Source: Microbacterium sp. 1S1 (GTDB lineage: Bacteria > Actinomycetota > Actinomycetes > Actinomycetales > Microbacteriaceae). From it: a DNA stretch of 64,000 nt. The position numbers and the translations under genes were made by a program. Location: the NCBI RefSeq assembly GCF_008271365.1, contig NZ_CP043430.1:620001-684000 (forward strand), written 5' to 3'. The notes under the pieces are model-generated. The model ran no database searches, was not told where the DNA came from, and saw nothing but the letters and a program-made list of their open reading frames with translations. Shown in pieces: positions 1 through 64,000 of the stretch. How positions within the stretch are numbered: position 1 is the first letter of the stretch; each line of letters begins with the position of its first letter.

Positions 1-698
1 CGGTACTCCTCCATGTCGAGGTTGATGAACTTCTGGGTCCCCGAGCGGGCCCCCTTCGCCTCGGCCCTCGCCGCGAGCCGGTACAGCGGGGTCAGCTTCT
101 CCACCACGTCGGCCACGGCCTCGTCGAACGACCACATCGAGAGCTGGCTGACCACGCTCGACACCTTGATCGAGACGTAGTCGACGTCCGGACGCGCGAG
201 GAAGTCGTATGTGCCCTGCAGCCGGCGTCCGGCTTCACGCTCACCGAGCACGGCCTCGCCGAGCAGATTGAGGTTGAGCCGGTTGCCACTCTTGCGGAGC
301 TTCGCGATGGCGGGGCCGAACTTGGAGGGCGTGGCATCCAGCACGAGGTGCCCCACCATGGCCCGCAGCACGCGGCGCGAGATCGGCACCACCACGTTCG
401 GGAGCTTCGGCGCCCAGAATCCGCCGGCATTGATCGCGGCCCGCAGGTAGCCGGGCAGGAGGCCGGGCGTGATGTCGGAGAGCTCGGCGAGCTTGCGACC
501 GGCGACCCGGAGGTCTTCTGGGCGCATGACCCCGTCGACGAAGCCGACCGTGAAGGCCAGACCGTTCGGATCCTTCAGCACCTCGGACAGGCGCTGGGCG
601 GCGGGTTCCACCGGGTGCGTCTCGCTCTCGGCGAGCCAGCGCTGCACGAGCGCGGCGACTTCTTCGGTGCGGGGAGTGGTGTCGTCGATGACAGACAT
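1..698 (-). CDS. putA: Bifunctional proline dehydrogenase / glutamate semialdehyde dehydrogenase PutA (partial, N-terminal part)
   Basis: The frame is open from an ATG at 698 to the window edge, so only about the first 232 residues are present. The visible part matches the start of PutA-type proline dehydrogenases: an N-terminal helical segment, then the first strands of the FAD-binding barrel, with DYVSIKVSS and FINLDMEEY as recognisable motifs. PutA oxidises proline to glutamate in two steps using FAD and NAD+. No ribbon-helix-helix DNA-binding domain precedes the catalytic part, so it is probably not a self-repressing PutA. Control more likely comes from the divergent LysR gene 136 bp away. 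The aldehyde dehydrogenase half lies outside the window, so the bifunctional form is inferred from family knowledge. Confidence 0.8.
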   Translation of the reverse strand, partial: MSVIDDTTPRTEEVAALVQRWLAESETHPVEPAAQRLSEVLKDPNGLAFTVGFVDGVMRPEDLRVAGRKLAELSDITPGLLPGYLRAAINAGGFWAPKLPNVVVPISRRVLRAMVGHLVLDATPSKFGPAIAKLRKSGNRLNLNLLGEAVLGEREAGRRLQGTYDFLARPDVDYVSIKVSSVVSQLSMWSFDEAVADVVEKLTPLYRLAARAEAKGARSGTQKFINLDMEEY

Positions 699-721
699 GG
701 GCGGGGTACCTTCCTCGGCCT

Positions 722-821
722 CGCACACCCGGGTATCGTGTGCGGCTGGATCATTGTCCAGCCGCTCGCTAGGCTCCGTCTATCAACCGATTTGAGTGGA
801 TTCTGTTCACTTGAACTGAAC
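722..821. promoter_or_regulatory. putA/lysR divergent control region with inverted repeats
   Basis: The 136-bp gap between putA and the LysR gene holds three inverted repeats. CGCACAC (722-728) pairs with GTGTGCG (738-744). GGCTGGA (744-750) pairs with TCCAGCC (757-763). GTTCA (805-809) pairs with TGAAC (817-821). A divergent LysR gene normally binds such dyads between the two start codons. Which dyad is the real site cannot be decided from sequence. Confidence 0.45.
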
Positions 822-834
822 GATTGGAACCGCC

Positions 835-1743
835 GTGTTGGACGTGCACCGCCTCCGCCTGCTCGTGGAGCTGTCGCGCCGCGGAACGCTGTCCGCCGTG
901 GCCGACGCACTGTCCTACAGCAAGGCCTCCGTGTCGCAACAGCTCGCCGCGCTGGAGCGTGATGTCGGGGTGCCGCTGCTGCGCCGGGTCGGCCGCGGCG
1001 TGCAGTTCACGCCGCAGGGGAACGTCCTGGTCGCGGAGGCCATCGGCATCCTCGACCAGCTCGAACACGCGCAGGTCGCCGTCGCCGAGTCGCTCACGGA
1101 GGTGACCGGCACCGTGCGCCTCGCGGTGTTCCAGTCCACCGCGCACTCGCTGCTCCCCCGCGCCCTCGCGGCCCTCGGCGAGCGCCATCCCGCCCTGCGC
1201 GTGGAGGTGACCGAGCGCGACCCGGAGTCGGGGCTCGTCGGAGTCTCCAGCCGCGATTACGACCTCATCCTCGCGGAGCAGTATCCGGGACATACGCGCC
1301 CCATCCACGCCGACCTCGATCGCGTCGTGCTCGCCCATGACGCCATCGCCCTCGCCCGCCGCCCCGGATCCCCGCGGATCCCTGACCCCGTCGCCGCGCT
1401 GTGGGCGACCCGCGCGGAGCCCTGGGTGCTGGAGCCCGCCGGTACCGCGTCGCGCGCCTGGGCCGAGCAACTGTGCCGCACGGCCGGCTTCGAGCCGGAC
1501 GTGCGCTTCGAGATCGCCGACCTCACCGCCCACGTGCGGCTCATCCACGCGGGCCTCGCGGTGGGGCTGCTGCCGGAGCTCGTGTGGGCGGGCGACACCC
1601 CCACGGTCGACCTCGCGCCCCTCCCGCACGAACCGCGCCGGGAGATCTTCTCCTCCGCCAGGCGCGTGTCGGCGGATGCCCCGTCGATCCGCGCCGTCCG
1701 CGCCGCCCTCGCCGACGCGGCGTCCCGCAACCTCCTGGACTGA
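835..1743 (+). CDS. LysR-family transcriptional regulator
   Basis: This 302-residue protein has the standard LysR layout: a winged helix-turn-helix in residues 1-60 (LSAVADALSYSKASVSQQL) and a periplasmic-binding-protein-like effector domain from about residue 90. The start used is GTG at 835; a TTG follows immediately. The gene is divergent from putA, the usual arrangement for a LysR activator and its target. A role as a proline-responsive regulator is therefore inferred, not shown. The gene ends shortly before a nitroreductase gene on the same strand, with a 113-bp gap. Confidence 0.88.
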   Translation: MLDVHRLRLLVELSRRGTLSAVADALSYSKASVSQQLAALERDVGVPLLRRVGRGVQFTPQGNVLVAEAIGILDQLEHAQVAVAESLTEVTGTVRLAVFQSTAHSLLPRALAALGERHPALRVEVTERDPESGLVGVSSRDYDLILAEQYPGHTRPIHADLDRVVLAHDAIALARRPGSPRIPDPVAALWATRAEPWVLEPAGTASRAWAEQLCRTAGFEPDVRFEIADLTAHVRLIHAGLAVGLLPELVWAGDTPTVDLAPLPHEPRREIFSSARRVSADAPSIRAVRAALADAASRNLLD

Positions 1744-1856
1744 CGCGGCTCCGATCGGCCGGGAGCCGGACCGGGAATATGCATGCACATGCATCGGTTC
1801 ATCCCCCGTGTACCCGGACGACGGCGTCCGATCCCCCCCGTCTGAAAGGCACTTCC

Positions 1857-2444
1857 GTGAGCACTCCCGTCATCGACCGCACCGCCCCGACCGAGCACCC
1901 CGTCCTCGACGTTCTCGCCGGCCGTTGGAGCCCCCGCGCCTACGACGCGCAGCACCCGATCGACGAAGCCAAGCTCGCCACCGCCCTCGAGGCAGCCCGG
2001 TGGAGCCCGTCCGCCAACAACATCCAGCCGTGGCGCTTCATCGTCGCCCGGCGCGGCACGGCGCTGCACGCGCAGATCGTCGACGCGCTCATGGGCTTCA
2101 ACCAGGCGTGGGCCGGCAACGCCGCCGTGCTCGTCGTCGCGATCGCCGAGACCGCGACCGCCGACGGCACGCCGATCACCCACGCCTTCTACGACCTCGG
2201 CCAGGCCGTGGCCCACTTCTCCGTGCAGGCGCACCACGACGGCCTCGTCGTGCACCAGATGAGCGGCTTCGACCCCGAGGTCGTCCGCGAGTTCGCCGAC
2301 CTCGAGCCCCGCTTCACTCCCGCGACCGTCATCGCCGTCGGCGAGTTCGGCGACATCGAGGCGCTGCCGGAGGTGCTGCAGGAGCGCGAGGTCGCGCCGC
2401 GCGTGCGCCGTCCGATCGCGGAGACGGTCGTTCTCAGCGCCTGA
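1857..2444 (+). CDS. Nitroreductase-family flavoprotein
   Basis: This 195-residue protein has the nitroreductase fold signature: RWSPRAYD near the N-terminus and ARWSPSANNIQPWRF at about residues 44-58, which binds FMN phosphate. Family members reduce nitro compounds, quinones or flavins with NAD(P)H as FMN homodimers; the substrate here is unknown. The GTG start at 1857 was chosen because a GAAAGG ribosome-binding sequence lies about 10 bases upstream and earlier codons do not resemble the family. The gene is followed by a strong hairpin shared with convergent clpB. Confidence 0.85.
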   Translation: MSTPVIDRTAPTEHPVLDVLAGRWSPRAYDAQHPIDEAKLATALEAARWSPSANNIQPWRFIVARRGTALHAQIVDALMGFNQAWAGNAAVLVVAIAETATADGTPITHAFYDLGQAVAHFSVQAHHDGLVVHQMSGFDPEVVREFADLEPRFTPATVIAVGEFGDIEALPEVLQEREVAPRVRRPIAETVVLSA

Positions 2445-2457
2445 GCATCGGCACGCG

Positions 2458-2492
2458 AAAGGCCCGGTATGCGTCACGCATACCGGGCCTTT
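2458..2492. terminator. Bidirectional terminator between nitroreductase gene and clpB
   Basis: Two perfect 17-base arms, AAAGGCCCGGTATGCGT (2458-2474) and its complement (2476-2492), are separated by one base. The A-rich and T-rich ends give a U-tract for transcripts from either side, fitting its position between convergent genes. Confidence 0.88.
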
Positions 2493-2506
2493 CCGCTGTG
2501 CCCCGA

Positions 2507-4714
2507 TCAGTCGTCGAGCAGCTCCGCCTCGATCACGTCGTCATCGACCTCCGGCTCAGGAGTGGTCGCGGTCAGCACGAGGCCGGAGCCGTCGGCGGCC
2601 ACGTCCACACGCACGGTGTCGCCGTCGTGCACACCACCCGAGAGGAGGGCGGTCGCGAGCTTGTTCTGCACCTCGGTCTGGATGAGCCGACGCAGCGGGC
2701 GGGCACCGAACACCGGGTCGTAACCGCGCTCGGCCAGCCACGACCGCGCCCCGGGGGTGACCGCGAGCGTGAGCCGGCGATCGCGCAGCCGGTCGTGCAG
2801 CTGGTCCACCGACAGCTCCACGATCTGGGCGAGATCGTCCTCGGTGAGCGCCTGGAACATCACGATGTCGTCGAGACGGTTCAAGAACTCCGGCCGGAAC
2901 GCCTGCCGCACCAGGGCCATCACCTGCTCCCGCTTCTCCTCCACGGACAGCACCGGATCGATGAGGATCGGCGAGCCCAGGTTCGAGGTCAGGATGAGGA
3001 TCACGTTCGAGAAGTCGACCGTGCGGCCCTGCCCGTCGGTCAGTCGCCCGTCGTCGAGCACCTGCAGCAGCACGTCGAACACTTCGGGGTGCGCCTTCTC
3101 GACCTCGTCGAGGAGGATCACGCTGTAGGGGCGACGACGCACGGCCTCGGTGAGCTGGCCGCCCTGCTCATAACCGACGTAGCCGGGGGGAGCCCCCACG
3201 AGCCGGGAGACCGAGTGCTTCTCGCCGTACTCCGACATGTCGATGCGCACCATGGCGTGCTCGTCGTCGAAGAGGAACTGTGCGAGCGCTTTCGCCAGCT
3301 CGGTCTTGCCGACGCCCGTCGGGCCGAGGAAGAGGAAGGAGCCGGTGGGGCGGCCGGGGTCGCTGATGCCCGCGCGCGAACGACGGACCGCGTCGGACAC
3401 CGCCTTGACGGCGTCTTTCTGACCGATGAGGCGCTTACCGAGCTCGTTCTCCAGGTGCAGCAGCTTCTCGCTCTCCCCCTGAAGCAGACGACCGACCGGA
3501 ATGCCGGTCCAGGCGGCGATCACCGCCGCGATGTCCTCCTCCGTGACCTGCTCGTTGACCATGCGCGGCTCGCTGGATGCGGTGGCCTCGGCCTGCTCCG
3601 CCTCGGCGATGTCGCGCTCCAGGCGCTTGATCGTCTCGTACTCCAGCTTCGACGCCTTCGTGTAGTCGGCATTGCGCATCGCGAGATCACGCTGGGTGAT
3701 CGCGTCGTCGAGCTGCTTCTTCAGCTCGCCGACGCGGTTGAGGCCCTGACGCTCCCGCGCCCAGCGGGCTTCGAGCCCCGCGAGCTCCTTCTCGAGTTCG
3801 ACGAGGTGTTCACGGAGCGTACCGAGGCGCTCCTTGGACGCGGCGTCCTTCTCGCGCTTGAGGGCGAGCTCCTCCAGCTTGAGCCGGTCGACCTGGCGCT
3901 TGAGCTGGTCGATCTCGACCGGGGAGGAGTCGATCTCCATCTTGAGCCGCGACATCGACTCGTCGATCAGGTCGATCGCCTTGTCCGGGAGCTGCCGCGC
4001 CGGCAGGTACCGGTTCGAGAGGGATGCCGCCGCGACGAGAGCGCTGTCGGAGATGGTCACCCCATGGTGCGCCTCGTAGCGTCCCTTGAGCCCGCGGAGG
4101 ATCGCGATCGTGTCCTCGACCGTGGGCTCGCCGACGTACACCTGCTGGAAGCGGCGTTCCAGCGCAGCGTCCTTCTCGATGAACTCGCGGTATTCGTTGA
4201 GCGTCGTGGCCCCGATGAGCCGGAGTTCACCACGGGCCAGCATCGGCTTGAGCATGTTCGAGGCCGCCACCGAGCCCTCGCCGCCGCCCGCGCCCATGAG
4301 CACGTGCAGCTCGTCGATGAACGTGATGACCCGGCCGTCCGACTCGGTGATCTCCTTGAGCACCTGCTTCAGGCGCTCCTCGAACTGCCCCCGGTACATC
4401 GCCCCGGCGACGAGGGCGGAGATGTCGAGAGAGACCAGCTCCTTGTCCTTGAGCGACTCGGCGACGTCGCCCGCGACGATACGCTGCGCGAGGCCTTCGA
4501 CCACCGCGGTCTTGCCGACGCCCGGCTCACCGATCAGCACCGGGTTGTTCTTGGTGCGGCGGGTGAGCACCTGGCTGACACGCCGGATCTCACTGTCCCG
4601 TCCGATGACGGGATCGAGTTTGCCCTGGCGGGCGCGGTCGGTCAGGTTGATGCCGAACTGCTCGAGGGCGGACTGCTGTTCCTGGTTCGGGGATCCGGTC
4701 TGCGGGGTGGTCAT
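2507..4714 (-). CDS. clpB: ATP-dependent chaperone ClpB, short form lacking the N-domain
   Basis: This Hsp100 disaggregase works with DnaK to pull proteins out of aggregates in the cytoplasm. It has 735 residues. The first AAA+ module carries GEPGVGKT (62-69) and Walker B TFIDELH (131-137). A coiled-coil middle domain, which contacts DnaK, spans about 265-380. The second AAA+ module carries GPTGVGKT (464-471). Full-length ClpB proteins are about 850-870 residues and begin with a substrate-binding Clp_N domain of roughly 145 residues. Here only about 22 residues precede the linker that leads into the first ATPase module. The ATG at 4714 has an AGGAG-like site upstream. A HAIR operator for HspR lies 31 bp upstream, linking it to the dnaK operon at 60 kb. 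Confidence 0.96.
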
Positions 4715-4744
4715 GCGCTCCTCCTGGAGATACTCCTTCTGAAA

Positions 4745-4765
4745 GTTGAGTGGTGTTGACTCAAG
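4745..4765. promoter_or_regulatory. HAIR operator (HspR site) upstream of clpB
   Basis: GTTGAGT-N7-ACTCAAG matches the actinobacterial HAIR consensus CTTGAGT-N7-ACTCAAG at 13 of 14 positions. It lies 31-51 bp upstream of the clpB start, where HspR binding would block transcription. An hspR gene is present at 56457-56870. Confidence 0.88.
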
Positions 4766-4799
4766 TTTAGCATTGCTCGGTCCGTGCCTCCACTGCCGC

Positions 4800-5999
4800 T
4801 CACCTCGTGCGGGCGACCTCGTCCCACACCGCCGCCGCCACTTCACGCTTGCTCCCCGCCGCCGTCCGCGCCACGACACCGCCGGGGCCGAGGATGTGCA
4901 CGGCATTCTCGCCGCGCTCGAAGCCCTGCTCCCAGCCGACCTCGTTCACCACGAGCACGTCGACCCCCTTGCGCTCCTGCTTGCCGCGTGCGCGGGCGAG
5001 CAGCTCGTCCTCGTCTTCCGGCGTCTCCGCCGCGAATGCGACGATGACCTGCCCGTCCTGCCGCCTCTCGACGAGCGCGGCGACGATGTCCTCGTTCTCG
5101 ACGAGCTCGATCGTGCCGACTCCGCCGCGGTCCTTGGTGAGCTTGCGCGCCGACACATCGACCGGACGGTAGTCGGCGACCGCGGCCGCCATCAGCACGA
5201 CATCGGCGGCGGGGGCTTCCTCCTTCATGGCCGCGGACAGCTCGGCCGCCGTGCCCACCCGGATCGTCCGCACGTGCGGGTGGCGGGCCTCCGCGAGCAC
5301 GTCGCCGGAGACGTTCGCCGCGACGAGGACCACCTCCGCGCCACGAACAGCGGCCTCCGCGGCGAGCGCCACGCCCTGCCTCCCACTGCTCCGGTTCCCG
5401 AGGAACCGCACGGGGTCGATCGGCTCCCGCGTCCCGCCCGCCGAGACGACGACCCGCACGCCGACCAGGTCACCCGGCGTCAGGAGCGCCTGCGCCGCGG
5501 CGAAGACGTCCTCCGGCTCGACCATCCGGCCCGGCCCGCTGTCGCCGCCGGCGAGCTCGCCGTCGGCGGGGCCGACGACGTGCACCCCGCGGGATCGGAG
5601 TGTCGCGATGTTCGCCTGCGTGGCCGGGTTCCGCCACATCTCCGCGTGCATCGCGGGCGCGACGAGCACCGGCGCCTCCGTCGCGAGCAGGGTCGTGCCG
5701 AGCAGGTCGTCGGCCAGGCCCGCGGCCATCTTCGCGAGGGAGTTCGCCGTCGCGGGGGCGATCACGACGAGATCCGCTCCCTGCCCCAAGGCCACGTGCC
5801 GTACCCGGGCGACGTCCTCGTGCACGCTCGTCGTCACCGGATGCCTGCTCAACGCCTCCCACGTCGGCAGGCCCACGAAGCGCAGCGCATCCTCCGTGGG
5901 CACCACGGTCACGTCATGACCGGCCTTCGTGAGCAGGCGCACCAGGTGCACCGTCTTGTACGCGGCGATGCCGCCCGTGACTCCGACGACGATGTTCAC
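4800..5999 (-). CDS. coaBC: Bifunctional phosphopantothenoylcysteine decarboxylase / phosphopantothenate-cysteine ligase CoaBC
   Basis: This enzyme makes 4'-phosphopantetheine for coenzyme A in two steps. It has 399 residues. The N-terminal CoaC flavoprotein domain (about 1-180) shows [10 protein letters not shown], the [11 protein letters not shown] stretch and PAMHAEMW, where most relatives have PAMN. The C-terminal CoaB ligase domain (about 185-399) shows [14 protein letters not shown] and GNRSSGRQG, which bind the nucleotide. The start is GTG at 5999, fixed by the [10 protein letters not shown] beginning typical of the family. It lies 85 bp upstream of clpB on the same strand. The HAIR box in that gap suggests clpB has its own promoter. 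Confidence 0.95.
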
Positions 6000-6092
6000 G
6001 CCTCGATTCTGCCCCAGGGTCCCGACGTCCGGGTCGTCTCGCACGGATCCGCCCCGGGCCCCGACCGTCTCCGCCGACCTAGACTCGGAAGC

Positions 6093-6791
6093 GTGTGCAC
6101 CGTGGTGATCGATGTCGAGACTGCGGGTTCCGCGCGGCTGCTGGCCGTCCGCGACGAGGACCCGGCGCGGGAATGGGACGCCCTGGGCGCGTGGTGGCCC
6201 GAGGAGTATCCGGGCGTGATCGGCATCCGCGACCGTCGTGCCGGTGGGGCCTGGCTGGCCGCGAACCCCGAGGAACGACGGCTGGCCGTGCTGCTCAACC
6301 GCGCCGATGTGCAGGACCTCCCCGCCAGTGCGGCCGTCTCCCGCGGAACCCTTCCGCTCGACTCGGTCATCGGTCGCTCCCCCCACGGTACCCCGCCGAT
6401 GCACGGTTTCAACCTGCTCGAGGTCGGACCGGACGGCGCCCGCGTGCTCTCCTGGGACGGAGCCGAGCTGCGCGAGACGCCGGTCGAGCCCGGGACGCAC
6501 ATGATCGCCCACGACGACCTCGACGACGCGGACACTCCGCGCATCGCCGCGTGGCTCCCCGAGTTCCGCGCGCTGGGGCCGGCTGCCGCGAGTGCGGACT
6601 GGGCGGCCGACTGGACCGCACTCCTCGGGGCCTCCGCGACCCTGCCTCCGGAAGACGACCGCGCCATCATCCGCGACAACCGCCCGCACGGCTATCCCAC
6701 GCAGTCGCTCCTCTACGCGGTCGCCACGGTCACGCCCACCGGGGTCGACGTCCACGACGTCACCCTCCGCTCCCCCGCCCACTGGCCCTGA
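6093..6791 (+). CDS. NRDE-family protein (TANGO2-like)
   Basis: This 232-residue protein begins MCTVV. Cys2 is the residue conserved in NRDE/TANGO2-family proteins, which have an Ntn-hydrolase-like start. The family's NRDE motif is represented here by AVRDED, with Arg-Asp-Glu kept. The GTG start at 6093 is forced by the need for cysteine at position 2. Bacterial members have no settled function, and the TANGO2 link to lipid or haem handling comes from eukaryotes only. It is divergent from coaBC with a 93-bp gap and is followed by a long repeat-rich intergenic region. Confidence 0.72.
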   Translation: MCTVVIDVETAGSARLLAVRDEDPAREWDALGAWWPEEYPGVIGIRDRRAGGAWLAANPEERRLAVLLNRADVQDLPASAAVSRGTLPLDSVIGRSPHGTPPMHGFNLLEVGPDGARVLSWDGAELRETPVEPGTHMIAHDDLDDADTPRIAAWLPEFRALGPAAASADWAADWTALLGASATLPPEDDRAIIRDNRPHGYPTQSLLYAVATVTPTGVDVHDVTLRSPAHWP

Positions 6792-6814
6792 CCCTCCCCC
6801 TTTCTCCCCGCCCC

Positions 6815-6908
6815 ACGCGATCCCGCCCCCGCGCGATCCCGCCCCACGCGGTCCCGCCCCGCGCGGTCCCGCCCCCGCGCGGTCCCGCCCCGCGCGATCC
6901 CGCCCCGG
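6815..6908. repeat. Short tandem repeat of about 15 bp downstream of the NRDE gene
   Basis: About six imperfect head-to-tail copies of a 14-16-bp unit, roughly CGCG(A/G)TCCCGCCCC, run almost without interruption. The tract has extreme cytosine bias on the plus strand. No reading frame here looks like protein. It adjoins a second, longer-period repeat family. Confidence 0.75.
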
Positions 6909-7335
6909 ATCAATAACGCACCGCGCAGCCCCGTCCGCGGAGCGCTTCTGATCCCACCCGGGGCGTCGCGCCTCACGCGCGATCGAAAAGGCACCCGGCC
7001 GGCCCTCCCGCGGGGCGATTCTGATCCCGCGCCGTTGCGGCCCGGCCGGCCCGTTGGTTCGACGAGATCCGCGGCGGAGCGCACGACGCCTGCCCCGCGC
7101 AGCTCGGAGCAGAGTGGGCGGAACGATCGGGACGGAAAAGGCCCCGGATCCGGCCCCCTCCCGCGCGTTCTCGATCCCGAACGACGGAGACGGAAGCGGG
7201 ACGGAAAAGGCTCCGAATGCGGTCCACTCCCGCGCGTTCTTGATCCCGCATCGCAGCAGCGGGCGGGCGGGCGCGTGGGAGCGGGACGGAAAAAGGCTCC
7301 TGATGCGGTCCGCTCACGGGCGTTATTGATCCCGC
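6906..7335. repeat. Intergenic array of about 50-bp repeat units
   Basis: The 588-bp gap between the NRDE gene and the DJ-1/AraC gene holds no convincing gene. It contains repeated units beginning GCGGGACGGAAAAGGC and ending CGTT-T-TTGATCCCGC. Clear copies lie at 7125-7179, 7196-7249 and 7281-7335. A shorter copy lies at 6981-7030. A rearranged copy at 6906-6958 has inverted ends (GGATCAATAACGC and GCGCTTCTGATCC). The ends of each unit are partly complementary (GCGGGA and TCCCGC), so single units could fold into hairpins. Confidence 0.75.
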
Positions 7336-7379
7336 AACACGAGAGGAGGGAGCGGGACGGGAGGGGAAGGAGGGAGGGG

Positions 7380-8351
7380 TCAGGCGGCGGGGACGGCGTC
7401 GTCCGCGCAGGAGAAGCGGGCACGATAGGCCGTGGGGGTCACGCCGAGTACGCGCGCGAAGTTCTGTCGCAGCACGGCCGCAGAACCGAAGCCGCATTCC
7501 GTCGCGATGTGTTCCAGCGGCAGGTCGGTGCGCTCGAGGAGACGCTGCGCCTGGATGATCCGCTGCCGTCCGAGCCACGCCGCAGGCGTCGCCCCGTACT
7601 CGGCCTTGAAGCGGCGCGCGAAGGTCCGGGGTGACATGAGTGCGCGCGCCGCGAGCTGGTCGACGGTCAACTCGTCACGGAGGTTCTCCACCGCCCAGTC
7701 GGACACCGCCGCGAGGGAGTCTGTCGGCGCGACCGGAATCGGACGGTCGATGAACTGGGCCTGACCGCCGTCGCGCTGCGGCGGCACGACCATCCGACGT
7801 GCGATCCGGTTGGTGATCTCCGCACCGAGCTCCTGTCGGAGCAGATGCAGGCACGCATCGATCCCGGCGGCGGTGCCGGCACTGGTGATGATCCGCCCGT
7901 CCTGCACGAACAGCACATCCGGGTCGACGTCGATTCCCGGGTACATCTCGGCCATCGTGTGCGCGTACATCCAATGCGTCGTGGCCCGCCGCCCGTCCAG
8001 CACCCCTGCTGCGGCGAGGATGAACGACCCGCTGCACACGCTCATGACCCACGCCCCACGAGCGACCGCGTCCCGCGCCGCCTCGATCAGCAGCGGGTCG
8101 ATGTCTCCCCACGTCTCGCGAGGGACCGGGCAGAAGACCACGAGGTCGGCTTCCGCCGCGAAAGAGAGGTCGTGCTCCACGTTGATGGAGAATCCGAGCT
8201 TGGAGCGGACGACACCAGGTCGCGGGGCGACGATGCGGAAGTCGAAGTTCGGCACGCCGTCGGCTGCGCGGTCCAGGCCGAACGCCTCGCACGCAACGCC
8301 GAACTCGAACGGCGCGAACCCGTCGTGCACCACACAGGCCACGGTCTTCAT
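7380..8351 (-). CDS. GlxA-like transcriptional regulator (DJ-1/PfpI domain plus AraC helix-turn-helix)
   Basis: This 323-residue protein joins a DJ-1/PfpI glutamine-amidotransferase-like domain (residues 1-180) to an AraC-type double helix-turn-helix at the C-terminus (about 225-315). Cys106 sits at the nucleophile elbow in SVCSGSFILA, as in DJ-1 proteins. Family members control arginine, carnitine, choline or nitrile metabolism; the signal here is unknown. The start at 8351 gives MKTVACVVHDGF, the usual beginning. It is divergent from a 53-residue membrane protein. The gap between them carries repeated TGGCAG motifs that are likely its binding sites. Confidence 0.88.
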   Translation of the reverse strand: MKTVACVVHDGFAPFEFGVACEAFGLDRAADGVPNFDFRIVAPRPGVVRSKLGFSINVEHDLSFAAEADLVVFCPVPRETWGDIDPLLIEAARDAVARGAWVMSVCSGSFILAAAGVLDGRRATTHWMYAHTMAEMYPGIDVDPDVLFVQDGRIITSAGTAAGIDACLHLLRQELGAEITNRIARRMVVPPQRDGGQAQFIDRPIPVAPTDSLAAVSDWAVENLRDELTVDQLAARALMSPRTFARRFKAEYGATPAAWLGRQRIIQAQRLLERTDLPLEHIATECGFGSAAVLRQNFARVLGVTPTAYRARFSCADDAVPAA

Positions 8352-8365
8352 GAGCTCTCCCGATT

Positions 8366-8439
8366 TGGCAGTTTTCCTACGATCAGTGCTGCCTCTGCCA
8401 CTCGTGGCAGCAAACCTGCTAAGCGTAGCTTTTCTGCCA
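8366..8439. promoter_or_regulatory. Cluster of TGGCAG motifs in the divergent promoter region
   Basis: TGGCAG occurs on the plus strand at 8366-8371 and 8405-8410, and on the minus strand at 8395-8400. A further minus-strand copy overlaps the downstream start codon (8434-8439). CTGCCA-CTCG-TGGCAG (8395-8410) forms a dyad, extended by TGCTGCC (8387-8393) and GGCAGCA (8406-8412). Four copies in an 87-bp gap next to an AraC-type gene suggest its operator. Confidence 0.55.
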
Positions 8440-8600
8440 TGATACTCATCATCCTGCTCTTCGCCCTCGCCGCCTGGGCGGTCGTCGCCACGATCGTCGA
8501 ACTCCGCCGGGACGGCTACCACCGCACCCCCACGGACTGGTCCCTCGTGAACGGTCGGGACGCCGTGCACCAGGCCGACCCCGGCCACGGCTACCGCTGA
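8439..8600 (+). CDS. Small single-span membrane protein (hypothetical)
   Basis: This 53-residue protein starts MILIILLFALAAWAVV, one transmembrane helix with very few residues before it. A soluble tail rich in Arg, Asp and His follows and ends HGYR. It is divergent from the GlxA-like regulator and may be controlled by it, because one regulator motif overlaps its start codon. No function is recognised. The clean hydrophobic helix and the placement of the stop codon support it as real coding sequence. Confidence 0.6.
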   Translation: MILIILLFALAAWAVVATIVELRRDGYHRTPTDWSLVNGRDAVHQADPGHGYR

Positions 8601-8638
8601 CCCTCCCGCATGTCGCCGGGCAGGGCTACGCTCGGGTC

Positions 8639-9223
8639 ATGAGCGACCCCCAGCAGCCCGGACCCCCCTCGCGCGACGATGCCGGCGGCCCAGCCGGCCC
8701 GACGCCTCCGCCGCTCCCGGCCGAGCCTCAGTACCCGGGCGCCCAGGGTCCCGCTCCGGGGGCACCGTACACGCCCGCCCCCGGCGGCGGTCACGTGTTC
8801 CCCACCGCTGCCCCGCAGGCCTTCCCCACGGCGGCCCCGCAGCCCTTCCCGGCCGCGTCCGGGCCCGCCCCGGCTGCCGGAGCCCCGCCCTACGGCGCAC
8901 CGACTCCCCGGTCGCCCGGGAGCACGGTCGGCCGTGCCGCCTTCATCGTCGCCGCGGTCACCCTCGCGATCGATCTTCTGCTCATCCTCGCGCGGCCGTT
9001 CGTCTACATGTCCGACCGCACGTACAGCATGATCGGCCTGATCGAGGGGGCGTCCGGTGTGCTCACCTTCCTCGGCTACGCCGCCGCGCTCGTGCTCGGC
9101 CTCATCGCGGCACGGCGACCGGGGCCGCGGCTGCTCGCAGGGATCGCGATCGGCGTTTCGGGCGCCGGACTCCTGATGCTCGCGCTGAGCTGGCTCTCGT
9201 CGAACTTCTACGGATTCCTCTGA
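8639..9223 (+). CDS. Proline-rich membrane protein (DUF4190-like, hypothetical)
   Basis: This 194-residue protein has two parts. Residues 1-95 are low complexity, rich in Pro, Ala and Gly with repeated FPTAAPQ blocks, and are probably disordered and cytoplasmic. Residues 98-194 hold three hydrophobic helices (VGRAAFIVAAVTLAIDLLLI, an AAALVLGLIAA segment, and a last one ending SWLSSNFYGFL). This layout is common in actinobacterial membrane proteins of unknown role. The stop at 9223 lies 4 bp from the convergent glycosyltransferase stop. Confidence 0.72.
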   Translation: MSDPQQPGPPSRDDAGGPAGPTPPPLPAEPQYPGAQGPAPGAPYTPAPGGGHVFPTAAPQAFPTAAPQPFPAASGPAPAAGAPPYGAPTPRSPGSTVGRAAFIVAAVTLAIDLLLILARPFVYMSDRTYSMIGLIEGASGVLTFLGYAAALVLGLIAARRPGPRLLAGIAIGVSGAGLLMLALSWLSSNFYGFL

Positions 9224-9227
9224 GCAG

Positions 9228-10454
9228 TCAGGACCGGGCGAGCACCCGTTCGTAGACGCGGATCATGGCGGCCGTCCGCGAGGACTGCCGGAACGCGTCC
9301 GCGACGGCGGGCACCGGGTGCGGCGCACTCCCGTCCACGATGTCTGCGGCAGCCTGTCGCAGCGTCGCCGCCAGGGCGTCGACCCGCTGCGCCTCGAGGT
9401 CACGGCCACGAGCGTGCGGGTCTGCCACCGGCACCGCCCACAGCCCACCCTGGAGCTCGGCGGCGATATCGGGATCGCACACCACGGAGGGCGTGCCGAG
9501 GGTCGCCGCTTCGAACGGCGTCATCCCCTGGGTCTCGAAGCCGATCGACGTCTGCACCAGGGCGTCGGCGGCAGCGATCCGCTCCAGCGTCTGCGCGTAG
9601 GAGAGACGTCCGGCGAAGCGCACGTCGTCCCGCCCGGCAACGATGCGCTCTGCGGCGGCACGCTGTCCGCCACCGCCGATGATCTCGAGCTCGGCGTCCA
9701 CCCCGGAGGCGACCCAGGCCTGGAGGAACGGGAGGAGGCGCTTCTCCGGGCTCATCCGTCCGAGCCAGACGAAGCGAGGGCGGCCCGGCGCGCGCTGCGC
9801 GGGGACGGCAGCCATCGTCTCCGCGCGCACGTCGTCATCGATCCCGTTCCACACCACGTCGACCGTCCGGGCGACGCCGTTCTGCTCCAGACGCCGGGCG
9901 AAGTGCCCGGAGGGCGCCGTGACGGCGGCAGCTCCCACGGCGAGACCGCGGAGGTACGACCACCCGTCACCACCCCCGACCGGCACGCCGATGCCGCGGA
10001 GCGCGGAGCGGCGCCACAGGTTGAGCACCGCGAGCACGGGACGGTGCAGCGGGGTGACGGCGGCGAGTCCGACGTCGACCCGATTGTGCATGGTGTGCAC
10101 GACGGGGATCCCGTGCCGGGCGGCGAAGCGGTGGCCGATGAACGCACCCCAGAAGTCTGCCTGTACGTGCACGAGGTCGACGGGCGGGCGGTGAGCCATC
10201 GCGCGGTCGAGCGCCCGGTCGGTCGCCCGACCCGGCCAGGTCATCGCGTACTCCCGATCGAGCGTGATCGGCAGCGACGGCAGGTCGACGTTCCCCGCAG
10301 CCGGTGCGGCATCGGCCCGGCGCCCGTGCATGCGGGGCGCGACGACGGTCACGGTGTGCCCGGCGCGCTCCAGGAACGTCCGCTGCAGCCGCATCGACAC
10401 CTGGGCCCCGCCGAGGGAGTCGAGGTGCTGATCGGCGAAGAAGACGACGTGCAT
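9228..10454 (-). CDS. Glycosyltransferase family 4 (GT-B) protein
   Basis: This 408-residue protein has the two-lobed GT-B design. The N-terminal lobe starts VVFFADQHLDSLGGAQVSMRL, an acceptor loop seen in GT4 enzymes. The C-terminal lobe carries RFVWLGRMSPEKRLLPFL and GFETQGMTPFEAATLGTPSVV, the latter containing the donor-binding E-x7-E region. It probably transfers a nucleotide-activated sugar to a lipid or glycan at the inner membrane face. The start is ambiguous: ATG at 10454, or GTG at 10463, which overlaps the upstream stop by 4 bp. It is co-transcribed with the next GT4 gene. Confidence 0.85.
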   Translation of the reverse strand: MHVVFFADQHLDSLGGAQVSMRLQRTFLERAGHTVTVVAPRMHGRRADAAPAAGNVDLPSLPITLDREYAMTWPGRATDRALDRAMAHRPPVDLVHVQADFWGAFIGHRFAARHGIPVVHTMHNRVDVGLAAVTPLHRPVLAVLNLWRRSALRGIGVPVGGGDGWSYLRGLAVGAAAVTAPSGHFARRLEQNGVARTVDVVWNGIDDDVRAETMAAVPAQRAPGRPRFVWLGRMSPEKRLLPFLQAWVASGVDAELEIIGGGGQRAAAERIVAGRDDVRFAGRLSYAQTLERIAAADALVQTSIGFETQGMTPFEAATLGTPSVVCDPDIAAELQGGLWAVPVADPHARGRDLEAQRVDALAATLRQAAADIVDGSAPHPVPAVADAFRQSSRTAAMIRVYERVLARS

Positions 10455-10459
10455 CCGCG

Positions 10460-11689
10460 TCACTCGGGCAGCGGCTCGTCGCGGTACAGCGCTTCGAACG
10501 TGTCGAGCGTCCGGTTGATGTCGTGGATGGCGACGCCGTCGAGCGACGCGTTCTGCATCCGCTCGTACTCTCCGGGGGAGGCGGTCAGCACGGCCGTGAG
10601 CTTCGCGGCGAGGTCGTCCACGTTGCCCGGTTCGAAGAGGTGCCCGTTCTCGCCGTCGTGCACGAGGTGCGGCAGGGCGACGGCGTCGGCGGCGACAATC
10701 GGCAGCGCCGAGGCCATGGCCTCCATCGTCGCGATGGACTGCAGCTCGGCGATCGAGGCGATCACGAAGAGACTCGCGCGGGACAGGAGCGCGCGCAGCT
10801 CCTCGTCGGTGGTCCGGCCGTGGAAGGTGACGCGATCCGCCAGGCCGAGCTGCGCCGTCAGGCTCTCGAGCTGCTTGCGCTGGTCCCCGCCGCCCACGAT
10901 GTCGAACGTGGTGTTCAGCGCCGGGTCGAGCTTCGTCATCGCCTTGAGGATGACCTCGACCTGCTTCTCGGCGGTGAGCCGGCCCACGAAGACGATCCGG
11001 TTCTCCTCCCGGGGGGCGATCACCGGCGTGTACTGGGAACGGTCGATGCCGCAGCTCACCGGGATGACGCCGCGCACCTCGACCGTCTTCTCCAGGAAGT
11101 CGGCGGCACGACGCGTCGGCGTGGTGATCGCCCGCGTCAGGTCGAAGGTGCGCTTCGCGTCGGCCCAGGCGAGTCTGAGCACGATGTCGTCGATGAACTT
11201 CGGCATGGTGGTGTGGTCGAGGATGTTCTCGGCCATGACGTGGTTGGTCGCGATGACCGGGATCCCGCGCTGCTTCGCGATGCGCGCGAGCCCGCGTCCG
11301 ATCACGATGTGCGACTGGATGTGGACGACGTCGGGCTGCACGGCGTCGAGCACCGCGCGGGCGTAGTGCTTGGAGCGCCACGGCCACACGAAGCGGAGCC
11401 AATCGTGCGGAGCCCAGCGCACGGAGGGCAGCCGGTGGAGCGTCATCGGCTCGCCCTCGATGACTTCGGTGCGCGGCGCGGTCCGGCGGTAGGCCTGGTT
11501 GGGGGCGACGACGTGCACCTCGTGGCCCCGCTGCACGAGGCCGGCGGCGAGACGCTCGGCGAACCGGGCGGCGCCGTTGATGTCGGGCGCGAACGTGTCG
11601 CACCCGAGGAGGATCTTCAGGGGACGGGGCTGTGTGGCGGTGGCGTCGCGCGACGCATCGATCGGATCGTCGGAGGAGGTCACAGACAT
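10460..11689 (-). CDS. Glycosyltransferase family 4 protein (MgtA-like)
   Basis: This 409-residue GT-B enzyme has CDTFAPDINGAARFAERL in the N-terminal lobe. In the C-terminal lobe it has RIVFVGRLTAEKQVEVI and IAELQSIATMEAMASALPIV, where the first Glu of the usual E-x7-E motif lies in the AEL segment. The opening motif and overall order resemble actinobacterial GDP-mannose-dependent glycolipid mannosyltransferases such as MgtA. That assignment is by resemblance only. It is the first gene of a two-gene operon, followed with little or no gap by the other GT4. Confidence 0.85.
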   Translation of the reverse strand: MSVTSSDDPIDASRDATATQPRPLKILLGCDTFAPDINGAARFAERLAAGLVQRGHEVHVVAPNQAYRRTAPRTEVIEGEPMTLHRLPSVRWAPHDWLRFVWPWRSKHYARAVLDAVQPDVVHIQSHIVIGRGLARIAKQRGIPVIATNHVMAENILDHTTMPKFIDDIVLRLAWADAKRTFDLTRAITTPTRRAADFLEKTVEVRGVIPVSCGIDRSQYTPVIAPREENRIVFVGRLTAEKQVEVILKAMTKLDPALNTTFDIVGGGDQRKQLESLTAQLGLADRVTFHGRTTDEELRALLSRASLFVIASIAELQSIATMEAMASALPIVAADAVALPHLVHDGENGHLFEPGNVDDLAAKLTAVLTASPGEYERMQNASLDGVAIHDINRTLDTFEALYRDEPLPE

Positions 11690-11811
11690 GCCTTACGAGG
11701 GTGGCGGCCGAGGAGAAGCCCTGGTCGGGCGGTGGCAACTCTACCCGAGGCCCCTGCGCGCGACGCCGAGCCATACCGGCATCCTTCAGCCTCGGCCGAT
11801 ACCGTGAAGCC

Positions 11812-12399
11812 ATGCGACTGCACGCCGACGCCGACCCCCAGCTGTGGATCCCCGTGACGGACTCGCTCGGGTGGAAGGGGCGCCGGCACCGCAAGGCCGC
11901 GATCCGGATGCTGCTCGGCCAGGTGAACGCCGCGGTCGGCGCGACGGAGCGCCCGGGTTCGCGGTTCGGGGCCTGGGCGATGAGCCAGGCCGCGCCGATG
12001 CTCATGAAGAAGGCCGATGGAAGGGTCCTCGCGTGGACCTGGAAAGCGGAACCGGACCTCGTCGTGGCGATGGCGACGGTGCAGGCGCTGACCCCGGACA
12101 TCCGGATCGCCCGGGCGTCGATGCCGATGGAGTACGACGACACGACCTCGTTCCCCACGCGGCTCGGCGTCGGCGAGAAGCTCGTGGTCCCGACTCCTTC
12201 CTCTCCCTCGGCCCCTCCTTTCGCCACGTACACCTGGGACACGGGGACCCACCTCATCACCCTGACGGCGGTGTGCAGCGACCGCGAGCGGTTCGGCACG
12301 CTCAGCGGCGCGCTCGACGACCTGGCGCGCAGCCTCCGCATCGCCGACGACCTCACCGGCGGCGAGGCCCCCGACGTGCTCCGCCTTCCTCCTGCCTGA
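11812..12399 (+). CDS. Hypothetical protein
   Basis: This 195-residue soluble protein has no signal peptide or membrane helix. It begins MRLHADADPQLWIPVTDSLG, and I recognise no catalytic motif. Its codon bias matches its neighbours, and it has a clean ATG 122 bp from the divergent glycosyltransferase operon, so it is a credible gene. Actinobacterial proteins of this length and content are usually listed as uncharacterised. Confidence 0.65.
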   Translation: MRLHADADPQLWIPVTDSLGWKGRRHRKAAIRMLLGQVNAAVGATERPGSRFGAWAMSQAAPMLMKKADGRVLAWTWKAEPDLVVAMATVQALTPDIRIARASMPMEYDDTTSFPTRLGVGEKLVVPTPSSPSAPPFATYTWDTGTHLITLTAVCSDRERFGTLSGALDDLARSLRIADDLTGGEAPDVLRLPPA

Positions 12400-12521
12400 C
12401 CCCCGGACTCCGGCGCGTTTCCCCGAGGTCGACACCGCTGCACGCCCGCCTGCGGGGTAAAATGTTACCTTGCGTCCGTTCTTCGATGGCGGTGCGCAGA
12501 GGCTTCCAGGGGGAAATCGTG

Positions 12522-13865
12522 ATGAGACGCCGGGGACGAACGGCCGGGGTGAAGGCGGCCGTAGCGGGCGCCCTCATCGTGCTGGCGATGACGGTGACGG
12601 CGTGCACGCCCGTCGACGGCGGGCCGGCGTCGCCTCCGCCCTCCGACGGCGACTCCGCCGCCATTGCCGAAGACGGCCCCCAGGCTCCCGCTGACCGCGA
12701 GATCGCGCCCGCGGAGGTCCGCACGCAGGGCGGTGTGACGCGAGTGCGTTTTGACCTCGGGAACATCGACGTCGGCGATCCGCCCGAGCCGGAGACGTTC
12801 ACGAGCCCTCTTCGTGGCACGCTCACGCTTCCGTCCCCATCAACCGATTCCGCGCGGCTGGTCGTGATCGGCCACCTGCGCGCGGAAACGTGCCCGGATT
12901 CGAGTTTCCGCTACCCGTGCCCTGCCGGCGACTCCATCCGCTATGACGCGGGGATGGACTATCTGGCCACGGAACTCGCGGCCCGGGGATACGCTGTCCT
13001 CGCGCCCGACCTCGCGCCGGTCTTCGTCGGGCAACTGGCGCGAGGCAGTTCGTACGATCAGACGCGCGCGTGGCGTCGCGTCGTCCTCGATCAGGTGGAG
13101 GCGCTGCGACGTGCCGCTGCCGACAGCGGGGCCAGAAGACGGCTCGTCGGATCCGATCCGGTGGCGGACGCCAAGGCCCGGAAGGTGGATGCGTCTTCGA
13201 TCCTCTGGATCGCGCACTCCCGATCGGGCATGATGATCCGCGGGGCGGCTGCGGAAGCGGCCGAGGCCGGGATCACCACGCGAGGCGCTCTGTATCTCGC
13301 GACAGCCCACGACGTCGGGAACAATGCGGGAGAGTCGCTCGACGACCCTCCGCTGGACGTGCCGACCCTCGGGATCGTGGGCGGGCGAGACGGTGACGTC
13401 CCCAGCGACTCCGTCCAGTGGGCGGCTGCCCACTTCGACGCCGACCGCCGAAGCCCGCTGGCCATCGCGACCGTCGGCTCATTCGGCCACAACCAGCTCA
13501 ACGCCGCATCGGAACTCCCCGAAGACCGTCTGGAATGCGTCGGTGAACCGGCCAGCGTCTCCTGCCCTTCGGGGGATGAGGCGCGCGCGATGATCGTCAG
13601 AACGGCGCTGGCGTGGGCGAAGGCCGTGGACGACGCCTCGTTCCCCGGCTTCATGACGGACGCGGCCACAGCACTGCCGACTGAATGGCTCGGGTACCGC
13701 GCAGACTGGTTCGTCCATACTCTCGGGCCCCGCCGGGTTCTCGTGAACGCCGCGCACGAAACGCCAGCCGGTGCGCTGAGGGCAGTAAAACGCGACCCTG
13801 CAGCGATGCCGTGTCGTGGACCTGATGGAGCCTGTGGAACAAGACGTTTCCCCGTGCCCCGATGA
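12522..13865 (+). CDS. Lipoprotein alpha/beta hydrolase, apparently frameshifted near its C-terminus
   Basis: The precursor has a basic start, a hydrophobic stretch and a lipobox ending at Cys28 (VTAC), so the protein is anchored outside the membrane. The hydrolase core follows. Ser233 lies in IAHSRSGMM, Asp290 in VGGRDGDV and His323 in FGHNQLN, the expected order of a catalytic triad. The substrate is unknown. ATG at 12522 has a GGGGGA site 8 bases upstream; GTG at 12519 is an alternative. After about residue 420 the sequence stops looking like the rest of the protein and ends RRFPVPR, while a good domain continues in the +1 frame. The last part is therefore probably out of frame. Confidence 0.78.
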   Translation: MRRRGRTAGVKAAVAGALIVLAMTVTACTPVDGGPASPPPSDGDSAAIAEDGPQAPADREIAPAEVRTQGGVTRVRFDLGNIDVGDPPEPETFTSPLRGTLTLPSPSTDSARLVVIGHLRAETCPDSSFRYPCPAGDSIRYDAGMDYLATELAARGYAVLAPDLAPVFVGQLARGSSYDQTRAWRRVVLDQVEALRRAAADSGARRRLVGSDPVADAKARKVDASSILWIAHSRSGMMIRGAAAEAAEAGITTRGALYLATAHDVGNNAGESLDDPPLDVPTLGIVGGRDGDVPSDSVQWAAAHFDADRRSPLAIATVGSFGHNQLNAASELPEDRLECVGEPASVSCPSGDEARAMIVRTALAWAKAVDDASFPGFMTDAATALPTEWLGYRADWFVHTLGPRRVLVNAAHETPAGALRAVKRDPAAMPCRGPDGACGTRRFPVPR

Positions 13866-14232
13866 CGGCGATACCGCGGCCCGCCCCGGGGGCCCCTATC
13901 TTCTCGTCGACTGGAAGGGCGGCGGCGCCCTGTCGATACCGGTCGGCCCGGCTTCGGAGGAGTCTCGCACGCTGGTTCTGCATCTCATGCCCTACCGGAA
14001 GAGCTCCCCTGAGGGGCTTCAGCTGGACATCGGCTTCGCCGGAACGATGACCTCGCTGGCCCCGAACACGCCAGGGCTTCGGGTACCGGGGGTCGGCGGC
14101 GAGGCGGCGAAGACGACGACGCTGCGGCTCCCGCTTCCTGCCGGAGCCGTGGGCACCACGGTCACCCTCGGTTCCCTGACGAGCAACAGGGCTGGCGGAG
14201 TACTGCTCACCGGCGTCGAACTTTCCTCCTGA
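13789..14232 (+). pseudogene. Out-of-frame C-terminal domain of the lipoprotein hydrolase
   Basis: After a stop at 13786-13788 this frame is open to 14232 and overlaps the hydrolase frame by 77 bp. Its translation contains YLLVDWKGGGALSIPVG, SRTLVLHLMPY and a closing VLLTGVELSS. This pattern of alternating strands resembles a beta-sandwich, as in carbohydrate-binding-like modules. It has no signal peptide or good ribosome-binding site, although an ATG at 13816 exists. The best reading is that a one-base shift between 13789 and 13865 split one gene of about 570 codons. A sequencing error, a true mutation or a separate small gene remain possible. Confidence 0.6.
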
Positions 14233-14255
14233 CGCCCTGCACGCCCGCCTGACGG

Positions 14256-14300
14256 GATGAGAAACGCGCCTCCCGCTATTGGGGGGGCGCGTTTCTCATC
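14256..14300. terminator. Bidirectional terminator between hydrolase and GH38 genes
   Basis: Perfect 15-base arms GATGAGAAACGCGCC (14256-14270) and GGCGCGTTTCTCATC (14286-14300) are extended inward by C-G pairs over a short loop. It lies between convergent genes. The arm resembles the end of the intergenic repeat unit near 7.2 kb (GATC-AGAACGCGC). Confidence 0.85.
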
Positions 14301-14335
14301 CGGCACGGAGCGCCGGGCGCCAGGAGGCCGGGGGC

Positions 14336-17300
14336 TCAGCGTGCGATGCGGAGGGTGCGGACCTCGAAGGGGCGGAGGTGGAGCCCGCACCCGAGACGGG
14401 GCGCCTCGATGTCGTCCTCGATCAGGCTCGCCTCGCGCACCTCACGGTGGTCGAAACCGACCGACAGCTCGCCGACCGCCCGGCGCCCGAGCGCCTCGTA
14501 CACCCGCACGATGACGTCACCGGAGCCGTCGTCGGCAAGCTTCACCGCGGAGACGACGATCCCCTCGCCCGACACCTCCACCAGCGGCTCGACCTCGCGC
14601 GCCCCGCGGATCACCGTGGGGATGCTGTTGAGGCGGATACCCTCGGCGGTCGCGATCGCGGCGTCAGCGCCGATCACGAAGCCGACCTCGATCTCGTGCA
14701 GCCCGTGGTCCGTGTCCGGGTCGGGGAACCGCGGCGCCCGCAGCAGGGAGAGTCGCACGGTCGTGGTGACCCCGTCCTCGCCGACCTCGCGCGTCGTGTC
14801 GTATCCGTAGATCGAGTCGTTCACGAGGGCCGCGCCGAAGTCCTGCTCTCGCACCAGCACGAAGCGGTGCATCGACGTCTCGAACTTCGCCGCCTCCCAG
14901 CTCGTGTTCGTGTGGGTGACGCGCGCCTGGTAGCCGAACTGCGTCTCGGCTTCGGTGTGCGACGCCTGGATGTCGAGCGGGAAGGCGAGCTTGAGCAGCT
15001 TCTCGGTCTCGTGCCAGTCGACCTCGTTGCGGAGGTGCACGGTGCGCGAGCCCGGGGCGAGGAGGATCGTCTGCGTGATCGTCGATTCGGAGAACGGTCG
15101 CACGACGACGATCTGCGCGACACCGTTCACGACAGACGCCTCGATCGACGAGACCGCGGTGAGGTCGCTCACGCTGTTGCGGTAGTACCGGTCGATGTCC
15201 CACGCGTCCCACATGTTCGGGAAGTCCTGATGCAACTGGAACAGGTTCGCCGCCGCGCCCGGAGCGACGGCATCGCGGCCGGTGGCCTTGTCGACGGCGG
15301 AGACGATCAGCCCCTCGGCGGACACCAGCACCGAGACGAGATCGTTCTCCAGGCGCCACCCCGGCGAAATCGCCGAGCCTGCCGAAGAGTCCTCGGTGAG
15401 CGAGACCGGCTCTTCGACGGGCTCCGGGACCCACGAGGCACCGAGCGGCCGCCCCCGACCCACCGAGGTCGGCTCGAACCGCAGCTCTCGGTCGCCCTCA
15501 CCGGCGAGCGACCGACGCGCGGCGTCGGCGATGTCGCGTGCATCCGACAGCACGTCGGACAGCACGGAGACGGCCTCGCGGTGCACCCACGCGATCGAGG
15601 TGCCGGGCAGGATGTCGTGGAACTCGTGCAGCAGCACGGCCTGCCAGAGTCGGTCGAGCTCGGCGTACGGGTAGGCGGCGCCGGTGCGCACGGCGTCGGT
15701 GGCCGCCCACAGCTCCGCCTCCACCAGCGCGTGCTCGGCCCAGCGGTGCAGCGCCTTCGTCGCGTGCTGACTGGTGAGCGTGCCGCGGTGCAGTTCGAGG
15801 TAGAGCTCGCCGACCCAGACCGCGGGGTTCGGCAGCTCGGCCTTGGCGGCGTCGAAGAACACGTCGGGGTGCTCCCACACGACCTGTGCGCTGCCCTCGA
15901 GGTCGCGCAGGCGCTCAGCCTTGCCCGTCATCTCGCGCGTCGTGCCGCCGCCGCCGTCACCCCAGCCGACCGGGGCGATGGACCGCGAGCTGAGGCGGTT
16001 CTCCTTGAACTGGCGCGAGGCCTTCGCGACCTCCATGCCGCTCAGCTGCGAGTTATAGGTGTCCATCGACGGGAAGTGCGTGAACACCTGCGAGCCGTCG
16101 ATGCCCTCCCAGAGGAAGGAGTGGTGCGGGAACACGTTCTGCTGGTTCCAGGAGATCTTCTGCGTGAAGAACCACTCGAACCCGGCGCGGCGCATGAGCT
16201 GCGGGAGGGCCGGCGAGTAGCCGAAGCTGTCCGGCAGCCAGACGCCCTTCGACCGGATGCCGAACTCCCTCTCGAAGAACCGCTGCCCGTGCGAGAACTG
16301 CCGCACGAGCGACTCGCCCGTCGGCATCACGGTGTCGGACTCCACCCACATGCCGCCGAGAGGCAGGAAGCGCCCCGCGGCGACGGCGGCCTTGACCCGC
16401 TCCCACACCTCGGGGCGGTGCTCCTTGATCCAGGCGTACTGCTGCGCGCTCGACATGCCGTACTGGAAGTCGGGCTGCTCCTCGATGAGCGTGGTCATGG
16501 AGGAGGTCGTGCGCGCGACCTTGCGAATCGTCTCGCGCACCGGCCACAGCCAGGCCGAGTCGATGTGGGCGTGGCCCACCGCCGAGATCCGGTGCGCACT
16601 GGCCTCGGCCGGCGCCGCGAGGACATCCGCGAGCCGGGCCCGCGCGTCGCCGGCGGTCTCCACGATGTGCTGCAGGTCGAGCACGTCCAGCGCGTCGTCC
16701 AGGGCCTGCAGGATGCGCATGCGGCGTGGCGACGTCACGGGAAGTTCCGCCTGCAGTTCGAACAGCACCTCGAGGTCGAGGGACAGGTCGAACACCTCGG
16801 GTTCGAACACCGCGAGGTCGAGGCGCCGCAGCCGGTACAGCGGCTCCTTCGAGGAGGTGAGGATGTCGCCCTCCTGCGTCGGCAGGAAGGGGTGGTAGTC
16901 GAGGAGGACGGGATTGGACGCGCCCTCCAGGTACAGCTCGACGAGCTCGTCGCCCGCGGCGGTCTCGGCGATCGGCACCCACTGGTTGCGCGGGTTGATG
17001 CTCTTGATCGGCGTGCCGTCGGGGCGGTACGCGAGCGCCTCGCACTGGAACCCCGTCATGTTCACGTCGAAGCCCAGGTCGATCAGCGCCTCGACCCGGC
17101 GGCCAGCCCATTCCGCCGGCACCCGACCGGTGAGCTTGAACCATGTGGTCCCCCAGGCCGGGCCCCACAGCTCGCCGACCGCGGCCGGGGCGAAGGAGAG
17201 CGCCAGGCCCTCCGCCGGGGCGATGGGCTCTCCGGGGAGCTGGTGCGCCTCGACCGTGAGGGGCACCGCGGCCGAGTGGATCGCCGGGCGGATGCGCTCT

Positions 17301-17350
17301 TCGAGGACCCGCTTGACGCGGCCGACGGTGAGCGAGGTGTCGTCATGCAT
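14336..17350 (-). CDS. Alpha-mannosidase, glycoside hydrolase family 38
   Basis: This 1004-residue enzyme has the GH38 order: an N-terminal beta domain, a metal-binding catalytic domain, then beta-sandwich domains. GHAHIDSAWLWP at 259-270 supplies the metal ligands His260, His262 and Asp264. WLPDSFGYS carries the likely nucleophile Asp374. Bacterial GH38 enzymes remove alpha-linked mannose from the non-reducing end and need a divalent metal. No signal peptide is present, so it acts on imported oligosaccharides in the cytoplasm. It is divergent from a LacI gene. Two LacI-type sites lie in the 128-bp gap, one of them about 55 bp from this start. It belongs to the N-glycan locus that runs to 27.4 kb. 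Confidence 0.95.
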   Translation of the reverse strand: MHDDTSLTVGRVKRVLEERIRPAIHSAAVPLTVEAHQLPGEPIAPAEGLALSFAPAAVGELWGPAWGTTWFKLTGRVPAEWAGRRVEALIDLGFDVNMTGFQCEALAYRPDGTPIKSINPRNQWVPIAETAAGDELVELYLEGASNPVLLDYHPFLPTQEGDILTSSKEPLYRLRRLDLAVFEPEVFDLSLDLEVLFELQAELPVTSPRRMRILQALDDALDVLDLQHIVETAGDARARLADVLAAPAEASAHRISAVGHAHIDSAWLWPVRETIRKVARTTSSMTTLIEEQPDFQYGMSSAQQYAWIKEHRPEVWERVKAAVAAGRFLPLGGMWVESDTVMPTGESLVRQFSHGQRFFEREFGIRSKGVWLPDSFGYSPALPQLMRRAGFEWFFTQKISWNQQNVFPHHSFLWEGIDGSQVFTHFPSMDTYNSQLSGMEVAKASRQFKENRLSSRSIAPVGWGDGGGGTTREMTGKAERLRDLEGSAQVVWEHPDVFFDAAKAELPNPAVWVGELYLELHRGTLTSQHATKALHRWAEHALVEAELWAATDAVRTGAAYPYAELDRLWQAVLLHEFHDILPGTSIAWVHREAVSVLSDVLSDARDIADAARRSLAGEGDRELRFEPTSVGRGRPLGASWVPEPVEEPVSLTEDSSAGSAISPGWRLENDLVSVLVSAEGLIVSAVDKATGRDAVAPGAAANLFQLHQDFPNMWDAWDIDRYYRNSVSDLTAVSSIEASVVNGVAQIVVVRPFSESTITQTILLAPGSRTVHLRNEVDWHETEKLLKLAFPLDIQASHTEAETQFGYQARVTHTNTSWEAAKFETSMHRFVLVREQDFGAALVNDSIYGYDTTREVGEDGVTTTVRLSLLRAPRFPDPDTDHGLHEIEVGFVIGADAAIATAEGIRLNSIPTVIRGAREVEPLVEVSGEGIVVSAVKLADDGSGDVIVRVYEALGRRAVGELSVGFDHREVREASLIEDDIEAPRLGCGLHLRPFEVRTLRIAR

Positions 17351-17402
17351 GGTGGGGTTCTCCGGGCTCGACGGTGAGGGACTGGGTTCGATGCGTGCGG
17401 TT

Positions 17403-17419
17403 ACTAAAACGATCTAGCA
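17403..17419. promoter_or_regulatory. LacI-type operator 1 of the N-glycan locus (upstream of GH38 gene)
   Basis: ACTAAAACGATCTAGCA is an imperfect dyad around a central CG. It aligns with four other sites of the locus under the pattern ACT(A/T)nAnCGnTnnAGC. It is 53 bp upstream of the GH38 start. Confidence 0.68.
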
Positions 17420-17456
17420 CGGGAGTCTACGGTACCGTCTCCGTTGCTTTCGAGAG

Positions 17457-17472
17457 GCTAAACCGATCAAGT
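17457..17472. promoter_or_regulatory. LacI-type operator 2 of the N-glycan locus (upstream of lacI)
   Basis: GCTAAACCGATCAAGT is the same dyad in the opposite orientation (ACTTGATCGGTTTAGC). It ends a few bases before the LacI start codon and overlaps its ribosome-binding region, which suggests autorepression. Confidence 0.65.
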
Positions 17473-17478
17473 AGGGTG

Positions 17479-18510
17479 ATGCCTATGGCCCCGGGGAAAC
17501 GCGTGACGATCGCGGACATCGCGCGCATGGCGGGCGTCTCCCCCGGCGCCGTCTCGTTCGCTCTCAACGGTCGCCCCGGCGTGAGCGAGGAGACGCGGCA
17601 GCGCATCCTGTCGATCATCGAGGAGAACCACTGGCAGCCGAGCTCTGCCGCCCGTGCCCTCGTCGGCGCCCGGGCCAACGCGGTGGGGTTCGCCCTCGCC
17701 CGCCCGGCGCGCTCCCTCGGGTCCGAGGCCTTCTTCACCGACCTCATCGCCGGCATCGAGTCCCGGCTCTCCGAGAGCAAGGTCGGGCTGCAGCTCCGCC
17801 TCGTCGCCGACATCGACGAGGAGATGGAGGTGCATCGGCAGTGGCGTTCGTCGAATCAGGTCGACGGCATCATCCTCATCGACCCGCGTGACGACGACCC
17901 GCGCGGCGAGCGCATCACCGCCCTGGACGCCCGCGCGGTGATGATCGGCTCCCGCCCGTCCCCGGAGGGGGCGGTTCCCAGCGTGTGGATCGGGGACGAC
18001 ACCGTCGCGGAGACCCTCTTCTCCTACCTCGCAGCCCTCGGTCACACGCGCATCGCCTACGTCGCGGGCCCGGCCGAACTGGAGCACACCCGACTGCGCG
18101 CCGAGGTGCTGGAGCGGATGGCGGCGGACGGCATCGACGGCGAGGTCATCACGACCGACTTCTCCCCCGCCCGGGCCTCCGCCGTGACGCGCGCTCAGCT
18201 CTCCGGCCGGCAGCGTCCCACCGCGATCGTCTACGACAACGACGTGATGGCGGTCGCCGGCCTTCGTGTGGCCCAGGAGATGGGCAGGGCGGTGCCGCGC
18301 GACGTCTCCCTGGCGTCGTTCGACGACTCCGTCATCGCGGGTCTCATCAACCCCTCGATCACCGCGATGACCCGCGACACGTTCGAGCTCGGCGAGCAGG
18401 CCGCCACGCTCCTTCTGCAGCAGATCGAGGCCGGCGCTACGCTGCCGAGCGTCGAGGGCCCGACCCCCGTGCTCACCGCTCGCGAGAGCACGGCGCCACC
18501 ACCCCGCTGA
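17479..18510 (+). CDS. LacI-family repressor of the N-glycan locus
   Basis: This 343-residue protein has an N-terminal LacI helix-turn-helix (VTIADIARMAGVSPGAVSFALNG at about 9-31), a hinge helix (SSAARALVG) and a sugar-binding core with two periplasmic-binding-like lobes. The gene is divergent from the GH38 mannosidase. Similar operator sequences stand before each transcription unit to 27.4 kb, so it probably represses the whole locus until a mannose-containing ligand binds. ATG at 17479 is used; GTG at 17476 and ATG at 17485 are also possible, and the last has the best spacing to the TAGGG site. Confidence 0.9.
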   Translation: MPMAPGKRVTIADIARMAGVSPGAVSFALNGRPGVSEETRQRILSIIEENHWQPSSAARALVGARANAVGFALARPARSLGSEAFFTDLIAGIESRLSESKVGLQLRLVADIDEEMEVHRQWRSSNQVDGIILIDPRDDDPRGERITALDARAVMIGSRPSPEGAVPSVWIGDDTVAETLFSYLAALGHTRIAYVAGPAELEHTRLRAEVLERMAADGIDGEVITTDFSPARASAVTRAQLSGRQRPTAIVYDNDVMAVAGLRVAQEMGRAVPRDVSLASFDDSVIAGLINPSITAMTRDTFELGEQAATLLLQQIEAGATLPSVEGPTPVLTARESTAPPPR

Positions 18511-18554
18511 GCCCCCGCCTCCCCGCCCACACCCCGGGCTATCGCCGCGCGCAC

Positions 18555-18585
18555 CCCGGGGTCTCGACGACGACCCGGGGTCTCG
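18555..18585. repeat. Short direct repeat in the lacI/GH5 convergent gap
   Basis: CCCGGGGTCTCG occurs at 18555-18566 and 18574-18585 in the 81-bp gap between convergent genes. A related CCCCGGG lies just before it. It may be a degenerate terminator. No gene is present here. Confidence 0.35.
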
Positions 18586-18591
18586 GCGAAA

Positions 18592-19896
18592 TCAGACGAC
18601 GGTGTTGACGGAGGCGTAGCGCTCGACGCCCGAAGCCGAGAGATCGGGGTGGATGAGGCGGTGGATGCCGCGCGCCGCCAGCGCCGCGGGGTCCTGAGCC
18701 GTGCGGGAGGTCACCAGCGCGGGATCGTCGCCCGCCGCGCAGGCGTCGACCCACGCCTGGAAGACCGCTCCGCCGGGACTCAGCGCGGCACGGCTCACCG
18801 GCACCTCGCGCTCGTCGACGTCCACCACGATCGCCGTGGGACGGTCCGGAGCGGCGGTGCGGGCGCGCAGTTCGGGGATGAGTTCCGCGAACCGACGGCC
18901 GAGCGGCTTCGCCGCCCCGTCCTGGTCGATGAGCCCGAGGGAGTACTCCAGCTCCGGGAAATCGCCGAGTTCGCGGCTCACGTCGTGCGAACACCACCAG
19001 GTCACGCCCCAGAGGTTCTCGGTGCGCAGCGACGACCGCAGCGTCGCCTCGAGGAAGCCGGGCATCTCGGCCTCGTCGAGGCAGTTCGAGGGGGCGCCGA
19101 CCTCCTGCAGCCAGATGGGGCGGCCGGGATCGGCCGCGAACGCGCGGGAGAGCTCGATGAGGTACTCCGCGTGCCGGTCGGAGGCGACCGAGCGCCCTCC
19201 GTAGCGCTGCGCCGTGCCGTTGAAGATCCAGGAGTGGATGGTCGTCATCGCCCCCAGCCGCGACGCGTGGGTCGGCGTGAACCCGTGGCCGTCCATGTAC
19301 CAGACGGCGTCGTACTCGCTGTGCACGTGCGGCAGCCCCGGCGCGGCCTGCTCGGCGGCCGCGAGCAGCGCCTCGATCCAGGCTCCGGCCTCATCCGACG
19401 TGACGGGCCACGGCGACGGGTGCGTCTGCGCGGAGAACTGGTTCGTCTCGTTGCCGAGCGTGAGCCCGAGGAAGTTCGGGGCGTCCCGCAGCGCGCCGGC
19501 CAGCCGCTCCACGAGCTTCACCTGACCGTCCAGGGCGTTCGGGTCGGTGAACATGTTCCTGTCGTGCCACGTGGACAGCCAGGAGGGGACGAAGTCGAAG
19601 CTCGACAGGTGCCCCTGGATGACGTCGACGCTCGCGTCCATCCCGAACTCGGCGGCGAGGTCGACCATGGTGCGCACGTCGTCGATCGCCTTCGACCGGA
19701 TGAGGGTGCGGTTGGGCTGCAGGACGGTCCACAGCGGGAAGACGCGCACGTGGTCGAGGCCGAGCGCGGCGAGCGCGGCGAAGTCGCGGCGCACGTCATC
19801 CGGTGTGAAGTCGAGCCAGGAGTGCATCCACTCCTTCGACGGCGTGTAGTTCGCCCCGAAACGGAGAGGGGCATCGAGAGCGCCGCGCTGCGTCAT
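18592..19896 (-). CDS. Glycoside hydrolase family 5 enzyme, probable beta-mannosidase (GH5_18-like)
   Basis: This 434-residue TIM-barrel hydrolase has the two GH5 catalytic glutamates: acid/base Glu150 in TLGNETNQF and nucleophile Glu265 in IWLQEVGAP. It has no signal peptide, so it is cytoplasmic. The opening [19 protein letters not shown] and the overall length resemble GH5 subfamily 18. Characterised bifidobacterial members of that subfamily cleave Man-beta-1,4-GlcNAc, the disaccharide left after alpha-mannosidases trim an N-glycan released by an Endo H-type enzyme. The subfamily is assigned by eye; the neighbouring GH38, GH92 and Endo H genes make that activity the most sensible. An operator lies 51-67 bp upstream of the start. 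Confidence 0.82.
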
Positions 19897-19946
19897 GTGT
19901 GTTCGCACCTTTCGGACCGTGCCCTCCCACGAGGACATGTCGCATC

Positions 19947-19963
19947 ACTATAACGCTTGAGCG
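19947..19963. promoter_or_regulatory. LacI-type operator 3 of the N-glycan locus (upstream of GH5 gene)
   Basis: ACTATAACGCTTGAGCG matches the site before the Endo H gene (ACTATATCGCTTAAGCA) at 14 of 17 positions. It sits between the divergent GH5 and ABC-importer genes. Confidence 0.75.
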
Positions 19964-19984
19964 CCACCACCGACAGCGTGCGTC

Positions 19985-20031
19985 TTGACACCGGACGGAT
20001 CCGATGGTTTCATCTGCTAAAGCGTTGTAGT
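19985..20031 (+). promoter_or_regulatory. Promoter and LacI-type operator 4 upstream of the N-glycan importer
   Basis: TTGACA at 19985-19990 is a consensus -35 box, with a weak -10 (TTTCAT) 17 bp downstream. The operator TGCTAAAGCGTTGTAGT (20015-20031) directly follows the -10, where a bound repressor would block initiation. Its reverse strand, ACTACAACGCTTTAGCA, matches the other operators of the locus. Confidence 0.7.
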
Positions 20032-20078
20032 CCCGTCGTCGGACCGCGCCGATTCGCCCGCCTCGAGGAAGAAGCACG

Positions 20079-21377
20079 ATGAAAGTTCCCGCACGCATTG
20101 TCGCTCTGGCAACCTTCACGATCGGCGCCTTGGCGCTCGTGAGCTGCACGGGAGGCGCCGCCTCCGACGACGCCGGCCCCATCGACACGTCCGGCGAGCT
20201 CAGCGGAACCATCCAGTTCCAGACCTGGTCGCTGAAGAACGAGAAGTTCACGCCCTACTTCGAAGACCTCATCGCGGCGTTCGAGGAGGAGCACCCGGAC
20301 GTCACCGTCGAGTGGCTCGACCAGCCCGGCGACGGCTACCAGGAGAAGATCCTGAGCCAGGCGAACGCCGACACCCTGCCCGACGTGCTCAATCTCCCGC
20401 CGGACATCGCGTACCCGCTCGTCGCCGCCGGGAAGCTCGTCGACCTCGACGCCGCCGACCCCGACCTGAAGTCCGCGTACAACGCCGGCGCGTGGGACGC
20501 CTACAGCCAGTATCCCGGCGTCGAGGGCACCTACGGTCTGCCCTGGTACCTGTCCAGCGACGCGTCCTGGTGGAACCTGGCCCAGCTCGCGCCCTATGGC
20601 GTCACGGAGGAGAACCTGCCGACCACGGTCGACGAATTGCTCACCCTGGCCAAGGATGTCGCCACCGAGTCCGGCGGCAAGGTCCAGCTCCTCTCCTCGA
20701 TCCCGGCGCTCGACACCTTCACCGCGGCCGGCATGGAGGTCATCAACGATGAGGGCGAGTTCGACTTCAACACGGACGAGGCCGCCGCGATCATCGAGCA
20801 GTATGCGGACGCCTACGCCGCGGGCGCGATGCCGGCGGAGGCGCTGACCGGCGACTACGGCGGGAACGCGGAGGCGTACATCCAGGAGAAGGTCGCCTTC
20901 ACCACCGGCGGCACCGGCTTCACGACCGACCTCCAGAAGGACGCCCCGGCACTGCTGGAGAACACCGTAGCCACCCCGCGCCTCGGTGTCGCCCCGCTCT
21001 ACGTGCAGGGCCTCAACGTCTCCGCCGACTCCGACAACAAGGAAGCGGCCCTCGCTTTCGCCGAGTTCGCGACGAACGAGGAGAACCAGGTCGCGTTCTC
21101 CTCCCTCGCGGTCGGCACCGCGCCAGGCACGGCCGACGGCGGCGACCAGGTCGTCGAGAACATCGCCTCCTCGGTCACGGACGAGAAGCAGCTCGCCGCG
21201 ATCGATACCGTGTTCGGCGCGATGAAGGACGCCAAGGCGCTGCCGTTCCAGTGGACCTCGGACATGGCGACGTACATGACCCAGCAGATCGCGCTGGCCG
21301 TGAACGGCGAGGCCGACGCCAAGACGCAGCTCGACAAGATCGTCGAGTACGCCAACGCGAACCGCGTGGACCAGTGA
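20079..21377 (+). CDS. Sugar ABC transporter substrate-binding lipoprotein (N-glycan locus)
   Basis: This 432-residue family 1 extracellular solute-binding protein has a signal peptide ending in the lipobox LVSC (Cys24), so it is tethered outside the membrane. Sequences such as GTIQFQTWSLKN, FEEEHPDVTVEW and YGLPWYLSSDASWWN are typical of oligosaccharide-binding proteins of the MalE type. It presumably captures the mannose-rich oligosaccharide released by the Endo H-like enzyme. It is the first gene of a four-gene operon (binding protein, two permeases, GH92) and overlaps or abuts the next gene. Confidence 0.92.
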   Translation: MKVPARIVALATFTIGALALVSCTGGAASDDAGPIDTSGELSGTIQFQTWSLKNEKFTPYFEDLIAAFEEEHPDVTVEWLDQPGDGYQEKILSQANADTLPDVLNLPPDIAYPLVAAGKLVDLDAADPDLKSAYNAGAWDAYSQYPGVEGTYGLPWYLSSDASWWNLAQLAPYGVTEENLPTTVDELLTLAKDVATESGGKVQLLSSIPALDTFTAAGMEVINDEGEFDFNTDEAAAIIEQYADAYAAGAMPAEALTGDYGGNAEAYIQEKVAFTTGGTGFTTDLQKDAPALLENTVATPRLGVAPLYVQGLNVSADSDNKEAALAFAEFATNEENQVAFSSLAVGTAPGTADGGDQVVENIASSVTDEKQLAAIDTVFGAMKDAKALPFQWTSDMATYMTQQIALAVNGEADAKTQLDKIVEYANANRVDQ

Positions 21378-21418
21378 GCATGCGCGCGGACACCGGCACC
21401 CGGCAGCGGAGGTCGACG

Positions 21419-22306
21419 ATGAGATCCCACAAGTGGTTCACCCCGTGGCTGCTCCTCGCCCCCGCCGTGATCTGGGTGCTGGTGTTCGCGCTCTGGCCGT
21501 TCCTGAACACCGTCGTCCTCAGCTTCACGGATGCCCGCCCGCTGCGGACCCCGGAGTTCGTCGGCGGCGCGAACTACGAGCGCATGTTCGGCGATGAGAT
21601 GTTCTGGAACGCGCTCACCACCTGCCTCATCTACGTGGTCGTGTGCGTGCCGCTGCTCACGATCCTCCCCCTGCTCCTCGCCCTCCTCGTGCAGAAGAAG
21701 CTCCCGGGGATCGCGTTCTTCCGCACCACCTTCTACTTCCCCGTGATCGCCTCCGTGGTCGTGGTCGCCCTCATCTGGACGTGGCTGTTCGACAGTCGCG
21801 GCATCATCAACCAGACGCTCGAATTCCTCGGACTCATCGATCAGCCGATGGCCTTCCTCGTCGACCGCTGGCTGCTGCTCGGCTGCGCGATCCTGCTGAC
21901 CGTGTGGAAAGGCCTCGGCTACTACATGGTCGTGTACCTCGCGGCTCTGGGGAACGTCGGCAAGGAGCTGCACGAGGCGGCCATGCTCGACGGCGCGAGC
22001 TCCTTCCGCCGCTTCCTGTCGGTGACGATCCCCTCGGTGCGTGGGGCGATGCTGCTCATCGCCGTGCTCATCGCGGTATCCGCCATGCGGGTGTTCGCCG
22101 AGCTCGACGTGCTGTCGAAGAGCACGGGCGGCCCCGGAGGCTACGACATGTCGCTCGTGATGCTGATCCGTCAGGTCGGGTCCGGGTTGAACGGCAACAT
22201 CGGCTACGCGTCCGCGATCAGCGTGGCGCTGTTCCTCCTGACGCTCGTGCCGCTGGCGGCGATCGCGTTCATGAACCGCGAGAAGAAGGCGAAGGTCTCC
22301 GCATGA
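21419..22306 (+). CDS. Sugar ABC transporter permease, MalF type (N-glycan locus)
   Basis: This 295-residue inner-membrane protein has six predicted helices. The EAA loop is ELHEAAMLDGASSFRRFLSV, which docks the ATPase. ATG at 21419 was chosen because GGAGG lies 6-7 bases upstream. A GTG at 21374 overlapping the previous stop by 4 bp, or ATG at 21380, would add 13-15 residues. It pairs with the next gene to form the membrane channel. Confidence 0.92.
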   Translation: MRSHKWFTPWLLLAPAVIWVLVFALWPFLNTVVLSFTDARPLRTPEFVGGANYERMFGDEMFWNALTTCLIYVVVCVPLLTILPLLLALLVQKKLPGIAFFRTTFYFPVIASVVVVALIWTWLFDSRGIINQTLEFLGLIDQPMAFLVDRWLLLGCAILLTVWKGLGYYMVVYLAALGNVGKELHEAAMLDGASSFRRFLSVTIPSVRGAMLLIAVLIAVSAMRVFAELDVLSKSTGGPGGYDMSLVMLIRQVGSGLNGNIGYASAISVALFLLTLVPLAAIAFMNREKKAKVSA

Positions 22307-23235
22307 CGACTCTGACGACGCCCCCGGTGGAGAGCACGCCGCCCACGGAGGAGACGCCGCGACACACCCGCGAGCGCATCTTCCGCCGCCGCGGCTCGGG
22401 CGACTTCAGCAAGCCGACGCTCGGCGGACTGATCGGGCGCTACGCCCTGTTGCTCTTCGTGCTCTTCCTCGTGATCGGGCCCTTCGTCTGGCAGCTCTCC
22501 ACCTCGTTCAAGGGACCGCAGGAGAATATCTACTCGTTCCCGCCCGAACTCATCCCCCGCGACCCGACGTTGCAGAACTACGCCACCGTCGCCGACATCG
22601 TCCCCGTGTACCTCTACGCGTGGCACTCGCTGCTCGTCTCCCTGGGCACCGTGCTGAGCAACGTGATCCTCGCCACGTTCGCCGGTTACGCCCTGGGCTG
22701 CATGCGCTTCCGCGGCAAGTGGATCGTCATGGGCATCCTGCTGTCCACGCTGCTGTTCCCCGGTGAGGTCACCGTGACCAGCAACTTCCTCACCATCCGC
22801 GCTCTGGGCCTCGCCGACAGTCTGTGGGGCGTCTTCCTTCCCGGTGCGATCAGCGCGATGAACGTGCTGCTCGTCGCGACGGCCTGCCGGATGATCCCGA
22901 AGGACGTGCTCGACGCGGCGACCGTCGACGGCGCGACCACGTGGCAGCGTATCCGGCACATCGTGTGGCCGAATATCCGCGGCATGGTCTCCGTGGTGGC
23001 GATCTTCGCCTTCATCGGCGCGTGGGACGACTACCTCTGGCCGCTCATCGTGCTCTCGGACCCGGCGAAGTACACGCTGACCGTCGGCATGGCCTATCTC
23101 AACAGCAGCTTCTCCGTCGACCCCCGGCTCATCGCCGCCGGCACGATGATCGCGCTGGTGCCGATCGTCATCATGTTCTCGTTCACGCAACGCTTCTTCT
23201 TCAAGGGCGTGCAGGAGGGCGCCCTGAAGGGGTGA
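22303..23235 (+). CDS. Sugar ABC transporter permease, MalG type (N-glycan locus)
   Basis: This 310-residue permease has a longer, charged N-terminal cytoplasmic segment, then six helices. The EAA-like loop is VLDAATVDGATTWQRIRHIV. It overlaps the preceding permease by ATGA and the following GH92 gene by GTGA, showing tight translational coupling. No ATPase gene is in this operon, so the importer probably uses a shared MsiK-type ATPase, as is common in actinobacteria. Confidence 0.92.
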   Translation: MTTLTTPPVESTPPTEETPRHTRERIFRRRGSGDFSKPTLGGLIGRYALLLFVLFLVIGPFVWQLSTSFKGPQENIYSFPPELIPRDPTLQNYATVADIVPVYLYAWHSLLVSLGTVLSNVILATFAGYALGCMRFRGKWIVMGILLSTLLFPGEVTVTSNFLTIRALGLADSLWGVFLPGAISAMNVLLVATACRMIPKDVLDAATVDGATTWQRIRHIVWPNIRGMVSVVAIFAFIGAWDDYLWPLIVLSDPAKYTLTVGMAYLNSSFSVDPRLIAAGTMIALVPIVIMFSFTQRFFFKGVQEGALKG

Positions 23236-26200
23236 GCCGGCCGCTGCTCCGCCCGGCCGCCGGTCCCGCGGATCCCCCCTCGTCCCGCCCGCACGCCGGC
23301 GTGCTCCCGAGCCCCGTGTTCGCCTTCACGTTCGACCCGTCCCGCGGAGAGCAGCGGATCGACCTCCCCGGTCTCGACGACATCGCGCTCACCCCGGACA
23401 CGGTCCTGCACTGGGCTTTCTACGCGGACGGGCCAGGGGCCACCCTCGCTCCGCATGCCGCTCTCGCGGTCACCGTGGACGTGCGCGGCGCGGACGGCAG
23501 CAGGCTGAGCGACATCGCCGCCGTCCGCGACCGTTACGACTTCCCCCTCGGGGCCGAAGAGCAGTTCGCCGCCCGGTGGAGCATGCCGGAGCAGTGGAAC
23601 GCCGACACCGTCGCCCTCGCGCCCCTCGGCTCCGGCCCGGCCACGGTCGAGCTCGTCCTCGGGACGCCCGGGCTCGCGGCGGCCCCCGGCGCGCGCACCG
23701 TCGTCACCGGCTTCGTGCAGGCCCTCGTCGCGGAGCACACGGCCCCCGCTGACCTCCCGCCCGTCGAGCGCGTCGACACCCGACGCGGCTCACACTCCGG
23801 CCCCCGCTTCTCTCGCGGGAACACGATTCCCGCCGTCGCTGTGCCCCACGGGTTCACGTTCGTCACACCCGCGACCGATGCGACGGACGCGCGCTGGCCA
23901 TACCGGCCGTTCGTGCACGACGACCCGCAGGGGCGGCGCCTCGAAGCCCTGCAGTTCTCGCACCAGCCCAGCCCGTGGATCGGCGATCGGTCGGTCCTGC
24001 AGCTCATGCCGTTCCTCGGGATGCCGGCGGCGGACCGGGAGACCCGGCGCCGCTGGATCCGCCCGGGAAGCGAGCGCGCACGCCCGCACGAGTACTCCGC
24101 CGACCTCGGCGACGGTCTGCGCGTCGAGATGACCGCGACCTCGCATGCCGCCGCATTCCGCGTGCGCGCCGATGACACGGCCTCGGTCGGATTCGTCATC
24201 GATCAGCTCGCCGGCGACGGCCTCCTCACCTTCACCGACTCCGGGTTCGAGGGCTGGATCCCGGAGGGACCTGAGGACTGGGGGAACGCGCCCCGTTGCT
24301 ACTTCGCCGGAACGGTGCAGAGCGAGACGGAGATCTCCCGCGGCACGCTGGCCGACCACGAGCGGTCCCGGGTCGCCGGCTTCATCCTCGGTGCAGGCGC
24401 GATCGAGGTGCGGATCGGGGTCTCGTTCCTCTCCGTCGCACAGGCCCGGCACAGCCTCGGTCTCGAAGCGCCGCCCGCCGTCTCCTTCGACGAGCTCCGC
24501 GACCGCGCTGCGACGGCATGGAACCGGCTGCTCGGACGGGTGACGATCCCTCCGCTCCCCGAGGCTGAGCTCCCGTTCCGCGCCCTGGCCGACGACGAAC
24601 AGCGCTCCCGGATCGCCGCGGCGCTCCACCGCATGCACCTGTACCCGAACACGGCCGCGGAGAATGCGGGCACTGCCGTGGCGCCGGAGTGGCGGTTCGC
24701 GGATGTCTTCGCCCCGCGGACGAGGTTCGGGGAGACCGCGACGGGGGCGCCGGCGGCGGACGGCGAGCTCGTCGTCAACAACGGCTACTGGGACACGTAC
24801 CGGACCGAGTGGCCGGCCCTCGCGCTTCTCGACCCCGCCCTGACCGGACGTCTGCTGGACGGACAGCTCGCACAGTACCGCCGCGGGGGCTGGATGGCGC
24901 GGTGGAGCGCCCCCGGGTACGTCGACAGCATGGTCGGGACGTCGAGCGATCAGATCTTCGCCGACGCTGCCCGATGGGGTGTGGCGTTCGACCGGGAGGC
25001 GGCGTTCGAGAGCGGCTGGCGCCATGCGTGCGAACCGGGACCGGATCCGCGGCGGGGACGCAAGGGCATCGGCCGCGGGCGCTTCCTCGGGTTCATCCCG
25101 TCGGACGTGCCGGAGGGGATGAGCTGGAGCATCGAGAACGCGGTGAGCGACGCCGCCCTCGGCCGATTCGCCGCACAGCTCGCGACGACCGTGCCGGATG
25201 CCGCGGCGAGATATCGGGCGTTCGCGCGGTACTTCTCGAATCGGTCCCGGTCCGTACGAGCACTGTTCGACCCGGCGTCCGGGTTCTTCCGCGGTCGCTC
25301 GGCGGACGGCTCCCTCGCGTCGGACTTCGACCCCCGGGTCTGGGGCGGCGACAACGTGGAGACGAACGCGTGGGGGATGTCGGTCGGCACGGTCCATGAC
25401 GGACCGGGACTCGCCGCACTCCACGGCGGCCGTGCAGGCCTCGGTCGGCACCTGGACGCCCTCTTCGGGGAACCCGAGACCGCCGACGAACGCTTCGGCG
25501 GAGCCTACGGCACGGTCATCCACGAGCAGCGCGAAGCCCGCGCCCAACGATCCGGCATGTGCGCACTGTCGAATCAGCCGGCGCACCACATCCCGTTCAT
25601 GTACGCCTTCACCGACCGGCCGTGGCACGGCGCGGGCCTCGTACACGGTCTCGCACGCCGCCTGTTCGCGGGCGGCCACATCGGCCAGGGCTTTCCCGGC
25701 GACGAGGACAACGGCGAGATGAGCGCCTGGTGGCTCTGGGCGGCGCTCGGCCTGTATCCCCTCGAACTGGCCTCGGGGACGCTGCGGATCGGATCGCCCC
25801 TCTCGGACGACATCCGCATCGCGCGCGGCGACGGTTCCTCGCTGCGGATCCGCTCGCGACGGAGCAGCGCCGCAGCGCACGTCCTGCAGGAGGCACGGCT
25901 GGACAGACGCCCTCTCCCCACCGCCGATCTGCCCATCGACGCACTCCGCGGCGACGCCGTGCTCGACCTCGTGTTCGGCACCGACCCGGCGCGGGCACTG
26001 GAGACAGGGGAAGACGCGCTCGACGGGGAACCGTGGCACCGTGACCTCACGGGCGAAGCGGGGCGGGCTGTCGCCTCCCCCGATACCCACGAGGCATCGC
26101 GGCTGTTCGACGACGGCGCTCCGGACGGCGATGAGGGCGTCCGTCTGCTGCCGGGGGCCTGGGCGGGGTGGCGGTTCCCCGCGCCCCGCGCGGTCACCGA

Positions 26201-26426
26201 CGTCACCCTCACGAGCCGCGAGGGCGCGGGGGCACGGGTGCTGCGCTGGGAGGCGGAGGGCCCTGAGGGGCGATGGCAGCCGCTGTCCACGACGCACCGT
26301 GAAGACCTGGTGCCCGACCGTACGACGCCGTTCACCCTGGAGACGCGGGTCGTGACCTCGGCCATCCGCGTGCGGGCGGAGGCCGAGGTCACGCTGCGTC
26401 AGATCGAGCTCTTCGATCTGAGCTGA
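23232..26426 (+). CDS. GH92 family alpha-mannosidase with C-terminal F5/8-type-like domain
   Basis: This 1064-residue enzyme has the GH92 hallmarks: the NNGYWDTYRTEWP block, the SDQIFADAARWG region and the strongly conserved GFPGDEDNGEMSAWWLW stretch. GH92 enzymes are calcium-dependent exo-alpha-mannosidases, often alpha-1,2 or alpha-1,3 specific, that trim high-mannose N-glycans. After about residue 940 a discoidin-like (F5/8 type C) module follows (SRLFDDGAPDGDEG to RQIELFDLS). There is no signal peptide, unlike many Bacteroides GH92 enzymes, so trimming would occur after import. The GTG start at 23232 overlaps the permease stop by 4 bp. The stop lies 1 bp from the convergent Endo H gene. 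Confidence 0.93.
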   Translation: MSRPLLRPAAGPADPPSSRPHAGVLPSPVFAFTFDPSRGEQRIDLPGLDDIALTPDTVLHWAFYADGPGATLAPHAALAVTVDVRGADGSRLSDIAAVRDRYDFPLGAEEQFAARWSMPEQWNADTVALAPLGSGPATVELVLGTPGLAAAPGARTVVTGFVQALVAEHTAPADLPPVERVDTRRGSHSGPRFSRGNTIPAVAVPHGFTFVTPATDATDARWPYRPFVHDDPQGRRLEALQFSHQPSPWIGDRSVLQLMPFLGMPAADRETRRRWIRPGSERARPHEYSADLGDGLRVEMTATSHAAAFRVRADDTASVGFVIDQLAGDGLLTFTDSGFEGWIPEGPEDWGNAPRCYFAGTVQSETEISRGTLADHERSRVAGFILGAGAIEVRIGVSFLSVAQARHSLGLEAPPAVSFDELRDRAATAWNRLLGRVTIPPLPEAELPFRALADDEQRSRIAAALHRMHLYPNTAAENAGTAVAPEWRFADVFAPRTRFGETATGAPAADGELVVNNGYWDTYRTEWPALALLDPALTGRLLDGQLAQYRRGGWMARWSAPGYVDSMVGTSSDQIFADAARWGVAFDREAAFESGWRHACEPGPDPRRGRKGIGRGRFLGFIPSDVPEGMSWSIENAVSDAALGRFAAQLATTVPDAAARYRAFARYFSNRSRSVRALFDPASGFFRGRSADGSLASDFDPRVWGGDNVETNAWGMSVGTVHDGPGLAALHGGRAGLGRHLDALFGEPETADERFGGAYGTVIHEQREARAQRSGMCALSNQPAHHIPFMYAFTDRPWHGAGLVHGLARRLFAGGHIGQGFPGDEDNGEMSAWWLWAALGLYPLELASGTLRIGSPLSDDIRIARGDGSSLRIRSRRSSAAAHVLQEARLDRRPLPTADLPIDALRGDAVLDLVFGTDPARALETGEDALDGEPWHRDLTGEAGRAVASPDTHEASRLFDDGAPDGDEGVRLLPGAWAGWRFPAPRAVTDVTLTSREGAGARVLRWEAEGPEGRWQPLSTTHREDLVPDRTTPFTLETRVVTSAIRVRAEAEVTLRQIELFDLS

Positions 26427-26427
26427 C

Positions 26428-27360
26428 TCAGTGCGACGCCGCCCGGTACAGGGTCGCCTCCCCCTTCAGCGCCTGGGTGATCTCGGAGAGATAGGCCGAC
26501 TGATTCGTCGCGGTGAGGTTGTACGCGACGTAGACGCCGTACCCGTCCGCCACCGTGCGGCGGGCGAAGTCCGCGGCCGTCGTGGCGTTCGTGTTCGCGA
26601 GATCGATGGCCGCGGCGCCGAGGCGACCACGATCCTCCAGACCCGGCACCGTGGGCGCGTCGTAGGTCGGGTAGTACGGGTTCCACGCGTGATCGAGCAC
26701 GCTGCCGGCGTCGAACAGACCGAAGTCCGTCGTCGTGTAGGACGGGCCGATCGCATACAGCGTGATGAGCTTGTCCGGCCCGAGACGATCGCGCAGCGCC
26801 GAGGCCAGCCAACCGAAGGACTGCGCGTTCGGCTGCGGCGTGCCGTTCGCCCCGTAGTTGCTCCACTCGTCGTCGAAGTCGATGCCGTCGAGGCCGTATG
26901 CGGTCACGGTGTCGGCGAGTTGCGCGGCGAAGGCGTCGGCGTCTGCGTAGGAGGTGAAGTTCGCGAAACCCGCGCCCTGATGGTTCCCCAGCACCGACAG
27001 GAGGACCTTGGTGCCCTGGGCCTGCAGCGGGCGGATCTGGTTCTCCGCATCCTGCAGCGTCTCGGTGACGCGCTCGTTGAGATGGAGGACCGCCTTCTCG
27101 CCGTCGTAGTTGATGTTGGCGGCGAAGATCATGGCCAGATCGACGGCGGGACGGCCGGACTCGGCGAGCGTGTAGTCCGCCACGTTCGCTAAATCGTTCG
27201 AGTTGACTTCCACGTAGACCGCCAGCTTCGGCTCGACGGCCTCGACGTCGGCGACGGCCGCGGCGGAGGCGGTGAGTGCGGCAGCTCCCGCCGCGGCGAG
27301 CACCGCGACGGCAGCGAGACCCCGTCGTAGGCGGGAGGATCGTGCGGGTGAGTTACTCAT
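26428..27360 (-). CDS. Secreted endo-beta-N-acetylglucosaminidase, GH18, Endo H type
   Basis: This 310-residue protein has a signal peptide: basic residues, then an alanine-rich hydrophobic run with probable cleavage after ASAAAVA. The GH18 catalytic motif DGIDFDDE places Asp158, Asp161, Asp163 and the acid Glu165. LLSVLGNHQGAGFANF and DHAWNPYYPTY closely match Streptomyces Endo H as I remember it. Endo H cuts the chitobiose core of high-mannose and hybrid N-glycans on glycoproteins, releasing oligomannose with a single GlcNAc. It is the only secreted hydrolase of the locus, so it supplies the substrate for the importer and the cytoplasmic mannosidases. An operator lies 63-80 bp upstream. Confidence 0.93.
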   Translation of the reverse strand: MSNSPARSSRLRRGLAAVAVLAAAGAAALTASAAAVADVEAVEPKLAVYVEVNSNDLANVADYTLAESGRPAVDLAMIFAANINYDGEKAVLHLNERVTETLQDAENQIRPLQAQGTKVLLSVLGNHQGAGFANFTSYADADAFAAQLADTVTAYGLDGIDFDDEWSNYGANGTPQPNAQSFGWLASALRDRLGPDKLITLYAIGPSYTTTDFGLFDAGSVLDHAWNPYYPTYDAPTVPGLEDRGRLGAAAIDLANTNATTAADFARRTVADGYGVYVAYNLTATNQSAYLSEITQALKGEATLYRAASH

Positions 27361-27422
27361 GTCAGGTCTACTCCTTCGGCGTCGTTGTCGAGATCGCGCC
27401 GCGGCGTCGCGGCTCGCGGCCG

Positions 27423-27440
27423 ACTATATCGCTTAAGCAG
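27423..27440. promoter_or_regulatory. LacI-type operator 5 of the N-glycan locus (upstream of Endo H gene)
   Basis: ACTATATCGCTTAAGCAG is the best dyad of the set: CTTAAGCGATATAG reads nearly the same on both strands around CG. It places the secreted enzyme under the same repressor as the importer and mannosidases. Confidence 0.72.
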
Positions 27441-27493
27441 AGAGGCGGGAAGAGCTGCTGGCGGCACGCACCGATAGCGACGATGCTGGACGC

Positions 27494-29356
27494 ATGCGCG
27501 CCTTCCGACTCCTCTGGCGGTACCCCGTCATCACGCTGACGGTCGTCGCGTTCGTCGCGGTGGGTGTGCTGCACGCCGCCGGCGAGGAGGCGATCGGGCG
27601 GTGGGTCGCGACGGTGTACGTGGCCGCCGTTGTGGTGTGGACGCTCATCGGCATGGTGCGCGACGTGCTCCGGGGCCACGTCGGACTCGACATCCTCGCC
27701 GTCGTGGCCATGGTGGCGACGCTTGCGGTGGGCGAGTACATCGCGGCGCTCATCATCGTGCTGATGCTCTCGGGCGGAGAGGCGCTGGAGGACTTCGCCG
27801 GCCGCCGGGCGAAGCGCGACCTCTCGGCCCTCCTCGACCGCTCGCCGCGCACCGCGCACGTGCTCACCCATCCCGACGATGCGGACTCGGACGCGGCGAC
27901 GGAGGTGCCCGTCGACGACGTGGAGGTCGGCGATGTCCTGCTCGTGCGCCCGGCGGAGATCGTCCCGGTGGACGGGACTCTCCTCACGGGCAGCGCGTCC
28001 TTCGACGAATCGTCGCTGACCGGAGAGAGCCTTCCCGTCGCACGCGGTTCCGGCGACGAGGTGCCGTCCGGGGCAATCAACGGCAGCCGGGCCGTGCGCC
28101 TCCGCGCGGTGCGCACGGGGGCCGACAGCCAGTACCAGCAGATCGTCGCCCTGGTCGCCGGAGCGGAGGCCTCGCACGCGCCCATCGTCCGCCTCGCCGA
28201 CCGCTTCGCGATCCCGTTCACCGCCGTCGCGCTCGTGCTCGCCGGTACCGCATGGGCGCTCTCCGGCGACGCCACACGGTTCGCCGAGGTGCTCGTGCTG
28301 GCCACGCCGTGCCCGTTGCTGATCGCCGCCCCCGTCGCCTTTCTCGGCGGTCTCTCCCGGGCCGCGAAGTCCGGTGTCATCATGAAGAGCGGTGCGGTGA
28401 TCGAGGAGATCGCCCGCGTGCGCTCCGCTGCGTTCGACAAGACAGGGACGCTCACCCAGGGGCGGCCGGAACTGGTCGACGTCCGCCCCGCCGACGGTTT
28501 CGACGCGGACGGTATCCTCCGGCTCGCCGCCTCGGCCGAGCAGTACTCCTCGCACGTGCTCGCCGAGGGCATCCGCCGGGCGGCCGCCGCCCGGGGCCTG
28601 ACCCTCCACGCGGCGACGGAAGCGAGCGAGACCGCGACGAACGGCGTCTCCGCGACGATCGGCGGTCGCACGGTCGTGGTGGGCAAACCGGCGTACGTGG
28701 CCTCCCTCGCCCCCGACACCGCGCGGGCGGAACTCGCGCCGGGGCAGGCCGCCGCCTACGTGGCCGTGGACGGCCGGTTCGCGGGGGTCCTCGTCCTCGC
28801 CGATGCCGCCCGTCCCGAGGCGCCCGCCGTGATCTCCTGGCTGCGGCTGCACGAGGTCGACCGGCTCGCGATGCTGACCGGTGATGTGGAGACCACCGCG
28901 GCGTCGATCGGCCGCCAGGTCGGGATCGACGAGATCCACGCCGAGCTCCTGCCACCCGAGAAGGTGCGCCTGGCCGCCGAGATGCATCCGCGGCCCGTGC
29001 TCATGGTCGGCGACGGGGTGAACGACGCCCCGGTGCTCGCGGCGGCCGACATCGGCATCGCGATGGGCGCGAAGGGCGCGACGGCCGCCGGGGACGCCGC
29101 CGACATCGTCATCCTCGTCGACTCGCTCGCGAAGGTCGTGGACGCCGTCTCGATCGGACGCCACACCCTGCGCGTGGCCTTGACCGCGATCTGGATCGGG
29201 ATCGGCCTGAGCGTCGGACTGATGGTCGTCGCGATGACCGGCGTCATCCCCGCGGTGGTCGGCGCACTGGTGCAGGAGCTCGTCGACCTCGCGACGATCC
29301 TCTACGCCCTCCGCGCGCTGAGCGGCCCGCCGAGCGACCTGCGCCCGTCCGGCTGA
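27494..29356 (+). CDS. Heavy-metal translocating P-type (P1B) ATPase with TPC motif
   Basis: This 620-residue membrane pump has an actuator motif TGES at 176-179, phosphorylated Asp315 in DKTGTLT and the nucleotide hinge GDGVNDAP. The metal-selecting helix carries TPC (271-273) in ATPCPLLIAAP instead of CPC, CPH or SPC. The TPC form defines a little-studied P1B subgroup linked by some authors to nickel or iron. There is no N-terminal HMA metal-binding domain; the protein starts almost directly with membrane helices. Metal specificity cannot be told. It is divergent from the Endo H gene and unlikely to belong to the glycan locus. Confidence 0.88.
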   Translation: MRAFRLLWRYPVITLTVVAFVAVGVLHAAGEEAIGRWVATVYVAAVVVWTLIGMVRDVLRGHVGLDILAVVAMVATLAVGEYIAALIIVLMLSGGEALEDFAGRRAKRDLSALLDRSPRTAHVLTHPDDADSDAATEVPVDDVEVGDVLLVRPAEIVPVDGTLLTGSASFDESSLTGESLPVARGSGDEVPSGAINGSRAVRLRAVRTGADSQYQQIVALVAGAEASHAPIVRLADRFAIPFTAVALVLAGTAWALSGDATRFAEVLVLATPCPLLIAAPVAFLGGLSRAAKSGVIMKSGAVIEEIARVRSAAFDKTGTLTQGRPELVDVRPADGFDADGILRLAASAEQYSSHVLAEGIRRAAAARGLTLHAATEASETATNGVSATIGGRTVVVGKPAYVASLAPDTARAELAPGQAAAYVAVDGRFAGVLVLADAARPEAPAVISWLRLHEVDRLAMLTGDVETTAASIGRQVGIDEIHAELLPPEKVRLAAEMHPRPVLMVGDGVNDAPVLAAADIGIAMGAKGATAAGDAADIVILVDSLAKVVDAVSIGRHTLRVALTAIWIGIGLSVGLMVVAMTGVIPAVVGALVQELVDLATILYALRALSGPPSDLRPSG

Positions 29357-29471
29357 GGGCCGTTCCTGCACCGCGTGCGGTTCCGCTTCTCCCGTCCACA
29401 GGTCCCGTGTTCACGGTCCTGCCGCTGCGGAATACCGTGACAGCCTGAGACCCCGGACTCAGACTGGAGGC

Positions 29472-29750
29472 ATGACCTTGGACGACCCGCAGGTATGGAC
29501 TCTGATCGGCGTCTTCGCCGCCGTGATGCTCGGCGGCATGACGCTCATGACGTCGCAGCTCAGCCGCGTGATCCGTGCGGAGGTGGACCGCATCGACGGA
29601 ACCCTCTCCGCACGGATCGACCGCATCGACAGCACCCTCTCCGCACGGATCGACGGCCTCGACGCCCGGCTGGGACGGATCGAGACGAAGGTCGACGATC
29701 TCGACAGGGAGCTCACGAACCTCGCGACGCGATTCTGGCGCTCGCCGTGA
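29472..29750 (+). CDS. Small membrane-anchored coiled-coil protein (hypothetical)
   Basis: This 92-residue protein has one hydrophobic helix (VWTLIGVFAAVMLGGMTLM at about 8-26) followed by a coiled coil. The coil contains an 11-residue repeat, DRIDGTLSARI, DRIDSTLSARI, then DGLDARLGRIE. The DNA shows two nearly identical 33-bp copies at 29586-29618 and 29619-29651. GGAGG precedes the ATG at a good distance. No function is recognised. The 11-residue spacing fits a right-handed hendecad coil. The 115 bp upstream hold no other gene. Confidence 0.65.
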   Translation: MTLDDPQVWTLIGVFAAVMLGGMTLMTSQLSRVIRAEVDRIDGTLSARIDRIDSTLSARIDGLDARLGRIETKVDDLDRELTNLATRFWRSP

Positions 29751-29763
29751 AGACCCCGCGGCG

Positions 29764-31398
29764 TCAGATCGCGACGTCGCCGACGAGGTTGACCTTGATA
29801 CCCATCCCGTCGAACATCGCGGCCTTCGCGATCAGCGCCTTGTCCGCGGTCTCGGCGTCCGGCGCATAGACGAGCTGCGCGTGGTTCGCCTTGTGCCGTG
29901 CCATGAACTGGTCGCGGGTGATCCCGTGCAGCACCACGTGGGCGATCGGCCACTCGGGGTTCGTGGCATCCTTCCGTCGCTGCGTCTCCTCCGCCGGCAG
30001 CTCGACGACGGACGCGCGGAAGATGTCCGCCTGCAGGACGCCGTCGGCGATGAACACCCGGGAGAGCACGACCTCGCCGGGCTTCGAGACGCCGTTGATC
30101 GTGGCACCGCCCGCGGGGAAGAACACGTGCCCCTGGCGCCAGCCCTCCGCGTTCTGCCAACCACCGAGGTGCGAGGCCGGTACGGAGCCGGAGATCTCGT
30201 ACACCCACACGAACTGTCCGTCGTAGTCCTCGCCCCAGCGCACGTCGTGCAGGGTGTTGTCGGGGACGAGGCCCATCGCGCGCCACACCCGGTCCGTCAC
30301 GAGGGCGTCCACTGCGACGCCCTCGTCGGCCTCGTTGAAGTGGGGGAACGCACGTCCCTCGTGCAGCACGCGAGAGCCGTCACGCGAGGTGACGGGCGGG
30401 CGGTCGGTCGAGTTCAGGATCCCTTCGGCGAGGTCGGAGGCTGGCACGAGGTCCTTCAGGCCCTGCTGGTACTGGATGCCGACGGCGTCGAGGCCGAAGT
30501 CGTCGGCGATGCGCAGCGCGGCGATGTACATCTTGAGCTGCCACTGCACCTGCTCGCGGGTGAGCTCGGTCGCGGCATCCTCGCCGTAGCGGAACGTCAT
30601 CCCCCGCTCGACCAGCCAGTCGTACGCGGCATCGGCCTCCGGCTCGGTCACGTTCAGCATCTCGGCATAGAGCGCCGACTGCGACAGGCGCTCCTTGTAG
30701 ATACCGGTCTTGTTGAGGAGCTCGTCGTCGAAGATCGCGTTGTACATGCCCATGCAGCCCTCGTCGAAGACCCCGATGATGGCCTTCTCCGCGAGGATCT
30801 CCGCGGCGAGGGCCTCCCCGAGCTGCTTCTCCGGGCTGTCGGGCAGCGCGGGGAGGGGACGGACGTGGGAGTCGTCATGGGTGATGGCACCGGTCTCGGT
30901 CCACTCCCGGATGCCGTCGCGGAACCACTCGTCCGTGAAGTCGACGGACCAGATCGTGGCGTACGGCTTGTCCATCTTCGTCAGGCCGGCGTTGAGGCCG
31001 AGCAGCCCGACGAGGCCGGGCCAGTCGCCGGCGAAGTTCGCGACCGTGAGGATGGGGCCCTTGTGCGTGCGGAGCCCCGCGAGCACGTGGTGCGAGTACT
31101 GCCAGACGGCCTCGGCGACGATGAGCGGCGCATCGACGGGGATGTTCCGGAAGACCTCAAGGCCCATCCGCTGGCTCGAGATGAACCCGTGGCCCGTCTC
31201 CGGGTCGACCTCGTTGGCGCGGATGACCGTCCAGCCGAGGTCGTTCAGCACGCCGGTGACTCCGGCCTCGAGCTCGACCTGCGTCGGCCAGCCGGCCGTG
31301 TTCGCCGACTCACGCAGGTCTCCGGACGCGATCAGGTAGGCGGTCTTCGGCGCGGCGGCCGGACGGGATGCCGGGGTGGGGAGGGTGTAGGCGGTCAT
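29764..31398 (-). CDS. L-fucose isomerase-family protein
   Basis: This 544-residue aldose-ketose isomerase resembles E. coli FucI through the middle (MTFRYGEDAATEL, EGILNSTD) and in having a separate C-terminal domain, but it is about 45 residues shorter. FucI-type enzymes use Mn2+ and act on L-fucose, D-arabinose or similar sugars. The exact sugar here is unknown. The start overlaps the stop of the upstream FGGY kinase by ATGA, a normal isomerase-kinase pair. The pair lies downstream of a LacI-type operator identical to that of the importer operon at 40 kb. Confidence 0.82.
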   Translation of the reverse strand: MTAYTLPTPASRPAAAPKTAYLIASGDLRESANTAGWPTQVELEAGVTGVLNDLGWTVIRANEVDPETGHGFISSQRMGLEVFRNIPVDAPLIVAEAVWQYSHHVLAGLRTHKGPILTVANFAGDWPGLVGLLGLNAGLTKMDKPYATIWSVDFTDEWFRDGIREWTETGAITHDDSHVRPLPALPDSPEKQLGEALAAEILAEKAIIGVFDEGCMGMYNAIFDDELLNKTGIYKERLSQSALYAEMLNVTEPEADAAYDWLVERGMTFRYGEDAATELTREQVQWQLKMYIAALRIADDFGLDAVGIQYQQGLKDLVPASDLAEGILNSTDRPPVTSRDGSRVLHEGRAFPHFNEADEGVAVDALVTDRVWRAMGLVPDNTLHDVRWGEDYDGQFVWVYEISGSVPASHLGGWQNAEGWRQGHVFFPAGGATINGVSKPGEVVLSRVFIADGVLQADIFRASVVELPAEETQRRKDATNPEWPIAHVVLHGITRDQFMARHKANHAQLVYAPDAETADKALIAKAAMFDGMGIKVNLVGDVAI

Positions 31399-32912
31399 GG
31401 GTTCTCCGTGCTCGAGGTGGTCGGGGATCCGCCGCGCTGGGTGACGGCGAGTTCATGGACGACGTCCTTCGAACCCTCGTACAGCCGCACGTAGCGGTCG
31501 AACAGGGTGTCGGCGAAGGGGCGCAGCGCGTCGTCCGGACGGACTGTGTACGCGACGGGGTTCCAGTCGGTGATCGCGGGTGCGGCACCCGACTCGGCGG
31601 TGGCGGTCGCCGCGAGGAAGGCCGCCCCGTAGCTCGCGCCGATCGTCGTCTGCGGTACCTCCTGCACGAGGCCGGTGATGTCCGAGACGATCTGCAGCCA
31701 CAGCCGTCCCTGCGTGCCTCCCCCGACCGCCACGATCCGGCGGATGTCGGCGCCGGCGGCCCGCATGGTTTCCACGTTGTGCCGCACGCCCAGCGCCGTG
31801 GCCTCGAGGGCCGCCCGGTAGAGATCGCCGCGCGTGTGCGCCAGCGTGAGTCCGGCGATGACGCCGCGAGCATCGGGATCCTGGATGGGCGTGCGCTCCC
31901 CGGCGAAGTACGGCAGCATCAGGAGGCCGTTCGCACCCGGCCCCGACTCCTCGGCCTCGGCCAGCAGCGCGGGATAGTCGGCGCCGGACAACTCCTTCAG
32001 CCACGCGGTGAGCGCTCCGGATGTGGACAGGCCGCCGGCGAGGTTGCGTGTCCCAGCGAAGGCGCCGGCCGTCGTCCACATGGACGGTGTGCGCAGCGTC
32101 TCGTCCCCGGTCGCGACGAGGAACATCGTCGTGCCGTACATCAGCATGAGGTCGCCGACCTCGTGGGCGCCGACACTCACCGCCTCGGTCCAGGCGTCGA
32201 TCGTGCCCGCGATGACCGGGGTCCCCTCGGCAAGACCGGTCAGATCCGCCGCGGCGGCGGTCACCGCTCCCGCGACGTCCCCCGCCCAGCGCAACGGCGG
32301 CTGCTCGATCGTCGCGGCGAATCGCTGCCACCACGGCTCGTGCCACCGCTCGGCCTCGATGTCGTACAGCGGCGAGACCTGGCTGGCCGACTGGTGGTCG
32401 AGGACGTAGGCGCCGGTGAGCTTGCGGGCGAGCCAGGAGGCCGGCATGTAGAGTCGCCGCGCGCGCTGCCAGGCCTCCGGATCCTCTTCGGCGACCCAGG
32501 CGATCTTGGGCCCCCCGGCCTGCGAGGTCAGCGTCGATCCCCCCACGCGAGTGATCTCGGCGCCGCCGAGTTCCGCCGTCATGCGCTCGATCTGCACCGT
32601 GGCGCGGGTGTCGACGCCATAGAGGATCGCGGGTCGCACGGGCTCGTCGTCCTCGTCGGCGAGCAGGATGCAGGGGCCCATGCCGCTCACACCGACGCCG
32701 CTGACCTCCGCAGCCGGGACGGCCGCGAGGAGCTCCCTGGTCAGGTCGACGAACTCGTCCCACCAGAGGCGGCCGTCCATCTCGACCCACCCGGAGCGCG
32801 GGCGGGAGACATCGTGCGCGCGCGTCGCGGACGCGAGGATCGCGCCGTCGGGGTCCACGAGGACGCCCTTGCTGCTGGACGTGCCGACGTCCACCCCGAG
32901 AGTGCAGCGCAT
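31395..32912 (-). CDS. FGGY-family carbohydrate kinase
   Basis: This 505-residue sugar kinase has an N-terminal ATPase fold starting TLGVDVGTSSSKGVLVD, the phosphate-1 loop. A C-terminal half carries MYGTTMFLVATG and the adenosine motif IVAVGGGTQGRLWLQIVSDI. FGGY kinases phosphorylate ketoses such as xylulose, fuculose or rhamnulose. Paired with a FucI-like isomerase, a fuculose- or ribulose-type substrate is plausible. It is the first gene of a two-gene operon with a perfect operator palindrome 53-64 bp upstream of the start. Confidence 0.86.
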   Translation of the reverse strand: MRCTLGVDVGTSSSKGVLVDPDGAILASATRAHDVSRPRSGWVEMDGRLWWDEFVDLTRELLAAVPAAEVSGVGVSGMGPCILLADEDDEPVRPAILYGVDTRATVQIERMTAELGGAEITRVGGSTLTSQAGGPKIAWVAEEDPEAWQRARRLYMPASWLARKLTGAYVLDHQSASQVSPLYDIEAERWHEPWWQRFAATIEQPPLRWAGDVAGAVTAAAADLTGLAEGTPVIAGTIDAWTEAVSVGAHEVGDLMLMYGTTMFLVATGDETLRTPSMWTTAGAFAGTRNLAGGLSTSGALTAWLKELSGADYPALLAEAEESGPGANGLLMLPYFAGERTPIQDPDARGVIAGLTLAHTRGDLYRAALEATALGVRHNVETMRAAGADIRRIVAVGGGTQGRLWLQIVSDITGLVQEVPQTTIGASYGAAFLAATATAESGAAPAITDWNPVAYTVRPDDALRPFADTLFDRYVRLYEGSKDVVHELAVTQRGGSPTTSSTENP

Positions 32913-32962
32913 GGTCTCTCCTTCGATCCCGACGGGCCGTCCTGGCCTGGGATCAGGCTACG

Positions 32963-32982
32963 CGAAATCGATTTCAAGACGC
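32963..32982. promoter_or_regulatory. LacI-type operator upstream of the kinase-isomerase operon
   Basis: GCGAAATCGATTTCAAGACG contains the perfect palindrome GAAATCGATTTC (32965-32976). The same 20 bases occur at 40021-40040 before the importer operon, so both are probably bound by the LacI protein encoded at 33037-34020. Confidence 0.85.
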
Positions 32983-33036
32983 AAGGCGACGGCCCCCACT
33001 GTGCGATTCCGTCCGCGCGCCGTGGTTCCGCACGGC

Positions 33037-34020
33037 TCACGCCCGCGAGGCTGCCCGCTGCACCTCACCGGTGAGGACGACCGTCCGCGCGGGTTGCACG
33101 TCGCCCTTGATCCGCTCCAACAGCATGCGCGCAGCCGTCACGCCCATGTGCCTCGCCGGGAGCCGAACGACGGTGACGGCGGACGGGGACAGCGTCGTGA
33201 AAGGCAGCGACCCGATCACCGCGACGCCGAGTTCGGGCGGGGTGAGGCCGCGCTCGGTGAGGACCTGGATCGCGCCGACGCCGATGAGGTTGTTGCCGGC
33301 GACCACCGCGTCCGGCGGGTCCGACAGCGCCAGCAGCTCCTCCATCGCGGCACGCCCGCCGTCGACGCGGAACGTGGCGAAGCGCTGCAGGGAGGAGAGG
33401 TCGCGAGCCGGGTCGGCCGCCGCAAGCGCTTCCCGCCAGCCCTCCGCCCGCTCGATGGCGGTGTCGATGTGCGCGGGCCCTCCGATGTACGCGATCCGCC
33501 GGTACCCGGCATCGAGCAGGCTCCGCGTCGCTGCGGCGCCGGCCTCCCGGTTCGCCATCACCACGCTGTCGATGTCGGAGGCGGTGTGCCGGTCCACCGC
33601 GACGACGGGCCGCCCGGCGGCCATGACGGCTCCGAGATCCGAATGCTCATGAGCGGTCGCGATGATGACGCCCGACATGTTCTCGGCGAGCGCGATCCGA
33701 AGATACGTCGCCTCCTTCTCGAGCTGTGCGTCGGAATTGCACAGCACGACGGAGAAGCCCGCCTCGGACGCGGCGTCCTCCACGCCGCGCGCCATCTCCG
33801 TGAAGTACGGGTTCTCGATGTCCGGGATCACGAGCGCGATCACCTCGGAGGTCTGCGTCCGCAGCGTGCGCGCGGTGCGGTTGGGGGTGAAGCGGAGCTC
33901 CTCCGCCGCCGCCCGCACGGCAGCCGCCTTCTCCTCCGACACGCTCGTTCCGTTGAAGACCCGGGAGACCGTGGCCGGTGAGACGCCCGCCCGCTGCGCG
34001 ACGTCGTAGATCGTGGCCAT
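33037..34020 (-). CDS. LacI-family repressor of the second sugar locus
   Basis: This 327-residue protein has the LacI helix-turn-helix (TIYDVAQRAGVSPATVSRVFNG at residues 3-24), a hinge (TPNRTARTL) and a sugar-binding core. It lies between the aldolase-containing operon and the kinase-isomerase operon and follows the same direction. Operators with identical sequence stand before both operons, and a related dyad stands before its own start. ATG at 34020 is used; GTG two codons upstream is possible. Confidence 0.9.
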   Translation of the reverse strand: MATIYDVAQRAGVSPATVSRVFNGTSVSEEKAAAVRAAAEELRFTPNRTARTLRTQTSEVIALVIPDIENPYFTEMARGVEDAASEAGFSVVLCNSDAQLEKEATYLRIALAENMSGVIIATAHEHSDLGAVMAAGRPVVAVDRHTASDIDSVVMANREAGAAATRSLLDAGYRRIAYIGGPAHIDTAIERAEGWREALAAADPARDLSSLQRFATFRVDGGRAAMEELLALSDPPDAVVAGNNLIGVGAIQVLTERGLTPPELGVAVIGSLPFTTLSPSAVTVVRLPARHMGVTAARMLLERIKGDVQPARTVVLTGEVQRAASRA

Positions 34021-34030
34021 GGGCACCCAC

Positions 34031-34045
34031 TGTAACCGGTTTCAG
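34031..34045. promoter_or_regulatory. LacI-type operator upstream of its own gene
   Basis: TGTAACCGGTTTCAG reads CTGAAACCGGTTACA on the other strand. It resembles the locus operator TTGAAATCGATTTCG around a central CG. It lies 11 bp before the repressor start codon, fitting autoregulation. Confidence 0.55.
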
Positions 34046-34050
34046 CCGGG

Positions 34051-34962
34051 TCACACCTCCGCGAGGAATCGGTCGAGTGTGCCACCGAGGGCATCGAGCC
34101 GGGTGCGCGCCTCGTCCGACAACGGCCGGAACGGACGACGGCAGTCCCCCAGCGCGCCCGCACCCCCGGCGCTGCGACCGGAAAGGTACTTCGCCGCCGG
34201 GAAGACATCGATGGCGACGAGTTCGGCGACGACGTGGTTGATCCGGCTCTGCACGCGCTGGGCCGCGGCCAGGTCACCGGCGTCGAGAAAGTGGCGCGCC
34301 GCCCGGAAGAGTTCCACCTGCAGCCCCACGGTGGTCCCGATGGTGCCGCGGGCCCCCGCGGCGAGCGCGGGCACGAACACCTCGTCGAAGCCGTTGATGT
34401 AGGCCTTGTCGGGGAACGCCGTCTTCATCCGCTCGAGGGCGTACATGTTGTGCGCGGTCTGTTTGAGCCCGATCACGCGCGGGTCGCTCAGCAGCTCTCC
34501 CGCCGTCTCGAGCGTGAACTCCGTCCCGGTGAACTGAGGGATGTTGTAGACGACGAGGGGAATCTCCACGGCGTCGAGCACCGCCCGGTAGTGATCGAGG
34601 ATGGCGTCGATACCGAACGAGTAGTAGATCGGCGGAATCATCGAGAGGGCGGACGCACCGGCCTGCTCCGCCCGCCGCGCGAGCGCGACGGCCTCCCTCG
34701 TGGACAGAGCCCCCACGTGCGCGACGACGGGGACCCGCCCCTCCGCGGCGCTCACCGCGGTCTCGACCACCGCGGTCCGCTCGTCCGCCGACAAAAGGAG
34801 CCCCTCCCCCGACGAGCCGCAGCAGTAGATCCCCTCGACTCCGCGGGAGACGTAGTCCCGGACGAGCGCCGAGAGCAGTCCGGTGTCGACCGCCCCTTCT
34901 GCGTCGTAGGGGGTGGCGATCGCGGCCATCAGCACCCCGAGGTCCGCCGCTGTGGTCACCAT
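34051..34962 (-). CDS. DHDPS/NAL-family aldolase, N-acetylneuraminate lyase-like
   Basis: This 303-residue class I aldolase has Schiff-base Lys167 in GLKQTAHNM and Tyr139 in VVYNIPQFTG, close to E. coli NanA numbering (Lys165, Tyr137). GSSGEG at 49-54, INGFDEVF and CRRPFRPL also resemble NanA. Family members split 2-keto-3-deoxy acids to pyruvate and an aldehyde. No NanK or NanE gene is nearby, so a sugar-acid substrate made by the neighbouring dehydratase is as likely as sialic acid. ATG at 34962 overlaps the SDR stop by 7 bp. Confidence 0.82.
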   Translation of the reverse strand: MVTTAADLGVLMAAIATPYDAEGAVDTGLLSALVRDYVSRGVEGIYCCGSSGEGLLLSADERTAVVETAVSAAEGRVPVVAHVGALSTREAVALARRAEQAGASALSMIPPIYYSFGIDAILDHYRAVLDAVEIPLVVYNIPQFTGTEFTLETAGELLSDPRVIGLKQTAHNMYALERMKTAFPDKAYINGFDEVFVPALAAGARGTIGTTVGLQVELFRAARHFLDAGDLAAAQRVQSRINHVVAELVAIDVFPAAKYLSGRSAGGAGALGDCRRPFRPLSDEARTRLDALGGTLDRFLAEV

Positions 34963-35783
34963 GCGGTCCACCCCCCGTCCACGACGAGGTTCGATCCGGT
35001 CATGTAGCGCGAGGCGTCGGAGAGCAGGAAGACGGCCGCGCCGTTGAAGTCGGTCGCCTCCGCCATGCGTCCGATCGGGATGCGGGCGGTGTAGTTCTGC
35101 TGGAAGGTCGCGTCCTGGGTGTCCCGGCCGACGCCGGACGGCGTGAGGGTGTTGACCCTGATGCCCTGTCGGCCCCAGTACGTCGCGCAGTACCGGGTGA
35201 GGTTGTACAGCCCCGACTTCGCGGCGGAGTAGGCGACGGGTTTCACGAACGGCACCCCGGTCTGCTCCTCCTTGTAGGCGTAGATGTCCTGCACCGGCGA
35301 CACCATCCCGTAGATGGAGCCGACGTTGACGATCGAGCCCGGCTTGCCGGCGGCGCGCATCCGCGCCCCGGCGGCCTGCGTCACCACGAACGTGCCGACG
35401 AGGTTCACGTCGACCACCTCGCGGAAGACGTCGAGGGGGAAGTCCTCGAACGGGCCGGAGACCTCGGGGGGCGCGCTCGGCTGTGTGTCCAGCCCCGCGT
35501 TGTTGATCACTCCGTCCGGCGCCGCGCCCCACGCATCGACGATCGCGTCGAGGCCGGCCTCGACGCTGTCCTTCGAGACGATGTCCAGGGAGACGCCGAG
35601 CAGACGGGGGCTGTCGGCGAGGTCGGGGAACGCCTCCTTCAGGCGCGCGGCGTCGACCGTGCGCGATGCCACGGCGACCCGCCCACCACGCCCGTGCAAC
35701 TCGCGGACGAAGGCCGATCCGATCTGGCCGAGGCCGCCGGTCACCAGGATGATCCGGTCGGTGAGGTCGAAGATGTCCGTCAT
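34956..35783 (-). CDS. Short-chain dehydrogenase/reductase (sugar-acid type)
   Basis: This 275-residue SDR has the cofactor motif TGGLGQIG (15-22), NNAG (94-97), Ser156 and the catalytic pair Tyr185/Lys189 in VAYSAAKSG. A loop between Ser156 and Tyr185 is longer than usual (VSPVQDIYAYKEEQTGVPFV). The protein ends SNLVVDGGWTAW, as in sugar-acid dehydrogenases. It sits between the enolase-superfamily dehydratase and the aldolase, so oxidation or reduction of a keto-deoxy sugar acid is the likely role. The substrate is not determined. Confidence 0.84.
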   Translation of the reverse strand: MTDIFDLTDRIILVTGGLGQIGSAFVRELHGRGGRVAVASRTVDAARLKEAFPDLADSPRLLGVSLDIVSKDSVEAGLDAIVDAWGAAPDGVINNAGLDTQPSAPPEVSGPFEDFPLDVFREVVDVNLVGTFVVTQAAGARMRAAGKPGSIVNVGSIYGMVSPVQDIYAYKEEQTGVPFVKPVAYSAAKSGLYNLTRYCATYWGRQGIRVNTLTPSGVGRDTQDATFQQNYTARIPIGRMAEATDFNGAAVFLLSDASRYMTGSNLVVDGGWTAW

Positions 35784-35797
35784 GTCGTTCGCCTTTC

Positions 35798-36883
35798 TCA
35801 GCTCACCGCGTGCCGCGCGAGGTTCTCGCGGTCGTACTCCAGGCCGTTCCCCGGCGCTCCGGTCGGGACGAAGAACCCGTTCTGCGGCCGCTGCGGCACG
35901 ATGACGCCGAGGTCGCTGAGCGTGCCCCCGTCCGTCATCTCGCCGAACAGGGCGTTGGGCACCGCGCAGAGCACGTTGGCCGTGAGCTCCATCACGAAGT
36001 GCGGCGTCATCGGGGCGTTGTACGCCCGGCCGAGGGCGGCGATGTCCATGTAGGGCGTGATCCCGCCCACGCGCCCGACGTCGGCCTGGATGAAGTCGCA
36101 GGCGTCGGCGAGGAGGTACTGATTGAACTGCTGGAGCGTGTAGACGTTCTCCCCGAGGCCGATCGGGATCGGCGACCGGGCCCGGAGGCGAGCATGGGAG
36201 GCGACGTCGTCCACGCGCAGCGGCTCCTCCACCCAGTAGAGGTTGAGGTCGCGGAAGCGCGTGACCGCCCGGACGGCCTCCCCGTAGGTCCATCCCTGGT
36301 TGGCGTCGACCATGAGCGGGTACTCCCCCACGGCTTCGCGGATCTTGGTGAGCCGGTAGACGTCCTCTTCGAGGTCCGGCTTGCCGACCTTGACCTTCCC
36401 GGCGGCGTACCCGTCGGCCTTCCACTCCTTGACCTGCTCGACGACCTCTTCCGCGGACAGGTTCAGGTTGATGCCGCTGCCGTACAGCGCGACCCGGTCA
36501 CGTACCTGCCCGAGGAGCGTCGCGAGCGGCTGCCGGTAGTGCAGCCCCAGCAGATCCCACAGCGCCACGTCGATCGCGGCGAGCGCGAGCGTGGTGGTCC
36601 CGCCGGGGCCGTTGTCGCGCAGGTGCTGCCAGGAGTGCTGCCAGACCGCCCGCGGATTGACCTCGCGGCCGATGAGCGTGGGGATGAGCTCACGCAGCGC
36701 CGCCATCATCATCTGGCCGCCGACGCCGGACGTGTGGCTGAACCCGGTGCCGACCAGACCGGTGTCGGTGGTGATGTCGGCGAGGATGATCTCGATGTGG
36801 GTCACCCGATGGATCTGGTCTCCCCACGGCCCCTTGGGGAGGGGGATGCGGGAGAGCTGGAGGTCGATCGATTCGATTTTCAT
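35798..36883 (-). CDS. Enolase-superfamily dehydratase (mandelate racemase/muconate lactonizing enzyme type)
   Basis: This 361-residue enzyme has the KxK pair Lys163/Lys165 in AGKVKVGKP, metal ligands Asp193 (MVDANQGW), Glu219 (YWVEEPL) and Glu245 (GLGENVYT), and His295 in TPHFVMEL. Members of the group with this pattern dehydrate sugar acids such as galactarate, fuconate or gluconate to 2-keto-3-deoxy acids. L-fuconate dehydratases are usually longer (about 440 residues), so fuconate is not assured. It lies 14 bp upstream of the SDR in the importer operon. Confidence 0.85.
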   Translation of the reverse strand: MKIESIDLQLSRIPLPKGPWGDQIHRVTHIEIILADITTDTGLVGTGFSHTSGVGGQMMMAALRELIPTLIGREVNPRAVWQHSWQHLRDNGPGGTTTLALAAIDVALWDLLGLHYRQPLATLLGQVRDRVALYGSGINLNLSAEEVVEQVKEWKADGYAAGKVKVGKPDLEEDVYRLTKIREAVGEYPLMVDANQGWTYGEAVRAVTRFRDLNLYWVEEPLRVDDVASHARLRARSPIPIGLGENVYTLQQFNQYLLADACDFIQADVGRVGGITPYMDIAALGRAYNAPMTPHFVMELTANVLCAVPNALFGEMTDGGTLSDLGVIVPQRPQNGFFVPTGAPGNGLEYDRENLARHAVS

Positions 36884-36924
36884 GCGGGGTCCTTCCGGGA
36901 CGAAGAGGAGGGGTCGGAGGGGCG

Positions 36925-37779
36925 TCAGCCCTTGACGGCGCCGGCGGCGAGTCCGGCGACGAGGCGCTTCTGCACCAGGAGGAAGCCGACGACGACGGGG
37001 AGCACCGAGAGCACGCCGCCGGCGGTGAGCAGATCCCAGCGGATCTGGTACTCGCCGATGAACAGGTGCAGGCCGACCGGCAGGGTGCGGGTCGCCGTCT
37101 GCGAGGTGAACGTGAGGGCGTAGAGGAACTCGTTCCAGGTGAGGATGAACGCGTAGGTGCCGGCCGCGACCATCCCCGGCCGCAGCAGGGGCAGCAGGAG
37201 GATGCGGACGATCTGCGCCGACGAGGCCCCGTCGATCTGACCCGCCTCCTCGATCTCGCGGGGAATGGAGTCCGCGAATCCCTTGAGCAGCCACGTGGCG
37301 AAAGGGGTGGCGAACGCAGCGTGCACGAGCGCCAGACCGAGGGTGGTGTCCATCAGCCCCATGCCGCGCAGCTGCCCCTGGAGCGAGATCACGAGCAGCA
37401 CGGCGGGGAACATCTGTGCGAGCAGCAGTCCGATCATGACGGCCCCGCGCCCGCGGAAGTCGAACCGCGACATCGCGATCGCGGCGCCCGTGGAGACGAC
37501 GAGCGTGACCGGGACGGCGATCGCGGCGACGGTGAGGCTGTTCCGCAGATAGGTCAGGAACGGCGTGGTCGACAGCAGCTCGGCGTAGGACGCGGTCGTG
37601 AACTCGGAGGGGATGAGGTTCGCTCCGGCGCCGGCGAGCTCGTCCCGCGGCGTGAGCGACGTCAGCAGCATCACGATGTACGGCCCGAGCACCAGCGCGA
37701 GCACGCCGAGGAGCGCGATCGTGAAACCGGTCCGTCCCGCGAGACGGCCGAAGCGGACGGGGGCGGTGGTCGCACTCAT
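36925..37779 (-). CDS. Sugar ABC transporter permease, MalG type (second sugar locus)
   Basis: This 284-residue inner-membrane protein has six predicted helices and the EAA loop EIEEAGQIDGASSAQIVRIL for ATPase docking. It ends with the frequent LAAGAVKG tail. Its start overlaps the stop of the upstream permease by ATGA. The dehydratase gene starts 41 bp after its stop, so transport and catabolism are in one operon. Confidence 0.92.
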   Translation of the reverse strand: MSATTAPVRFGRLAGRTGFTIALLGVLALVLGPYIVMLLTSLTPRDELAGAGANLIPSEFTTASYAELLSTTPFLTYLRNSLTVAAIAVPVTLVVSTGAAIAMSRFDFRGRGAVMIGLLLAQMFPAVLLVISLQGQLRGMGLMDTTLGLALVHAAFATPFATWLLKGFADSIPREIEEAGQIDGASSAQIVRILLLPLLRPGMVAAGTYAFILTWNEFLYALTFTSQTATRTLPVGLHLFIGEYQIRWDLLTAGGVLSVLPVVVGFLLVQKRLVAGLAAGAVKG

Positions 37780-38729
37780 CGCGTGGTGTCCTTCCGGGTG
37801 AGGCGCACATAGAGCGCGATGAAGACGGCGAGGAACAGGGCCTGGATGACCGCGTACGCCGCGCCGGCGCCGAAGTCGCTGGCCTTGTAGGTCGTCAGGT
37901 ACGACTCCAGCGCCAGAGTCGTCGAGGAGGTGCCGGGCCCGCCGCCGGTGAGGATGAAGATGAGGTCGACGTAGTTCGAGGTCCAGATCAGGCGCAGGAG
38001 CGTCGTGATGAGGATCGTCGGGAGGATGGCGGGCACGACCACGTGACGGAACACCCCGACCGGGCCACACCCGTCGATCTGTGCGGATTCCTTCAGCTCG
38101 CCGGACACGCTCTGCAGCGCCGCGAGGATCATGATCGCGAACAGCGGGATGCCCTGCCAGACGTCGATCATCACCAGTGTCGGCAGCGCGGTGCTGTTCT
38201 GCGACAGGAACTCGATCGGCGCGTCGATGACGCCCGCGTTCAGGAGCCACTGGTTGAGGACGCCGTTGTTGGGGTCGAGGATCCACTTCCACATCAGCGC
38301 CACCAGGACGCTGGGCGTCGCCCACGGGATCATGATGAGTCCGCGGTAGACGCCGCGCAGGGGGAAGCGGTTGTTCAGCATGAGCGCGAGCGACAGCCCG
38401 CCGATCAACTGGAGGGAGACCGCGCCGAACGTCCAGAACGCTGTGCGGCCGAGCGTGGGCAGGAACTCCGCCGTGCCGATGACACTGGCGAAGTTCTGGA
38501 ACCCGACGAACTCGAGCACACCGGTGAAGACGCTCACGTCGTTGAACGAGAACCAGATCGACCGGACGAGCGGGTACCCGGCGAAGACCGCGACCAGCAC
38601 GATCGCCGGCGCGAGCAGGACGAGGGGGGCGACCGAGCCGCGGCGAGCGCGTCGCCGCGGCCGGGTCACCGGCCGGCGCGGGGCCGGCCGGCCGGTGACG
38701 ACCGCTTCCGTGAGGGTGGAGCTTGCCAT
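37776..38729 (-). CDS. Sugar ABC transporter permease, MalF type (second sugar locus)
   Basis: This 317-residue permease has an Arg/Pro-rich cytoplasmic N-terminus and six helices. The EAA-like loop is ELKESAQIDGCGPVGVFRHV. It follows the binding-protein gene by 8 bp and overlaps the second permease. No ATPase gene accompanies it. Confidence 0.92.
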   Translation of the reverse strand: MASSTLTEAVVTGRPAPRRPVTRPRRRARRGSVAPLVLLAPAIVLVAVFAGYPLVRSIWFSFNDVSVFTGVLEFVGFQNFASVIGTAEFLPTLGRTAFWTFGAVSLQLIGGLSLALMLNNRFPLRGVYRGLIMIPWATPSVLVALMWKWILDPNNGVLNQWLLNAGVIDAPIEFLSQNSTALPTLVMIDVWQGIPLFAIMILAALQSVSGELKESAQIDGCGPVGVFRHVVVPAILPTILITTLLRLIWTSNYVDLIFILTGGGPGTSSTTLALESYLTTYKASDFGAGAAYAVIQALFLAVFIALYVRLTRKDTTR

Positions 38730-38737
38730 GTCGGTCC

Positions 38738-39985
38738 TCAGCGCAGCACGTCGGACATCTTCGTCAGCACGTCCTGGCTGCTGATCTCACCCTGGAACGC
38801 CTGCTGGATGAGCGGGTTCCACTCCTTGGCGGCGAGTTCGGCCACCCCCTCCAGCGCCGGCCAGGTCTTGGCGGTGGGGATCGCGTCGACCGCGACCGCG
38901 AGCTGCGGGTCGGACGAGTATGCCTCGGTGTCGATGACCGACTCGAGCACGGGCAGCTGGCCCTGCGGCGAGGCGGAGATCTTCTCCATCTGTGCCTCTT
39001 CGCTCAGCCAGGAGATCCACTCCCAGGCCGCGTCCTTCTTGTCGGAGCCCTCGAGGATGACGTTGCCGCTCATGCTGCCGAGCGTCGCGCCCGGCTTCCC
39101 GTCCTCCGTGGGAATCGGGACGACGCCGAGCTTGTCGCCGAAGACGCCCTGCAGCTCCTTCAGGGAACCCGGGTGGTGGATCATCATGCCGGTGAGGCCT
39201 TCGACGAAGTTCGTCTTGACATCGGCGAAGGCGGCCGTGATCGATCCGGGGGGCGCCGCCTGCAGGTCGGTGACGATGCGGAGGTAGTCGTCGTTCACCG
39301 CGACGCCCTTCGCGTCGTCCAGGACGACCTCACCGGAGTCGTCGACGACCGACGCGCCGCCGGCGTACATCCACGCGAGCCACTGGTCCTGTCCTCCCGC
39401 ACCGCCGCGGACGTCGATGCCGTAGCGGCCATCGCCGGTGAGGGCGGCCGCCGCGTCGAGGAGGTCCTGCTGCGTGCGCGGCGCCTCGAGCCCGAGCTCC
39501 TCGAAGTAGTCGGTGCGGTAGTAGAGGTAGAGGGTCGTGTACTGGTGCGGCAGCATGTACACCGCGTCCTCGCCGGGCAACTGTCCCGTCGCCCAGAGGG
39601 AGTCGACCACATCGTCCGAGGCATCCCAACCGTCGACGTACGAGGTGAGGTCGGCGATGGCTCCCTGCGGCGCGAACTGCCCGAGCCACCAGTCCTTGCT
39701 GCGGGCGGCGTCCGGACCGGTGCCGTTCATCGCGGAGGACACGAGCTGGTTTTGGTACTGGTCGAGCGGGATCGTCTCCAGCACGACCTTCACGTCGTCC
39801 TGGGCGGCGTTGAATTCCTCCGCGAGCTCCGTCCAGGTGGGGTCGGTCGCGTCGTCCTGCCAGAGCCAGTAGGTGATCTCGACGGGATCGTCGCCCTCGC
39901 CCGACGGGGCGCTCCCGGCACAGCCGGCGGCGAGGGCGACGACGCCGAGGGCGGCCAGGGCGGGGAGGATTCGGGTGGATCTCAT
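38738..39985 (-). CDS. Sugar ABC transporter substrate-binding lipoprotein (second sugar locus)
   Basis: This 415-residue family 1 solute-binding protein has a signal peptide with lipobox LAAGC (Cys22), so it is membrane-anchored outside. EITYWLWQDDATDPTW and MLPHQYTTLYLYYRTD are typical ligand-cleft segments. It is the first gene of the operon importer - dehydratase - SDR - aldolase - lacI. ATG at 39985 has AAGGAG 9 bases upstream. The operator palindrome lies 38-49 bp upstream. Confidence 0.92.
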   Translation of the reverse strand: MRSTRILPALAALGVVALAAGCAGSAPSGEGDDPVEITYWLWQDDATDPTWTELAEEFNAAQDDVKVVLETIPLDQYQNQLVSSAMNGTGPDAARSKDWWLGQFAPQGAIADLTSYVDGWDASDDVVDSLWATGQLPGEDAVYMLPHQYTTLYLYYRTDYFEELGLEAPRTQQDLLDAAAALTGDGRYGIDVRGGAGGQDQWLAWMYAGGASVVDDSGEVVLDDAKGVAVNDDYLRIVTDLQAAPPGSITAAFADVKTNFVEGLTGMMIHHPGSLKELQGVFGDKLGVVPIPTEDGKPGATLGSMSGNVILEGSDKKDAAWEWISWLSEEAQMEKISASPQGQLPVLESVIDTEAYSSDPQLAVAVDAIPTAKTWPALEGVAELAAKEWNPLIQQAFQGEISSQDVLTKMSDVLR

Positions 39986-40020
39986 GATGCGTACTCCTTC
40001 GTCGATCAGATGAGGGTCGT

Positions 40021-40040
40021 GCGAAATCGATTTCAAGACG
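40021..40040. promoter_or_regulatory. LacI-type operator upstream of the second sugar-locus importer operon
   Basis: GCGAAATCGATTTCAAGACG is identical over 20 bases to the site before the kinase-isomerase operon. The core palindrome is at 40023-40034. Confidence 0.87.
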
Positions 40041-40071
40041 GGGGTGGCGACGCGCGTCGAAGCGGGCGCCC

Positions 40072-40788
40072 TCAGACCGACAGCGGGGCCGTGGCGCCGA
40101 AGTCGATGTCCGGGTAGCGGTTGCGGACACCGTAGAAGTGCGCGTCCAGCTCGTGGACGGCCCGGCGGGTGTCGCCGGCCTCGATCGCATCGATGATGCG
40201 ACCGTGCATCGCGGCGATGGCCGGGTCCTCCTCGACGGGCTCCTCCCGTCGCGCCGCGGCGAAGACGACCCAGAACGACTGCAGGAACTGGTCGACGAAC
40301 GCGTTGCCCATCGGCGCGAGCAACCCCCGGTGGAACTGCTGGTCGAGCTCGGCGAAGCTCTCGTTGCGCAGCGCGCGCTCCACCATCTCCTCCGAGAGCA
40401 GGCGGAGCCGGGCGAGGTCGCCGGGCTGCAGGCGCGGGATGACCAGCGGCAGCAGGGACGTCTCGAGCGCGTGCCGTACTTCCAGGAGCTCGCGGGTGGC
40501 GGCCTCCGGGTCGTCGACGAACCCGATCCAGCGGGTGGCGAGATCGGCGGCCCGGAATCCCCGCCAGACCCGGCGCGCCCCTTGTCGCGACGCGACGATG
40601 CCGAACGCCTCGAGCACGCTGAGAGCCTCGCGGATACGCTGCCGTCCCACCTCCAGCACGGCGCCGAGCTCGGCCTCGGTGGGCAGCGGATCGCCGATCT
40701 CCAACCCGGAGCGCTGCAGATGCTGGGCCAGACGTCGAGCGAGCGCGTCCGACAAGTCGGACCCGGTGACCTCAATCTTGTCTGACAT
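40072..40788 (-). CDS. GntR-family regulator, FadR subfamily
   Basis: This 238-residue protein has an N-terminal winged helix (LGAVLEVGRQRIREALSVLEAFG at about 42-64) and an all-helical FCD effector domain with metal-binding histidines, ending EGD-type helices and HELDAHFY. FCD regulators often sense sugar acids or carboxylates. It lies directly upstream of the second sugar locus and beside the tripartite transporter operon, so either could be its target. A perfect 15-bp palindrome of GntR type lies 95-109 bp upstream of its start, and several partial copies lie between. Confidence 0.88.
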   Translation of the reverse strand: MSDKIEVTGSDLSDALARRLAQHLQRSGLEIGDPLPTEAELGAVLEVGRQRIREALSVLEAFGIVASRQGARRVWRGFRAADLATRWIGFVDDPEAATRELLEVRHALETSLLPLVIPRLQPGDLARLRLLSEEMVERALRNESFAELDQQFHRGLLAPMGNAFVDQFLQSFWVVFAAARREEPVEEDPAIAAMHGRIIDAIEAGDTRRAVHELDAHFYGVRNRYPDIDFGATAPLSV

Positions 40789-40882
40789 GCTCCGTTCGCT
40801 CCTTCGCGATATCGGCGGAAAATCTTGTCACGAGCCTAGAGAGTCGCCCCGCTTGTCGTCAAGTATTCTCCTGGGCACACTC

Positions 40883-40897
40883 ACTTGTCCGACAAGT
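40883..40897. promoter_or_regulatory. FadR-type palindromic operator
   Basis: ACTTGTC-C-GACAAGT is a perfect palindrome of the kind bound by FadR-subfamily GntR proteins (TNGTnnnACNA). CTTGTC half-sites recur in the region between it and the gntR start. Confidence 0.68.
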
Positions 40898-40916
40898 AAG
40901 AGGAGCGCACGCAGAA

Positions 40917-40942
40917 ATGCCGCGCCCCCCAGGTCGCGGCAT
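40917..40942 (-). terminator. Terminator of the tripartite transporter operon
   Basis: Arms ATGCCGCG (40917-40924) and CGCGGCAT (40935-40942) are perfect, and on the minus strand they are followed by TTTCTG. It lies 28 bp past the stop of the lyase gene that ends the operon. Confidence 0.65.
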
Positions 40943-40969
40943 CCCGCCCCTGGCCGTGCCCGGAGCCCG

Positions 40970-41839
40970 TCAACGGTGCGCGGCCACCACCTGCGCGACG
41001 GCCGCCCGCTCGTCGGCGGAGGGTTCGGCGATCGCCATGCGGCAGTGCGTGTCGACGACATCGAGCACGCGGTACGCCTCCTTCATGCGTGCCATGTCGC
41101 CGCCGATGAGCGCGACGACGTCGTCGACGGCCGTCTGCGCGGCGGCGATGGCCGCGGCATCTCCGGAACGCCCGGCGTCGGCGAGGGCCCGGAATGGCTT
41201 CGGCGTCACGGAGGAGACGCCGGACACCACGCCCTGCGCGCCGGCTTCGACGGCCGCGATGAGGTCGCGGTCGGCGCCGGTGTACAGCTCGAAGCCCGCG
41301 GGCACGGCCGCGCGATAGGCAGCGATGTCGTCGAGGGAGAGCTCGCTCACCTTGGCTCCGACGACGTTCGGAAGCGCCGCGATGCGCACCAGCAGCTCCG
41401 GTGACACCGGGTTCCCGCTGCGGGCCGGATAGATGTAGACATACAGCCGCCCGTCCCCCACCGCCTCCGAGACCGCGCGGTAGTAGTCGAGGATGGCGTC
41501 GTCGGTGGCCGGCAGGTAATAGGGGGTGAGGGCAGCGAACTCCGTGGCGCCCAGCTCCTTCGCGATGCCGACGAGTCGCACGGCCTCGAACGTGCTCGGC
41601 TGCCCGACGTGCACGATGACGCGCATCCGGTGCGCCAGTTCCTCCAGCGCCGCACCCACGAGCCCCCGGAACTCGTCCGTGTCCACGGCGGGGAACTCGC
41701 CCGTGGTGCCGAGAACGAAGGCGCCCTCGTTGCCCGAGTCGGCCACGAACCGGAAGATCGCGCGCGACCCCTCGAGGTCGAGGGTCCCGTCGCGGTGGAA
41801 CGCGGTCGGGACGGCGGTCAGGATGTCGTAGCGGGTCAC
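40970..41839 (-). CDS. DHDPS-family lyase/dehydratase (5-dehydro-4-deoxyglucarate dehydratase or KDG aldolase type)
   Basis: This 289-residue class I aldolase-fold protein has Lys163 (VGAKVSELS) as Schiff-base residue, Tyr137 (YIYPARSGNP) and the GTTGEF loop at 44-49. It is only distantly similar to the NanA-like gene at 34 kb. It is the last gene of the tripartite transporter operon; its GTG start overlaps the transporter stop by 4 bp. The transporter therefore probably brings in the acid that this enzyme processes. The precise substrate is unknown. Confidence 0.83.
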   Translation of the reverse strand: MTRYDILTAVPTAFHRDGTLDLEGSRAIFRFVADSGNEGAFVLGTTGEFPAVDTDEFRGLVGAALEELAHRMRVIVHVGQPSTFEAVRLVGIAKELGATEFAALTPYYLPATDDAILDYYRAVSEAVGDGRLYVYIYPARSGNPVSPELLVRIAALPNVVGAKVSELSLDDIAAYRAAVPAGFELYTGADRDLIAAVEAGAQGVVSGVSSVTPKPFRALADAGRSGDAAAIAAAQTAVDDVVALIGGDMARMKEAYRVLDVVDTHCRMAIAEPSADERAAVAQVVAAHR

Positions 41840-43506
41840 TTCTCGGTCTCCTCGGGGGTCGTGCTCTGGCGGTTCTTGCGGTCGGCGCGTCCCCGGCGCG
41901 CACCGGCGTCGACGTTGCGGACGGTGGAGGTGAGCAGGTCGGGCTGCGCCGCGAGCTCGTCGTGCGCCTTCTCGAGCTGCACGATGCTGTCGGTGTGGAG
42001 GATCGAGTCCTCCAGCGAGGCCCGCTCTGCCCGGGGCGTGCGGGCGGCGCGGATCGCGGGCATCACGATCGACAGCACCGCGAGCGCGAGCAGGACGAGG
42101 GCGATCGGGCTGACGACCTCGAAGAACGGCCGCGTCGGCAGGATCGCCAGCGTGCGGGCGAGGTTCTCCTCGGCGAGCGGACCGAGCAGGAGACCGAGCA
42201 CCACGGGTCCTGCCGGGACCTGCATGCGCTTGAGCAGCACGCCGACCACACCGAAGACGAGCATCGTGACGACGGTCGACAGGCTGTTCGAGGTGGCGTA
42301 CGTGCCGATGATGCAGAAGATGAGGATGCCGCTCCACAGATACGGCTGCGGCACGTCGAGCAGCTTGACCATGCCCTTCATCCGCACGAGGCTCAGCGCG
42401 AGCGACAGGAGGGTCGCGACGAGCATGATCCCGACGATCGAGACGACGAGGTCGGGGCGGTTGGTGAACAGCGTGGGCCCGGGGGTGATGCCCCAGATGA
42501 TCATCGAGCCGATCATCACCGCCATCACGGAGTCCCCGGGGATGCCGAGTGCCATCGTGGTGGTCAGCGAGCCGCCGAGCGTGGCGCTGGAGGCGGTGTC
42601 GGACGCGGCGACGCCCTCGATCGATCCCTTGCCGAACATCTCCGGGTGCTTCGACGCCTTGCGCGCCCGCTCCCAGCCGATGAGCCCGGCGATGTCGCCG
42701 CCGGCCGCCGGGATGAGGCCGACGCCGAGGCCGACCGCGCCGCCGACCGCGGTGGCCCGTCCGCTCTGCTTCAGCTCGGCGCGGTTCGGCCACCACCGCC
42801 CGAGGCTCGAGATCGGCCGGACGTGCGACTTCCGGTGCGTGAGGAGCTGGTCGAACAGCTCGGCGATGCCGAAGAGGCCGATGATGACGGCGATGAAGTT
42901 CACGCCCTCGACGAGTTCCAGCACACCGAACGTGAAGCGCTGGTCGGCGGTGGCGGCGTACGTTCCGACACTGCCGAGCATGAGTCCGAAGAGGCCCGCG
43001 AGGATGCCCTTGAGCATCGACTTGGACGAGATGCCGATCATGATCGCGATGCCGAAGACGACGAGCGCGAACAGCTCGGGCGACTTGAAGTAGTCCCGGG
43101 CGAAGCTGGCGATCGGCACGGCGGCGACCGAGAAGAGCACGAGCGAGGCGAGGATGCCGACGGCCGACACGATCGCGGAGATCGTCAGCGCGAGACCGGC
43201 CCTGCCCTGTTTCGCCATCGGATAGCCGTCGAGGGTGGTGGCGATGGAGGCGGGAGTCCCCGGGGTGTTGATGAGGATGGACGGCACCCGGTCGCCGAAG
43301 TTCGCCGCGACGTAGATCGTCAGCAGCACCGCGAGGCCCTGCACGGGTTCGAGGGTCATGGTGAAGCCGGCCGCGAGCGCGACGGCCATGGTCGCGGTGA
43401 TGCCGGGGAAGGCGCCGACCATGAAGCCGAGGACGAGACCGACCGCCATGTACAGCAGGATCGAGATGTCGAGGAGCGAGTTCAGCCCCTCCAGGAGCGC
43501 GTTCAC
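41836..43506 (-). CDS. Tripartite tricarboxylate transporter large permease, TctA family
   Basis: This 556-residue membrane protein has about twelve hydrophobic helices. VLGFMVGAFPGITATMAVAL and the duplicated GLGVGLIPAAGGDIAGLIGW are the two signature loops of TctA. INTPGTPASIATTLDGYP is also typical. It forms the main channel for a carboxylate or sugar acid. The extended hydrophilic C-terminal tail of about 65 residues, with RR/KNR patches, is longer than usual. The GTG start at 43506 overlaps the TctB-like stop. Confidence 0.93.
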   Translation of the reverse strand: MNALLEGLNSLLDISILLYMAVGLVLGFMVGAFPGITATMAVALAAGFTMTLEPVQGLAVLLTIYVAANFGDRVPSILINTPGTPASIATTLDGYPMAKQGRAGLALTISAIVSAVGILASLVLFSVAAVPIASFARDYFKSPELFALVVFGIAIMIGISSKSMLKGILAGLFGLMLGSVGTYAATADQRFTFGVLELVEGVNFIAVIIGLFGIAELFDQLLTHRKSHVRPISSLGRWWPNRAELKQSGRATAVGGAVGLGVGLIPAAGGDIAGLIGWERARKASKHPEMFGKGSIEGVAASDTASSATLGGSLTTTMALGIPGDSVMAVMIGSMIIWGITPGPTLFTNRPDLVVSIVGIMLVATLLSLALSLVRMKGMVKLLDVPQPYLWSGILIFCIIGTYATSNSLSTVVTMLVFGVVGVLLKRMQVPAGPVVLGLLLGPLAEENLARTLAILPTRPFFEVVSPIALVLLALAVLSIVMPAIRAARTPRAERASLEDSILHTDSIVQLEKAHDELAAQPDLLTSTVRNVDAGARRGRADRKNRQSTTPEETEK

Positions 43507-44042
43507 AGGGGGATCCTCAGGAGCATGCCGAAGACGACGTAGACGAACGCCGTGACGGCGGCGGAGTAGATGACGAGGCTCAGCCAGCGGCGGTGGCCGT
43601 AGAGGAGCATCAGTGCGGCCATGAGCAGGGCGCAGGCGATCGGGAAGACCTCGATCCGGTAGCCGAAGAGGATGACCGAGCCGAGGGACCAGAGGGCGAT
43701 GAAGGCACCGGCGATCGCGATCGTCGCGACCACCCGGAGGACGCCGCCCGGCTGGATGCGCTCGAGGTCCTCCCGCGTGGGTGCCGGTCGCGTGATCGCC
43801 ACGGCGAGCAGGGCGATCGCGATCACGACGCCGGTCACGCCGATGACGAGCGGCCAGAAGCGCGCGTCGATCTGTCCGGGGGCGGCCTCGCGGCGCAGCG
43901 GGATCTGCGTGGCGAGGAAGAGATAGCCGGCGGTGATCGCGAGGGCGACGGCGGCGAACGCGATCTCGAGGGGTCGCGAGGCGGTCGCCCCCTCGTAGCC
44001 GCCCGGCGCGGCCGACTCGGCCGCGGTGTCGGGGCTGGTCAT
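43503..44042 (-). CDS. Tripartite tricarboxylate transporter small permease, TctB family
   Basis: This 179-residue protein has four predicted helices (LEIAFAAVALAITAGYLFLA, FWPLVIGVTGVVIAIALLA, and two near the C-terminus). GQIDARFWPLVIG is a common TctB feature. It is the small membrane partner of the TctA-like protein and lies between the binding-protein gene (59 bp) and the large permease (overlap). Confidence 0.88.
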   Translation of the reverse strand: MTSPDTAAESAAPGGYEGATASRPLEIAFAAVALAITAGYLFLATQIPLRREAAPGQIDARFWPLVIGVTGVVIAIALLAVAITRPAPTREDLERIQPGGVLRVVATIAIAGAFIALWSLGSVILFGYRIEVFPIACALLMAALMLLYGHRRWLSLVIYSAAVTAFVYVVFGMLLRIPL

Positions 44043-44101
44043 GGTGCTCCTTCGTCGGAGGACGCGGCGGGGCCGGCGCGTGCCGACCCCACCGGAGGTG
44101 T

Positions 44102-45070
44102 TCAGCCCAGGAGATCCTGGAACAGGGCGAACTGGTCGTCGACGAACCCGGTCCACTCCGCGGAGTCGCGGTAGACCACGAGGTTGCCGGCGTCGGCCTG
44201 GAACTTCTGGTAGCTCTCGGACTCCACAGCCTCCTTGACGGCGGCCTCGAGGGCGTCGTGCACGTCGTCGGGCAGGCCGTCCGGTGCGTAGATGCCGCCC
44301 CAGCCGCCGAAGACGACCTCTTCGCCAATGGCCTCCTCGACCGTCTCGACGTCCTCCGCGTCCGGGTGACGCTCGTCGTTCATGACCGCGAGGATGCGGA
44401 CGGCCTCGCCCTGCGCGAGGGCCTCGCCGAGTCCGGAGACGGCGGCGACGGTCTCACCGGACGCGGCGGCCGCGACCGCCGTGGCGCCACCGTCGTAGGG
44501 GACGGGGGTGAAGTCGGCGTCCGTGGCCTGGCCGAGACCGAGGGTGGCGGCCTCCCAGATCGAACCGGCACCGGAGTTGGCGACCGTGACGGCGCCGGCC
44601 TTGGCCTGGGTCACGAGGTCGTCGAGCGTCTCGATGCCGCTGTTCGCGCCGACGGTGACCACACCGGGGGCCAGCATGATCTGGCCGAGCAGGTCGAAGT
44701 CCTCGGGGAGCACGTCGGCGCTCTGGGTGGTGTTGAGCATCGCGATCTCGACAGGGGCGAAGCCGATGACGTAGCCGTCCGGATCCTGCGAGCCGACGTA
44801 CTCCATCGCGAGCGCTCCCGCGGCACCGGGCATGTTCTCCGGGATGACGCTGACGCCGAGGATCTTCTCCAGCTCGGTGGCGAGCGCGCGGGAGGAAAGG
44901 TCGGAGCCGCCGCCGGGGTTGGCCTGGATGATCAGCCGGATGTCGTCCTCGGGATAGGTCGAGGCGGCCCCCTCGCTCTCGTCGACCTTCGTGCAGGCCG
45001 ACAGCACCAGAGCGGTGGCGGCGAGGGCGGCGAAGGCAGCGGCCGCCCGAGTGATGCGCATGCGGGGCAT
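44102..45070 (-). CDS. Tripartite tricarboxylate transporter substrate-binding lipoprotein, TctC family
   Basis: This 322-residue protein has a signal peptide with lipobox LSAC (Cys26). IRLIIQANPGGGSDLSSRALA and NMPGAAGALAMEYV are the two signature stretches of TctC-type binding proteins, which hold carboxylates outside the cell. It is the first gene of the transporter operon. GAGGAG precedes the ATG at 45070; ATG three codons later is also possible. A 34-bp perfect palindrome stands 47-80 bp upstream. Confidence 0.92.
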   Translation of the reverse strand: MPRMRITRAAAAFAALAATALVLSACTKVDESEGAASTYPEDDIRLIIQANPGGGSDLSSRALATELEKILGVSVIPENMPGAAGALAMEYVGSQDPDGYVIGFAPVEIAMLNTTQSADVLPEDFDLLGQIMLAPGVVTVGANSGIETLDDLVTQAKAGAVTVANSGAGSIWEAATLGLGQATDADFTPVPYDGGATAVAAAASGETVAAVSGLGEALAQGEAVRILAVMNDERHPDAEDVETVEEAIGEEVVFGGWGGIYAPDGLPDDVHDALEAAVKEAVESESYQKFQADAGNLVVYRDSAEWTGFVDDQFALFQDLLG

Positions 45071-45116
45071 CTTTGCTCCTCTACGTGGGTCGACCGTGTT
45101 GTCGACACCGCGAGGC

Positions 45117-45150
45117 TATCAGTGTTGACTGTTAACAGTCAACACTGATA
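45117..45150. promoter_or_regulatory. 34-bp perfect palindrome at the tripartite transporter promoter
   Basis: The left arm TATCAGTGTTGACTGTT is followed directly by its exact complement, centred at GTT|AAC (45133/45134). On the minus strand it contains TTGACT as a possible -35 and TGATAG as a -10, so a bound protein would cover the promoter. Its core CTGTTAACAGT recurs at the GntR gene promoter at 56421. Confidence 0.85.
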
Positions 45151-45186
45151 AGGGTTACCGCACCCGGCACCGCCGGCAGACGCGAC

Positions 45187-45218
45187 GAGCGCCAGGCGGG
45201 CTCGGCCGCCTGGCGCTC
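45187..45218 (-). terminator. Hairpin terminator after the third ABC importer operon
   Basis: Perfect 13-base arms GAGCGCCAGGCGG (45187-45199) and CCGCCTGGCGCTC (45206-45218) have a 6-base loop. It lies 14 bp past the binding-protein stop. There is little U-tract. Confidence 0.7.
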
Positions 45219-45231
45219 TGCCCCTCCGGGG

Positions 45232-46596
45232 CTAGCCGGCCGTGGCGTTCTCGTACGCTCGCATCGCGGCCTCCTGCGCCTCCTTCAGTGCGTCCTCGGG
45301 CGACTTGTCCCCGAGCAGCGCCGCCGTGATGGCGTTGTTCAGCTCGTTCTGGATCTCCTGACCGGCCGGCGAAGAGCCGAACGACTGCCCGTAGTCGACC
45401 ACGTCGTAATAGGTGGAGATGACCTGGTCGAAGCCGGCGTTGCCGCTGTCGGTGACGAAGGTCTCGCGGATCGACTGGTCGGCGGACGGCGAACCGGTGA
45501 ACAGCCCGGTGTTGATCCCGCCGTCGGTCTTCAGTGTCTCGGCACGCGCCTCGCCCGCCGCGTTCCACGCGTCGTCGGAGGTGAGGTTCACCATCCACGC
45601 GCACGCCGCCGCGGGGTTCTCCGCCCCGGCCGGGATCACGAAGGCGGTCCCCGAGGCGACCGAGAACGGCTCCCCGTCGGCGTTCCGGAACGGCACGGCC
45701 TCCAGCTCGATCTGGTCCGCGTACGGGCTCAGCACGTTCGGATACCACTGCGCGTTCACCTGCGCCCCGACCTGCTGGGCGACGAACTGGTTCTGGTCGC
45801 CGAACGAGTCGAACGAGTCCGTGAAGCTCTTCACGGCCGCGAACCCGCCCTGCGCGTCGGTGATCTGCTTCAGCATCTCGACGCCGACCACGTTGCTCGG
45901 GTCGTCGAGGGTGGGCGCACCGTCCTCGTCGTTCAGTTGGCCACCCATGCCGAGGATCCACAACCCGGCCTGACCCGTCGCGACCGGGTCGAACCCGAGC
46001 CGCGTCGGCACGCCGCCGGACTCCTGATAGATCTTCTCGATCGCGCCGAGCAGGACGTCGGGCTGCGAGGTGTCGATCTCCTCCGCCGTCACCCCCGCCT
46101 CGTCGAGCACGGCCTTGTTCAGCAGGATCGCCGGCGGCTGGTAGAACTGCGGCACCGCCCAGACCGCGTCCTCGTAGGTGACGTCGTCGACCACGAAGGG
46201 GTACCAGTGGTCGCGCGGCGACACGTCCTGCGCGGCGAAGCACTCGTCGAGCGGCATGATGAGGTCCTGCGCGGCGTAGGTGGTCACATACCGGCGGTCC
46301 ATCTGCACGACGTCGGGTACGTCGCCGCTCGCGATCCGGGTGGTGAACTTCTGCGCGTCGAAGGCCGTCGCGTCGAGGTCGACCTCGACGTCCTCCAGCT
46401 GCGCGGCTGCATAGTCCATGCGCGAGGTGCCCACGTCGTCGGCGTTCTCGAACCCCCACGCCTTCAGCGTGCCGCTCGGGTCGGCCCCGAAGTCGGCGTC
46501 GGCCGCCTGGTCGTCTCCCCCTCCCCCGCCGCACCCGGCGAGGACGAGGACGGATGCCGCGGCGACCGCGGTGATTCCCAGCATGCGTGTGCGCAT
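45232..46596 (-). CDS. Sugar ABC transporter substrate-binding lipoprotein (third importer)
   Basis: This 454-residue family 1 solute-binding protein has lipobox LAGC (Cys22) after a short hydrophobic signal. SGTLKAWGFENADD, DVPDVVQMDRRYV and WAVPQFYQPPAILLN are typical. Here the binding protein is the last gene of its operon, after the two permeases, opposite to the other two importers in this window. Its ligand is unknown; no hydrolase or catabolic gene accompanies it. Confidence 0.92.
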   Translation of the reverse strand: MRTRMLGITAVAAASVLVLAGCGGGGGDDQAADADFGADPSGTLKAWGFENADDVGTSRMDYAAAQLEDVEVDLDATAFDAQKFTTRIASGDVPDVVQMDRRYVTTYAAQDLIMPLDECFAAQDVSPRDHWYPFVVDDVTYEDAVWAVPQFYQPPAILLNKAVLDEAGVTAEEIDTSQPDVLLGAIEKIYQESGGVPTRLGFDPVATGQAGLWILGMGGQLNDEDGAPTLDDPSNVVGVEMLKQITDAQGGFAAVKSFTDSFDSFGDQNQFVAQQVGAQVNAQWYPNVLSPYADQIELEAVPFRNADGEPFSVASGTAFVIPAGAENPAAACAWMVNLTSDDAWNAAGEARAETLKTDGGINTGLFTGSPSADQSIRETFVTDSGNAGFDQVISTYYDVVDYGQSFGSSPAGQEIQNELNNAITAALLGDKSPEDALKEAQEAAMRAYENATAG

Positions 46597-46622
46597 GACT
46601 GCTCCTTTCGATCTGTGGTTCG

Positions 46623-47576
46623 TCATCCCTTGCGCCCCTGGGTCGCGACGCCCTCGATGAAGGCGCGCTGCCCGAACGCGAAGAGGATGAGCATGGGGAG
46701 GGTCACCAGGAGGGAGGCGACCATGACGTACTGGTAGTCGCCGTGACCGCCCGCGGTGGGGCTGTATTTGGTCATGGCGTACGCGATGCCGAGCGGCGCG
46801 GTGAACTCGTCCACCGACCCGGCGTTGAGGTAGATGAGGGCGGCCTGCAGGTTGTTCCAGCTCGCCTGGAACTCGAACAGGAACACGATGACGAACGACG
46901 GGATCGACAGGGGCATGGCGATCCGCCAGAAGAGTCCCCAGGCGCTGGCCCCGTCGAGCCGCGCCGCCTCGAACAGCTCCCGCGGGAGGCCGAGGAAGAA
47001 CTGCCGCTGCAGGAAGATGTAGAACGCCGATCCGAAGAGGTTCATGCCCCACAGCGGCACCCACGTCCCGAGGAGACCGGTCTCCTTCCAGATGAGGTAG
47101 ATCGGGATCATGGTGACCGCGCCCGGCAGCATCATCGTGGCGAGCACGAGGCCGAACAGCAGCCCCCGGCCGGGAAAACGGAAGTACGCGAAACCGAACG
47201 CCACGATCGAGCTAGAGATCGCGACGGCGCCGGCGGCGAGCAGCGCGATCGCGATGCTGTTGCCCATCCAGTTCAGCAGCGGGAGCTGGTTCCACACCTC
47301 GACGTAGTTCTCCGGCACGAACGTCTTCGGGATGAGCGCGTTGTCGAACACCTCGCCGCGCGGCTTCAGGCTGGCCGCGATGAGCCACGCGAACGGGTAG
47401 AGGAAGAGCAGCGCGAACAGCACGAGGATGAGGTTCAGCACGATCCGGGCGGCCAGGCTCTTCGGCTGCCGGAGGTGCCGCCGCCAGCGCGGGCGCGTTG
47501 GGGAGGGAGCCGCGACCGTCTCGGGAAGACCGTCGCCCTCCGCCTCGACGGGGATCTGGCGCAGGGTCTGGGACAT
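46623..47576 (-). CDS. Sugar ABC transporter permease, MalG type (third importer)
   Basis: This 317-residue permease has a charged N-terminal segment and six helices. The EAA loop is ELFEAARLDGASAWGLFWRI. Its ATG shares one base with the stop of the preceding permease (TGATG). The binding-protein gene starts 26 bp after it. Confidence 0.92.
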   Translation of the reverse strand: MSQTLRQIPVEAEGDGLPETVAAPSPTRPRWRRHLRQPKSLAARIVLNLILVLFALLFLYPFAWLIAASLKPRGEVFDNALIPKTFVPENYVEVWNQLPLLNWMGNSIAIALLAAGAVAISSSIVAFGFAYFRFPGRGLLFGLVLATMMLPGAVTMIPIYLIWKETGLLGTWVPLWGMNLFGSAFYIFLQRQFFLGLPRELFEAARLDGASAWGLFWRIAMPLSIPSFVIVFLFEFQASWNNLQAALIYLNAGSVDEFTAPLGIAYAMTKYSPTAGGHGDYQYVMVASLLVTLPMLILFAFGQRAFIEGVATQGRKG

Positions 47577-48496
47577 CAGCGGTCTCCCTCGTAGTAGACG
47601 AAGCGGTTCCCGACCTTCACCTGGATGAGCGTGATGACCATGATGATGACGAAGAGCAGCCACGCCATCGCCGCCGCGAAGCCGAAGTTGAACTGCCGGA
47701 ACGCCTGCTGGAACAGATAGATCGCGTAGAAGAGCGACGCCTCGGGGGACGAGTTGCTCTGATCGCGCCAGAACAGCAGATACGCCTGGTCGAAGATCTG
47801 GAACGCCGCGATCGACAGCACGATGACGTTGAAGAACATGGCACCGGAGATCATCGGCAGCGTGATGGAGAAGAACTTCCGGATCGGCCCCGCTCCGTCG
47901 AGCGATGCGACCTCGTACAGTTCGACGGGCACGTTCTTGAGGGCGGCGAGGAAGATCACCATCGTGCCCGCGACGGTCCACAGGGTCATGAGCACGATGC
48001 TCGGCTTGACCCAGGCCGGGTCCACGAGCCACTGCGGCCCCTGGATGCCGAACAGGCGGAGGAACTGATTGATCGCTCCGGAGTTGCCGTTCAGGAGGAG
48101 GAAGAACACGGCGGCGGTCGCGACCGCCGGGGTCATCTTCGGCAGGTAGTACAGGACGCGGAAGAGCCCGGCGCCGCGTCCCACCCGGTTCAGCAGCAGG
48201 GCGAGGACGAGGGCGAAGACGATCTCCAGCGGCACCGCCATCACCACGTAGAACAGCGTGTTCGCGAGGGAAACCCCGACGCGCGGGTCCTCGAAGAGGT
48301 TCGCGTAGTTGTCGATGCCGACCGGGCGGGCACTGTTCGTCGCCAGGTTGTAGCTGCTGAACGAGATGTACAGGCTGTAGACCATCGCGCCGGCCGTGAA
48401 GATGAGGAATCCGATGAGCCACGGCGAGATGAAGAGGTACCCGGCGAGGGCTTCACGTCGGTTGTACCGGTCCCGCTGGCGGGTCTTGAGCGGCAT
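47576..48496 (-). CDS. Sugar ABC transporter permease, MalF type (third importer)
   Basis: This 306-residue permease has six helices and the EAA loop ELYEVASLDGAGPIRKFFSI. It is the first gene of the operon. AGGAGG lies 8 bases before the ATG at 48496. Two LacI-like dyads lie 65-105 bp upstream. No ATPase gene is in the operon. Confidence 0.92.
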   Translation of the reverse strand: MPLKTRQRDRYNRREALAGYLFISPWLIGFLIFTAGAMVYSLYISFSSYNLATNSARPVGIDNYANLFEDPRVGVSLANTLFYVVMAVPLEIVFALVLALLLNRVGRGAGLFRVLYYLPKMTPAVATAAVFFLLLNGNSGAINQFLRLFGIQGPQWLVDPAWVKPSIVLMTLWTVAGTMVIFLAALKNVPVELYEVASLDGAGPIRKFFSITLPMISGAMFFNVIVLSIAAFQIFDQAYLLFWRDQSNSSPEASLFYAIYLFQQAFRQFNFGFAAAMAWLLFVIIMVITLIQVKVGNRFVYYEGDR

Positions 48497-48560
48497 CCAC
48501 CTGCCTCCTTCCTCGGGACGCGCAGATAGGCGCTCCAGTCCTGGCGCGATGCTAGATCCG

Positions 48561-48600
48561 GGGAAGCGTTTCTCCACGGGGCTTGCGCAGAACCGTTTCC
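48561..48600. promoter_or_regulatory. Pair of LacI-like operators upstream of the third importer
   Basis: GGGAAGCGTTTCTC (48561-48574) and AGAACCGTTTCC (48589-48600; GGAAACGGTTCT on the other strand) share the dyad GGAAnCGnTTCT. Their centres are 27 bp apart. The sequence differs from the operators of the two other sugar loci, and no matching LacI gene lies nearby. Confidence 0.58.
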
Positions 48601-48692
48601 TGTGGTTCACCTGAATGCCGAGATCGAGCTGGTGCCGGGCCTCACGAACCTCAATAGGATGTGGGGAATACACACGGAGGAGGGCCGGGGGA

Positions 48693-49847
48693 ATGTTCGA
48701 CGAGCGACGGCGACAGGCAGCGCTCGAGGAACTGGGGATCCTTGACACACCACCCGACGAGCGGGTGGACCGAGTGACACGGCTGGCGAAGGAGATGTTC
48801 GGCGTGCCCATGGTCAGCGTCTCGCTGATCGACCGCGATCGGCAGTGGCGCAAGTCGCAGATCGGCCTCGGGGGGAACGAGGCACCGCGACAGGACTCCT
48901 TCTGCGACTACACGGTCTCTCAGGACCGGACGGTGGTGGTGGAGGACGCGACCACGACGGACCTCTTCGCCGAGAATCCGTTCGTGACCGGCGACCCGCA
49001 CCTGCGGTTCTACGCAGCCCACCCGCTGCATGCGCCGGGCGGTGAGCCGGTCGGCACGCTCTGCGTGCTCGACACCGAGCCGCACACCTTCACGGACGAG
49101 CAGCAGGACCTGCTGCGCGACCTCGCATTCTGGGTGCAGACGGAGTTGGCGCAGGACGCGGACATCGACCACGCCGCGGTGGTGCAGCGGGCGCTCCGCC
49201 CCCGGGTGCACCCCGAGATCGAGGGGTACACGATCGCGGCGGGAGCCGCGCCGCGCGGGATGCTCGCCGGCGACTACTACGACTTCTCCCGCCACGGTGA
49301 CGCCCTGCGCGTGACCCTCGCCGACGCGATGGGAAAGGGCACGGGGCCGGCACTGGTCGCCGCCACCGTGCGCGCCTCGTTGCGGACCGCACCGGAGCGC
49401 TCGTTGGCCGACGCAGTGGTCGAAGTCGACCGCCTGCTCGAGGACGACCTCGCCGACACCTCGATGTTCGTCACGGCGGTCGTAGCGGAGCTGGAGCCGC
49501 AGACCGGAGAGCTTCAGGTCATCGACGCCGGCCACAGCCTCGCCTTCGTCGTCCGCGCGGACGGGACGTGGACGCCGCTCCGCTCGACGAACCTGCCACT
49601 GGGCATGGGCATGGGGCTCGCCGAGCCCCGGGTCCCCGTGACCACCCGGCTCGAGGTGGGCGATGCCTTCATCTGCTGCAGTGACGGGCTCCTCGACGTG
49701 CTGGATCCCGACGACCCGTTCGGGCACGTCGAGCGGGTCCTCTCCGAGATGGGTCCGGGTGGCGCTGTCGGCGAGGCGCTGCGGCTCGCGAACGACGAGC
49801 GCGCGACCGACGACATCACGGTCGTCGTCGTGCGGAGGGACGCATGA
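48693..49847 (+). CDS. GAF-domain PP2C/RsbU-type serine phosphatase
   Basis: This 384-residue protein has a GAF sensor domain (about 1-160, with DRDRQWRKSQIGLGG and DSFCDYTV) and a PP2C (SpoIIE/RsbU) phosphatase domain (about 180-384). Metal-binding aspartates lie in LAGDYYDF, DAMGKG and CCSDGLLDV. Such enzymes remove phosphate from STAS antagonist proteins. A STAS gene and an RsbW-like kinase gene follow in the same operon, so the likely target is local. The overlap with the GT2 gene is ATGA. GGAGGA precedes the ATG at 48693. Confidence 0.92.
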   Translation: MFDERRRQAALEELGILDTPPDERVDRVTRLAKEMFGVPMVSVSLIDRDRQWRKSQIGLGGNEAPRQDSFCDYTVSQDRTVVVEDATTTDLFAENPFVTGDPHLRFYAAHPLHAPGGEPVGTLCVLDTEPHTFTDEQQDLLRDLAFWVQTELAQDADIDHAAVVQRALRPRVHPEIEGYTIAAGAAPRGMLAGDYYDFSRHGDALRVTLADAMGKGTGPALVAATVRASLRTAPERSLADAVVEVDRLLEDDLADTSMFVTAVVAELEPQTGELQVIDAGHSLAFVVRADGTWTPLRSTNLPLGMGMGLAEPRVPVTTRLEVGDAFICCSDGLLDVLDPDDPFGHVERVLSEMGPGGAVGEALRLANDERATDDITVVVVRRDA

Positions 49848-51808
49848 CCGCGCGGTTCGCGACCATCCGCGTCCTGGCCCTCCTGTCGGTCCTGCTCGGC
49901 GTGAACTACGTCGCCTGGCGGTGGCTCGAGTCGGTGAACTGGTCCGCGTGGTGGATCGCGGTGCCGCTGGTCATCGCCGAGACGTACAGCCTCATCGACA
50001 CCTTCCTGTTCTGCCTCACCATGTGGCGGGCGCGCGAGCGTCCGGCACCGGTGTCGCCGCCGCAGGGCACGGTCGACGTCTTCATCACGACCTACGACGA
50101 GCCGATCGAGCTCGTCATGACGACAGCCAGGGCGGCGAAGCGGATCGCCTACCCGCACTCGACCTGGATCCTCGACGACGGCTCGCGACCGGACCTCGAG
50201 GCCGAGGCCCGAGCGGCGGGGGTCGGTTACCTCACCCGCTCTGAGGACTGGTCAGGCAAGCCGCGTCACGCCAAGGCCGGCAACCTCAACAGCGCTCTGT
50301 TCCAAACCGACGGCGAGTTCCTCCTCATCCTCGACGCCGACCAGGTGCCCGACCCGCTGATCCTGCACCGCACGCTCGGATACTTCGCCGACGACCCCGA
50401 GGTCGCCCTCGTCCAGACACCGCAGTGGTTCGTGAACGTCGACGAGGCGGACCCGCTCGGCAGCCAGGCGCCCCTGTTCTACGGGCCGATCCAGCAGGGG
50501 AAGGACGGTTGGAACGCCGCCTTCTTCTGCGGCTCCAACGCCGTGCTGCGCCGGGAGGCGCTCATGCAGCTGGGCATCGTGGGCTACGTCCGGAGCGTGA
50601 CCGACTCCGCCGCACGGGCACTCAAGACCTCCGAAGCCCTGATCGCCCGCGAGGCCGACGCCGCGACCGATCCAGCGCTCGTCACCGAGCTGGGCGCACT
50701 GCGCATCGCGATCTCCCGCGGCCGCAAGGAGCTCGCCGCGGGTGAGTCCGTGGCGGCGGTCGCCGCCCGGGTGGGCGACGCGGTCGACAACGCCTCGCGT
50801 ATCCTCGTGGCGCACGACCTGGAAGGCATCCGCGCCGACCTCGCGGTGATCGAATCCCTCCCCGTGCAGCACGACGCCGAGCTGGGGCAGGTGGTCGTGG
50901 ACGAGGCGGGGCTGGACGCCCTCGCGACCTCTGACCTCTCCCCCATCACGGCAGTGGAAGCGGTGCGCGGGCTGCTCGACGCCCTGCGCCTCGACCGCGC
51001 CGATGAGGCTCAGCCCATCCTGCCGCTCGCCACGATCTCCGTGACGGAGGACATGGCGACGGCGATGCAGCTCCATGCCCTGGGCTGGCGGAGCGTCTAC
51101 CACCACGAGATCCTCGCCCACGGCCTCGCCCCGGAAGACCTCCGGACGATGCTCACGCAGCGACTGCGATGGGCTCAGGGCACGCTGCAGGTCATGCTGC
51201 GCGACAACCCGCTGGTCAAGCGCGGGCTCTCGGTGGGACAGCGGCTCATGTACTTCGCGACGATGTGGAGCTACCTCTCGGGGTTCGCCGCCATCGTCTA
51301 CCTCGCGGCCCCGGTCATCTACCTCGTCTTCGGGGTGCTCCCCGTCACCGCCTGGTCGGTCGACTTCTTCGCACGGTTCCTGCCCTACTTCCTCGTCAAC
51401 CAGGCGCTCTTCCTCGTGGTGGCGAAGGGGGTGAAGACCTGGCGCGGGCAGCAGTACTCGCTCGCCCTGTTCCCCGTGTGGATCCGCGCCTGTTGGACGG
51501 CGTTCGCCAATGTCGTCCTCGGCCGCCCGCTCTCCTTCGCCGTGACGCGGAAGGACGGCCGCGACCCCCGCGGCGTCCCCTGGCGGGAGATCTGGCCGCA
51601 GCTCACCGCCATGGTCGTGCTCGTGATCGCCCTCGTCATCGGGGTCGCCCGGGTCATCGTCGGCACCGGCGACGGCACCGGCACGCTCGTCAACACCGCC
51701 TGGGTCCTGTACGACCTGGTCGTCCTCAGCGTCATCATCCAGGCGGCGCGCTATCGCGGTCCCGCCGCTCAGGTCCTCGAGAAGGAGTCGAATGAACGTC
51801 AGCACTGA
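49844..51808 (+). CDS. Cellulose-synthase-like GT2 glycosyltransferase with a large internal insert
   Basis: This 654-residue membrane enzyme has two N-terminal helices, a GT-A catalytic domain and several C-terminal helices. It keeps the processive GT2 residues: DDG (111-113), DAD (164-166), TED (401-403) and QRLRW (439-443). Bacterial cellulose synthases have the TED motif about 30 residues after the GSNAVLRR segment. Here GSNAVLRREAL (230-240) and TED are separated by about 160 residues, including a charged, helix-prone insert at roughly 245-395. No PilZ domain is present. The product could be cellulose, another beta-glucan or a different polysaccharide. The gene is flanked by signalling genes and overlaps both. 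Confidence 0.87.
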   Translation: MTARFATIRVLALLSVLLGVNYVAWRWLESVNWSAWWIAVPLVIAETYSLIDTFLFCLTMWRARERPAPVSPPQGTVDVFITTYDEPIELVMTTARAAKRIAYPHSTWILDDGSRPDLEAEARAAGVGYLTRSEDWSGKPRHAKAGNLNSALFQTDGEFLLILDADQVPDPLILHRTLGYFADDPEVALVQTPQWFVNVDEADPLGSQAPLFYGPIQQGKDGWNAAFFCGSNAVLRREALMQLGIVGYVRSVTDSAARALKTSEALIAREADAATDPALVTELGALRIAISRGRKELAAGESVAAVAARVGDAVDNASRILVAHDLEGIRADLAVIESLPVQHDAELGQVVVDEAGLDALATSDLSPITAVEAVRGLLDALRLDRADEAQPILPLATISVTEDMATAMQLHALGWRSVYHHEILAHGLAPEDLRTMLTQRLRWAQGTLQVMLRDNPLVKRGLSVGQRLMYFATMWSYLSGFAAIVYLAAPVIYLVFGVLPVTAWSVDFFARFLPYFLVNQALFLVVAKGVKTWRGQQYSLALFPVWIRACWTAFANVVLGRPLSFAVTRKDGRDPRGVPWREIWPQLTAMVVLVIALVIGVARVIVGTGDGTGTLVNTAWVLYDLVVLSVIIQAARYRGPAAQVLEKESNERQH

Positions 51809-52124
51809 CACCAGGGACGGCTACGCCGTCGTCACGATCACGGGGCGCCTGACGGCCTCGGGGGCGCCGTTGCTGCGCAACGCGGTGAGCGACCTGGTCG
51901 CCGCCGGGCAGCCGCGCATCGCGATCGACCTCAGCGGCACCGAGTTCGTCGACTCCTCGGGCCTCGGCGCGCTCGTCGGCGGCCTCAAGAGCGCCCGCGT
52001 GGCCGGAGGCGATCTCCGCATCGCCGCCGTTCCCGAGGCCGTGCGCACCGTGCTCCGTCTGACGAACCTGGATCGCGTGCTCCGTGACTTCCCGACGCCG
52101 GAAACGGCGTTCGATGCAGGCTGA
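51792..52124 (+). CDS. STAS-domain anti-anti-sigma factor-like protein
   Basis: This 110-residue single STAS domain carries DSSGLGALVG; the serines at 55-56 are where SpoIIAA and RsbV are phosphorylated. It is a switch protein: unphosphorylated it binds its kinase partner or another target. The gene overlaps the GT2 gene by 17 bp and the kinase gene by 11 bp, so all are co-translated. The phosphatase gene at the operon start would reactivate it. Confidence 0.92.
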   Translation: MNVSTDTRDGYAVVTITGRLTASGAPLLRNAVSDLVAAGQPRIAIDLSGTEFVDSSGLGALVGGLKSARVAGGDLRIAAVPEAVRTVLRLTNLDRVLRDFPTPETAFDAG

Positions 52125-52545
52125 GACGCGGGCCTTCCACGTCGACGGACCCGCCGGGTTCGCCCTCGTGGACCGCGCCCTCGACGAGCTCGACCGGCTC
52201 TGGTCCCAGGGCCCGGAGGTGCCGGCGCAGGACCAGGTGCTGTTCGCCCTCGCGCTGAGCGAAGTCACGACGAACATCGCTCAGCACAACGAGAGCGCGG
52301 ACGTCGTGCTGAGCGTCGACGTCCGCGTGACCGCGGACGAGCTGCGTGCCTACGTCCGCGACACCGCCCCGCCGGCGCCGATCGACTGGGACGCCGTGAC
52401 GATGCCGGGCGAGGAGGCGGAGAGCGGTCGCGGGCTCGCGCTGTCGCAGGCCGCACTCGACGTGTTCACCCACACCGTCACCGACCTCGGCAACACCTGG
52501 GTGCTCGTGCGACGCCTGGATCAGCAGCGCGAGGCGGACGACTAG
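52114..52545 (+). CDS. RsbW-like ATP-binding serine kinase (HATPase)
   Basis: This 143-residue GHKL ATPase has the N-box ALSEVTTNIAQHN (about 48-60) and the G-box ESGRGLALSQ, as in RsbW and SpoIIAB. It would phosphorylate the STAS protein and be held by its unphosphorylated form. No sigma-factor gene is in the operon. The start at 52114 gives the family length; an upstream ATG at 52084 would add a basic tail. Confidence 0.88.
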   Translation: MQAETRAFHVDGPAGFALVDRALDELDRLWSQGPEVPAQDQVLFALALSEVTTNIAQHNESADVVLSVDVRVTADELRAYVRDTAPPAPIDWDAVTMPGEEAESGRGLALSQAALDVFTHTVTDLGNTWVLVRRLDQQREADD

Positions 52546-52550
52546 CGCGG

Positions 52551-52994
52551 TCAGGCGAGCCAGCGCGGCGCGCGCCCCCGAAGAGCCGCGCCGTCGATGG
52601 AGTAACGCCCGGCCCCCGTGAGGGCGAGGGCGAGGGCCGCGGCACCGAGCACGGCTACGAATTCGTAGCCGCCGGCCGTCACCCAGAGCCCGGCGGGCAG
52701 GTGCACGAGCACGAGGGCGACCGCCATGTCGGCGGCGAGCAGGAGACCGACCGGGCGCGTCAGCAGACCGAGGATCAGCAGGACCCCGCCGACGAGTTCG
52801 AGGAAGGCCACCACGGGAGCGGCGATCTCGGCCAGCGGGACGCCCATCCCGGCGAAGCTGCCGATCGTGCCCGGGATCGTGAACTCGAAGATCTTCTGCG
52901 CGCCGTGGGCGGCGAAGACCGCGCCGACGACGATGCGGAGGACGAGGAGTCCGATCGACGAGGCGGAGGAGGCGGAGGCTGTGGTGTTCGTCAT
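52551..52994 (-). CDS. DoxX-family membrane protein
   Basis: This 147-residue protein has four predicted helices. LRIVVGAVFAAHGAQKIF and GVLLILGLLTRPVGLLLAADM are typical DoxX features. DoxX-like proteins are linked to redox or thiol stress at the membrane, but functions vary. It is convergent with the kinase gene (5-bp gap). The AraC-type gene lies beyond its start, divergently. Confidence 0.85.
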   Translation of the reverse strand: MTNTTASASSASSIGLLVLRIVVGAVFAAHGAQKIFEFTIPGTIGSFAGMGVPLAEIAAPVVAFLELVGGVLLILGLLTRPVGLLLAADMAVALVLVHLPAGLWVTAGGYEFVAVLGAAALALALTGAGRYSIDGAALRGRAPRWLA

Positions 52995-53143
52995 GAGGAG
53001 GTTCTTCCTTCGTGGCAGGACACCCGCGCGAGCGCGGACCAGGGCTCTTGCCCTGGCTCCCACGGTAGGAACCGCTCTTTTCCGTCCGCTGAACGCCTCG
53101 GCGATGCGGATCCCCGTCCCGCGCGACGCGGAACAATGGAGGA

Positions 53144-53986
53144 ATGGGGCTGGATTCGGTGAACCGGGCACTCACCAGCATGAGGGTGGTGTCGGCAGAG
53201 CCCCTCACGCTCCCCGGCATCGGAGCCACTCTGACGGGCGACGGCGGCCCCGGCGCCGCTGGACGGCAGCTGCTCGTCATGGCCGGCGCCGCCGGGCTGC
53301 ACCTGCTCCGGGACGGTCGCGCGATCGCGGTGAGGCCCCGTCAGGTCGCTGTCGTCTGTCTCTCCGCCGAGGAGAGCATCGGGCTTCTCGACGCGGAGGC
53401 CGCGGGGATCATCTCCTTCGAGAGTCGCGGCCACGTCTATGCGCTCCTCGAACGCGAGCTGCCGCGGCTCATCATCGTGGACGAGACGCCGGTGTTGTCC
53501 ACGGTCACCGGGCTCCTGAAGGAACAGATCGGCAGCGAAGGGTCCCGTGCGGGGCTCTTCCCCAAACTCACGGAGGTCGCGGCGACCGCTGCCGTCCTCG
53601 CGTGGATAGCCGCCTCCCCTGCACCGCCGGGGTGGATCGGCGGGATCGCGCATCCACGCATCGGAGCGGTCCTCACGGCCCTGCACCGAGATCCCGCGCG
53701 GTCCTGGACCGTCGCGGAAATGGCGGCCCTGGCTCACCTCTCGCGATCCGCCTTCGCGAAGACCTTCCGGGACGTGGTCGGTACGACTCCCTCCGCCCAC
53801 CTCGCACGCTGGCGCATGGCGCACGCGATGGAGATCCTCGACGAAGCGCCCGACACTCCGCTCAAGGAGATCGCCGAGCGCCTCGGCTACTCGGACGAGT
53901 TCGCCCTCAGCACCGCGTTCAAGCGGCGGTTCGGTGTGAGTCCGCGCCACTACGAAACGGCGTCGATCGGATCGCGCTCGGGGTGA
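53144..53986 (+). CDS. AraC-family transcriptional regulator
   Basis: This 280-residue protein has an N-terminal effector domain (about 20-165) and a C-terminal double helix-turn-helix with TVAEMAALAHLSRSAFAKTFR and IAERLGYSDEFALSTAFKRRF. The latter helix is the classical AraC family signature region. It is divergent from doxX and convergent with the Tat-exported hydrolase; stop codons are adjacent. Its target is probably the DoxX or the hydrolase-NmrA operon, but no direct evidence is visible. Confidence 0.88.
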   Translation: MGLDSVNRALTSMRVVSAEPLTLPGIGATLTGDGGPGAAGRQLLVMAGAAGLHLLRDGRAIAVRPRQVAVVCLSAEESIGLLDAEAAGIISFESRGHVYALLERELPRLIIVDETPVLSTVTGLLKEQIGSEGSRAGLFPKLTEVAATAAVLAWIAASPAPPGWIGGIAHPRIGAVLTALHRDPARSWTVAEMAALAHLSRSAFAKTFRDVVGTTPSAHLARWRMAHAMEILDEAPDTPLKEIAERLGYSDEFALSTAFKRRFGVSPRHYETASIGSRSG

Positions 53987-54847
53987 TCACAGCTCACGGC
54001 AGAAACCGCGGATGAGGCGGGCCACGGCCGCCGGTTCGGTGACGAGCGCGTCATGTCCCGCGGTCAGCCGCTGCACCTGCCACTCTCCCGGCCGCGCGCG
54101 TACGCGCTCCTTCGATGGCGCGACATCGGCGAACGACGGCTCCGTGCAATCGACGTAGAGCCGTGGGACCGAAGGCCCCGTGCCCTCGAGCGGCACCACG
54201 TCCGCCCAACTGCTCCACGGGTGCGCGGTGAGGCGACGCCGCAGCCACGCGACGTCGGGTTCACGGAAGACGCCGAACATCTCGGGATCCCGCGGTTTGG
54301 GGACGAAGAAGCCCTCTCCGGCCTGAGCGACCACGGTCGGCAGCGCGGCGCGACTCGACGTGGTGAGGACGTCGAGGACCCGCTCCCCGGGGTCGACGAC
54401 GACGGCGTCCAGATACACGGCCCCGCGCAGGCGGCGGGCGATCCGCTCTGCGACCGCCGAGGCATACGCTCCGCCGATGCTGTGGCCGACGAGGACGACG
54501 TTCTCGAGCTCCTCCGCCTCGATGCTCGCCACGATGTCGTCGACTCCGTCCTGGAACGTGATGCCGCGCGCGAGGCGATGCGCGCGATCACCGACCCCGG
54601 GAAGGGTGGGGGTGAGGATGCGACCACGCCGGGCGTCGAGACGCTCCACCACACGCCGCCACGCCCAGCCGCCGTGGGACCCGCCGTGGATGAACACGAG
54701 ATCGGTACGGGCTCGGGCCGCCGAAGCGGTGGGCACCTGTCCGACGCTCGCAGCGGCGACGGCAGCGGAGACACCGAGCGCGGCACCGAGCACCGTCCGT
54801 CGGCTGACCCCGCGGGGCACCGGACCGCCGACCTCAGCGACAGTCAT
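53987..54847 (-). CDS. Tat-exported alpha/beta hydrolase
   Basis: This 286-residue protein begins with a twin-arginine signal (SRRTVLGAALG at 15-25) and an alanine-rich stretch, so it is exported folded. The hydrolase core shows VFIHGGSHGGWAWRR (oxyanion region), Ser123 in VGHSIGGAY and the C-terminal His in TAGHDALV. It resembles the plant-type esterase/hydroxynitrile-lyase-like branch of the fold. The substrate is unknown. Its start overlaps the upstream NmrA-like gene by ATGA. Confidence 0.87.
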   Translation of the reverse strand: MTVAEVGGPVPRGVSRRTVLGAALGVSAAVAAASVGQVPTASAARARTDLVFIHGGSHGGWAWRRVVERLDARRGRILTPTLPGVGDRAHRLARGITFQDGVDDIVASIEAEELENVVLVGHSIGGAYASAVAERIARRLRGAVYLDAVVVDPGERVLDVLTTSSRAALPTVVAQAGEGFFVPKPRDPEMFGVFREPDVAWLRRRLTAHPWSSWADVVPLEGTGPSVPRLYVDCTEPSFADVAPSKERVRARPGEWQVQRLTAGHDALVTEPAAVARLIRGFCREL

Positions 54848-55677
54848 CGCCGGAACTCCGCAGACCGGTCGACGACCGCCCCGAGCGACTGAGGCGGCAC
54901 CCCCAGCACCTCCGACACCCCGGGAGACAGATAGGCGTCGCGGCCATCGCGGATGGCCGCGAACAGGTTCCCGAGCGCCTCGACCATCCGCGGCGGCAGG
55001 TAGTCCGCCACGGACGCCGCCCACTCCGCCGGCTCCACGTGGACATATCGCAGGGTCCGGTCGGTGCGCCGCGCGACGATCTCGATCGCCTCCGCGAACG
55101 TGAGCACCTCGGGGCCGGAGAGCTCGACGTGCGTCGGGCCCGTGCCGTCGAGCAACAGGCGCGCCGCCACGCGGGCGATGTCGGCCGCGTCGATGAACGG
55201 CTCGCCCCCGTCGCCCGTGGGAAGCCGCAGCTCTCCGGTGGCGTCGAGCTGGGCGGCGAACAGACCGTCGATGAAACCCTGCGAGAACCAGGAGGGACGG
55301 AGGAACGTGGAGGCGGCATCCGCCGCGGCGAAGGCCCGTTCGGCGCCTGCGGCAATCCCGTCCCCGCTCACCTCGGGGTTCCGCGCCGTCAGGACCACGA
55401 CCTGCGAGACACCCGCACGGTCGAGAGTCTCGATGAACGGAGGGAGGTCCATCGGCTCCTCGGGAAGGACGACGTACACGCCCGCCGCGCCGGAGACGAC
55501 CGGCCCCCAGCTTGCGGGGTCACCCCAGTCGAAGCGCCATTCCGAGCGTCGCGATGCCCGGCGCACCGCGCGCCCGGCGTCCTCGAGCAGTGCCGCCACG
55601 CGCGAACCGGTCGTACCGGTGGCACCGAGGACGACGATCGGATTCTCTTTCCTGTCCTGTCCCGTCATGTGCTCCAT
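54844..55677 (-). CDS. NmrA-like NAD(P)-binding oxidoreductase
   Basis: This 277-residue protein has a Rossmann start IVVLGATGTTGSRVAALL with the GxxGxxG nucleotide motif, but no SDR catalytic Tyr-x3-Lys in the expected place. This fits NmrA/atypical SDR proteins that act as quinone reductases or redox sensors. ATG at 55677 is used; ATG three codons later is possible and has GGAG close by. It forms an operon with the Tat hydrolase. Confidence 0.84.
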   Translation of the reverse strand: MEHMTGQDRKENPIVVLGATGTTGSRVAALLEDAGRAVRRASRRSEWRFDWGDPASWGPVVSGAAGVYVVLPEEPMDLPPFIETLDRAGVSQVVVLTARNPEVSGDGIAAGAERAFAAADAASTFLRPSWFSQGFIDGLFAAQLDATGELRLPTGDGGEPFIDAADIARVAARLLLDGTGPTHVELSGPEVLTFAEAIEIVARRTDRTLRYVHVEPAEWAASVADYLPPRMVEALGNLFAAIRDGRDAYLSPGVSEVLGVPPQSLGAVVDRSAEFRR

Positions 55678-55752
55678 GCTCGCCCCGCCGGGGAGCGCGG
55701 CCCATGTCCGCATGCACACGGAACATGTGCCCGCGTCTTCGCGTCCCGTGCC

Positions 55753-56412
55753 TCAGCGCGAGCCGACTTCGTGGAGCATCCGCTCGCGGGCACCGTCGAG
55801 GTGCGCCGAGAGGACGGCGGCGGCCGCGTCGGGAGACCCCGTGCGCATGACATCCAGCAGCGTCACGTGGTCGTCCGCGGACTCGTGGAGGTCCTCATCG
55901 TGGTTGATCGTGACCTCGAGCAGCGCCGCGAAGGTCGGCAGGTACTGGTTCCAGGCGCCCTGGAGTCGTGGATGGTCGGCGAGCGCGTAGATCTGGGAGT
56001 GGAAGTCGAGGTCGGCGGTGACGAAGGCGGCGTGGTCCGCCGCGTCCGCGGCTTGGGCCATGCGCTGAACGGCGTCGTCCATCGGCCGCCAGCGTTCCTC
56101 GTCGTCGACCCGCATGGCTCGTGACAGCGCGAGCTGCTCCAGCGCGCCGCGGAGGCTGTAGAGCTGGTCGACGTCGTCGCTGGTGAGGCCCACGATGTAG
56201 ACGCCTCTGGGGCGCTGCACCTCGACGAGCTTCTCGAAGCTGAGCTGGGTCAGGGCGTCGCGCACCGGACCACGGCTGACGGCGAACTCCTCGGCGAGGG
56301 CTTCCTCGGTGAGGCGAGCACCCGGAGCGAGCTCCCCGCGGACGATGCGCTGTCGCAGCACACGCGCGACCTGCGCTCCGAGCGACTCCCCGCGCGTGAC
56401 GGTCTGCGTCAT
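55753..56412 (-). CDS. GntR-family regulator with FCD domain
   Basis: This 219-residue protein has a winged helix at the N-terminus (LTEEALAEEFAVSRGPVRDALTQL at about 34-57) and an FCD domain with metal-site histidines (FHSQIY, DDHVTLLD, LSAHLDGARE). FCD regulators commonly bind carboxylates. Its own start region carries CTGTTAACAGTTGAC, sharing an 11-bp core with the 34-bp palindrome before the tripartite carboxylate transporter at 45 kb. It is therefore the best candidate regulator of that operon, with autoregulation. This is inferred from the shared motif. Confidence 0.9.
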   Translation of the reverse strand: MTQTVTRGESLGAQVARVLRQRIVRGELAPGARLTEEALAEEFAVSRGPVRDALTQLSFEKLVEVQRPRGVYIVGLTSDDVDQLYSLRGALEQLALSRAMRVDDEERWRPMDDAVQRMAQAADAADHAAFVTADLDFHSQIYALADHPRLQGAWNQYLPTFAALLEVTINHDEDLHESADDHVTLLDVMRTGSPDAAAAVLSAHLDGARERMLHEVGSR

Positions 56413-56420
56413 GTGACCTC

Positions 56421-56437
56421 CTGTTAACAGTTGACAG
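56421..56437. promoter_or_regulatory. Putative GntR autoregulatory site
   Basis: CTGTTAACAGTTGACAG contains the palindrome CTGTTAACAG and shares CTGTTAACAGT with the tripartite transporter palindrome. It overlaps the AGGAGG ribosome-binding site of the GntR gene. Confidence 0.65.
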
Positions 56438-56456
56438 GATACACATACGCCAGCGA

Positions 56457-56870
56457 TCAGGTCCCGGAACGCGGACTCCAGAGGACGAGCTCGGTCGAAC
56501 GACGGATGCGCCGGCCGGACGGCATGGGCACGACGCCTGCGGAGCCGGCCGCGAACACCCGCACACCGGGGCGGTTCTCCCGCTCCGCGCGCAGGGCGCT
56601 CTCGAGCGTCAGGACGCGTTCCCGCAGTATGCGGTTCTCGTCCTCGAGATCGAGGAGGCGGGCGATGGCCGGGAGGCTGACGCCTTCAGAGGAGAGCTGG
56701 GCGACCTCGCGCAGCTGCTCGATGTTGCGGTGCGAGTATCGACGGGATCCGCCGGGCGTCCGCCCCGGCACCACGAGGCCGATGCGGTCGTACTGACGGA
56801 GGGTCTGCGGATGCAGGCCGGAGAGCTTGGCAGCTGCAGCGATCGCGAAAACCGGAGTGTCCGCGTCCAT
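56457..56870 (-). CDS. hspR: Heat-shock repressor HspR (MerR family)
   Basis: This 137-residue MerR-type protein has FAIAAAAKLSGLHPQTLRQYD, the HspR helix-turn-helix. SRRYSHRNIEQLREVAQLS and a leucine-rich dimerisation helix follow (LEDENRILRERVLTLESAL). HspR binds HAIR boxes and represses dnaK and clpB, usually with DnaK as co-repressor. It is the last gene of dnaK-grpE-dnaJ-hspR, giving feedback. ATG at 56870 is used; a GTG directly before it is possible. A repeated AAGGAAGG tract serves as the ribosome-binding site. Confidence 0.95.
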   Translation of the reverse strand: MDADTPVFAIAAAAKLSGLHPQTLRQYDRIGLVVPGRTPGGSRRYSHRNIEQLREVAQLSSEGVSLPAIARLLDLEDENRILRERVLTLESALRAERENRPGVRVFAAGSAGVVPMPSGRRIRRSTELVLWSPRSGT

Positions 56871-56964
56871 CACGCCTTCCTTCCTTCCTTCACGACAGGC
56901 ATCCCCGCCGGATCAGACAGTTCCTTCCCGGAACAGCCTGATCCGACGAGAGAGCCTGTGCTCG

Positions 56965-57948
56965 TCAACGGCGGGCTTTCGCCATGAGCTCGGCCCGCGG
57001 GTTCTCCTGGGGCTCCAGCTCCTGGAACCTCTCGAGTGCCTCGCGCGCGGCGTCGTCGAGGTGCGTCGGCACCGCGACCTGGAGCTCGGCGAGCAGGTCG
57101 CCGGTCCCCTTCGCGGTCGCGACACCGCGACCCTTGACGCGGAGCACGCGGCCCGAAGGAGTCCCCGGGGCCACGCGGAGCTTCACCACCTCGCCACCGA
57201 GCGCCGGGACCTCGATGGTCGCGCCCAGGGTGGCCTCGGTGAAGGTCACCGGGACCACGACGCGGAGGTTGAGACCGTCGCGCGTGAAGACCGGGTGCGG
57301 GCGCACCGTGATCTGTACCACGATGTCTCCGCTCTCCCCGCCGTCGGGCGAAGGACGACCCCGACCGCGAAGCCGGATCTTCTGCCCATCGGCGACCCCC
57401 GCGGGGATCTTCACCTTGAACGGCTTGCCGTCCTCCCCCTGAAGGGTGATGGTCTCACCCTGCACGGCGGTGATGAAGTCCAGCGTGGTGCGAGCCGTGA
57501 CGTCGGCTCCGCGCTGCGGACCCCCGAAGCCGCGGAAGCCGCCGCTCGGCTGCCCGAAACGGCCACCGCCGAACGAGCTGCCCTGGCCCTGGTTGAACAT
57601 CGCGAAGATGTCCTCGAAGTCGGCGGTCTGGCCGCGCCCCTGCTGTCCGAACCGGCTGAAGACGTCTTCGAACCCGCCGGCACCCGAACCGCTCGCCGTG
57701 AAGCGAGCGCCCGAACCCATGGCGCGGATCTCGTCGTACTCCTTGCGCTGCTCGGCGTCGGAGAGCACCGAGTACGCCTCGCTGATCTCCTTGAACTTGG
57801 CCTCGGCCTTCGCATCGCCCTGGTTGGAGTCCGGGTGATACTTGCGCGCGAGCTTGCGGTACGTCTTCTTCAGGTCAGCGTCGCTGACGTCCTTCGAGAC
57901 CCCGAGGGTCTTGTAGAAGTCCTTGTCGAACCAATCCTGGCTGGCCAT
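56965..57948 (-). CDS. dnaJ: Chaperone DnaJ, type lacking the zinc-finger domain
   Basis: This 327-residue Hsp40 has the J-domain with HPD (KYHPDSNQ at about residues 37-44), a Gly/Phe-rich linker (about 75-140) and the two C-terminal beta domains that bind clients. The four CxxCxGxG repeats of class A DnaJ are absent, so it is class B, CbpA-like. It stimulates DnaK ATPase. The gene starts 7 bp after grpE. Confidence 0.94.
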   Translation of the reverse strand: MASQDWFDKDFYKTLGVSKDVSDADLKKTYRKLARKYHPDSNQGDAKAEAKFKEISEAYSVLSDAEQRKEYDEIRAMGSGARFTASGSGAGGFEDVFSRFGQQGRGQTADFEDIFAMFNQGQGSSFGGGRFGQPSGGFRGFGGPQRGADVTARTTLDFITAVQGETITLQGEDGKPFKVKIPAGVADGQKIRLRGRGRPSPDGGESGDIVVQITVRPHPVFTRDGLNLRVVVPVTFTEATLGATIEVPALGGEVVKLRVAPGTPSGRVLRVKGRGVATAKGTGDLLAELQVAVPTHLDDAAREALERFQELEPQENPRAELMAKARR

Positions 57949-57955
57949 CGATCAC

Positions 57956-58600
57956 CTACTCCGCAGGGACGGCGACGACGACCTTCGCAGGACGCAGCTC
58001 GACCTCGCCGAGACGGTAGCCCACCTCGACGACCTCGAGCACCGTGGTCTTCTCGGTGCCGGGAGTCGGCTGCTGGAAGATCGCCTCGTGACGCTGGGGG
58101 TCGAACTCCTCGCCCTTCTCGCCGTAGGCGACCACACCGAGACGCTCCACGACGACCCGCACCTTCTCGGCGATCACGGCGAAGGGACTGCCCTCCACCA
58201 GATCACCGTGCTGCTCGGCGCGGGCCAGATCGTCGAGCACGGGGATGAGGCCCTTGGCGGCCTCCCCCTTCGCGCGCTCGATCTCGACCTGACGCTGCTC
58301 CTCGGTACGGCGGCGGTAGTTGGCGTACTCGGCCTGCAGGCGCTTGAGGTCGGTCAGCAGGGCGTTCTCGGCGTCGGCGATGGCGGCGTCGCCGGCGGCG
58401 GCATCAGCCGTCTGCGCGGCACCGAGGATGTCCTCGACCGTCAGCCCCTCCTCGGCCTCGGCAGCCCCGTCGACCGGAGTCTCGTCGGAGCCCTCCGCGG
58501 CCTTCGCCTCGCGGGAGTCCTGGTTCTGCGGCACGGGGCCGGATGCCTGAGCATCCGACCCCTCCGGAACCTCGTTCTCGTCGAAGTTCTTGTCCGTCAT
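57956..58600 (-). CDS. grpE: Nucleotide exchange factor GrpE
   Basis: This 214-residue protein has an acidic, disordered N-terminus (about 1-75), a long dimerising helix (LLTDLKRLQAEYANYRRRTEEQ) and the C-terminal beta-wing with HEAIFQQPTPGTE. It releases ADP from DnaK. It sits 2 bp after dnaK in the heat-shock operon. Confidence 0.95.
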   Translation of the reverse strand: MTDKNFDENEVPEGSDAQASGPVPQNQDSREAKAAEGSDETPVDGAAEAEEGLTVEDILGAAQTADAAAGDAAIADAENALLTDLKRLQAEYANYRRRTEEQRQVEIERAKGEAAKGLIPVLDDLARAEQHGDLVEGSPFAVIAEKVRVVVERLGVVAYGEKGEEFDPQRHEAIFQQPTPGTEKTTVLEVVEVGYRLGEVELRPAKVVVAVPAE

Positions 58601-58602
58601 GA

Positions 58603-60516
<1,914 letters not shown>

Positions 60517-60525
60517 TCAGGGAAA

Positions 60526-60546
60526 CCTGAGTCGCGATGGCTCAAG
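60526..60546. promoter_or_regulatory. HAIR operator 1 upstream of dnaK
   Basis: CCTGAGT-N7-GCTCAAG matches 12 of 14 consensus positions of CTTGAGT-N7-ACTCAAG. It is 61-81 bp upstream of the dnaK start. Confidence 0.78.
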
Positions 60547-60578
60547 TGTACGCCGAGGCCCGAGGGGTGTCAAATGAA

Positions 60579-60599
60579 CTTGATATGAACGGGCTCAAG
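60579..60599. promoter_or_regulatory. HAIR operator 2 upstream of dnaK
   Basis: CTTGATA-N7-GCTCAAG matches 11 of 14 consensus positions. Its left end lies 53 bp from that of the first box, about five helix turns, so both could be contacted on one face of the DNA. Confidence 0.75.
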
Positions 60600-60615
60600 T
60601 TTTTCGGCCAGGCGG

Positions 60616-61880
60616 TCAGAACGGTGCGTCCGTTGATTCTTCGGCGAAGGTGACGGTGTTCGACGGCGGCGGGCGGTCGATGTAGAGCTTCCCCGCCGGG
60701 CTCGTCCATGCGTAGAGCCCGCCACCACGTGCCTCGACATGCCAGGCGGACTGATGTTTCAAGACGTGATGCCGACGGCACAGGTGGCCGAGATTCTCGG
60801 CAGTTGTCTCCCCGCCGAGCGCGGCGTCCCGGTGGTGGTCGATGTCGCATTCCGCGGGCGGATAGCCGCATCCGGGGAAGCGGCATCGCTGATCTCTGGC
60901 CCGCAGGTGTCGCCGCAGGTCGGCGTTCGGGCGATACCGGTCCACTGCGAGGACCGCGCCCGTCACGGGGTGGGTGAGGATGCGATCCCATCCGGAAGCA
61001 ACTCCCGCCAGCTTCCGCGCCGTGGTCCGGTCGATCGGGGTGCACCCGTCGATCTCCGCCGGCGCCCGGCCATGGCCGAGAAGGGTCATGACAGGCACCG
61101 TGACGGCGATCGTGGCGACGATCGCGGCCAGGGTGCCGTCACGATCATCATGGCCGGCCGGCGCACCGGTGAGGAGGAGGTCGAGCGGAGGTCGGCCCGA
61201 GACTGCGCGACGGTGCGGAGGTCCGTCGGATCGTCGCCGGCATGCGCGGTCTTGGCCATGGTGGTCAGCCGATCGAACACGCCGTGCACCAGCGCCGCCG
61301 GCCCCAGGAGTCCGAGCTCAGCCATCCCGTCAGGGGCGTCCCGCACCCACACGCGCCGCCGCTCACGGGCGACCTCGTGACGGTCCGCGAAGGGACGCGG
61401 CTGAAACTCCTCCGCAACCCGGCGCGCCATTCGCGCAACACGATTCGGCGCCTCGTCCTCGGCGAAGGCGATCATTCGCGCGGAGAACGCGTCGCGGTCC
61501 GCCTCGTCTTCGAGGTGCTCCCCCGCCTCCGCGATGACGCGGGCATGCCGGGCGGTGACCTGCCCCGCGCCCCATGCACCCCACAGCCGGGGAAAGCGTT
61601 CGACGATCCAGACCGCATCGGCCATCCGCCGCTGCACCGTCCTGTCGCTCGCCCGCAACGCGGCAGCGAACTCCGCCGCGACCGTGCGCACGCTCAGATC
61701 CGCACCGTCCGGATGCGCGGCCTGCGCCGCGACCTCGACGGCGAGGCGCGATCCCAGAGCCAGGATCCCATCCCGCGCGGCCTGCAGACCACTGATCGTC
61801 CGCTCGACACCGACGAGCATCTCCGTGAGCGCTCGGAGCGCCTCCACCTGCTCGATCGTCGCGTCCGCCAGTCCTGTCAT
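60616..61880 (-). pseudogene. DUF222/HNH endonuclease-domain protein, disrupted by a frameshift
   Basis: The N-terminal part (start ATG 61880, MTGLADATIEQVEALRALTE) matches DUF222 proteins up to SRADLR near 61190. It then shifts into an unrelated frame ending at 61086. The expected continuation LDLLLTGAPAGHDD is in the other frame and leads into VPVMTLLGHGRAPAEIDG and the HNH nuclease motif CRFPGCGYPPAECDIDHH. One missing base near 61181-61192 would restore a single 422-residue protein. DUF222-HNH genes are numerous in actinobacteria and their role is unclear. The cause may be a real mutation or a sequencing error. Confidence 0.85.
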
Positions 61881-61992
61881 ACCCCGAGTGAAGCAGGGGC
61901 CACCGACATTGAAAGCCCAGTTCAGAAGCGGTAAACGATATTCCGGAATCCTCTGCGCGTGAAGGAGGTCACGCCGAGCCCGCTCCGCCTCG

Positions 61993-62172
61993 ATGATCGC
62001 GAGCCTCGGCTCGATGGAGCGGATCGCGGAGAGCTGGCACGCCATCCACACCGAGGTGGTCGCGCGCGGCCTCGTGCACGCCGGGCCTTGTCGGGAGCTC
62101 TACGTTCGCGCCGTCGGGGATGACCAGTCGGACTGGGTCACCGAACTCCAGCAGCCCGTCGCGCGGCGCTGA
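61993..62172 (+). pseudogene. Remnant of a GyrI-like effector-binding domain protein
   Basis: A 59-codon frame encodes MERIAESWHAIHTEVVARGL and GPCRELYVRAVGDDQSDW, ending VTELQQPVARR. This is the C-terminal end of a GyrI-like small-molecule-binding domain, as found in MerR/AraC-type regulators. The rest of that domain and any DNA-binding part are missing, and an in-frame stop lies about 30 bp upstream of the ATG. It looks like the tail of a deleted gene, next to the disrupted DUF222-HNH gene. Confidence 0.58.
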
Positions 62173-62204
62173 CGCGGCGCACTCCCGGGAGGCAGGATGG
62201 GGGG

Positions 62205-62813
62205 ATGATCCGCGCCGTGCTCTTCGACCTCGACGGGGTCATCCGTCACTTCGACCACGACCCCACCCTGGAGGCGCGGCACGGGATCGCGGACGGCGCG
62301 ATCGCCCGCATCGCCTTCTCCTCCCCGTTGATCGACGAGGTCACCACGGGGCTCCTCAGTCGCGAGGAATGGATCATCCGCGTCGGAGAGGCCGCGCGGT
62401 CCGCCGCAGCGGCGCAGGAATGGGGGCGCACGCCGTTCGCCGCCGACCGGGACGTGCTGGCGCTCGTCGACGCGCTGCGGTCTCACGGGACCATCTGCGC
62501 CATCCTCACGAACGGCACCGACACCATCGCCGGGGAGCTTCGCGACAGCGGCATCGACGCGCACTTTGATCGGGTGTTCAACTCCGCCGACATCGGACAC
62601 GCCAAGCCGGACGTCCGGGCTTTCCGCCACGTGGTCGCGGCCCTCGACCTCCCCCCGGAGGAGGTCTTCTTCCTCGACGATTCGCCGGGCAAGCTCAGCG
62701 GCGCACGAGCGCTGGGCATGACCACGCACCACTTCACCGGAGTCTCCGCGCTGCGGACTGCCCTCCACGCCGCCGGCGTCGCCGGCGCGACGGCACCGAC
62801 GCCGATCCCTTAG
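62205..62813 (+). CDS. HAD-superfamily hydrolase
   Basis: This 202-residue protein has HAD motif I FDLDGVIR (nucleophile Asp8), motif II ILTNGTD and motif IV FFLDDSPGKL. The small helical cap between motifs I and II places it in HAD subfamily IA. Members are phosphatases for sugar phosphates or similar small molecules; the substrate is unknown. It is convergent with the DUF3817 gene. Confidence 0.9.
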   Translation: MIRAVLFDLDGVIRHFDHDPTLEARHGIADGAIARIAFSSPLIDEVTTGLLSREEWIIRVGEAARSAAAAQEWGRTPFAADRDVLALVDALRSHGTICAILTNGTDTIAGELRDSGIDAHFDRVFNSADIGHAKPDVRAFRHVVAALDLPPEEVFFLDDSPGKLSGARALGMTTHHFTGVSALRTALHAAGVAGATAPTPIP

Positions 62814-62826
62814 GGCATCATGCCCT
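62812..62826. terminator. Short hairpin between HAD and DUF3817 genes
   Basis: AGGGCAT and ATGCCCT flank one base and can form a 5-bp stem with a 5-base loop. It lies in a 25-bp convergent gap. The structure is weak. Confidence 0.4.
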
Positions 62827-62838
62827 TCGGGGTCGGGG

Positions 62839-63300
62839 TCACTTGCCCCCGGGCGGGCCGACCAGCAGCAGGATCACGTACAGCGCGACGATGCCCACGA
62901 CCAGCAGCACCGCGAGCACCCAGGGGCGACGGAGGAACCAGCGCATCAGGCGGTCGTACCAGCGACGGTCGCGCGGGTCGTCGGTCGCGTCGAGCCGCCA
63001 GTCACCCCGGAGTCGACCGGTGCGGTGCAGCCAGATCTCCATCGGGATGGTGGCGTACGGCACGACGGCGCTGAGGACCGCCAGCACACCGACGCCCGGG
63101 TGCCACCGCTGATTCAGCGCGACGAGGATCGCGGTCGCCGCATAGGCGAGGAACACGAACCCATGGATGCCGCCACCGACCGTCACCACGATTCCCGGAG
63201 CTCCGACGGCGCGGGCGATGATCGCGGCGATGAGGATGGTCCAGGTGATCGCCTCCGCGATCGCGAGGACACGGTACAGGCGGCCAGGGGTACGGAACAC
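62839..63300 (-). CDS. DUF3817-domain membrane protein
   Basis: This 153-residue protein has three N-terminal helices with the pattern LYRVLAIAEAITWTILI and GGGIHGFVFLAYAATAI, which is the DUF3817 signature. An extra cytoplasmic segment and a last helix (PWVLAVLLVVGIVALYVILL) follow. The GTG start at 63300 has GAGGAG at the right distance. Function is unknown. Confidence 0.84.
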   Translation of the reverse strand: MFRTPGRLYRVLAIAEAITWTILIAAIIARAVGAPGIVVTVGGGIHGFVFLAYAATAILVALNQRWHPGVGVLAVLSAVVPYATIPMEIWLHRTGRLRGDWRLDATDDPRDRRWYDRLMRWFLRRPWVLAVLLVVGIVALYVILLLVGPPGGK

Positions 63301-63414
63301 GGAACTCCTCGGGTGGGTACCCCTCCAGCGTATCCCGCTTCGCCTCGCGCGCTTGGCCTCGTTCCGCCGCGGGCCTGACGCACGGAGAGCGATGGGAAGG
63401 GGAATAGGGACGCG

Positions 63415-64000
63415 GTGGACGGCGTTGCCGAAGGCATGGTGACGGTGGATGTGGACGCGCTGTCCGCTGTGCTCGGCACGGTGGACCTGCGCGTGGGGAT
63501 CGCCCGCCGGGTGCGGCTGGGCCGCGGAGGACTGCTGCCGCTGACTCCCGGCCGCATCACTCTCGTCTACATCGCGGACGGCGCTGTTCACGGCCATCCG
63601 CCACTCGGGACCGGCTGCCGTCTCGACGTGGACCGCGCGTCGCAGCAGCTCACGGTCGAGGAACCGGGACGCCGCGACCACCTGCTCACCGGCGATGCCT
63701 TCCTTCTGCTCCGCGGCGACACCTTCGCGTTGGAGGCCGACGCCGACACCGCCCTTCTCGTCGTCGATATCGAGCTCGCCGACACCGCGTCTCCCCTCCC
63801 CGCGCTCCTGCCGCCCTTCCTCACGGTGACCCGGTTCGACGCGCTGGAGCCGGCCGCCGCTGCCCTTGCCGAGAACATGGGCGTGGTCGACGCTGCCGCC
63901 TGCCCGGTGCGCCAGGGCGACCCCCTGATCTGCCGGATGATGGCGACCACCGTGCTGCTCTCTGTGATCCGCGCCTGGGCGGCCAACGGCTGTGCGCCCG
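63415..64000 (+). CDS. AraC-type regulator, N-terminal cupin part (partial)
   Basis: The frame is open from a GTG at 63415 (or ATG at 63436) to the window edge, about 195 codons. GGLLPLTPGRITLVYIADGAV and HLLTGDAFLLLRGDTFALE resemble the cupin effector domain of AraC regulators. RQGDPLICRMMATTVLLSVIRAW matches the helical linker before the DNA-binding domain, which would lie beyond the window. The type is inferred from the half that is visible. Confidence 0.68.
   Translation, partial: MDGVAEGMVTVDVDALSAVLGTVDLRVGIARRVRLGRGGLLPLTPGRITLVYIADGAVHGHPPLGTGCRLDVDRASQQLTVEEPGRRDHLLTGDAFLLLRGDTFALEADADTALLVVDIELADTASPLPALLPPFLTVTRFDALEPAAAALAENMGVVDAAACPVRQGDPLICRMMATTVLLSVIRAWAANGCAP

Follow-up and report, generated by a model that had tools for sequence, protein, structure and literature searches.

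RESULTS AND DISCUSSION

Gene content of the locus

Positions 14336 to 27360 of the window (the whole 64,000-nucleotide stretch of Microbacterium sp. 1S1 DNA that was analyzed) hold eight genes, each an intact open reading frame, that together resemble a high-mannose N-glycan utilization locus (Table 1). They encode a GH38 enzyme, a LacI-family regulator, a GH5_18 enzyme, a lipoprotein binding protein, two permeases, a GH92 enzyme, and a secreted Endo H. This is the gene set named in the original prediction, and both the profile matches and the intact reading frames bear it out, so that at the level of sequence the gene identities are clear. The binding protein, the regulator, and both permeases score above their Pfam cut-offs. 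The lacI reading frame opens at 17374, and its start is the ATG at either 17485 or 17479; in the long frame, the helix-turn-helix starts at residue 45 (Pfam). For the GH92 gene, the best start is the GTG at 23232, which overlaps the permease stop.

Table 1. Predicted genes and operator-like palindromes of the locus (positions in the window)
Feature	Position	Strand	Basis
GH38 alpha-mannosidase, 1004 aa	14336..17350	-	Pfam GH38 domains; solved relative 7ufr
Operator-like palindrome, GH38/lacI divergent region	17403..17418	.	
Second operator-like palindrome, directly 5' of lacI	17457..17472	.	
LacI-family regulator	17485..18510	+	LacI and Peripla_BP_3 above Pfam cut-off
GH5_18 beta-mannosidase, 448 aa	18592..19938	-	phmmer to 9y4v, 7lr7, 7lqx, 6gvb
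Operator-like palindrome, GH5_18/SBP divergent region	19947..19962	.	
Second operator-like palindrome, GH5_18/SBP divergent region	20016..20031	.	
Solute-binding lipoprotein (SBP)	20079..21377	+	SBP_bac_8 96.2, SBP_bac_1 94.4 bits; LVSC lipobox by eye
ABC sugar permease A	21374..22306	+	BPD_transp_1 39.1 bits
ABC sugar permease B	22303..23235	+	BPD_transp_1 45.2 bits
GH92 alpha-mannosidase, 1064 aa	23232..26426	+	Pfam 305 bits; alignment to solved GH92
Secreted Endo H (GH18), 310 aa	26428..27360	-	NF045482; PDB 6ve1
Operator-like palindrome in Endo H coding sequence, spans TTA codon 57	27188..27203	.	
Operator-like palindrome 5' of Endo H	27423..27438	.	

Several other candidates were discarded. 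The frame at 18649-19953 (+), opposite the GH5 gene, and frames near Endo H lacked a Pfam match, and the unmatched frame at 23790-26297 (-) is a shadow of GH92. Sugar genes at 29764-34026 were not counted as members of the locus, as they have their own LacI and no palindrome, and their adjacency is not kept in all relatives.

Enzymes and importer

The Endo H protein scored 359.7 bits against the NCBIfam model Endoglyc_H (NF045482; curated cut-off, 300) and 275 bits against the Streptomyces plicatus enzyme of the same family (PDB 6ve1, 1edt). Its motif DGIDFDDE, with Glu165, follows a DGxDxDxE pattern that is invariant across eight aligned homologs and in which the D-x-E residues presumably play the catalytic roles. 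The N terminus resembles a signal peptide by eye. A chitinase reading of this GH18 protein was ruled out, since the Endo H model is matched and the GH18 Pfam score is just 39 bits.

The GH5 enzyme had no Pfam match at E<=0.001, and its assignment comes from phmmer, with 857 bits to PDB 9y4v, 500 to ScGH5_18 (7lr7), 471 to BlGH5_18 (7lqx), and 355 to 6gvb, versus 51 bits to the GH5 mannanase 7bob. These full-length matches place it in subfamily 18, the N-glycan-core beta-mannosidase group, and so inside the beta-mannosidase subfamilies, as originally predicted. Glu164 (GNETNQ) and Glu279 (WLQEVG) occupy the catalytic acid/base and nucleophile positions, and both motifs are identical in aligned 9y4v and 7lr7. 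Passages of PMC6160142 describe 6gvb as a Cutibacterium acnes enzyme with demonstrated exo-beta-1,4-mannosidase activity; we found no open paper naming the PDB code 9Y4V.

The GH92 protein, with a Pfam catalytic domain match of 305 bits, carries Trp249, Glu710, His764-Glu765, and DED at 824. Alignment to solved GH92 enzymes indicates that it keeps the alpha-1,2 Trp/His/Glu triad of the +1 subsite, as Trp249, His764, and Glu765 align with Trp477, His996, and Glu997 of NnGH92 and with the BT3990 triad (triad as given in passages of PMC10167667 and PMC5930347). All four Pfam GH38 models were above cut-off in the GH38 protein (38N, 306.6; 38C, 183.8; mid, 89.9; 38C2, 44.1 bits), and its best solved relative was 7ufr (807 bits). 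A mannosylglycerate hydrolase function was ruled out, the equivalog scoring 84.9 bits against a cut-off of 1138. No signal peptide was seen on the GH38, GH5, or GH92 protein (GH92 by eye).

The binding protein and two permeases make up a predicted sugar ABC importer, and Pfam found no transporter ATPase among the eight locus genes. Elsewhere in the genome a single UgpC/MsiK-type ATPase scored above cut-off (G000:C1:52876), as did nagB, with a nagA-like match slightly under its curated cut-off (218.2 versus 225.65). Scans of the locus genes found no GH20, GH76, or GH99, and the genome has no GH125. If Endo H leaves one GlcNAc, GH20 would be dispensable, and the missing GH125 means that GH38 would have to handle both remaining linkages alone.

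A palindrome shared by all transcription units

A palindrome with the consensus RCTNNANCGNTNNAGY sits 5' of every transcription unit of the locus. This putative operator occupies all three control regions, and it tracks the regulator. Strict sites number 4 in the window versus 0.06 expected. A looser pattern occurs at seven places in the genome, the same number as its reversed control, so that only its concentration is striking: six of the seven fall in the locus. Allowing three mismatches was uninformative (8 found; mean, 3.3; 8 reached in 2 of 100 shuffles). The operator is conserved in relatives, with 104 sites across 40 loci compared to 1 for the reversed pattern, and at least one site is present in 33/33 named Endo H-GH5_18 loci versus 7/47 others. 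Besides recurring in relatives, the palindrome probably marks a single LacI regulon. One predicted operator lies inside the Endo H gene, 235 bp from the promoter-side copy, and a second copy so placed suggests that Endo H may be repressed by a DNA loop or roadblock between the two.

Conservation of the locus in relatives

Of 149 congeners, 42 carry GH5_18 and 20 carry Endo H, and each of the 20 also has GH5_18 (Fisher P = 1.6e-13, treating related genomes as independent). In 18 of these 20, the two genes lie on the same contig within about 10 kb; in the other two, they are on different contigs. This match of the locus parts is far beyond chance, and the locus recurs as a conserved cassette and is no isolated case. 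Gene order and orientation were as in the window in 10 of 40 neighborhoods compared, and linked versions also occur in Curtobacterium, Leifsonia, Labedella, and Myceligenerans. GH92 accompanies Endo H at 16/17 loci, compared to 2/23 loci without Endo H. It is not obligatory, since Endo H locus L066 lacks it, as do, at the threshold used, 13/15 Curtobacterium loci. Sister loci carry, in place of Endo H plus GH92, a GH18 of the EndoS/EndoT type and a binding protein that has diverged, to 41-48% in the EndoS-type loci.

Proposed pathway and alternatives

Judging from its sequence features, this is very likely a high-mannose N-glycan utilization locus controlled by one LacI repressor. From the same features we infer the enzyme activities, transport specificity, inducer, and DNA loop. 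Endo H would free oligomannose-GlcNAc outside the cell, and the lipoprotein and two permeases would import Man(5-9)GlcNAc, powered by an ATPase encoded elsewhere. In the cytoplasm, GH92 would take off alpha-1,2-mannose and GH38 alpha-1,3/1,6-mannose, leaving Man-beta-1,4-GlcNAc for cleavage by GH5_18; mannose and GlcNAc would then enter central metabolism via genes elsewhere (nagA/nagB). LacI would bind the palindromes in pairs (GH38/lacI, GH5_18/SBP, and Endo H), and the imported glycan or a breakdown product may release repression. The enzymatic flow had been proposed originally, and it is supported by the Endo H equivalog match, the GH5_18 affinity of the GH5 enzyme, the GH92 triad, the cytoplasmic appearance of the three mannosidases, and the operator common to three control regions.

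The main substrates could instead be alpha-mannan and mannoproteins of yeasts or fungi, N-glycan cores being just one part of the diet, although we regard this as unlikely. The abundance of fungi in soil habitats speaks for it. So does 7nsn, the closest solved relative of the GH92 enzyme, which passages of PMC10167667 discuss in relation to both yeast mannan and N-glycans, while also citing a Microbacterium sp. M-90 GH92 alpha-1,2-mannosidase as characterized in 1994. Endo H and GH5_18, however, help only if the chitobiose core is the point of attack; in addition, the genome has no GH125, and the locus has neither GH76 nor GH99. It is far less probable still that Endo H is a chance neighbor of a core locus importing some other beta-mannoside, or an N-glycan fragment released by other organisms. 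Two loci (L074 and L075) have the complete set, GH92 among it, except for Endo H, and 22 of the 42 GH5_18 genomes lack Endo H; the loss in L074 and L075 is nevertheless compatible with scavenging of products, none of the 149 genomes has Endo H without GH5_18, and Endo H shares the common operator, including a conserved internal copy.

That internal copy might itself owe its conservation to the protein sequence or to common descent, and not to a role as operator. It encodes NSNDL, which is conserved in Endo H; its 13 carriers are close relatives; and its codon identity of 0.983 is not unique, since two of 65 windows, both over the catalytic motif, reach the same value. The codon usage makes this explanation improbable, however. 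TTA codon 57 is the only TTA among 1,166 leucine codons in 25 window genes checked, yet the palindrome with its TTA is conserved in 13/13 close orthologs, and in the codon comparison TTA was used by 12/12 orthologs while 15 other invariant leucine columns mixed CTC, CTG, CTT, and TTG. Seven more distant orthologs retain similar residues with neither TTA nor palindrome. More tentatively than the pathway itself, and at slightly less than even odds, we propose a LacI N-glycan regulon across Microbacteriaceae and beyond, with a fixed core (GH38, GH5_18, importer, LacI, and operator) and exchangeable modules (Endo H plus GH92, EndoS/EndoT-type GH18, or GH85). Endo H would be silenced by a promoter/intragenic operator loop, and this regulation would be strong enough to impose on a 70% GC genome a TTA codon that it otherwise all but forbids.

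Should this hold, eukaryotic glycoprotein glycans would be a food source for common actinobacteria of the environment and of plants, and a single 13-kb regulon would hold the entire N-glycan path. The operator in the Endo H coding sequence would show clearly how regulation can shape codon choice, and the pairing of one core with differing endoglycosidases and binding proteins would be a natural experiment. The locus could also serve as a ready source of Endo H with its natural importer and repressor, and possibly as a sensor for released high-mannose glycans.

Comparison with known systems

Gut and skin bacteria are known to have systems of this kind. Cordeiro reportedly described a Bifidobacterium longum high-mannose system in 2022. 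Novelty had been suggested for the gene set, and this suggestion stands only in part: the set is frequent in Microbacterium and also present in other genera, and a related GH38/GH5_18/GH20/GH18/ABC locus of C. acnes was described in 2018 (passages of PMC6160142). The Microbacterium locus itself was not found described in the open papers searched, nor did any open paper found link GH5_18 with Microbacterium; this version of the N-glycan locus and its control switch appear little described. C. acnes locus 1 is likewise actinobacterial and joins GH38, GH5_18, an ABC importer, a regulator, and a GH18 endo-enzyme. That endo-enzyme is EndoT-like (41.7% to EndoT, Table 3 of PMC6160142) and listed without a secretion signal, whereas ours is an Endo H with a predicted signal peptide; moreover, the C. 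acnes locus has GH20, with GH92 unmentioned in those passages, while ours has GH92 and no GH20.

Near Streptomyces Endo H, GH5_18 was found at 0/29 loci (up to 10 kb on each side; several contigs end sooner). B. longum similarly places its endo-enzyme outside, imports the intact glycan, and keeps GH38 and GH5_18 inside, but with three GH38 enzymes and GH125 (passages of PMC10154615), compared to one GH38, GH92, and no GH125 here. The N-glycan regulator of B. infantis, NglR, is a NagR paralog (passages of PMC9599254), unlike the LacI of our locus. The Streptococcus pneumoniae system (CPL with EndoD and ABCNG) likewise combines a GH92 alpha-1,2-mannosidase, GH38, a binding-protein-dependent importer, and an endo-enzyme (passages of PMC5215778). 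In that system, GH92 works extracellularly ahead of EndoD (GH85), in contrast to the GH92 found here without a visible signal peptide, and scattered genes, with GH125, GH20, and ROK in use, do what the present locus gathers in one place.

Gene content and predicted pathway

The eight genes named in the original prediction of a complete high-mannose N-glycan utilization locus (GH38, LacI, GH5_18, the solute-binding lipoprotein [SBP], two ABC permeases, GH92, and Endo H) were all present as intact open reading frames. Pfam and NCBIfam profiles recognized GH38, LacI, the SBP, both permeases, and Endo H, the last satisfying its NCBIfam equivalog model (359.7 bits against a cut-off of 300), and GH92 was recognized by its Pfam profile. 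A Pfam search with the GH5 protein gave no match at E ≤ 0.001. By phmmer, its nearest solved structures were GH5_18 enzymes (9y4v, 857 bits; ScGH5_18, 500; BlGH5_18, 471; BlMan5B, 463; and the C. acnes exo-beta-1,4-mannosidase 6gvb, 355). The subfamily check thus bore out the proposed beta-mannosidase-like enzyme; GH5_18 activity is described, in the relevant parts of PMC6160142 and PMC12691653, as cleavage of Man-beta-1,4-GlcNAc. The 9y4v score is comparable to those of congener orthologues with about 85% identity, and a literature search gave no paper naming this PDB entry.

The nearest solved structures to GH38 were 7ufr-7ufu (807 to 711 bits), entries titled 'Alpha-mannosidase' which we take to be B. 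longum GH38 enzymes. No GH125 was found in the genome. In solved-structure alignments, GH92 Trp249 and His764-Glu765 align to N. novalis Trp477 and His996-Glu997 and to the corresponding positions of BT3990, and sections of PMC5930347 and PMC10167667 give these three residues as the alpha-1,2 determinants of GH92. Endo H Glu165 lies within DGIDFDDE and is invariant across eight aligned homologues. By eye, Endo H carries a signal peptide and the SBP carries a lipobox; no signal peptide was seen on GH38, GH5_18, or GH92. The predicted locations therefore place Endo H cleavage outside the cell and the other three enzymes inside.

The locus contains no transporter ATPase. One UgpC/MsiK-type ATPase in the genome scored above the model cut-off (471.8 versus 432), most of the profile's 112 genome matches being other ABC ATPases. 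A nagB gene was above its cut-off (243.5 versus 236.9) and a nagA-like gene slightly below (218.2 versus 225.65).

Coordinates of the locus and of features noted alongside it
Feature	Location	Remarks
N-glycan locus	window 14336-27360	
Heavy-metal P-type ATPase (cadmium family)	window 27494-29356	Adjoins Endo H; not there in several relatives
L-fucose-isomerase-C-like protein, FGGY kinase (nearest xylulokinase, under cut-off), separate LacI	window 29764-34026	Likely sugar operon; frequently close to the N-glycan locus in congeners, at times elsewhere
Sole palindrome copy outside the locus	G000:C1:1139157-1139172	Same genome as the window
Sulfatase (SGSH_C type) of a congener	L077:7752-9179	Adjoins GH5_18, likewise in L078, L079, and L080; these loci are without Endo H

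Distribution and alternative endoglycosidases

Within the genus, GH5_18 occurred in 42 of 149 genomes and Endo H in 20, all of them among those 42. Eighteen of the 20 had the two genes no more than about 10 kb apart on a shared contig; in G023 and G030 they lay on separate contigs. We compared neighborhoods (10 to 20 kb each) of 40 of the 43 GH5_18 matches outside the window, leaving out G023, G030, and G108. The window order and orientation recurred in 10 (L057-L065 and L067), some with inserts of several kilobases. Endo H was inverted in L068-L072, every gene was rearranged in L073, L066 had Endo H without GH92, and L074 and L075 had GH92 without Endo H; these two were the only GH92-bearing loci among the 23 lacking Endo H, versus 16 of 17 with it.

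Other endoglycosidases appear in its place. Five same-core loci without Endo H have a secreted EndoS/EndoT-type GH18 (PF23916, 287 to 305 bits in the three scanned), and another, L092, has a GH85. Of the 149 genomes, an EndoS-type query matched 7, each of which carries GH5_18 and lacks Endo H; by the Endo H and EndoS-type queries, 15 of the 42 GH5_18 genomes had neither type. EndoT-group proteins of Microbacterium testaceum and Propionibacterium acnes have been on record since 2012, as part of PMC3408457 indicates. SBP identity to the window protein was 65-93% in Endo H loci (43% in L073) and 41-47% in EndoS-type loci, a divergence that would fit importers matched to different released glycans. 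The sulfatase neighbors in L077-L080 hint at sulfated N-glycans as substrate.

In a class-wide sample, Endo H was found in 6 of 394 genomes and GH5_18 in 37, although absences are soft at 4 to 5 candidates scored per genome. Three of the six were congeners; the other three had the two genes on different contigs. A scan of named species gave 327 relatives of Endo H; among the best 80 of these, GH5_18 lay in the examined flank in 33: 14 of 15 Microbacterium records (the remaining contig is just 6.9 kb), 15 of 15 from Curtobacterium, and one each from Arthrobacter sp. AQ5-06, Leifsonia aquatica, Myceligenerans pegani, and Labedella endophytica, versus none of 29 Streptomyces and none of the 17 remaining records. 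GH92 (E ≤ 1e-10) was present in 19 of these 33 loci, with just 2 of 15 in Curtobacterium. The same 80 included three Enterococcus Endo H-like genes (L117, L118, and L119; 51-55% identity) without the remaining locus genes, perhaps reflecting transfer between phyla.

A shared palindrome as putative operator

The gene set had been put forward as possibly undescribed. Its underlying logic is already known from C. acnes in 2018 and S. pneumoniae in 2017 (portions of PMC6160142 and PMC5215778) and from B. longum in 2022, via part of a review (PMC10154615); searches of open papers returned no account of the present combination of genes, the putative operator, or the site within the Endo H coding sequence. 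The freshest part is the regulation.

Comparison of three control regions yielded a 16-bp palindrome. Its strict form, RCTHVANCGNTBDAGY, had 4 matches in the window versus 0.06 expected, and 5 genome-wide, 4 of them in the locus, versus 1 for the reversed control. The loose form, RCTNNANCGNTNNAGY, had 7 places genome-wide, 6 in the locus, but the reversed control likewise gave 7, so its significance is limited to the clustering. Across the 40 neighborhoods (789,712 bases) there were 104 sites versus 1 reversed, nearly all before GH38/lacI, GH5_18/SBP, or Endo H. A site was present in all 28 loci with lacI of at least 58% identity versus 4 of 12 others, a threshold set after the table was seen and applied to related loci. 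Among the best 80 of 327 relatives, all 33 named Endo H-GH5_18 loci had a site versus 7 of 47 others; in examples from Curtobacterium and Leifsonia, lacI and SBP flank the sites. The palindrome also adjoins the EndoS-type gene in L089 and, by position, L085. We read it as the predicted binding site of the locus LacI.

The sites form pairs spaced 54 bp (GH38/lacI), 69 bp (GH5_18/SBP; about 100 bp in most relatives), and 235 bp (Endo H), which suggests that repression may be cooperative or looped. In the window clade, the second Endo H site is intragenic and covers codons N-S-N-D-L-A, in which Leu57 is TTA, the only TTA among 1,166 Leu codons of 25 window genes. All 13 orthologues of the clade, the window's among them, retain this TTA site, and none of 7 more distant ones has it. 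Invariant Leu occupies 15 further columns of the alignment, every one a mix of CTC, CTG, CTT, and TTG (12 orthologues; one was left out for a missing start motif). As counter-evidence, the N-S-N-D-L codon identity of 0.983 is matched by two catalytic-motif windows among 65.
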